The position numbers and the translations under genes were made by a program. Below, piece by piece: positions 1-31,352 of a stretch of 31,352 nt of DNA. The DNA comes from a virus. Position 1 is the first letter of the stretch. The number at the start of each line of letters is the position of its first letter. The notes below the pieces were generated by a model that was given only the letters and a program-made list of their open reading frames with translations, had not been told where the DNA came from and made no database searches. The stretch covers positions 1 to 31,352 of the IMG/VR virus record IMGVR_UViG_3300021365_000062, one strand, 5' to 3'.

Positions 1-387
1 GTGACCAAGATGTTTTTCGGAAAGGAACAGCCATTGAAGGGCAACCCCCCACCGATCCTGCACCTGTCAGGTTACGGTGATCACATGTTCAACAAGGTAC
101 CGGTTGTGGTAAACTCATTCAACGTGGAACTGAGACAGGGCATTGACTACATATCAACAAGACAGAAAATTGAGGAAGGATATGGAGAAGGACAGGTAGA
201 TCCTAAGTTGGCGAACCAGGTCCAAGTTGACAGTAAGGATTCGCAGACATGGGCACCGACACTGTCCAACATTTCTGTGCTGATAACACCTATCTACAGC
301 AGGGATTCCATCAAGAATTTCTCTCTGGCAGAATTCGCGAGGGGTGAACTCAACGGCAAGGGTGACGGGGAGATAGGATTCATCTAA
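1..387 (+). CDS. Baseplate tail-tube cap/initiator-like protein (gp48/gp54-type), 5' truncated
   Basis: The frame is open from the first base to a TAA at 385-387, giving 128 codons. The GTG at base 1 is probably only the window edge, so I treat this as the C-terminal part of a longer gene. The remnant carries a PPPILHLSGYGDHMFNKVPV segment, then VDYIST-like (here IDYIST), then TWAPTLSNISVLI, and ends in GEIGFI. That arrangement resembles the C-terminal part of T4-like baseplate proteins related to the tail tube (gp48 tube cap, gp54 initiator), which template tube assembly on the baseplate. Its position directly before gp53 fits a baseplate role. Which of the two it represents, or whether it is another tube-like baseplate protein, cannot be decided from a fragment. 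It is joined to gp53 by a TAATG stop/start overlap. Confidence 0.55.
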   Translation: MTKMFFGKEQPLKGNPPPILHLSGYGDHMFNKVPVVVNSFNVELRQGIDYISTRQKIEEGYGEGQVDPKLANQVQVDSKDSQTWAPTLSNISVLITPIYSRDSIKNFSLAEFARGELNGKGDGEIGFI

Positions 388-686
388 TGGCCAAGTACTC
401 AAGAACATCACCATACTTCGCGACACCACAGAATGAGATCAGCCTGGGAACGTTTGTTCGAAGGCGTTTCGCCATAGAGGACGATGACCAGACATACACC
501 ATAGAGAGGACATACGCCTACAGGCCGGACCTGCTGGCCTATGACCTGTACGGCACACCAAGGCTTTGGTGGGTGTTCGCACAGCGTAACCCCAACCAGA
601 TAGAGGATCCCATCTACGACTTCAAACCAGGAGTGACCATACAGTTGCCGAAACCGGCCAACATAACTCGTGACCTAGGAGTATAG
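387..686 (+). CDS. 53: Baseplate wedge subunit gp53
   Basis: The 99-aa protein has the typical gp53 core: RPDLLAYDLYGTPRLWWVFA followed by QRNPNQIEDPIYDFKPG and a hydrophobic IQLPKP end. This family carries a LysM-like fold and clamps neighbouring wedges together when the six wedges close around the hub. T4 gp53 is about twice this length, while short versions are usual in marine T4-like phages. The start ATG at 387 overlaps the previous stop by one base (TAATG), which suggests translational coupling. The following hub gene begins after a one-base gap. I am confident in the family; the mechanism is taken from T4. Confidence 0.85.
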   Translation: MAKYSRTSPYFATPQNEISLGTFVRRRFAIEDDDQTYTIERTYAYRPDLLAYDLYGTPRLWWVFAQRNPNQIEDPIYDFKPGVTIQLPKPANITRDLGV

Positions 687-687
687 T

Positions 688-3009
688 ATGGCCGCAGGCG
701 ATAGTAATCCAAAAGGAAAAAGAGCATCAAAGACAACCAGCAAGATCGAAAACACCTTCAAGAACAATGAGAACCTTGTGAGACCGGTTAAGGGAGGGTT
801 GAGCAAAAAATTTCAAGACAACTACAACCAAAAAAAAGAGAAAGTTGAATCAGGCACTGTCTCTGGCACCAATTATCCCGGAGAGAACAAAAACTCCACA
901 GGAGCGGGTGGCTCTTTAAGTGCAGGACTGGAGGAGAACGTACTACACAAGTTCGCGTCATACACCACACTGTTCACGCTGAGTGGAGTCAATGAACAAG
1001 AACTGCAGGATCATACATTCCTGCAAAATCCTGTGCATGACGTGATAGCACGTTCATCTGGCATAGGTGCTGACATCAATCAGAGCGGGACAGGAATCAG
1101 GACAGCGAGTAACCCCAACCTGGAAGAACAGACAATCAACGAGAACGAAAGTTTCAAAAATGCCGTTGGAGTTCTCAAGAAGGGCAGGGACATCTTCATA
1201 GAGGAAGTCAACATGCTGTCCACCGTTGGTCCTGGTGAGGAGCGTGGAATGGCCGACTTCGTCAAGATGTCGTTCAAACTGCACGAGCCCTATGGTATTT
1301 CCTTCATAGAGAAGGTGCGTGGTGCGGCAAGGATCAATGGCTACAAGGATCACCTAGATGCCCCCGTGCTGTTGACCATAGAGTTCAAGGGATTTAACGA
1401 GAACGGCATTGCAGTGAAGGACGAGGCCACGGTAAGGAAGATACCCATACTGATAACACGGGTGGAACTGGACGTCAACGAGGGCGGTGCCATCTATGAT
1501 GTGACCGCGGTGCGTATCAACGACATAGCGTTCGATGACAGGTTCAAATTTCCAAGATGTAAGATAGAGATCAAAACCAACACATTGGAAGACGCGGGCA
1601 AGCAATTGGCCGAACAACTCAATCAGCAGATACTGAATGAGAGGGATGAACACAAGGTGCGTACGGTCCTGGACGAGTACAGGATAGAGTTCGACGACAC
1701 GGTGAAGGACCTCAGCAGAGGATACATTGGCGAAAAGGATGTGCGTAACACCTTTGTTCCAGGAGGTGGGAACCCTAAAAAACCTGGCCAGGGGGGTGGA
1801 AAGCAAAAAATAGAAATCACCACGATGGAATCAGATATAGTCAGTCTCACCAGCATAACCAAATTGCTGGAGGACATGGTCAGGGGCACCGTGGGATACG
1901 ATGACCTCGCATCTGACTTCTGGACAGCATACCTCAGACGTACGGGACAGATCAAATCCCGTGAGGACGCATCAGAGGAGAACATAAGGAAATTCCTCCA
2001 AAGCAACAATTTCGAACAGGTCATCAGCAAAAACAGTTTCGTGGATTGGTTCAAGATCAAAACCAGCGTGCAGACCGATTACAGCCAATTCGACACCATC
2101 AACAAGATGCACAGGAAGATTGTCACATACAAGGTCATACCATACAAGATCCATGTGTTGAAGTTCATGAGACCTGGCATATTCTTGTCCAAGGGCGTGG
2201 CCAAGTCCGCCGTGAAAAAACAGTACAACTACCTGTACACAGGTGCCAACACGGACATACAGAGTTTGCGTATCAACTACAAGACTGCCTACTACATGCG
2301 GAACACGATAGAGGTACAGAAGGACGCATCAGGCCTTTTCGAGAAGATAGACAACATCATTAGCAAACTGATCGGTGGCGCTGACACAGATGACGGTGAT
2401 ATCACTGCTCTGCGGTCGTCTCCCAGCATAGTAAAAGGGGCCATGGTTGTCAACAAGCCCGACCCGGATCAAAAGAAGACGGCACGTGCCCAGGACTTCT
2501 ATGACTACCTGACCAACCCCACAGTGGACATGATGAGGATAGAAATGGACATCTTGGGAGACCCTGCCTACATTTGTCAGGACCAGTTCATACCCCTGGA
2601 CAAGCAGGGTGATGCCATGAAAAGCGGGGGTTTGTATAGTGGCAAGTTTGGATCGTTCAACGTGGATTCACACACCCCACTGATGGAATTAACTTACAGG
2701 TTACCGGATGACGTCAATGACAAGACAGGTTTGATGTTCGAGGGCAAGAGTACGGCCCCAGAGGAGAACCTGTTCTTCGTTGGTGTCTACCAGGTAACCA
2801 GGATAGAGAGCAAATTCTCAGATGGCCAGTTCCTGCAGACACTGACCTGTGTGAGGCTAAACAATCAAAGCGGCGCAGGCGAACCTCTGTTCGAACAATC
2901 AGCAGGTGCGACGGCGGCGGCGGCAGGATCAGGATCAGGTAAATCTGATGAAGCAGGAAAGGATGAAATTAAAAGTGTTATTAACAATATAAAAGATTAT
3001 TTGGATTAG
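688..3009 (+). CDS. Baseplate hub protein, possibly gp27-like
   Basis: The gene encodes 773 aa. A ribosome binding site AGGAG at 677-681 supports the ATG at 688. The N-terminal ~75 residues are Lys/Ser/Asn-rich and probably disordered. Then come a VHDVIARSSGIGADIN segment, a region with ILITRVELDVNEGGAIYDVT, and a C-terminal part ending in FSDGQFLQTLTCVRLNNQ. The late 'RIESKF..GQFLQTL' segment resembles the end of hub proteins of the gp27/late-control-D type, where torus domains ring the spike. Its place directly before the gp5-like spike gene supports a hub role. The last ~50 residues hold an Ala/Gly/Ser run (ATAAAAGSGSG) and a charged helix. The protein is about twice the length of T4 gp27 (391 aa), so the assignment to gp27 is inference; a baseplate structural role is more certain. 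Confidence 0.55.
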   Translation: MAAGDSNPKGKRASKTTSKIENTFKNNENLVRPVKGGLSKKFQDNYNQKKEKVESGTVSGTNYPGENKNSTGAGGSLSAGLEENVLHKFASYTTLFTLSGVNEQELQDHTFLQNPVHDVIARSSGIGADINQSGTGIRTASNPNLEEQTINENESFKNAVGVLKKGRDIFIEEVNMLSTVGPGEERGMADFVKMSFKLHEPYGISFIEKVRGAARINGYKDHLDAPVLLTIEFKGFNENGIAVKDEATVRKIPILITRVELDVNEGGAIYDVTAVRINDIAFDDRFKFPRCKIEIKTNTLEDAGKQLAEQLNQQILNERDEHKVRTVLDEYRIEFDDTVKDLSRGYIGEKDVRNTFVPGGGNPKKPGQGGGKQKIEITTMESDIVSLTSITKLLEDMVRGTVGYDDLASDFWTAYLRRTGQIKSREDASEENIRKFLQSNNFEQVISKNSFVDWFKIKTSVQTDYSQFDTINKMHRKIVTYKVIPYKIHVLKFMRPGIFLSKGVAKSAVKKQYNYLYTGANTDIQSLRINYKTAYYMRNTIEVQKDASGLFEKIDNIISKLIGGADTDDGDITALRSSPSIVKGAMVVNKPDPDQKKTARAQDFYDYLTNPTVDMMRIEMDILGDPAYICQDQFIPLDKQGDAMKSGGLYSGKFGSFNVDSHTPLMELTYRLPDDVNDKTGLMFEGKSTAPEENLFFVGVYQVTRIESKFSDGQFLQTLTCVRLNNQSGAGEPLFEQSAGATAAAAGSGSGKSDEAGKDEIKSVINNIKDYLD

Positions 3010-3012
3010 ATT

Positions 3013-5526
3013 ATGGTAGGATTCGTAGACACACACGACAACATGAAGAACTTCGACCAGAGGTTCTCAGGCAAGGACCCTGGCCCTTACGTGGGCACGG
3101 TCAAGTTCACGGATGATCCAATACGACAGGGCAGGTTGGGAGTGAACATTCCAGAGCTGTCGCTGACCAACAATCCAACGATCAACGACTGCATATGGTG
3201 TCAGTACCTTTCACCGTTCTACGGTGCCAAGAGTGTCGAGGCCAACACCCGGTCAGATCCAGACAGTTACAAGGGCACACAGCACTCCTATGGAATGTGG
3301 TTCGTGCCACCGGACATAGACACGCAGGTGCTGGTGATATTCGCCAAGGGAGAGCAGTCCGTGAAAAAAGCATTCTGGATAGGTTGTGTGCAGGAACCAC
3401 TGACCAATCACCAGGTACCGGGATACGGCAGTTCCAGTGACACCATAAGGTCCAAACAGGACGCCAAGGAATTGTATAAGTCTGGCGCACAAAACTACGG
3501 CACGGATTTCTTGCCAGTGGGTGAGAAGAATCGAAAGATGCTGGGGGAGGCACAGACCGAGGAGTTCGCTAACAGCCTACAGTATCCGATCAATGACATC
3601 CTGGCAGATCAACTCATGACCCAGGGACTGGTCGCGGACCCGATCAAGGGAACCACGTCCAGCTCAGCGAGGAGAGAATCACCAAGCCAGGTATTCGGCA
3701 TCAACACACCAGGGAGGGTTCTTCCGGATAGCCGTAAGAAGAACATAGGACCGGAGGGAGCAGAAGTCAGACCAGACAGGGCTCCTGGACACAGTTTCGT
3801 CATGGACGACGGTGCGTTAGACGGCACCAACCAACTCACGAGACTGCGGACTGCATCTGGACACCAGTTGCTGATGCATGACACAGCGGGTGTGGTGTAC
3901 ATAGCCAACGGTTCGGGCACCGCATACATCGAGATGACAAGCGCCGGGATCAACTTGTACTCGGGCATTGGAGGGATTAACATGAGGACCCATGGTGACT
4001 TCAACCTACACTCGGACACAAATATAAATTTACACGCTGGCCAATCGATACGTATGTCAGCATCGGGCATCGATGAGGTGAAATACAACGAAAAAGACAT
4101 AGCCGTACAAAAGGGACAGAAGACAACCAGTGATATAAAAAGTCCAAAGATCCCCGGCCAGATAATACAATCAACTGATCTCCATATGACCATGGGCGAC
4201 CAGGGAGTTTTTGTGTCATCCCAATCCGGAGGCATACAGAGTTACGCACAATCTTCTATATCTTCTTTTGTAGCAGAAGGACCGCAATTACACGGAGCCA
4301 AAGGTCAAATTCATATAGCAGGACAACAGGTACACATGAACTCGACCAAGGCCAGTAGTTTGTGGGGGCCAACATGGCTCACAAAAGATAGAACTGGCAT
4401 GCAAGTGCGTGATGAAGGTGATGTCAACTTAGCCGGTAAGGGAGAGCGACCGCTGAAACCATTCACCACCAAGACCAAGACGACTGTTCACAAGTTGGTG
4501 ACGCACGAGCCCATGCCAAGTTTCCAGGGCATATCCGGCGACGGGATCATCCCCGATACACCAGCGGACAAGGAGGAGTGGCTCAAACGTGCCAAGAAAC
4601 CAGGCACTCCGGAGTTCTTGAGCAATCAACTTAGACTTAGCGAGAACAAGGCTCTTCGTGAGGCCCAGGCCCAGGCGGATAAACTACAATATCTCAAAAA
4701 GGCGATGGGTGACAGCACCGACGGAGCGAAGGCCAAGAAGTTGTTGACTGATTTTACACTCAACTACAACGATTTTTACGGGATCAGTGAAATGAGCAAT
4801 CTGCCGTTCGACATCAAGGACAGCATTTCTGAGCAATTCAAAGGATTCGATATCAACTCTGATGTGAAAGATCTAGCCAACAGTCTCACTTCACAGGTGA
4901 TAGATAATTTCACAGGAGTGAGCAAGGACCTGTTCAAGGACAACGTGTTCGTCAACAGTGCGGGCGAACTGTTCACACTTGGCAAAGACACCTTCGAAGG
5001 AATAGGCGGTGGCTTCGATCTTGCCAACAGCAGTCTCAATGCTGTGAAAGGACTGAAGGGCAATCTTTCCGCAGGCAACATTCCGGCAACCATATCCAAC
5101 CTGTCCAGCATCACACAAAACTACAAGAGCGTGATTGGCGGAAAGATAGTGGGCATAGATCAGATCCAGGGTCTGGCCACCAAGGCAGGACTGTTCAACG
5201 CCAGTGCGGCACAGTTGGGCGGACAGACGTTCCTGCAGAACGTGGGGCAAAATATTGGATTGAAGTTAGGATCGTTGGGCAAATCAATAAAAAGTGCCTT
5301 CTCCGGGTTCAAAGGATTTAGTGATGCAAGATTGAAAGAGGACATAAAATTAGTTGGCAAGTCGCCCTGGGGCATCAACATATATTCGTTTAAATACAAG
5401 CACACCGATGGGACATACGAGGGCGTGATGGCCCAGGAGGTTCCATGGGCGAGAGAAATGACAGACACAGGCTACTATGTTGTAGATTATGGCAAAGTGG
5501 ATGTTGAATTTAGGAGGTTACATTAA
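3013..5526 (+). CDS. 5: Baseplate hub/central spike gp5-like protein with C-terminal S74-like domain
   Basis: 837 aa. Residues ~20-135 form a gp5/VgrG-type OB-fold (GPYVGTVKFTDDPIRQGRLG, then YGMWFVPPDIDTQVLVIFAKG). Residues ~258-450 begin PGHSFVMDDG and continue with repeated short strands such as GINLYSGIGG, GDFNLHSDTNINLHAG and IRMSASG, consistent with a trimeric beta-helix spike. In T4 the segment between these holds a lysozyme of about 165 residues; here it is only ~115 residues with no T4-lysozyme-like motif visible. Residues ~540-765 are helical and rich in Ala, Gly and Ser. Residues 770-837 start SDARLKEDIKL and contain YEGVMAQEVP and YYVVDYGKVDVEF, the pattern of peptidase S74 intramolecular chaperones that trimerise and may self-cleave at the Ser-Asp. 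It is coupled to gp25 by TAATG. The gp5 role is firm; cleavage is untested. Confidence 0.8.
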   Translation: MVGFVDTHDNMKNFDQRFSGKDPGPYVGTVKFTDDPIRQGRLGVNIPELSLTNNPTINDCIWCQYLSPFYGAKSVEANTRSDPDSYKGTQHSYGMWFVPPDIDTQVLVIFAKGEQSVKKAFWIGCVQEPLTNHQVPGYGSSSDTIRSKQDAKELYKSGAQNYGTDFLPVGEKNRKMLGEAQTEEFANSLQYPINDILADQLMTQGLVADPIKGTTSSSARRESPSQVFGINTPGRVLPDSRKKNIGPEGAEVRPDRAPGHSFVMDDGALDGTNQLTRLRTASGHQLLMHDTAGVVYIANGSGTAYIEMTSAGINLYSGIGGINMRTHGDFNLHSDTNINLHAGQSIRMSASGIDEVKYNEKDIAVQKGQKTTSDIKSPKIPGQIIQSTDLHMTMGDQGVFVSSQSGGIQSYAQSSISSFVAEGPQLHGAKGQIHIAGQQVHMNSTKASSLWGPTWLTKDRTGMQVRDEGDVNLAGKGERPLKPFTTKTKTTVHKLVTHEPMPSFQGISGDGIIPDTPADKEEWLKRAKKPGTPEFLSNQLRLSENKALREAQAQADKLQYLKKAMGDSTDGAKAKKLLTDFTLNYNDFYGISEMSNLPFDIKDSISEQFKGFDINSDVKDLANSLTSQVIDNFTGVSKDLFKDNVFVNSAGELFTLGKDTFEGIGGGFDLANSSLNAVKGLKGNLSAGNIPATISNLSSITQNYKSVIGGKIVGIDQIQGLATKAGLFNASAAQLGGQTFLQNVGQNIGLKLGSLGKSIKSAFSGFKGFSDARLKEDIKLVGKSPWGINIYSFKYKHTDGTYEGVMAQEVPWAREMTDTGYYVVDYGKVDVEFRRLH

Positions 5527-5945
5527 TGGCATACGGAAATTCAGGTTCGGGAGGCGGAGGCCTATCAAACAAGACAGTCACCTTCAAGGGTTTCAGTTCA
5601 CGTGCGGACAAAAATAATTTCAAACAGTACGACTTCGAGGTGGCCAAGCAGGATCTCATCAACAGATTATCTGTGCGTAAGGGCGAGAGGGTTGAAAATC
5701 CCGAGTTCGGGACTATAATATACGATGCCATATTCGAACCATTCACAGAAGCATTGAAAGACGCCATAGTCGATGATATCACAGCAAATCTCAACGCAGA
5801 TCCTCGTATATCCACACAGGAAATATTGGTATCAGAAGCGGACAAGGGCATAGCCATACAGGCCACTATCACCTATGTTCCCTTGAATATCACTGAAAAA
5901 CTGAGTTTCAACTTCGATGAGAATTCGTTGTTACGCCTATCTTAA
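5526..5945 (+). CDS. 25: Baseplate wedge subunit gp25
   Basis: 139 aa of the GPW/gp25 family, the conserved sheath-initiator wedge protein shared by T4, P2 and type VI secretion systems. The visible signature is AKQDLINRLSVRKGERVENP followed by EFGTIIYDAIFEP; the family's conserved E-[NR]-P-x-F/Y-G stretch is present as ENPEFG. Alternating strands and helices through IAIQATITYVPLN fit the rest of the domain. The first ~25 residues are a Gly/Ser-rich extension. A strong ribosome binding site AGGAGG lies at 5512-5517, inside the end of the gp5-like gene, and the ATG overlaps its stop as TAATG. It precedes gp6, with a 42-bp gap holding a late promoter. Confidence 0.9.
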   Translation: MAYGNSGSGGGGLSNKTVTFKGFSSRADKNNFKQYDFEVAKQDLINRLSVRKGERVENPEFGTIIYDAIFEPFTEALKDAIVDDITANLNADPRISTQEILVSEADKGIAIQATITYVPLNITEKLSFNFDENSLLRLS

Positions 5946-5965
5946 AGTACGCACATTTCCTAACA

Positions 5966-5973
5966 TATAAATA
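5966..5973 (+). promoter_or_regulatory. T4-type late promoter box upstream of gp6
   Basis: TATAAATA matches the T4 late promoter consensus recognised by the gp55/gp33 late sigma machinery. It lies in the 42-bp gap between gp25 and gp6, the largest gap in the window. With the usual T4 spacing, transcription would start near 5979, only about nine bases before the gp6 ATG. Confidence 0.7.
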
Positions 5974-5991
5974 CCATTGTAATTACAATGG
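5974..5991. promoter_or_regulatory. 18-bp perfect palindrome covering the gp6 start codon
   Basis: CCATTGTAATTACAATGG is its own reverse complement, and it contains the gp6 ATG at 5988-5990. In RNA it can fold into a 7-bp stem with an AATT loop, hiding the start codon; in DNA it could be an operator. No Shine-Dalgarno sequence is visible before this ATG. The palindrome starts right after the late promoter box, so a transcript from that promoter would lack its left arm. The function is inferred. Confidence 0.55.
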
Positions 5992-8900
5992 CCACAACAG
6001 ATAGACAGAACAGATTATTAGTCGCGGAAGATTGGAGAAAGATCTACCAGGCTTTCCAGCAGGCAGATTTCAAAAGTTACGACTTCGAGACCTTGAGAAG
6101 GACCATGGTGGCGTATCTCAAAGAGAACTACCCAGACGATTTCAATGATTTCGTTGAGAGTTCTGAGTACGTTGCACTGATAGATCTGATCGCTTACATA
6201 TCGCAGGCACTGTCGTTCAGAGTCGATCTGAATGCCAGGGAGAACTTCCTTGAAACAGCGGAGAGAAGGAACTCAATACTTAGATTGGCAAGGTTGATCA
6301 ACTACAATGCCAAGAGGAACCAACCAGCCACCGGCGTTTTGAAGGTGGATGCAATATCAACAACACAAGACGTGCTTGACAGCACAGGAACAAATTTAGC
6401 AAATTCGAACATCATATGGAATGACAGTGCAAACTCAAACTACAGAGAACAGTTCACCGCGATACTGAATGCGGCCAACCAGACCGGACAACTGTTTGGC
6501 AAGCCCAGGGAGTCGGCGAAGATAGGCGGCATAGACACAGAGGTGTACACATTGGCCTCCAACCAGTTGGACTTGCCCATATTCAGTTTCCAGAAGTCAG
6601 TGGGAGGCGTGACGAGATCTTTTGAGATAGTGCCCACAACATTGACAGATAGTGAATCACTGTATGAGTCTGAACCTATACCTGGCACAGGATTGACATA
6701 CACCTACAGGACGGACGGATCGGGAGACAGTTCCAACAACACCGGATTCTTCTTCCTTTTCAAACAGGGCAGGATGTCCAGTGAAGAATTCACCATCAAC
6801 AACGCCAGCACAAATTTCATACAAAGTCTTGACGCACCAAATGTCAATGACACAGATGTATGGCTGTACAAACTAGATCAGTTTGGACAGTTGTCACAGT
6901 CATGGACAAAAGTTCCGTCCCTGTCCGGCAACAACGCGATATACAATTCATTGTCACGTGCAGAGAGAAACATCTACAATGTGGTTACCAAAAATGACGA
7001 CGCAATCGATTTGGTGTTTGGAGATGGAAACTTTGCTAACATACCGTCTGGAAGTTTCAGGACATACTACAGGACCAGTGACAACGCCAAGTACGCCATA
7101 CAGTCAGCAGACATGCAGAACGTACAATTGACTGTGCCATACACGGATGCCAATGGTGCACAACAATCATTGTCCGTGAGTCTCAGTCTCAAAGCAAGTG
7201 TCTACAACTCGGCGGCGACAGAATCAAATAGTTCAATAAAAGAAAAAGCGGCACAGGTTTACTACAGTCAGAACAGGATGATCACGGCAGAGGACTACCA
7301 AGTGGTTCCTTTGAGTGCATCTCAGGAAATTGTCAAGGTGAGATCGGTCAACAGGTCAGCATCAGGCATATCGAGGGCCAAGGAGATTCTCGATCCAACG
7401 GGTGCATACTCCAACGTCACCGTGTTCGCTGAGGACGGAATACTGTACAGGGAGGAGTCCACACAGCAGTTCACGTTCACATTCAACAACAGGAACGAGA
7501 TCCAGTCTACGATCGACTCATCGGTTGAAGCAAAATTGAAAGAAGCCTACGCCAGACAGTTCTACTATCTGAAGTATGGCACCAAGGACGCCAGCACACT
7601 TTCCGCAACATGGAGCTCCACGACCACGTCCACGAACACAAACACGGGATTCTTCACTTCAGGTGGCGCATTGGTCATAGGTGATTCAGCCACTTCCAAA
7701 ATGAAGTTTGCAAAACCAGGTGCGTTGATTAAATTCACTTCACCCGACACAAGAAAATTTTTAAACGGAGTGTTAGTGACATCAACCACTGATAACGCCG
7801 AAGATAGAGTATGGGCAAAAATAGGTGCGGTAGTGTTGGACGGAGCCAACGGCGGTACAGGTAATCTCGAGTCGGGAGTGGGCCCAGTCACACTTAACAA
7901 CATAGTGCCAGACGGCAGTGTTATTAACGCAATCATACCAAAATTCACCACAGCATTCTCATCAACACTGGAAACTGATTTGATAGACAGGATAGAGGCC
8001 TACGAGGATTTTGGACTCAGGTATGATGTAGATTCAGAGACATGGAAAGTTATCACATCAACTAACCTAAGCACCAGCACAGTGTTCAGTTTGGATGAAC
8101 AAGGATCAACCACAGATACAAACGCAGACGCCAGTTGGTGGTACAAATTCACCAACGATGGAAACACCTACACTGTACAATACAGAAAATTAGATTATCT
8201 GTTTGAATCGGAGTCGCAGAACAAATTCCATTATGATTTGAAAGAAAAGATATACGACTACAAGACGGGCAAGAGTGTCAAGGACACAGTAAAGATTTTG
8301 AAGACCAACAGCATCGTGTCAACAGGCAACAGCGTGGGCTATCCTATCACGTGGCAAGTGGTAGATGTTGTTACTGAAATAGACGGTTTCCAAGACAACA
8401 GGAAAGTGAAGGTTGGATTCCACGATGACGATGATGATGGTGTAGTGGACAATCCGGAACTGTTCGATATATTCATCGAACCAACCACGTCGGAATCAAC
8501 TAAATTTGTTTTTTCGGAAAAGTACATCTCTTATGACAACATAGAGAGATTCAGACCATATGCGGCAACTAATTTTGTAGTAACAAAAAACGAGGCAGAC
8601 ATCACTCTGTCCACAACAACATACACGGACGGACAATTATTCTACTTTTATGACAGTGCTGAGGATGTGGTCAAGTCCTACAGTTCTACCACGAACACAC
8701 TAACAACTTCCACAGACTACAGGGCAAGAAGAGGCAGAAGTTCCATAGATTTCCAATACAAGCATCATGCAGGACAAGAGACCAGGATCGATCCCAGCGT
8801 TTCTAACATAGTTGACGTTTACCTATTGGAGAGAACATATGACAACCTGTACAGGATATGGTTGCAAGACGGTGGTACAAAGCCGACATCTTCCACACAA

Positions 8901-9470
8901 GATCAATTGCGGATCAGTTATGCAGGCATTCTCAACCCACTTAAATCTTTATCAGACCAGATCATATACCATCCTGTCAAATACAAGATACTGTTTGGTA
9001 CCAGTGCTGAGGAACAACTGCAGGCAACTTTCAAGGTTGTAAAAAATCCAAAGACCAATGTTTCAGACGCAGTGATAAAGACCAGGATCATCTCCGCAAT
9101 CAATGATTTCTTTGCACTAGACAACTGGGATTTTGGAGATCCTTTTTATTTTACAGAACTAGCCGCTTTCATACACAATCAACTTGCTCCAGATTTACTT
9201 ACTGTGGTGATTGTGCCCAACCAATCAGGACAGACATTTGGGTCTCTGTTCCAGATCAATTCCGCGGCAGACGAAATTTTCATCAGTGGGGCCACCGTTG
9301 ATGATGTGTCGATTATAACAGCACTGGGAGCCAACCAATTGGCGGCGTCCGGCACTGTGGTAACAAGCTCATCAACATCCACATCAAACACCACATCAGG
9401 ATCAGCAGTGTCAGGCTCTACTACATCAGGTTCGGGATCAAGTTCCGGCAGTAGTGGGGCAGGATACTAA
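5988..9470 (+). CDS. 6: Baseplate wedge subunit gp6 (enlarged)
   Basis: 1160 aa against 660 in T4. The N-terminus is diagnostic: DWRKIYQAFQQADFKSYDFE, then YVALIDLIAYISQALSFRVD, LNARENFLETAERRNSILRL and ARLINYNAKRNQPATG. gp6 dimers form the ring that holds the wedges together. The J-like core continues with FGDGNFANIPSG (~345) and ITAEDYQVVPLSASQEIVKV (~430). An extra block of roughly residues 540-870 explains much of the added length. Within it, residues 813-824 (DDDDDGVVDNPE) match an EF-hand-type calcium loop at positions 1, 3, 5, 6, 8, 9 and 12. Residues ~1125-1160 are a Ser/Thr/Gly tail ending GAGY. Its stop overlaps the next ATG as TAATG. Confidence 0.88.
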   Translation: MATTDRQNRLLVAEDWRKIYQAFQQADFKSYDFETLRRTMVAYLKENYPDDFNDFVESSEYVALIDLIAYISQALSFRVDLNARENFLETAERRNSILRLARLINYNAKRNQPATGVLKVDAISTTQDVLDSTGTNLANSNIIWNDSANSNYREQFTAILNAANQTGQLFGKPRESAKIGGIDTEVYTLASNQLDLPIFSFQKSVGGVTRSFEIVPTTLTDSESLYESEPIPGTGLTYTYRTDGSGDSSNNTGFFFLFKQGRMSSEEFTINNASTNFIQSLDAPNVNDTDVWLYKLDQFGQLSQSWTKVPSLSGNNAIYNSLSRAERNIYNVVTKNDDAIDLVFGDGNFANIPSGSFRTYYRTSDNAKYAIQSADMQNVQLTVPYTDANGAQQSLSVSLSLKASVYNSAATESNSSIKEKAAQVYYSQNRMITAEDYQVVPLSASQEIVKVRSVNRSASGISRAKEILDPTGAYSNVTVFAEDGILYREESTQQFTFTFNNRNEIQSTIDSSVEAKLKEAYARQFYYLKYGTKDASTLSATWSSTTTSTNTNTGFFTSGGALVIGDSATSKMKFAKPGALIKFTSPDTRKFLNGVLVTSTTDNAEDRVWAKIGAVVLDGANGGTGNLESGVGPVTLNNIVPDGSVINAIIPKFTTAFSSTLETDLIDRIEAYEDFGLRYDVDSETWKVITSTNLSTSTVFSLDEQGSTTDTNADASWWYKFTNDGNTYTVQYRKLDYLFESESQNKFHYDLKEKIYDYKTGKSVKDTVKILKTNSIVSTGNSVGYPITWQVVDVVTEIDGFQDNRKVKVGFHDDDDDGVVDNPELFDIFIEPTTSESTKFVFSEKYISYDNIERFRPYAATNFVVTKNEADITLSTTTYTDGQLFYFYDSAEDVVKSYSSTTNTLTTSTDYRARRGRSSIDFQYKHHAGQETRIDPSVSNIVDVYLLERTYDNLYRIWLQDGGTKPTSSTQDQLRISYAGILNPLKSLSDQIIYHPVKYKILFGTSAEEQLQATFKVVKNPKTNVSDAVIKTRIISAINDFFALDNWDFGDPFYFTELAAFIHNQLAPDLLTVVIVPNQSGQTFGSLFQINSAADEIFISGATVDDVSIITALGANQLAASGTVVTSSSTSTSNTTSGSAVSGSTTSGSGSSSGSSGAGY

Positions 9471-12400
9471 TGGCTGACAGAGAAATCAATTCACTAACCA
9501 ACAACGAGGTTGTCAAACAAGGCAACAACGAGTACAGACGTACGGTACAGCACTTACCAGCATTCTACAGGACAGATGCAAACCAAAGATTCCTATCAAG
9601 CACACTTGATCCATTGGTGCAGAAAGGTTCACTGGAGAGGCTGGATGGCTTCATTGGAAGGCAAGATGCAACAACACGAGAAATAACAGACAGGTACATA
9701 GGTGCAACCAGTAGGGATAGATTCGCATACCAATTGGAGCCAGCGGTCACATACTCAGACAGGGATACCACGTCAGTCAACCCAGAAGACCAAGTCAAGT
9801 TTGCGGCCACATACGATGACTACATCAACCAGATCAAGTACCTGGGCGGCCACACTGGCAATCACGATAGGCTAAACAAGGAGACGGTATACAGTTGGAA
9901 TCCAGCCATAGACTATGACAAGTTGGTGAACTACAGGGAATACTACTGGATGCCGGACGGACCAGGAGCCATAGAAATAGACTCCGTTGGACCCAGTGCA
10001 GTGTCCGAATACTCCGTGGAGAACTTGGCAAAAGGTGCCTACAACTTCACCCACAGGGAAAATGTAAACAATCCCAGCCTTACACTTTACAGGGGCAACA
10101 CATACAAATTTAACGTGAATGCAACAGGTCATCCATTCTACATAATGACTGAACCTTATCCATCAGGCGTAGCGGCTGATGGATCCACTTCAACAATCTA
10201 TGACACCGGTGTCACAAACAATGGTGCCCAATACGGCACAGTCACATTCACGGTGCCAACAGGCGCACCAAACACTTTATATTACCAGTGTGGCAACCAT
10301 GCCGCCATGTATGGCATCCTGCAGATCAAAGACGTCTCAAGCACTTCGACAATCAATGTGGAAGATGACATAGTCGGCGTCAAGAACTACAGCCTGAGGA
10401 CTTTGGATTTATCCAACGGAATGAAGATCAAGTTCACGAAATCATTGGTCGCTTCATCATACCAAGACAAGGAATACTATGTGGAAGGTGTTGGCGATGC
10501 AATAACGCTCACCGATGTGGAGGACTTAATCACACCAGGCAGTTATGCAACTGAATCTACAATACTGTACGATCAAGCAGGCTACGACACGAGACCATAC
10601 GCCAAGGCATTCTACACGCCTGAAACAAAAGATTACATCTCGATCAAGAGAGATTCACTGGACCAAAATGCATGGTCTAGATACAACAGATGGTTCCACA
10701 AGTCTGTCATAGATGAGACGGCCAGGGTGGGAGGATTTACACCTGTCCTAGACGAGGATGACAGAGCCAAGAGACCGATCATAGAATTTGATTCAGGGTT
10801 AGCACTTTACAATCACGGGACGGTGGCAAAAAGATCTGTGACATTGTATGATACAGTCACGACTGACGCATTCAGTGACGTGGTCAAGCAGACAGGTTAC
10901 AGCGTGGACGGATTGGCGCTGGCAGATGGCATGAGGATTGTGTTCGCGGCAGACACGGATCCCTTGGTCAAGAACAAGATATATGATGTAAACTTCGTCA
11001 CAGGCGGAGATTCAACACTGGTAATAAACTTGACAGAGGCTTCTGACGCCAACCCAGCGGACAACGATTCCATATTCATAGAGTTTGGCACAGTAAATCA
11101 AGGCAAGACATTCCGATATGACGGCACATCGGAATCTTTCATAGAGGCACAAGAGAAGACAGGGGTCAACCAACAACCATTGTTTGGCATGTGGGACAAC
11201 GATCACACATCCTTCGATGACACAACCAAGTATCCAAATTCAACTTTCACAGGAGCAAAGGCCTTCGCTTTTGCAACTTCAGACACAGCGACCACTGACA
11301 CTGTGTTAGGAATCAAGGTCAAGTACAGCACAATCAACAACGTTGGAGACATAGTTTTTGATTCGGATCACACGTCGGGCACGTTCACCTACCTGAGTGG
11401 GTCACAGACAGTGACCAAGAACCTAGCAGAGGGACACCTACATTACACGACGAGTAGAAACACACACAACTCACGGAGTGCCTGGATAAAAAGGACCAAT
11501 GAGAGTAAACAGCGTGTGGTACGTACATTCATAGTCGATGCAACGGAGACACAACTATTTCCGATTGATTTCTTCAAGGATTCAGCGGACCTCACAGATC
11601 TTGAAGTATCGGTATCGGTCAACGGTTCAAGGAAAACACTTTCAACAGATTACACGGTTGAAACAGGGACAAAAAACAAATATGTAAAATTTACAAAAGA
11701 ACTAGAAGTTGACGATCAAATCAGGATAGCAGGATACAGCAGTGCGGACAAAGTTGCCGACAAAGGAATTTACGAGGTGCCGGAAAATCTAGCAACAAAC
11801 GGCCTCAACCAGCAGTTGGGCACATTCACGATGGGACAAGTGCTGGATCATGTGAAGAACATTTTTGACAGGAACCAAGACGTCACAGGTGCCATACCTG
11901 GTGTATCGAACCTAAGAGACAAGCCAGATGCTAGACTGAAAGGTGGTAGCATTCACCAGCATGAAGGGGCACTACCTCCTGCCATGTTTGGCCTCATTGA
12001 CCAGGATGCCAACTTTATCACGGCAACCGATTATGGCAATCAGGAGTACGAGAAGTGGTACAACGCATTTCTTACTCACGCCACAGGAACAGCGTACGAA
12101 GGGACCGCCGCGGACAGGGTTGACGAGATAATCGCCGCAATAACGCCAGGCAGGAACAGCACGTTCCCGTTCTACTACGAGGACATGGTGGGTTGGGGAC
12201 AGAACGCTTCAACGAGGAACTACACAGTGCAAGGAGCATCACAGACAGACTACGCTCTTGACTCACAACATGATATCACCACATTGAGCAACAGGGCAGT
12301 GTACGTATACCTAAACGGAGTTCAATTGATGCTAGGCGCAGATTACACCTTCAGCACAACGGACGATAGCGTCACTGTCAGCAAGACATTGGCACAAGGC

Positions 12401-15400
12401 GACAAGATCGTGATCAAGGATTACGCTGACACAACAGGCAGTTACCTGCCACCATCGCCCACAAAACTTGGAATGTATCCCAAGTTCACGCCTGAAACAT
12501 TTACAGACACAAGTTATTTGACCGATACGACAGTGGTCAGGAAGCATGACGGATCTATCATCAAAGGGTATGGCGATGAAAGAGACGATTTGATACTAGA
12601 ACTTGAAAAAAGGATCTACAACAATATAAAAGTTACGTATGATCCAACATTACTGGACATACATGATGTATTGCCTAGTGCTTTCACTACAACGGAATAC
12701 AGCCTGCAGGAAATAGACAACGTGATGGGCCCAGACTTCTATCAGTGGGCGGGACGTAACAACGTTCAGTACATAAACAACACTGTTTTCTCAGAAGGAT
12801 CACCATTCACTTACAACTACGCAAGATCAAAAGCAAGGCTTGTTGATGAGAACCTACCAGGCCACTGGCGGGGCATATACAAATATTTCTACGACACAGA
12901 CGCACCACATGTGAGACCATGGGAGATGTTCGGCCATTCGGAGAAACCAACAGATTGGGAATCCACGTACGGTAAAGCACCATACACATCAGGCAATGAT
13001 GTTTTATGGAATGCTATAGCAACAGAACCTGGACGATACGGCAAGCCAACTATCAGAGATCACCTACCGGTTGATGCATCTGGTAACTTGTTAGATCCTT
13101 TGGCGGCACAACTGGTAGCCAACTATGACATTCCTGGAAGGCAGAACGCATGGAAGTTTGGAGATCAAGGGCCAGCGGAAACGGCATGGAGGAGATCCAG
13201 TTCTTACCCTTTCACAGTGATCAAGGCTCTGGCACTTACTAAACCGGCCAAGTTTTTCTCAAACTTTTTTGATCCCTCAAGACTGACCACGAACACAGCA
13301 GGAAATCAAATAGATAAAGACACAAGCATCAGGACGTCATTGGCAACAGCCAAATACCATTTGGAAACAGAAACTAACAGTACTACAGGAGTTACAACAC
13401 GATATCAGACAGCAGGATATCAACCTTTCATAGTCAATCACCTTATTTCAAGGAATCTAGATGTTGCGACCTTTTACTACAACAAGAAAAAGAATCTTTC
13501 TGTGCAGTTGGCCTATAAATTGGGAGGATTCACAGACAAGGATAACATAAAGGTATTGACAGACAGTGTGTCACCTGGATCAACGTCAGGCTCTAAATTC
13601 ATACCAGACGAGAACTACAAGATCATGTTTAGGACATCCAATCCTGTGGAAAGTTTCCAATATTCGGGTGTGCTGATAGAAAAGAACACAGACATCAGTC
13701 AGGATGGATCGACTGTGTTAGGAGGATACAAGGTGTTGGGCTACAGCACTGTCAAACCTTATTTCAACTTCAACTACCCAGTCAAGACCACATCAGCAAC
13801 ACCAGTGTCTGTGGAGGGATCGCTGGTTATCAAGGAGTATGCATCATACCAACAGGCCACACAGACCATACCTTATGGACATGTGTTCGACACAATACAA
13901 GACGTAGCAGACTTCCTGGCAGGATATGGAAATTATCTAACGCAACAAGGATTCAGGTTCGACAAGTTTTCAAATGAATTAAAAGAAACACTGAACTGGC
14001 GAAATGCAGTAAGAGAATTTTTGTTCTGGACCACACAGGAATGGCAACCAGGCAGTGCCATAACGGTTTCACCCGCCGCTGACGGTTTCGAGTTGGACAC
14101 AAACAACAGCATAGTTGGCAAACTACGTAATCTTGCAGGTGACTACTCGTTGTTGGATTCAGGTGGCAGGAAGATCGATGTTAGCGAGATATCTACCAAA
14201 CGTATAGGCAAGACGTTTGAACTGTCCATAAAATCTGACACAGTAGGACTTTACAATATCGCACTCAACACTGTGCAGAAGGAACACATCCTGTTGTTTG
14301 ACAACAGCACAGCGTTCGCAGACAAAATATATGATCCATTCACGGGATTCAGACAACAGAGGCTGAAACTAGTTGGTTGGAAGACCGCTGGGTGGAATGG
14401 CGACTACTACGCACCAGGATTCGTTTTCGATGCTGGACAGGTTACATACTGGTTGGCAAACACAGACTACACGATAGGCAACAGCGTTGAATACCAAGGC
14501 AAGTTCTACGTTGCAAAAACAAATCATAATTCAGGATCAAAATTTGATACGGCCAACTGGACGCTGAAAGACAACAAGCCAGCACCACAACTTATACCAA
14601 ACTTTGAGTACAAGATCTCACAGTTCAATGACTTTTACAATCTTGAGACCAACAATTTCGATGAATCACAACAGAAGTTGGCCCAGAGGCTGACAGGATA
14701 CCAGAGCAGGGATTACCTAGAGAACCTCTTTGTCAATGATGTGTCACAGTACAAGTTCTATCAAGGTTATATCAGGGAGAAAGGCACACAGAATGCCATA
14801 GACAAAATCTTGAAAGCACAGTACGAGGGAGAGGATATCTCACTAGACCTGTACCCAGAGTGGATGATCAGGACTGGAAGATTTGGTAACACAGATTCTA
14901 TCGAGAACATACAAATCACACTGAAAAGCAGTGAGGTCACCGCCGATCCGCAGAGCATTGAATTATTGGACGCATCGTCTGACTCCAAAGAGTACACACG
15001 AGCACTTGGTGTGGTGCAGACTGATTTATATTACAAGCCTGTGGAGTACACGGCATCAAGCACATTCAAAAGATACGACTACAGCCAACAAGGTGTGACC
15101 AGTGACACGGTCCAGGTCTTCAAAACGGCGGGATATCCACAACTGACACAGGTGCAACACACTGCGTTCAAAATAGCGGACCTTGCCAACCTGGACATGA
15201 ATGCTATCACTCCCAATGACCTTGTATGGGTGGCCAACAAGAGCAATCTTGATTGGGACGTCTTAAGGATATCAAATGCAGGTGTCAAGATAGCAACATT
15301 GAGCACGATCAACAATGCATCACAGTTGGAGATCACGTTCACAGGATCACACAAGTTATCAGCGGGCACCACGACAGCCGAGGCCGATTACTTTGGAATA

Positions 15401-18400
15401 TCAAACAGTGAAGAAGCAACGCTGAATGGTGTTTACCAGGTATCATCAACGCCAGATCACAAAACGGTGATCTTCGATTACGCCGGTAATGTGGCATTCA
15501 TCCCAGCTCTGGAGGACGGATCTACAGCGGACAGTTACGGCAACGTGTACAGGTTCGTGTCCGTGAGATTAGCCACAATGGACAATGTGAATGATTTGTT
15601 GAACTATGATGATTTCGTAGACAAAAATGAGTCAATCGAACAACCAGGAGACAAGGTATATGCGGACAACAACGGGTCGGGATCATGGAGTGTGTACGAG
15701 AAGCAAGATCCTTATTCCACTAAGTTAACACTCTCACCGGACAATTTTACCGCGGAACAAGAGTTTGGACACAGGATAGTTGCACGTAATGATGGCAGGC
15801 TATTGGCTGTTTCCGCACCAGGGAAGGGACAAGGTGAGATACACTTCATGTTAAGATCAGAGGCCTCACCTGGGAATGATTTCAAATCACAGGCCACAGT
15901 GACGATGACGGACAACGACGACAACACCAGCAGGCTTGGTGAATCCCTGTCCATCAGCACAGACGATAATTATATTGTGGCAGGTGCGCCATTCGCCAAT
16001 GCGATCGGACCTGATGGTAGCACTAGATTCATCGATTCAGGCCTTATCAAGATATATGTTTGGGATCCTGTCTTATTCCAGTACAGCATATTGAACACAA
16101 TTTCAGCACCCACGGATGGGTCAAGTTCGAACGTCGACCTTAACTTTGGTTGGGCACACAAAATTTCAGAACCAAAAACACTATCAACCAGGACAACACC
16201 GGACAAGTACCTGTTCGTTTCGGCACCGGGACATGCCACAGACACAGGTAGAGTGTACATGTACACTTGGGGAGTTGGCGCTGATGGATCCACGTATGAC
16301 ACATGGACGTCAGAGACTGCGATAGAGGCACCAGATGGTGGTTCAGGACAAAGGTTCGGACACAGAGTTGAAGCAAACGACAACGGTGACATACTTGCAG
16401 TGAGCTCACTGGCACCCGGAAACGCAGGCAAGGTGGAGATATTCATAAAGACCTCACAAGCCAATGATGATAGTACACTTAATTCCTTTGCTCTGGCACA
16501 GACCATAACAGGAGTGGCCAGTGATGGGTCATCATTGAATACCGCTTTTGGTGATTCTATCACAATGAGCAAGGACGGCACAACGCTAGTGATCGGTGCA
16601 CCGGGAGTTGACGGAACAGCACATCCTGATTCAGGTGCCATCTATTATTACAAATGGAATGCAGACAGCTCTACAAACACGTATACCTTACAGCAAACGA
16701 TCACTGCACCAAGTTCGCACGCTAACATGAAGTTCGGTACAAGTCTAGATCTCAATGACGACGGATCGCGGCTTGTGATAGGAGCGGAAAACTTTGCCAG
16801 TTCAAGAGAAATGAAATTTGATTCTGGCGAGACCACATTTGATCTGCAGGACACAAACATAGTAGATCCCAACACTGAATCGGGAGGAGCATTCACGGCC
16901 ACTATGTACAACACCAAATTTGTGATTGATGACAGACTGACATCTGAGAACATGTCGGAGAGTGACGATTTTGGACGTGGTGTATGCATAATCGATAATT
17001 CAGTTTTCGTTGGAGCACCAAAAGATGACGGCAACACCGGCGGGGACGGAAGCACAAAGTTAGTGAATGATGGCACAGTTTCATGCTACGATCTCACAGT
17101 GATAGGCAAGTACGCTTGGAACAACATCGTAACAGAGACGGCGCTGATCGACACTGACAAATTGGGGAAAGTTTTTGATTTTGATGTGGGGAGCAAACAG
17201 ATACGAGGTTACTATGATCTTTACGATCCGGTCAAGGGCAGACTACTAGGTGTGGCAGACAGAGAGATCAACATCAAAACCGCATGGGATCCGGCCACCT
17301 ACAACGTGGGCGACAATGCAAACACAAGCACGCCATGGGCAGAGAATCATGTTGGAGAGGTATGGTGGGATCTTTCAACAGTCAAATGGTTGTGGTATGA
17401 GCAAGACACACAGGAATACAAACACAACCACTGGGGACAGATTTTCCCAGGTTCCAGCATAGACGTTTATGAATGGGTTGAATCGAGGGTGTTACCTAGC
17501 GAATGGAACCTAAGGACTGAACTGGCCACGCAGGTGTTGTCAGGCACGGCTCTGTACGGAGATGATTCACAGTACACAGTGACACAGAGATATGATTCGA
17601 GACTTGATACATTTGTGAATTACTATTACTACTGGGTGAAGGGCAAGACTAACATGCCTGCAAACAGTGTGGTTACAAGGAAAAACACCGTGGCATATGT
17701 TGCCAACCTAATTAGGAATCCAAGTGCATTCGACATACGATATTATTCGGTCACAGATACAAACAAGTTCATGATAAGCAACATCAAAGGTCTGTCGCAA
17801 GATTCGATAGTCCTTAACATGGATTTCAGGACCAACTCGTTCGACGGGGACGCACACAGCGTCTGGAAGTTGGTGAGGGAAGGTGACAAGGACTACAAAC
17901 CAGGACAGCAGATAGAGGCACGTTGGTGGGATTCTTTGATAGGCAAAAATTCAACAGGGGACCTTGTGCCAGATCCGGATCTCCCCGTCAACGATAGGTA
18001 TGGCAACAACACACGGCCAAGGCAGAGCTGGTACATCGACAGGTACGAGGCACTCAAGGAGATCATAGACTACGCCAACACAGTGTTGAAGAAAAAACAA
18101 TTGGTTGGCCAGATAAGTCTGACCAATCTAGATTCTGCAGATCCAGAACCCACAGCACAGAGTCTCGAATGGGACGCTTCTGTGCAGACATACGCTGAGT
18201 TGACCTACATCAACACAGGAGACTTATCGGGCACAGTGAACTACTTGGTCAAGGCAGACGAGACTGCCAACAACTTCTGGGCAATATACAACTGGGACGG
18301 CACTACATGGTCTAGGACCAAACTACAGAGTTACAACACTTCTGCCTATTGGAGTTACACGGACTGGTATGGCACGGATCCCGAAGTACACGAAATGGTC

Positions 18401-21400
18401 CATAGCGAAAACACACCCATTGACAAACAGGTCAAGTTCCAATACGAATTAGACACTTTAGACCTCGCGATAGGCAAACATGTAAAAGTAACAAACGCAG
18501 ACACAGGCGGTTGGAAACTTTTCATGAAGACAGCAGACGGGTTCAAAAATGTTGGTACAGAGAACGGCACGATCAGATTGAGCACCAGTCTCTATGACTA
18601 CTCACAGGACGCATTCGGATTCGCAGGCCAGGACATATTCGATGGAAACTTCTTTGACCAAGAACCCAGTGAGGAGACCAGAAAGATATTGACTGCATTG
18701 CGAGATGACTTGTTTATCAATGACCTCGCAGTAGAATACAACACTCTGTTCTTCACGGGATTGAGGAAAGTACTTTCGGAGCAGATATATGTGGACTGGA
18801 TGTTCAAGACGTCATTCATAAACGCAAAGAACAGTGTGAGACAATTAGATCAAAGGAAGTCATACACCACTGGGACAGATTCCTGGATTGAGAGCTACAT
18901 AAACGAGGTCAAGCCGTTCCACACAAAATTACGGGAGTACAAACTTGGGTACGACAAGACAGAGACACAGGACGGCATATACACGGATTTCGACAACCCA
19001 ACTTTCTATGATGCCACAACAGGCAAGATACGAAGCATCGACGTTGAGGGAGACACAGACAAGTTGACAGAATACCCACACCAGATGTGGTACGACTACC
19101 ACAAGAAGTATGTGCAGTCTATCACAGTGACGGCAGGTGGATCAGGATACGAAGTTGCACCAACGGTGACCATATTGGGCGGCACAGTGGGATCAACGGG
19201 ACCATTCCAGGTACAGGCGACCAGTTCAAGTGGTGCAACAAGTGGACAGTTCGGATACTACTATCCGTTGTTCACCAGTGAAAAACAGGCAGAGATCCAT
19301 GACACACAGAATTCAGGTTCGGGAACGACCAAGACATACACCTTTGACGGACTGACAGGCACATTCTACGGACCAACTGCTTCGACAATCGAGTCAACAG
19401 ATGTCAAGTCCACTGTGTTCAAGATGTATGTGACTCCAACAACCACGGGGGCCACTGCAACAGCAACGATACAAAGTGGGGCAGTAACCAAAATCACAGT
19501 CACAGGCATTGGTGCAAATTACACCACAACACCGACCATTGTTTTATCTGGTGGAAAGACAGACGGCACGACAGTGACGGACCAAGCAAAGGCATACGCA
19601 AATCTAAACAACGATCTGGTGAGAGATTTTGACACAACTATAAAATTTGACAGGGTGTCTAGCACATCCAGGGTTGTAGATTGGACGGCATCAACGGCAT
19701 ACGCCTACAATGATCTTCTGAGACACAACAATCAACTGTACAAAGTCACAAATGCCTTCACTGCTTCAACAGACTTCGACGACAACATAGGAAGCGTGTA
19801 CAAGGTGTACGGCAACGAGACAGGCCTTACAGCGGCCGACAGGACAAAAGGTTTCTACACACCAGGATCTGGAATGCCGGGCAATGAACTAGACCAAGTG
19901 ATGACCGGTGTTGACTATGGTGGTACAATGGTGACAGGTTTACTGTTTTCACAAGAATCGGGTTGGGACAACGAGGGTTGGTATGATTTCCCATGGGACA
20001 ACTACGGAGATTCGAAAGTGAAGGCCTTCAGAGCAGATGGTTCAACCGCGGCCTATACGTTTGCCACGGCACCTGCAAGTAGTGAAGTGTTTCAAGTTTA
20101 TATTACACAAGATGACAGCACAAGGAAAAAACTTCCAGATGTGATTAGGGGTGACGGCTCAACAGTGTCATTTACCATAAGTGAGACTGCAGAAGAGAAT
20201 GCATTGGTTGAATTTATACCTTTTGATGACGACGGAGTGCTTTCCCCAGTAGATGACAGGACATTAGATTCCATAGTCAAAGGAGGCCTGTTCACTTCAG
20301 CGTTGGGACAAGCACCAAGTGATATCATATTAGAGGGAGACGATTTCGTTTCTCCTGACACAAGTTACGCACCCGAGGAGACTGTTCCGGGACAGATATT
20401 TGACACGGTAGACATCAAAGTTTACACTTCACCGGAGTCTGGAGTGCCTTTCATATCAGACAAGAATTACAGAGGTGATGGTGTCACAACAGTTTTCAGC
20501 ATCGGTGACTTCCCAGGCACACTGGGATCAGTGACTGTGGCAGTGGATGGTGTCGTGCAGAAAGGCAGTGCATTGGATTCAACAGTGTCTGATTACACGA
20601 TCGATGTCGGTAACAAAACGATCACATTTGATACTGCACCCGCGAACCATACCAAGATATCTACTAAAGTTTTTGCGATATCCGGAGAGAACTACAGGGT
20701 GTTGAACACATTCACAGGGGATGGATCCACGACCGCTTACCTTACATCAACAAGGGGAGAATTCAATCTAGATTCAACCACATCGGACATCTACGTGACA
20801 GTGGATGGCGTGCCTACAACGGCACTCACGACATCCACTTCTGCAAACACGATAACGGTTACATTCAACACGGCACCGAATGCAGGCACATTTATCCAGA
20901 TTGCGGGATTCAACAAATCATCGACATCGACTAGAAGTTTTGCAAGTGTGAGGAATGAAGCAATAACATACGATGGTTCAACAAACAGGTATGCGTTGAC
21001 TTTCCCACCTGGTGCGATAGGACCATTCTCTGGTCTGACAACGGTCGAGGTCAATGGCAGGGTGCTACGTGGACCAGACAACACATATTACGTAGGAGAC
21101 GGAAGCACTTACACGTATGGTGTGGTTTCAGGATTGGAAGATGATTCAACAGTTGATCCTGCTAAAACTATTTCATCAGCATCGCAGGTAGAAGTTTTTG
21201 TGAATGGTGTCAAGAAAGATCTAAACACACACTACACAGTTGATACAGGAAATCAGAACGTGGAATTTGTTACTGCATCCGTTCCCACAACAACAGATGT
21301 GATTTGTATTTCAACATTGGTGGACAATCAGTACTTCGTAGACGGTGGCACAGATGCAGACCTAGTGCTAGTGCCTAGTGCGATAACATCACCTTACAGT

Positions 21401-22351
21401 TTGACTGCTAATGATGTGTTGTCAGTGACAACGTTCAACAATGCTCTTGGCATGAAACAGAGGAGAGAAGTACTTGAAGGAAGATCATCAGGCGTTTTCA
21501 AATTGAGATTTGACACTTTGAATGCTGGTTACACTTATGTGTGGCTGAACGGTGTGCAACTTTTACAGAGTAGTGACTACACGGTAAGCGGAAACACCGT
21601 CACAGTCAATGGAAGAACAATAACATCATCAGATAGGCTTGATGTCATGTACTTCGCAGTTGATTCAGCGGTCAGTGCCACAGGATTCAGGATATTCAAA
21701 GACATGATGAACAGGACGTTCTACAAACGTATTTCAAAAAATGCGACTACAAAATTAACAATAGATATGACAGAAGGCACACAAACAATCACAGTGGCAG
21801 ATGCAAGTGTGTTGCCAACACCAAACGCGGCAAGCAATACTCCAGGGGTCATATTCATAGACAAAGAGAGAATAGAATACTTTACATTATCAGGTAACAC
21901 GTTGGGACAACTAAGACGTGGAACACTTGGAACAGGAATTAAGGGGCATGGATCAGGCACGGAAGTGGTAGATGCGTCTGGTACTCAAACCATCCCTTAC
22001 GCAGACACAGTACACACCAACACCTTCACAGGCGACGGAAGTACACTGACGTTTGCACTATCACAAGCACCAGCCTCCGCTAGCGAGTTAGACATATTCA
22101 TTGGTGGCCAACGATTGTTGCTCACTAGCGAGGATGGATCAACCATAAACTACTCTGTGGACGGAAGCACCACTGCGGTTACATTAAGCACAGCACCTGC
22201 TTCGGGAACACAGATAAAGGTATTACACAAGAAAGGACAGGTATGGTACACGGCACTAGATGGTAATCCAGCGGATGGTAATGGATTACAGGCTTCTAGC
22301 ACACAACAGGCTAAATTCATTGCTAACGAGCCTACAAACGCACCTGAATAA
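9470..22351 (+). CDS. Giant baseplate wedge-like virion protein (gp7 position) with cupredoxin and beta-propeller domains
   Basis: 4293 aa, about 470 kDa, starting by TAATG overlap with gp6. The N-terminus (VQHLPAFYRTDANQRFLSST, LDPLVQKGSLERLDGFIGR, then NYREYYWMPDGPG near 165) resembles very large wedge proteins encoded after gp6 in marine T4-like phages; gp7 is inferred from position. Modules seen in order: residues ~180-289, cupredoxin with His221, Cys274, His277, Met280; ~690-755 and ~920-990, beta-modules; ~1135-1180, a core with GHWRGIYKYFYDTD and RPWEMFGHSEKP; W1661-W1697, a chitin-binding-like W...YQGKFYVA...W motif; ~2098-2525, seven FG-GAP repeats; ~2620-2670, VGEVWWDLSTVKWLWYEQ and FPGSSIDVYEWVES; ~3220-3365, a pair of GGSGY/PTV-type repeats split by a YYYPLFTSEKQAE module; ~3520-4255, DGST-bearing beta repeats. 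No transmembrane segment was seen. Role: baseplate periphery and perhaps surface binding. Confidence 0.75.
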   Translation: MADREINSLTNNEVVKQGNNEYRRTVQHLPAFYRTDANQRFLSSTLDPLVQKGSLERLDGFIGRQDATTREITDRYIGATSRDRFAYQLEPAVTYSDRDTTSVNPEDQVKFAATYDDYINQIKYLGGHTGNHDRLNKETVYSWNPAIDYDKLVNYREYYWMPDGPGAIEIDSVGPSAVSEYSVENLAKGAYNFTHRENVNNPSLTLYRGNTYKFNVNATGHPFYIMTEPYPSGVAADGSTSTIYDTGVTNNGAQYGTVTFTVPTGAPNTLYYQCGNHAAMYGILQIKDVSSTSTINVEDDIVGVKNYSLRTLDLSNGMKIKFTKSLVASSYQDKEYYVEGVGDAITLTDVEDLITPGSYATESTILYDQAGYDTRPYAKAFYTPETKDYISIKRDSLDQNAWSRYNRWFHKSVIDETARVGGFTPVLDEDDRAKRPIIEFDSGLALYNHGTVAKRSVTLYDTVTTDAFSDVVKQTGYSVDGLALADGMRIVFAADTDPLVKNKIYDVNFVTGGDSTLVINLTEASDANPADNDSIFIEFGTVNQGKTFRYDGTSESFIEAQEKTGVNQQPLFGMWDNDHTSFDDTTKYPNSTFTGAKAFAFATSDTATTDTVLGIKVKYSTINNVGDIVFDSDHTSGTFTYLSGSQTVTKNLAEGHLHYTTSRNTHNSRSAWIKRTNESKQRVVRTFIVDATETQLFPIDFFKDSADLTDLEVSVSVNGSRKTLSTDYTVETGTKNKYVKFTKELEVDDQIRIAGYSSADKVADKGIYEVPENLATNGLNQQLGTFTMGQVLDHVKNIFDRNQDVTGAIPGVSNLRDKPDARLKGGSIHQHEGALPPAMFGLIDQDANFITATDYGNQEYEKWYNAFLTHATGTAYEGTAADRVDEIIAAITPGRNSTFPFYYEDMVGWGQNASTRNYTVQGASQTDYALDSQHDITTLSNRAVYVYLNGVQLMLGADYTFSTTDDSVTVSKTLAQGDKIVIKDYADTTGSYLPPSPTKLGMYPKFTPETFTDTSYLTDTTVVRKHDGSIIKGYGDERDDLILELEKRIYNNIKVTYDPTLLDIHDVLPSAFTTTEYSLQEIDNVMGPDFYQWAGRNNVQYINNTVFSEGSPFTYNYARSKARLVDENLPGHWRGIYKYFYDTDAPHVRPWEMFGHSEKPTDWESTYGKAPYTSGNDVLWNAIATEPGRYGKPTIRDHLPVDASGNLLDPLAAQLVANYDIPGRQNAWKFGDQGPAETAWRRSSSYPFTVIKALALTKPAKFFSNFFDPSRLTTNTAGNQIDKDTSIRTSLATAKYHLETETNSTTGVTTRYQTAGYQPFIVNHLISRNLDVATFYYNKKKNLSVQLAYKLGGFTDKDNIKVLTDSVSPGSTSGSKFIPDENYKIMFRTSNPVESFQYSGVLIEKNTDISQDGSTVLGGYKVLGYSTVKPYFNFNYPVKTTSATPVSVEGSLVIKEYASYQQATQTIPYGHVFDTIQDVADFLAGYGNYLTQQGFRFDKFSNELKETLNWRNAVREFLFWTTQEWQPGSAITVSPAADGFELDTNNSIVGKLRNLAGDYSLLDSGGRKIDVSEISTKRIGKTFELSIKSDTVGLYNIALNTVQKEHILLFDNSTAFADKIYDPFTGFRQQRLKLVGWKTAGWNGDYYAPGFVFDAGQVTYWLANTDYTIGNSVEYQGKFYVAKTNHNSGSKFDTANWTLKDNKPAPQLIPNFEYKISQFNDFYNLETNNFDESQQKLAQRLTGYQSRDYLENLFVNDVSQYKFYQGYIREKGTQNAIDKILKAQYEGEDISLDLYPEWMIRTGRFGNTDSIENIQITLKSSEVTADPQSIELLDASSDSKEYTRALGVVQTDLYYKPVEYTASSTFKRYDYSQQGVTSDTVQVFKTAGYPQLTQVQHTAFKIADLANLDMNAITPNDLVWVANKSNLDWDVLRISNAGVKIATLSTINNASQLEITFTGSHKLSAGTTTAEADYFGISNSEEATLNGVYQVSSTPDHKTVIFDYAGNVAFIPALEDGSTADSYGNVYRFVSVRLATMDNVNDLLNYDDFVDKNESIEQPGDKVYADNNGSGSWSVYEKQDPYSTKLTLSPDNFTAEQEFGHRIVARNDGRLLAVSAPGKGQGEIHFMLRSEASPGNDFKSQATVTMTDNDDNTSRLGESLSISTDDNYIVAGAPFANAIGPDGSTRFIDSGLIKIYVWDPVLFQYSILNTISAPTDGSSSNVDLNFGWAHKISEPKTLSTRTTPDKYLFVSAPGHATDTGRVYMYTWGVGADGSTYDTWTSETAIEAPDGGSGQRFGHRVEANDNGDILAVSSLAPGNAGKVEIFIKTSQANDDSTLNSFALAQTITGVASDGSSLNTAFGDSITMSKDGTTLVIGAPGVDGTAHPDSGAIYYYKWNADSSTNTYTLQQTITAPSSHANMKFGTSLDLNDDGSRLVIGAENFASSREMKFDSGETTFDLQDTNIVDPNTESGGAFTATMYNTKFVIDDRLTSENMSESDDFGRGVCIIDNSVFVGAPKDDGNTGGDGSTKLVNDGTVSCYDLTVIGKYAWNNIVTETALIDTDKLGKVFDFDVGSKQIRGYYDLYDPVKGRLLGVADREINIKTAWDPATYNVGDNANTSTPWAENHVGEVWWDLSTVKWLWYEQDTQEYKHNHWGQIFPGSSIDVYEWVESRVLPSEWNLRTELATQVLSGTALYGDDSQYTVTQRYDSRLDTFVNYYYYWVKGKTNMPANSVVTRKNTVAYVANLIRNPSAFDIRYYSVTDTNKFMISNIKGLSQDSIVLNMDFRTNSFDGDAHSVWKLVREGDKDYKPGQQIEARWWDSLIGKNSTGDLVPDPDLPVNDRYGNNTRPRQSWYIDRYEALKEIIDYANTVLKKKQLVGQISLTNLDSADPEPTAQSLEWDASVQTYAELTYINTGDLSGTVNYLVKADETANNFWAIYNWDGTTWSRTKLQSYNTSAYWSYTDWYGTDPEVHEMVHSENTPIDKQVKFQYELDTLDLAIGKHVKVTNADTGGWKLFMKTADGFKNVGTENGTIRLSTSLYDYSQDAFGFAGQDIFDGNFFDQEPSEETRKILTALRDDLFINDLAVEYNTLFFTGLRKVLSEQIYVDWMFKTSFINAKNSVRQLDQRKSYTTGTDSWIESYINEVKPFHTKLREYKLGYDKTETQDGIYTDFDNPTFYDATTGKIRSIDVEGDTDKLTEYPHQMWYDYHKKYVQSITVTAGGSGYEVAPTVTILGGTVGSTGPFQVQATSSSGATSGQFGYYYPLFTSEKQAEIHDTQNSGSGTTKTYTFDGLTGTFYGPTASTIESTDVKSTVFKMYVTPTTTGATATATIQSGAVTKITVTGIGANYTTTPTIVLSGGKTDGTTVTDQAKAYANLNNDLVRDFDTTIKFDRVSSTSRVVDWTASTAYAYNDLLRHNNQLYKVTNAFTASTDFDDNIGSVYKVYGNETGLTAADRTKGFYTPGSGMPGNELDQVMTGVDYGGTMVTGLLFSQESGWDNEGWYDFPWDNYGDSKVKAFRADGSTAAYTFATAPASSEVFQVYITQDDSTRKKLPDVIRGDGSTVSFTISETAEENALVEFIPFDDDGVLSPVDDRTLDSIVKGGLFTSALGQAPSDIILEGDDFVSPDTSYAPEETVPGQIFDTVDIKVYTSPESGVPFISDKNYRGDGVTTVFSIGDFPGTLGSVTVAVDGVVQKGSALDSTVSDYTIDVGNKTITFDTAPANHTKISTKVFAISGENYRVLNTFTGDGSTTAYLTSTRGEFNLDSTTSDIYVTVDGVPTTALTTSTSANTITVTFNTAPNAGTFIQIAGFNKSSTSTRSFASVRNEAITYDGSTNRYALTFPPGAIGPFSGLTTVEVNGRVLRGPDNTYYVGDGSTYTYGVVSGLEDDSTVDPAKTISSASQVEVFVNGVKKDLNTHYTVDTGNQNVEFVTASVPTTTDVICISTLVDNQYFVDGGTDADLVLVPSAITSPYSLTANDVLSVTTFNNALGMKQRREVLEGRSSGVFKLRFDTLNAGYTYVWLNGVQLLQSSDYTVSGNTVTVNGRTITSSDRLDVMYFAVDSAVSATGFRIFKDMMNRTFYKRISKNATTKLTIDMTEGTQTITVADASVLPTPNAASNTPGVIFIDKERIEYFTLSGNTLGQLRRGTLGTGIKGHGSGTEVVDASGTQTIPYADTVHTNTFTGDGSTLTFALSQAPASASELDIFIGGQRLLLTSEDGSTINYSVDGSTTAVTLSTAPASGTQIKVLHKKGQVWYTALDGNPADGNGLQASSTQQAKFIANEPTNAPE
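10007..10336 (+). other. Cupredoxin domain inside the giant protein, copper ligands intact
   Basis: Residues ~180-289. NPSLTLYRGNTYKFNVNATG leads to His221 in GHPFYIM, then TVTFTVPTGAPNTLYYQCGN gives Cys274, and HAAMYG gives His277 and Met280. The Cys-x2-His-x2-Met loop has the same spacing as in amicyanin, and the upstream His supplies the fourth ligand of a type 1 copper site. The fold call rests on these motifs; metal binding is untested. Confidence 0.75.
15764..17040 (+). repeat. Seven FG-GAP (integrin-alpha-like) repeats, predicted seven-bladed propeller
   Basis: Each repeat begins FG (LG once), followed by a DG/DD turn and a hydrophobic strand ending in AP or a variant. Repeat starts are residues 2099, 2156, 2226, 2296, 2360, 2422 and 2501. 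Examples are FGHRIVARNDGRLLAVSAPG, FGDSITMSKDGTTLVIGAPG and FGTSLDLNDDGSRLVIGAE. Strands of the type G.IYYYKW or GRVYMYTW fall between them. The number seven matches the integrin alpha propeller. Integrin calcium loops (DxDxDG) are only partly matched. Confidence 0.7.
20030..22235 (+). repeat. Series of diverged beta-sandwich-like repeats with DGST turns in the giant protein's C-terminus
   Basis: About six to seven units of roughly 65-90 aa share the plan GDGST-x-hydrophobic strand, then V.V.DGV or VFVNGV, then DYT-type strand, then ITF..AP and I.V. Clear units start near 20040, 20470, 20710, 20970, 21090, 21475 (DGST turn lost) and 22022. Isolated related units occur near 11530 and 12230. 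They are protein-level repeats; I did not see long identical DNA repeats. Confidence 0.6.
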
Positions 22352-22354
22352 ATA
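22347..22354 (+). promoter_or_regulatory. Late promoter-like box AATAAATA overlapping a stop codon
   Basis: AATAAATA contains the TAA stop of the giant gene (22349-22351) and differs from TATAAATA at one base. It lies 7 bp before the next ATG, so transcription would begin at about the start codon. No ribosome binding site is visible. Support comes only from resemblance and position. Confidence 0.4.
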
Positions 22355-22360
22355 CACTAG

Positions 22361-23086
22361 ATGACACAGGACAACAAACCAACAGAAGCAAAAGAAGACA
22401 ACAACAAGCCTCAGGATAACACGGGTGTTATGATGACGGGGCACATAAAGATTTCAGATCCAGAGACAGGTGAGGTCATCGTAGACAAGAGAAATGCGAT
22501 ACACTATGAAAACATGTCTCAGGCATTGGCCAATTCTTTGGCAAATAAATCTACAGGTTTCATACATGAAATAGCGTTAGGCAATGGTGGTACAACCGTT
22601 GACCCAACGGGAGTGATAACTTACCTTACACCAAATTCAACAGGTACCAACGCCGCTCTATACAACCAAACATATTACAAAGTCATTGACGACAATTCCA
22701 CAACCAACAAGGACACAACAAGGAACAAGATGGAGGTGAGACACACAGCGGGTAACAAGTTCACAGACATCGTTGTAACTTGTACTTTGGACTACGGTGA
22801 ACCAACAGGACAGGCGGCATTTGACAACACCACGGATTTCAACGGAGACTATGTGTTCGACGAGCTAGGACTCAAGAGTTGGGAAGGCACAGAGAACGGA
22901 GCAACAAACAAACTGTTGACACACGTGATATTCCATCCTGTACAGAAATCATTGAACAGACTGATACAGGTAGATTACACATTGAGAATACAATCATTAA
23001 CAACATTCACTGAGACTAGCTCAACTGCACTGTCAACATCAAACACAGTCAGTGGAACTACATCAGGTGGTAACACAGGATACTAA
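22361..23086 (+). CDS. Virion structural protein, probable baseplate/tail component (gp8 position)
   Basis: 241 aa. After a charged, disordered ~22-residue start (KEDNNKPQDN) it reads TGVMMTGHIKISDPETGEVI, VDKRNAIHYENMSQALANSL and FIHEIALGNGGTTVDPTG. I recognise this pattern from structural proteins encoded next to the baseplate genes of marine T4-like phages, but I see no similarity to T4 gp8 itself. The C-terminus (~215-241) is Ser/Thr/Gly-rich, reads TSNTVSGTTSGGNTGY, and looks like the tail of gp6. It follows the giant gene by nine bases and overlaps the next gene by TAATG. The role is inferred from position, and no catalytic motif was seen. Confidence 0.6.
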   Translation: MTQDNKPTEAKEDNNKPQDNTGVMMTGHIKISDPETGEVIVDKRNAIHYENMSQALANSLANKSTGFIHEIALGNGGTTVDPTGVITYLTPNSTGTNAALYNQTYYKVIDDNSTTNKDTTRNKMEVRHTAGNKFTDIVVTCTLDYGEPTGQAAFDNTTDFNGDYVFDELGLKSWEGTENGATNKLLTHVIFHPVQKSLNRLIQVDYTLRIQSLTTFTETSSTALSTSNTVSGTTSGGNTGY

Positions 23087-24816
23087 TGGCATACACTGTA
23101 AACAAGACAAGTAGTGGTTCGTACACGGTGCAGGATGGTGTGGTAAACACCCAGACTGATCTGAGCCTTATAGGTAAAGGATATGCAGGGTATGGAGAAT
23201 CCATAGCGGAGAACTTCCTACACCTACTAGAAAATTTTTCAAACACTTCAGCACCCACTAAGCCCATACAGGGACAGCTCTGGTATGACAGCAGTGAGTC
23301 TAGGCTTAAAGTATACACGGGCTCTAGTTTCGTCCCATCTGGCAGTAACGTTCCCTACCAAGCAACGGCACCTTCTACATTGGCACAAGGAGATATATGG
23401 ATAGATTCAGACACAGGACAACTTTTTTTCTACAACGGAACATCAAACATACTGATAGGACCAAGTACCTCATCTGGAACTAACACAAACGGATTCCTTT
23501 ATGAGACCATAACAGACGACACAGATACAAGTCAAAATGTTACAAAATGGTACAATGACGGAAACTTAATAGCAATAATATCTGAAGACACATTCACACC
23601 CAAGGCGGCCATTACAGGATTCGCCACAATCAAAAAAGGTGTGACTTTGACAACAGCAATTACAGACATAAAATTTCAAGGCACAGCCTCAGATGCAGAT
23701 TCACTGGGTGGAGTTGCGGCGGCCAACTATCTAAGATCCAACACGAATGACACGACGACTGGCACGATAGGAGTGCTCAACGACTCAGGACTGTCGGTTG
23801 GTGTTGACAGTGATTTAAATTTAGCAGTGGACAGCACGGGTGTCATCATACAGAACATCACATCAGATCAAGACATAACCTTCAAAGTGAACGATGGCGG
23901 TACTACAACAACATTAATGACAATGGACGGATCGGCGTCAAGGATAGGTATCGGTACTATAACTCCAACAACGAAGTTAGATGTGTCGGGCACTGTAAAC
24001 GCAACTGCATTCACAGGGCCAATCACAGGAAATGTCACAGGAAATGTAACAGGAAATGTCACAGGAGATGTTTCAGGTACAGTTACAGGTGGAGCAAGTC
24101 TAAACCTACTATTGACTGGTGGAACGCTCACAGGAACGGTCAACTCACGGGCTTTATTGCCAAGTGCGGACTCTACTTACAATCTGGGTACAGATGGCAC
24201 TAGATACGCAACTGCTTTCGTTGACACATTAGATGCCACGGAAGTAAAAAGTCAGGGTGTCACAATAAATGATAATTCTATTACAGCAAGTAGATCAAAC
24301 GATGACTTGGAAGTATCAGCATCAGGAACAGGTGATGTCAAAATTAATTCAAATGTAACACTTTCGGGGTCATTTGCTCAAGCCATACACACATTCGTAG
24401 AAACGGATGCCATTACAGCGACAGAACATGCCGGTAGAATTTTATTACTTGGCGAGGTTGGCGGAAACGCAGACGTCGTGCTTACACTACCAGATGCAAC
24501 AGGATCAGGAAATGTTTATGAATTTATAGTAAGCGTTACTATGGCTTCTAATACATACAAAATTGCTTGTCCAGATGCCAACAACACAATCACCGGACAA
24601 ATACAATACCTGGACGAGGATGGCACTGCGGCGGCATCATTCCCAACAGTGGCGGCATCAGACACCATCACGTTGAATGGTGGAACACAGGGTGGATTGG
24701 TAGGAGATACACTTACATTAATAGATATAGCGGCAGACAAATGGATGGTCAAAGGACTTATGCGGGTGGCGGCAGGAGCCAACCCAGCAACACCGTTTAG
24801 TGCGGCAGTCAGTTAA
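23086..24816 (+). CDS. Fibre-like virion protein, paralog A of a three-member family
   Basis: 576 aa. The N-terminal ~200 residues (LIGKGYAGYGESIAENFLHL, LENFSNTSAP, IQGQLWYDSS, GDIWIDSDTGQLFFYNG) are shared with the genes at 24832 and 29594. The motif echoes the N-terminal attachment domains of T4 gp10-type proteins (G..INENF), so I infer baseplate attachment. Residues ~205-280 (ANYLRSNTNDTTTG..., DITFKVNDGG) are shared with paralog B. Residues ~314-335 are a TGNV repeat. Residues ~435-576 form a separate beta-rich end with LPDATGSGNVYEFIVSV and SDTITLNGGTQGG, closing ATPFSAAVS; I recognise this type of end from other marine phage virion proteins. Start by TAATG overlap. Confidence 0.65.
   Translation: MAYTVNKTSSGSYTVQDGVVNTQTDLSLIGKGYAGYGESIAENFLHLLENFSNTSAPTKPIQGQLWYDSSESRLKVYTGSSFVPSGSNVPYQATAPSTLAQGDIWIDSDTGQLFFYNGTSNILIGPSTSSGTNTNGFLYETITDDTDTSQNVTKWYNDGNLIAIISEDTFTPKAAITGFATIKKGVTLTTAITDIKFQGTASDADSLGGVAAANYLRSNTNDTTTGTIGVLNDSGLSVGVDSDLNLAVDSTGVIIQNITSDQDITFKVNDGGTTTTLMTMDGSASRIGIGTITPTTKLDVSGTVNATAFTGPITGNVTGNVTGNVTGDVSGTVTGGASLNLLLTGGTLTGTVNSRALLPSADSTYNLGTDGTRYATAFVDTLDATEVKSQGVTINDNSITASRSNDDLEVSASGTGDVKINSNVTLSGSFAQAIHTFVETDAITATEHAGRILLLGEVGGNADVVLTLPDATGSGNVYEFIVSVTMASNTYKIACPDANNTITGQIQYLDEDGTAAASFPTVAASDTITLNGGTQGGLVGDTLTLIDIAADKWMVKGLMRVAAGANPATPFSAAVS
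24025..24090 (+). repeat. 12-bp tandem repeat encoding TGNV units
   Basis: Units ACAGGAAATGTC, ACAGGAAATGTA, ACAGGAAATGTC and ACAGGAGATGTT run without gaps, then decay (TCAGGTACAGTT, ACAGGT). They stay in frame and encode TGNV-TGNV-TGNV-TGDV-SGTV-TGG, a short beta-type shaft repeat common in phage fibres. Confidence 0.85.
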
Positions 24817-24817
24817 A

Positions 24818-24825
24818 GGTAAATA
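24818..24825 (+). promoter_or_regulatory. Weak late promoter-like box GGTAAATA
   Basis: The 15-bp gap between paralogs A and B holds GGTAAATA, which keeps the TAAATA core of the late consensus but not its first two bases. An AAAGG at 24815-24819 is a weak ribosome binding site for the ATG at 24832. Either reading is tentative. Confidence 0.25.
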
Positions 24826-24831
24826 TACAAA

Positions 24832-26277
24832 ATGGCGTACACAATTAACAAAACAGACGGAACAGCAATCACCACAATCACGGATGGAACGTCCGATAAC
24901 ACCACTACGTTGCAGTTGTTTGGAAAAAGTTTTTCAGGGTTCGGTGAAGGACTCAACGAGAACCTGGTTAAGTTATTAGAGAATTCAGCATCAACATCGG
25001 CACCCACAGCACCACTGAAAGGTGAGCTATGGATGGACACAACAACGAATCAATTAAAAGTCTACGACGGCACCAGTTTCAAACCCACTGGCGGAGCAAA
25101 ATCAAGTTCTAGCACACCAACAAACGCATCTGCGGGAGACCTATGGCATGACACAACAAATGATCAACTATATGTGTACACAGGCTCTGCGTTTCTATTG
25201 GTTGGTCCAGTTTACACTTCTGGACAGCAACTTTCGGGTTGGAAGATCGAGACACTGACCAGCTCAGGTGGTAACAAGGTTGTATCTTCCATGTATGCAG
25301 GCAACACACGGGTAGCAATTCTGTCCCTAGCGACTTTTACGCCTAGTGTCACACAAACAGGATTCGCATCAATCAAGGCAGGAATTACACTTAACTCAAC
25401 ACTGGGAGCAGTGTTCGAAGGTTCAAGCACACAGGCGGCCACTTTAGACACATCAGACACGACCAATGCATCATCACCAGGTGAGACATTACAAGGTGGT
25501 GCCAACTTCCTAAGGTCAAACGCGGCGGACACCACGACAGGTGCTCTGACCATTGACACGGACAGTGGTATTATCGTAGGTGACGCACAGGAATTAACAG
25601 TGACAGTCACCAGCAACAACGTGACAGTGGCACAGACTTCACAGGATAAAGATTTGAAATTCACAGTGAACGACGGTGGTGTCACAAAGACACCTCTACA
25701 GTTGACAGGAGCGGACGGCGGAGTTGACATCACAGGTGATGTCACAATAACAGGTAACTTAACAATATCAGGGTCATATGACAAGTCAAGTGTTGACGTT
25801 TCAACGTACACTGACACATTCATAGAAGTAAACTCAGGCCAGGCATCAGATGTCGACGGTGGACTAATAGTTGAACAGGCATCGGGCGTCGAGGCAAGGA
25901 TTTTCTGGGACACATCAGAACAATACTGGGCGGCTGGCAAGACAGGTGCATTAAACCAGGTCATCACGATAGCAGATGCAACAGACGATGGTGGTGCAAA
26001 CCACAGCAAAGTGCTCAAGGCATCATCGGCAGGTGGACTGACAATGGATTCAGTGACATTGGTCGCAGTCGGATCCGACATCACATCGTCAACTTCAGCC
26101 ACTGAAAAAGATGTACCAACCATAGCACAGGTGCAAAAGTCACTGAAACTATGGGGCGGTTCAACCATAAGTGATGACAGTAGCAACAGCATAGCAGGTA
26201 ACAGGTACGTTGAGACTTCGGCACCCTCATCTGGACAAGGTTCAAACGGGGATCTCTGGTTCGTAAGGGAGGCGTAA
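24832..26277 (+). CDS. Fibre-like virion protein, paralog B
   Basis: 481 aa. The N-terminal ~200 residues align with paralogs A and C (FGKSFSGFGEGLNENLVKLL, LKGELWMDTTTNQLKVYDG, GDLWHDTTNDQLYVYTG), though the first glycine motif is altered (FGKSFSGFG for IGKGYAGYG). Residues ~220-290 (ANFLRSNAADTTTG, LKFTVNDGG) match the middle of A. After GDVTITGNLTISG the C-terminal half diverges: FIEVNSGQASDVDGGLIVE, ARIFWDTSEQYWAAGKTG, and a last segment ending in GSNGDLWFVREA. The GDLWF ending is a repeat of the GDLW motif. Probably a fibre or baseplate-attached structural protein. A good ribosome binding site for the next gene lies in its last codons. Confidence 0.65.
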   Translation: MAYTINKTDGTAITTITDGTSDNTTTLQLFGKSFSGFGEGLNENLVKLLENSASTSAPTAPLKGELWMDTTTNQLKVYDGTSFKPTGGAKSSSSTPTNASAGDLWHDTTNDQLYVYTGSAFLLVGPVYTSGQQLSGWKIETLTSSGGNKVVSSMYAGNTRVAILSLATFTPSVTQTGFASIKAGITLNSTLGAVFEGSSTQAATLDTSDTTNASSPGETLQGGANFLRSNAADTTTGALTIDTDSGIIVGDAQELTVTVTSNNVTVAQTSQDKDLKFTVNDGGVTKTPLQLTGADGGVDITGDVTITGNLTISGSYDKSSVDVSTYTDTFIEVNSGQASDVDGGLIVEQASGVEARIFWDTSEQYWAAGKTGALNQVITIADATDDGGANHSKVLKASSAGGLTMDSVTLVAVGSDITSSTSATEKDVPTIAQVQKSLKLWGGSTISDDSSNSIAGNRYVETSAPSSGQGSNGDLWFVREA

Positions 26278-26281
26278 TCCC

Positions 26282-27709
26282 ATGGTAGCAGTCGTCAAGA
26301 CATTCAACTACACAGGTACTCTACAACAGGCAACCATTCCACCAGGCACTACATCCATTGATGTATACCTTTGGGCGGGAGCAGGTGGCGGCGGTGGTTC
26401 AGACGCAGGTGGTCCAGGTGGCCCAGGTGCGGCGGGACACCATGTGAAAAAAACAGCATTATCAATATCATCAGGACAGATCGGCACCACACTGGAAGTG
26501 GCAGTGGGTGGTGGCGGATCAGGCGGATCATCAGGAGGTGGTGCACCAGGTGGTACTAACGGAAAGAGCAAAACAGCATATTCAGGTGGCAGAGGCGGTA
26601 ACGCTGGACCCAACCCATACTCAGGATCAGGCGGAGGTGGCGGTGGAGCCACTGTCGTATTAATCGATAGCACAGCGGTCGCAACGGCTGGTGGCGGCGG
26701 CGGAGGAGCAGGAGCAGGCGCACACTCTAACGGAACACCCGGGATAAACACAAACTCAGCCACAACCAACACACCAGGCACACTGGGAGAGAACGGCAAG
26801 GACCACGCCGGAGATGGTGGTGGTGGTGGAGCCGGCGGTGGAGGTGCTGACGGTGGTAAATCAGGAAATGCTGGGGCAGGTGACAATGGCGGAACAGGCG
26901 GAAGGTCTGGATCAGATTTGGTACCATCAGGCGGTTCATCAAGTGTAGGGTCAAGTACGACACCAGGAGGCACAAGTGAAGCAAATTATACTGCAGGTGT
27001 GGCAGTGGGCGGACAGGCTAGCTCAACAGGCGCAGATGGAAAAGCGGTTGTCATATTCAACATAGGTGTGTCAGGAGAATTCAAAGTAGGCGGAGCATGG
27101 AAAAGCATCAACCAGGCATTCTTCAAAGTAGGCGGAGCATGGAAAAAAATCACAGCAGGTTATGTGAAGATAGGTGGGGCATGGAAGGCACTTTTCAACT
27201 CAGGGGTAACTTTCCTCTCAACAGCGGCAGGATTTGGTGACGCACAAGGCGGATCTAGTTCAGGCGGAGATGGTACTGGAGGCGGTTGTTTCATAGCAGG
27301 CACGATGATAACCATGCACGATGGTTCGTTGAAACCGGTCGAGCAAGTGGACATAGGCGACGCAGTAGCAGTGGGTGGCAAAGTGTTCGCGACAGGTAAG
27401 TTCTTGATAGACAACTTGTATGACTACAACGGAATACAGGTATCTGGAACACACATGGTCAAGGAAGATGGGGCATGGACAAGAGTTGAAGACAGCAGAA
27501 TAGGTAGATCACTAGGTGATGATGAGGTTATTGTATACGTGTTCGGTAACCAGAACAGAAGAATAATAATCAACGGCACAGAGTTCACAGACTACTTCGA
27601 ATTAAGCGAACAGCAGGAACTAATCAACCACGGCGAAGATATTTTTAGTAATTGGCAGGATCATGATAGACAGATACATGACAAAAATGTTAATATACTG
27701 AATGCTTGA
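26282..27709 (+). CDS. Glycine-rich adhesin-like virion protein with C-terminal Hint domain
   Basis: 475 aa; GGAGG at 26268-26272 supports the ATG at 26282. Residues 1-55 (FNYTGTLQQATIPPGTTSID, VYLWAGAGGGGG) match the glycine-rich domain of many phage tail-tip proteins. Residues ~30-250 are poly-glycine loops, as in gp38-type adhesins. Residues ~267-305 hold three FKVGGAWK-type repeats. Residues ~333-440 form a Hint (hedgehog/intein) domain: Cys336 in CFIAGTMITMHDGS, KPVEQVDIGDAV, and Thr390-His391 in VSGTHMV. In Hint proteins the Cys makes an N-S shift and the peptide can be cut before it. No C-terminal His-Asn and no C-extein are present, so it is not a splicing intein. Role: probable host-contact protein with self-processing. 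It overlaps the oxygenase gene by 8 nt. Confidence 0.72.
   Translation: MVAVVKTFNYTGTLQQATIPPGTTSIDVYLWAGAGGGGGSDAGGPGGPGAAGHHVKKTALSISSGQIGTTLEVAVGGGGSGGSSGGGAPGGTNGKSKTAYSGGRGGNAGPNPYSGSGGGGGGATVVLIDSTAVATAGGGGGGAGAGAHSNGTPGINTNSATTNTPGTLGENGKDHAGDGGGGGAGGGGADGGKSGNAGAGDNGGTGGRSGSDLVPSGGSSSVGSSTTPGGTSEANYTAGVAVGGQASSTGADGKAVVIFNIGVSGEFKVGGAWKSINQAFFKVGGAWKKITAGYVKIGGAWKALFNSGVTFLSTAAGFGDAQGGSSSGGDGTGGGCFIAGTMITMHDGSLKPVEQVDIGDAVAVGGKVFATGKFLIDNLYDYNGIQVSGTHMVKEDGAWTRVEDSRIGRSLGDDEVIVYVFGNQNRRIIINGTEFTDYFELSEQQELINHGEDIFSNWQDHDRQIHDKNVNILNA
27080..27189 (+). repeat. 42-bp-period repeat encoding FKVGGAWK units
   Basis: A near-identical 25-base block starting TTCAAAGTAGGCGGAGCATG begins at 27080 and 27122, with a diverged third copy at 27164, each 42 bp apart. 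The units encode FKVGGAWKSI, FKVGGAWKKI and VKIGGAWKAL, a short linker just before the Hint domain. Confidence 0.85.
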
Positions 27710-28370
27710 TAAATCCTTTTACCACGGCCTACAAGGCGAATGTTTCAAACAGATAAAAAAATATTTCCAAGAGATCAAGTACGAGTTCGACTCGCAACCA
27801 AACAAAGCATTCCTAGAGCCAGAGGATTTCTCAGACAGTGTCAGGGGACTCCCAGATGATTTCGACGACAAGTCAGGGGACTATGTTCATGGTGAATGGC
27901 AGGCACTAGGCATACAATCAGGAGAACACGAAGGCCAATCGTATAATGATTATCCAATACTGTATTCGATACTGCGGAAATTTCCTTATAAAACTAATGT
28001 AGCAATAATGACAGTTGGTCCTGACACAAAGATAGGCAATCACACAGACAACGAAGGTGGATGGAGATATCAGATGTGTTTGGATGACGGTGGTGGAGAC
28101 CAAAGTGGCATGCATGTAATGAATCTCGAGACTCGTAAACAGGAACTGATGACCTGGAAAACAGGAGAAGCGTTTGTATTTCAACCAGATATACAGGTAC
28201 ACAATGGTTTCAACAACAATCCAGGAGAGAGAACCACGTTATTAATTGACTTTTACAAGGAATCATTATACACTAAAGAGAAGTTTGAAAAGTATTACCA
28301 ACACTATTCAGAATGTTTTGAAGGGTTGGAAAATCTGGTAGATGTATATGAATCAAGAAAACAAAAATAA
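27702..28370 (+). CDS. Aspartyl/asparaginyl beta-hydroxylase-like 2OG-Fe(II) oxygenase
   Basis: 222 aa. The catalytic double-stranded beta-helix is visible: the iron ligand motif His114-Thr-Asp116 in GNHTDNEGGWRYQMCL, MTWKTGEAFVFQPDIQVHNG with distal His167, and Arg177 ten residues later in NNPGERTTLLIDFY, the expected 2-oxoglutarate carboxylate anchor. This spacing and the W-x-x-G-E-x-x-x-F pattern are those of the AspH/Asp_Arg_Hydrox family, which hydroxylates Asp, Asn or Pro-type residues in proteins or peptides. All key residues are present, so activity is plausible; the substrate is unknown. Its ATG lies inside the end of the Hint-adhesin gene (8-nt overlap, ATGCTTGA), suggesting coupled translation and perhaps action on that protein. 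It overlaps the SDR-like gene by 29 nt. Confidence 0.75.
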   Translation: MLDKSFYHGLQGECFKQIKKYFQEIKYEFDSQPNKAFLEPEDFSDSVRGLPDDFDDKSGDYVHGEWQALGIQSGEHEGQSYNDYPILYSILRKFPYKTNVAIMTVGPDTKIGNHTDNEGGWRYQMCLDDGGGDQSGMHVMNLETRKQELMTWKTGEAFVFQPDIQVHNGFNNNPGERTTLLIDFYKESLYTKEKFEKYYQHYSECFEGLENLVDVYESRKQK

Positions 28371-28935
28371 GATTGCTGTAATCGGCCACACCCGGGGAAT
28401 AGGTAAAGCCGTAGCCGACCTATACAAGAAAAAAAAATACGAAGTGGTTGGAATGAGTAAAAGCAATGGATTCGACATAATTCACGATCAAGAAAAGATA
28501 ATAGGAAATATAGAGGATTGTAATCTCGTGGTTTTGAACGCACACGCAGACAAGGGACAGTTGAACGTACTCAAAAGGATATACGGTCAACATTCATTCA
28601 GCAATATGAAAGTCGTCGTAATAACAAGCACATCAGGCTTGGAAGAGGACCCAGATTACAACCAATTTCAAGTTTGGGACAAGTTCAAGTATGTTCAGTA
28701 CTGTGAAATCAAAAAAGAACTGATAGAATACATTGAAGAATTGCAAGACGAATTACTATCAAAACCATTATCGGTGTATGATGTGTGTCCTGACGTGGTA
28801 GACACAGACATGACCAAAGGCCTGTGGGAAGACCTACCCAAGTTGACAGCAGACGAAGTGGCAGAAGCAGTGAGATACTGTTTTGAATCAACATTTAATA
28901 TTAACAAGATAGTGATCCAAAAAAATGCAAGATAG
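28342..28935 (+). CDS. Short-chain dehydrogenase/reductase-like protein
   Basis: 197 aa, shorter than the usual ~250. It has a Rossmann start KIAVIGHTRGIGKAVADLY (residues ~10-28) with the glycine motif GHTRGIG at 15-21 in place of TGxxxGIG, then a strand ending VVLNAH where NNAG would stand, TSTSG as the likely catalytic serine region, and Tyr120-x3-Lys124 (YCEIK) as the SDR catalytic pair. DVCPDVVDTDMTK matches the PGxVxTxM region. It is therefore a plausible NAD(P)-dependent oxidoreductase, although the reduced size and changed NNAG motif make the substrate unpredictable. A second ATG at 28348 could be the true start; neither has a clear ribosome binding site. The block from 27702 to 29389 looks more A/T-rich than the structural genes. 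Confidence 0.65.
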   Translation: MYMNQENKNKIAVIGHTRGIGKAVADLYKKKKYEVVGMSKSNGFDIIHDQEKIIGNIEDCNLVVLNAHADKGQLNVLKRIYGQHSFSNMKVVVITSTSGLEEDPDYNQFQVWDKFKYVQYCEIKKELIEYIEELQDELLSKPLSVYDVCPDVVDTDMTKGLWEDLPKLTADEVAEAVRYCFESTFNINKIVIQKNAR

Positions 28936-29389
28936 ATTATGGGACAGAGATAAAGATTACGACACACTGGTCAAGTGGTGGGCTGACTGGGAGTTTGGCA
29001 AAGTGCCTAAAGAATGTTTGCCACCGGATGGTATCGTTGTTGAACACGATAGTGAACCCGTTTGTGCCGCTGGATTGTACATAGGTGTTGGCACACAGTT
29101 TGCGTTCATGGAATGGATAGTGACAGACAAGAATGCAGAACAACGGCTAGTACATAGATGTTTAAAATTGTGTATTAATCGCATAATGGAACTAGCCAAG
29201 CAAAAGGGTATGAAATTGGTGTACACAGCCACAAAAGAACAGGCGTTACACAAAAGATATCAGAAGTACCACAACATGATTCTCACAGAGAGTGGGGTAA
29301 AAACATTCCTGCGGGACTTAGACGGTGCATATTCAGAGGATTTAACTTGGATATCAGACGATGAGCAGATAGAATCACGTAATAAATAA
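28925..29389 (+). CDS. GNAT-like N-acetyltransferase
   Basis: 154 aa. The pattern is LVKWWADWEFGKVPKECLP, then DGIVVEHDSEPVCAAGLYIG, FAFMEWIVTDKNA, a helix ending MELAKQKGMKLVYTAT, and KRYQKYHNMI. That order of strand-strand-helix-strand, including the 'EWIV.D' beta-bulge strand and the last 'G.K.V...' strand, fits small phage-encoded GNAT proteins. A clear Q/R-x-x-G-x-G/A acetyl-CoA loop is not visible (the place reads AEQRLVHR), so catalysis is uncertain. It overlaps the SDR-like gene by 11 nt. Its stop codon TAA lies inside a late promoter-like box, marking the end of the four-gene block. Confidence 0.55.
   Translation: MQDRLWDRDKDYDTLVKWWADWEFGKVPKECLPPDGIVVEHDSEPVCAAGLYIGVGTQFAFMEWIVTDKNAEQRLVHRCLKLCINRIMELAKQKGMKLVYTATKEQALHKRYQKYHNMILTESGVKTFLRDLDGAYSEDLTWISDDEQIESRNK
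29381..29388 (+). promoter_or_regulatory. Late promoter-like box AATAAATA overlapping the GNAT stop
   Basis: AATAAATA is one mismatch from TATAAATA and overlaps the GNAT TAA (29387-29389). It is followed by a ribosome binding site and the small gene at 29408. The same eight bases occur across the stop of the giant gene at 22347. Confidence 0.45.
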
Positions 29390-29393
29390 GCAT

Positions 29394-29399
29394 AAGGAG
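29394..29399 (+). promoter_or_regulatory. Strong ribosome binding site for the 60-aa gene
   Basis: AAGGAG lies eight bases before the ATG at 29408. It is one of the few good Shine-Dalgarno sequences in the window that is outside a coding region, and it fixes the start of this short gene. Confidence 0.75.
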
Positions 29400-29407
29400 T
29401 ACACGAA

Positions 29408-29590
29408 ATGGCAACAAAACAAGAAGTCGCAGACTACATCAACGCAAACTACGAGTCAGCGTGGACGGACGCCGAAGAAGCAAAGATAGATGCTATGCTG
29501 ACGCCCGAGCTGGCAACCATACTGATCAAACTGGTCGGTGACGTAAGTTTCTTGACTGAAGTCAGAGACAACGCATCAAACAACGACTAG
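29408..29590 (+). CDS. Small protein of unknown function
   Basis: 60 aa, acidic, mostly helical by composition: ADYINANYESAWTDAEEAKI, then MLTPELATILIKLVGDVSFL and TEVRDNASNND. No signal peptide or clear membrane segment; the segment ATILIKLVGDVSFL is hydrophobic but short. I do not recognise a family. The good ribosome binding site, the promoter-like box upstream and the tight join to paralog C (3-bp gap) make it a real gene. Its place just before a fibre paralog hints at a small assembly or accessory protein, which is inference only. Confidence 0.65.
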   Translation: MATKQEVADYINANYESAWTDAEEAKIDAMLTPELATILIKLVGDVSFLTEVRDNASNND

Positions 29591-29593
29591 ACA

Positions 29594-30787
29594 ATGGCAT
29601 ACAAGATAAACAATTCATTTGGAACACTGTTGGTCAGTTTGGCCGATGGAACCATAGACACAGCGACAACCGACATTGCCCTGATAGGAAAAGGGTATGC
29701 AGGATTTGGTGAGAAGTTGAACGAAAACCTTGTAAAGCTCTTAGAAAATTTTAACAACACAACTGCACCCAACAATAAAGTCCAGGGTCAACTTTGGTTT
29801 GACCAAACCAACAAACGTATGAATGTATGGACAGGTGACAAATGGAGACCTGCAGGTGGTCCTACAAACTCCGCATCAGCACCAACCAATGCCGTGCAAG
29901 GAGACTTGTGGTTTGACACAACAAACACACAACTCAAAGTGTGGACAGGAACGGTATGGACTTTGATCGGACCGAGTTCGGTGGCAGGATCGGGAGTGAC
30001 AGCGGTCGTCTCAGAGACATCACCAGACAACACAGGATCGAACCAGACATATTTGAAGTTGGTGGCCAATGACGCGGTAGTAGGTGTGGTATCAAACGTG
30101 GCATTCACGCCAAGTGGCACAGACGCCACGGCACAGGCTTTGGTCTCAGCGGGTTTCTCCACGGTGGCACAGGGTATACAACTTTCTTCAGCGGTTGGAT
30201 CAGCCAGTTTCAGAGGAAGTTTGACTGGTACGGCAGACATAGCCACGAGCGTGACAGTTTCAGCAAACAACACAACCAACGAGACTTGTTTTATTGCATT
30301 CGTTGACGGAGCGACCGGCACACAGGGCATTGAAACAGACACAGGCCTGAGCTACAATCCAAGCACCAATGTGCTCACGACCACTGCCTCACAGGCGCAG
30401 TACGCTGACTTGGCCGAGCGTTACGAAGCAGATTGCGACACAGAAATTGGAGACGTGGTGATTTTAGGTGGTAAAGCAGAGATAACAAAATGTAATGAGG
30501 ATCTATCTGACGCCGTGTTTGGTGTGATATCAGAATCTCCGGCCTTGCTGATGAATGCAAAGGCGGGCGACAACGATTCGCATCCTATGGTGGCGTTTAC
30601 AGGGCGGGTGATGGTCAAACTGCAGGGCACAGGCAAAGCAGGAGACCGTGTGGTATCAGCAGGCAATGGTGAGGCCAGAGTGGCTGACCTGGACAAATGT
30701 ACCGCTTTTAATACTCTAGGTAGGTTGATCAAGGATAAATATTCGCAAGACACACAATTAACAGAGTGTGTGATAGGAGTAAAGTAA
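29594..30787 (+). CDS. Fibre-like virion protein, paralog C, with peptidase-G2/IMC-like C-terminus
   Basis: 397 aa. The N-terminal ~200 residues match paralogs A and B (LIGKGYAGFGEKLNENLVKL, VQGQLWFDQTNKRMNVWTG, GDLWFDTTNTQLKVWTG). Residues ~215-265 include CFIAFVDGATGTQGIETDTG and a LSYNPSTNVLTTTASQAQ segment. Residues ~268-397 begin YADLAERYEADCDTEIGDVV and continue VFGVISESPALLMN, HPMVAFTGRVMVKLQG and GDRVVSAGNG. This resembles the C-terminal intramolecular chaperone/self-cleavage domain of peptidase family G2 seen in phage appendage proteins; the match is by pattern memory, so moderate. Such domains help fibres trimerise. No ribosome binding site is visible in the 3-bp gap after the 60-aa gene, so coupling is likely. 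Confidence 0.65.
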   Translation: MAYKINNSFGTLLVSLADGTIDTATTDIALIGKGYAGFGEKLNENLVKLLENFNNTTAPNNKVQGQLWFDQTNKRMNVWTGDKWRPAGGPTNSASAPTNAVQGDLWFDTTNTQLKVWTGTVWTLIGPSSVAGSGVTAVVSETSPDNTGSNQTYLKLVANDAVVGVVSNVAFTPSGTDATAQALVSAGFSTVAQGIQLSSAVGSASFRGSLTGTADIATSVTVSANNTTNETCFIAFVDGATGTQGIETDTGLSYNPSTNVLTTTASQAQYADLAERYEADCDTEIGDVVILGGKAEITKCNEDLSDAVFGVISESPALLMNAKAGDNDSHPMVAFTGRVMVKLQGTGKAGDRVVSAGNGEARVADLDKCTAFNTLGRLIKDKYSQDTQLTECVIGVK

Positions 30788-30791
30788 TTTT

Positions 30792-31352
30792 ATGGCATAT
30801 TCGGCAGGTGACGCAATTTTAGATGATGAATACAACGAGTTCGTAAACAGCAGTAGTGACCCATTTGGATACAACCATTTCGCAGGCCCAGGTTCGGCAC
30901 AGTACGGATTGAACCAATCAACGATTTCAACAGTATCAGCCGGAGACACTGTGCAGGCATCAAGTTGGAACGCACTGTTCACAGGACTAGACAACATTGC
31001 CAACCACACCAACGTTTCTATAACATCATCATCAGTTTCAGCAGGAGACGCCATAGCGATCAGATCAGCATTGGTCTCAGACCTAGCCAACTTGGCGGCG
31101 GCGGTCGCTGGAGGTTCAACATCAGCGACAGCGATAGGAACAGCGGCGGCGGGGGCAAGTTCAAACTCAGGCACTTGGAATGCAACATCAACGATCGAGA
31201 GATCAGTAACATTCGCAAACAACAACACCATGAGGGCGTTCTTCAACGGTGGAGGGTTCATCAGGATTGCACCGACTGCCACTACAGGCATCGATGGTCT
31301 AAAGGACACAGTTTTTGCGGACCTATGCACAGCGGTTGGTAACCTTGACCTC
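30792..31352 (+). CDS. Tail/virion structural protein, 3' truncated by the window
   Basis: An ATG at 30792, four bases after the paralog C stop, opens a frame that runs without a stop to the window end (187 codons). It reads MAYSAGDAILDDEYNEFVNS, then GPGSAQYGLNQSTISTVSAG, DTVQASSWNALFTGLDNIA, and later TFANNNTMRAFFNGGGFIRI. The opening 'AGD.I.D..YN.F', the 'SAGD.V.ASSWN.L' segment and the 'R.FFN.GG.I.I' motif are typical of a tail protein family I know from tailed marine phages; its exact role is unknown to me. The composition is rich in Ser, Ala and Thr, like its neighbours. Confidence 0.7.
   Translation, partial: MAYSAGDAILDDEYNEFVNSSSDPFGYNHFAGPGSAQYGLNQSTISTVSAGDTVQASSWNALFTGLDNIANHTNVSITSSSVSAGDAIAIRSALVSDLANLAAAVAGGSTSATAIGTAAAGASSNSGTWNATSTIERSVTFANNNTMRAFFNGGGFIRIAPTATTGIDGLKDTVFADLCTAVGNLDL

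Follow-up and report, generated by a model that had tools for sequence, protein, structure and literature searches.

A four-gene block among fibre genes

The window, a 31-kb virus fragment (31,352 nucleotides), carries T4-type baseplate genes upstream of a block of four overlapping genes that lies between fibre paralogs and comprises the following features.

26282–27709, + strand: Hint-bearing virion protein (475 aa), from the open reading frame list and homologous in all close relatives
27287–27601, + strand: Hint domain proper, with the Cys1 codon at 27287; model residues 1–105 match BIL and intein structures
27602–27706, + strand: helical C-terminal tail, residues 106–140 of the domain, with two predicted helices past the Hint fold
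27702–28370, + strand: AspH-like Fe(II)/2-oxoglutarate oxygenase (222 aa; PF05118, E = 2e-10)
28342–28935, + strand: short-chain dehydrogenase/reductase (SDR) (197 aa; PF00106, E = 1e-7)
28925–29389, + strand: GNAT-fold protein (154 aa), last in the cassette, assigned from its structure model; phrog_17252 (function unknown)
29381–29399, + strand: AATAAATA and AAGGAG, the latter the ribosome-binding site of the following gene (29408), kept in 12/12 relatives

The four open reading frames overlap by exactly 8, 29 and 11 nt, as the first-pass annotation had stated, and the two flanking fibre paralogs that it described are real, phrog_15511 being common to 23086–24816, 24832–26277 and 29594–30787. 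About 26 close IMG/VR relatives contain the four genes in identical order, flanked by the same fibre paralogs and with near-equal overlaps (8 or 11 nt, mostly 20–35 nt, and 11 nt), at protein identities of 48–93%. The Hint-bearing protein consists of a glycine-rich adhesin-like N-terminal part, KxGGAWK repeats at residues ~267–310 (where residues 267–310 match phrog_25859), a flexible glycine linker and the C-terminal Hint domain. Elsewhere in the tail module, 9470–22351 is a single open reading frame of 4293 aa.

The description of the block as a distinct unit is less well supported. On its 3′ side, the next gene has its own conserved box and ribosome-binding site. On its 5′ side, the Hint gene starts 4 nt past the stop of the preceding fibre gene and, because of this short gap, probably shares a transcript with it; judged from the gene layout, the block is probably expressed together with the fibre genes. 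The AATAAATA/AAGGAG element on the 3′ side has one base different in one of 12 relatives, and AATAAATA corresponds to the T4 late-promoter word TATAAATA with one mismatch; the window contains 20 TATAAATA-like words, which is no enrichment over the 15.6 expected.

Structure and conservation of the Hint domain

The Hint domain scored weakly in Pfam (best 0.01), and a sequence search against the PDB returned weak intein stretches only. Its AlphaFold model (pLDDT 89.7) bears out the assignment, superimposing on the BIL2 domain of Tetrahymena with a Z-score of 12.9 (rmsd 2.1, 107 residues). Among 133 unique Hint relatives, C1, F2, H56 and D102 are invariant, and the residue at position −1 is glycine in 120. 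The predicted cleavage site is thus Gly|Cys-Phe, with Cys1 as the nucleophile and His56 as the block-B histidine; Hedgehog proteins likewise have a Gly-Cys-Phe cleavage site.

The C-terminal His-Asn of splicing inteins and A-type BILs is absent, and T101-D102 occupies its place. Model residue 102, the invariant aspartate, is paired with the residue at which the alignment ends in the inteins 6rix (residue 145) and 6qaz (residue 125). Since Asp102 stands where inteins carry their terminal asparagine, no splicing is expected, and the domain is predicted from these residues to perform N-terminal cleavage or transfer without splicing. We regard autoprocessing by this domain as fairly probable. In the helical tail, L112 and F120 are kept in >95% of the relatives, and the modelled segment is a candidate for docking or adduct recognition. 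The near-invariant C-terminal Asn139 was considered as a catalytic residue and rejected, because its codon overlaps the ATG of the next gene and its conservation is therefore not independent evidence.

The three enzyme-like proteins

Profile scores uphold the identities proposed for the two middle genes, with 41.1 bits for the AspH-like oxygenase (cut-off 22.6) and 31.8 bits for the SDR (cut-off 26.6). The metal- and 2-oxoglutarate-binding residues H114, D116, H167 and R177 of AspH (HxD...H...R) are invariant in 48/48 sequences, as are the GxxxGxG motif, the serine and Tyr120-xxx-Lys124 of the SDR in 42/42. A sequence search of AspH against the PDB yielded nothing useful; marginal matches link AspH to OlsC, a lipid acyl hydroxylase (E = 0.017), and the SDR to FabG-type reductases.

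The last protein went undetected by Pfam and NCBIfam, and a PDB search by sequence gave nothing useful for it. Its AlphaFold model (pLDDT 90.5) has the GNAT fold (best Z-score 16.2, rmsd 2.1, 132 residues), and its best structural neighbours are ordinary acetyltransferases, among them the aminoglycoside enzyme AAC(6′)-Ii, RimI and Ard1, tied at Z-scores of ~15–16. Foldseek matches include 4cry and 4crz, which we take to be PanD–PanZ entries, among hundreds of others, and PanZ is not specifically favoured. The (Q/R)xxGx(G/A) acyl-CoA P-loop is not found in this family: its glycine position (77) is occupied by His, Phe, Tyr or Val in 125/125 sequences. The β4 residue Glu63 is present in 82 of the 125, Tyr or Trp taking its place in 41, and Tyr112 is present in 124; the protein in the window has His77 in place of the P-loop glycine and keeps both Glu63 and Tyr112. 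Thus the GNAT assignment of the first-pass annotation stands for the fold, whereas the amine acetylation expected of it is doubtful: with the P-loop glycine missing and the β4 glutamate variable, the protein need not be an acetyltransferase. PanZ, which has a GNAT fold, triggers the self-cleavage of PanD but does not use PanD as a substrate for acetylation (PMC4410942). By analogy, a PanZ-like processing partner appears at least as likely a role for the phage protein as amine acetylation.

Linkage across viral contigs

Separate profile scans seeded on GNAT, Hint, AspH and SDR were run against 2.9 million viral contigs of IMG/VR, each taking the best 80 matches per query, a depth at which very divergent Hint domains without GNAT could escape. 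Among the matches listed, 131 of 137 unique Hint C-termini are followed by GNAT, the other six ending at a contig end 1–701 nt later, and 127 of 131 unique GNATs are preceded by Hint, the remaining four starting at a contig edge. All 49 AspH and all 42 SDR genes among these matches lie inside a Hint–GNAT cassette. Wherever contig ends allow, therefore, the linkage is complete among the matches listed (Hint 131/131, GNAT 127/127, AspH 49/49, SDR 42/42), and the check for enzymes occurring independently of Hint found none. The same gene set beside Hint in other phages, for which a search had been proposed, is present in the IMG/VR relatives (131/131 Hint domains with enough downstream sequence, among the matches listed).

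The order among these matches is fixed as Hint, optional AspH, SDR and AspH2, and GNAT, with no other intervening gene seen between Hint and GNAT; the arrangements counted are Hint-GNAT (88), Hint-AspH-SDR-GNAT (40), Hint-AspH-SDR-AspH2-GNAT (2) and Hint-AspH-AspH-GNAT (1). As AspH and SDR are missing from most cassettes, the Hint–GNAT core pair functions without them. In 11 records of 37–197 kb, one Hint of the window's family and one GNAT are present in each, adjacent to one another; in one of these records, the Hint protein also shows a second match to Hint, a partial one. The Hint scan also recovered a GNAT branch ~35% identical to that of the window, which was missing from the first GNAT scan. 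Hint and GNAT divergences are correlated (r = 0.59, Mantel p = 0.001), as expected from co-inheritance, a correlation that relatedness alone can produce. We are highly confident that the Hint–GNAT module is real and widespread.

Two further observations concern the surroundings of these genes. In L343, two more 2-oxoglutarate/Fe(II) oxygenase-like genes (10268–11378) lie soon after the Hint-AspH-AspH-GNAT cassette. More distant GNAT relatives (~30%) occur in or beside virion-gene regions of the Bacteroidota phages Panino, phi46:3 and Gundel_1 (L110:5878–6387, L112:6001–6411 and L113:5974–6384), and Hint is absent from the upstream genes read in Panino and phi46:3.

Carrier proteins and phage types

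The Hint domain is borne by unrelated proteins. Besides the glycine-rich T4-like adhesin of the window type, its carriers include a DUF4815 protein of 1640–1740 aa (after a baseplate wedge gene in L101), a 377–398-aa glycine-zipper protein (L096) and a protein of 1143 aa that includes a transglycosylase-like stretch (L068), the latter two lying between the portal and major capsid genes, and low-complexity proteins of ~500–1100 aa (L178, where the carrier adjoins virion and ejection-protein genes, and L188). Because the carriers are unrelated and the Hint–GNAT pair is constant, the enzymes belong with the Hint domain and not with the adhesin. The earlier idea that the enzymes serve the Hint adhesin is accordingly retained in part: their constant partner is the Hint domain, amid virion genes, but the glycine-rich adhesin is not constant and AspH and SDR are optional.

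Both T4-like phages with Gp23 and podovirus-like contigs contain the pair, and the module is thus common to T4-like and podovirus-like ocean phages. A related 197-kb record contains the Gp23 major capsid gene and lacks psbA. A cyanophage origin was considered and set aside, psbA being found in 0/11 related records, which are partly fragments, so that its absence is not conclusive. The nucleotide search against named phages gave no match to the window, nor did Hint or AspH match any of them, and no cultivated phage of the collection has a Hint of the window's family. A Hint search of 84,980 genome species returned a single match, on a 15-kb MAG contig that is probably phage, and a search of the defence library had no match. 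The contig L277, binned in the MAG Verrucomicrobia bacterium TMED56, carries a window-type cassette; it is probably a phage contig, and the binning is no evidence of host.

A second, canonical Hint domain ending in VVHN is present in 14 carriers, and none of these 14 cassettes has AspH or SDR. In L059, L079, L156, L174 and L177, a second canonical Hint, ending in VVHNKG, lies just upstream of the window-family Hint.

Proposed mechanism and alternatives

We propose, tentatively and at just under an even chance for the scheme as a whole, that the block belongs to a class of modular cassettes for processing virion proteins. In such a cassette, the Hint domain at the C-terminus of a virion protein would undergo an N-to-S acyl shift at Gly|Cys-Phe, and the resulting thioester would be hydrolysed or handed to a different nucleophile, so that the virion protein is released or given a new tail. 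The downstream GNAT-fold protein would be dedicated to the Hint domain as its partner and, in preference to ordinary acetylation, would bind and activate Hint as PanZ does PanD, or guide acyl transfer; its exact role as a processing partner is plausible rather than probable. Where present, the AspH-like oxygenase(s) would hydroxylate, and the SDR would oxidise or reduce, either a residue in the Hint protein or a small molecule that Hint accepts. We infer the cleavage, the physical contact between Hint and GNAT, and the substrates. As counterpoints, a P-loop with the Gly-to-His change may still bind CoA, and the window protein, which keeps Glu63 and Tyr112, could be an active acyltransferase. 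The ordinary acetyltransferases among its best structural neighbours and the distant GNAT relatives of Bacteroidota phages, beside which no Hint was seen, also speak against the scheme. It is conceivable, but very unlikely, that GNAT takes the Hint thioester as acyl donor and joins the C-terminus of the virion protein to an amine, an acceptor that AspH and SDR would make ready; Hint-thioester transfer by a repurposed GNAT would then constitute a phage covalent-ligation system.

The same absolute linkage of the enzymes to Hint (among the matches listed) is also expected if the cassette modifies virion proteins post-translationally, an active GNAT acylating a lysine or a cleavage-freed N-terminus of the Hint or another virion protein, AspH hydroxylating and SDR oxidising or reducing side chains, as in the tailoring of peptide natural products. 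The intact active sites of AspH and SDR, the presence of Glu63 (82/125) and Tyr112 (124/125) where GNATs usually have their catalytic residues, and the N-terminal protein acetyltransferases RimI and Ard1 among the closest folds are consistent with such modification. However, the P-loop glycine is missing in all 125 sequences, Glu63 is lost in 41 of them while the Hint linkage persists, and no Asp or Asn in the Hint alignment convincingly tracks the presence of AspH; we consider this reading rather unlikely. A Hedgehog-like transfer, in which a small amine or alcohol, produced or supplied by AspH, SDR and GNAT, attacks the thioester of Hint and leaves a chemical tag (a membrane or surface anchor) on the virion protein, would account for the Gly|Cys-Phe site with its conserved Cys and His, the match of the Hint fold to the Hog structure 6tyy (Z-score 11.5), the predicted helical tail at the position where Hog proteins carry their adduct-recognition region, and the resemblances to OlsC and FabG-type reductases. 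Most cassettes, though, do without AspH and SDR, and we view such a transfer as distinctly unlikely.

That the enzymes are host-directed auxiliary proteins, or chance neighbours in a late operon with tail genes, is in keeping with the 2-oxoglutarate oxygenases common in T4-like cyanophages, whose proposed target is host metabolism (PMC3037559), and with the further oxygenase-like genes close by in L343. Against this, unrelated phage types keep this gene set, identically ordered, beside Hint only (among the matches listed), a linkage that already disfavours either version and makes both highly improbable. Hint domains are part of the intein superfamily, and the second canonical Hint in 14 carriers might likewise suggest the degenerate remnant of a selfish intein that carries passenger genes. 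Yet the Hint active-site residues are invariant in 133/133, which means strong purifying selection, and the domain is always C-terminal and always accompanied by GNAT among the matches listed, so that a remnant is almost certainly not what the cassette represents.

Comparison with known systems

The processing cassette that we favour can be compared with several known systems. Like the BIL domains, which are its best structural matches (Tetrahymena BIL2, Z-score 12.9; C. thermocellum BIL, 12.1), the phage Hint is expected to cleave without extein ligation; unlike A-type BILs, it lacks the His-Asn end and is always C-terminal with a dedicated partner gene. As in Hedgehog Hog domains, the Hint is C-terminal, its Cys and His are conserved, and an extra segment comes after it, which in Hog proteins is the adduct-recognition region (ARR; PMC2362128). 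By contrast, the phage domains have virion carriers and linked GNAT, AspH and SDR genes. PanD–PanZ (PanM) provides a precedent in which a protein of GNAT fold serves a partner that processes itself, a likeness of fold and gene logic only: PanD relies on a serine and a pyruvoyl group and PanZ requires CoA, whereas the phage module has predicted Cys/Hint chemistry and a P-loop without glycine. Finally, T4-like cyanophages also encode 2-oxoglutarate oxygenases, asparaginyl β-hydroxylases included (PMC3037559), but relatives of the window's AspH occur only between Hint and GNAT (among the matches listed), and the 11 related, partly fragmentary records are without psbA.

The constant linkage points to a two-part Hint–GNAT system for virion protein processing that is undescribed as far as our literature search went, in which we found no paper connecting a phage Hint domain with GNAT or AspH. 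That ocean myoviruses and podoviruses carry a Hint domain with a strictly linked GNAT-fold partner on virion proteins unrelated to one another suggests a so far unrecognised means of processing or tagging such proteins. The module joins self-cleaving domains with tailoring enzymes, its genes are short and directly testable by expression, and it could yield new tools for protein cleavage or ligation. Beside it, the fibre paralog that follows the block (29594–30787) contains a Peptidase_G2-like region, of the autoproteolytic intramolecular chaperone type, and may thereby place a second type of self-cleaving domain next to Hint.
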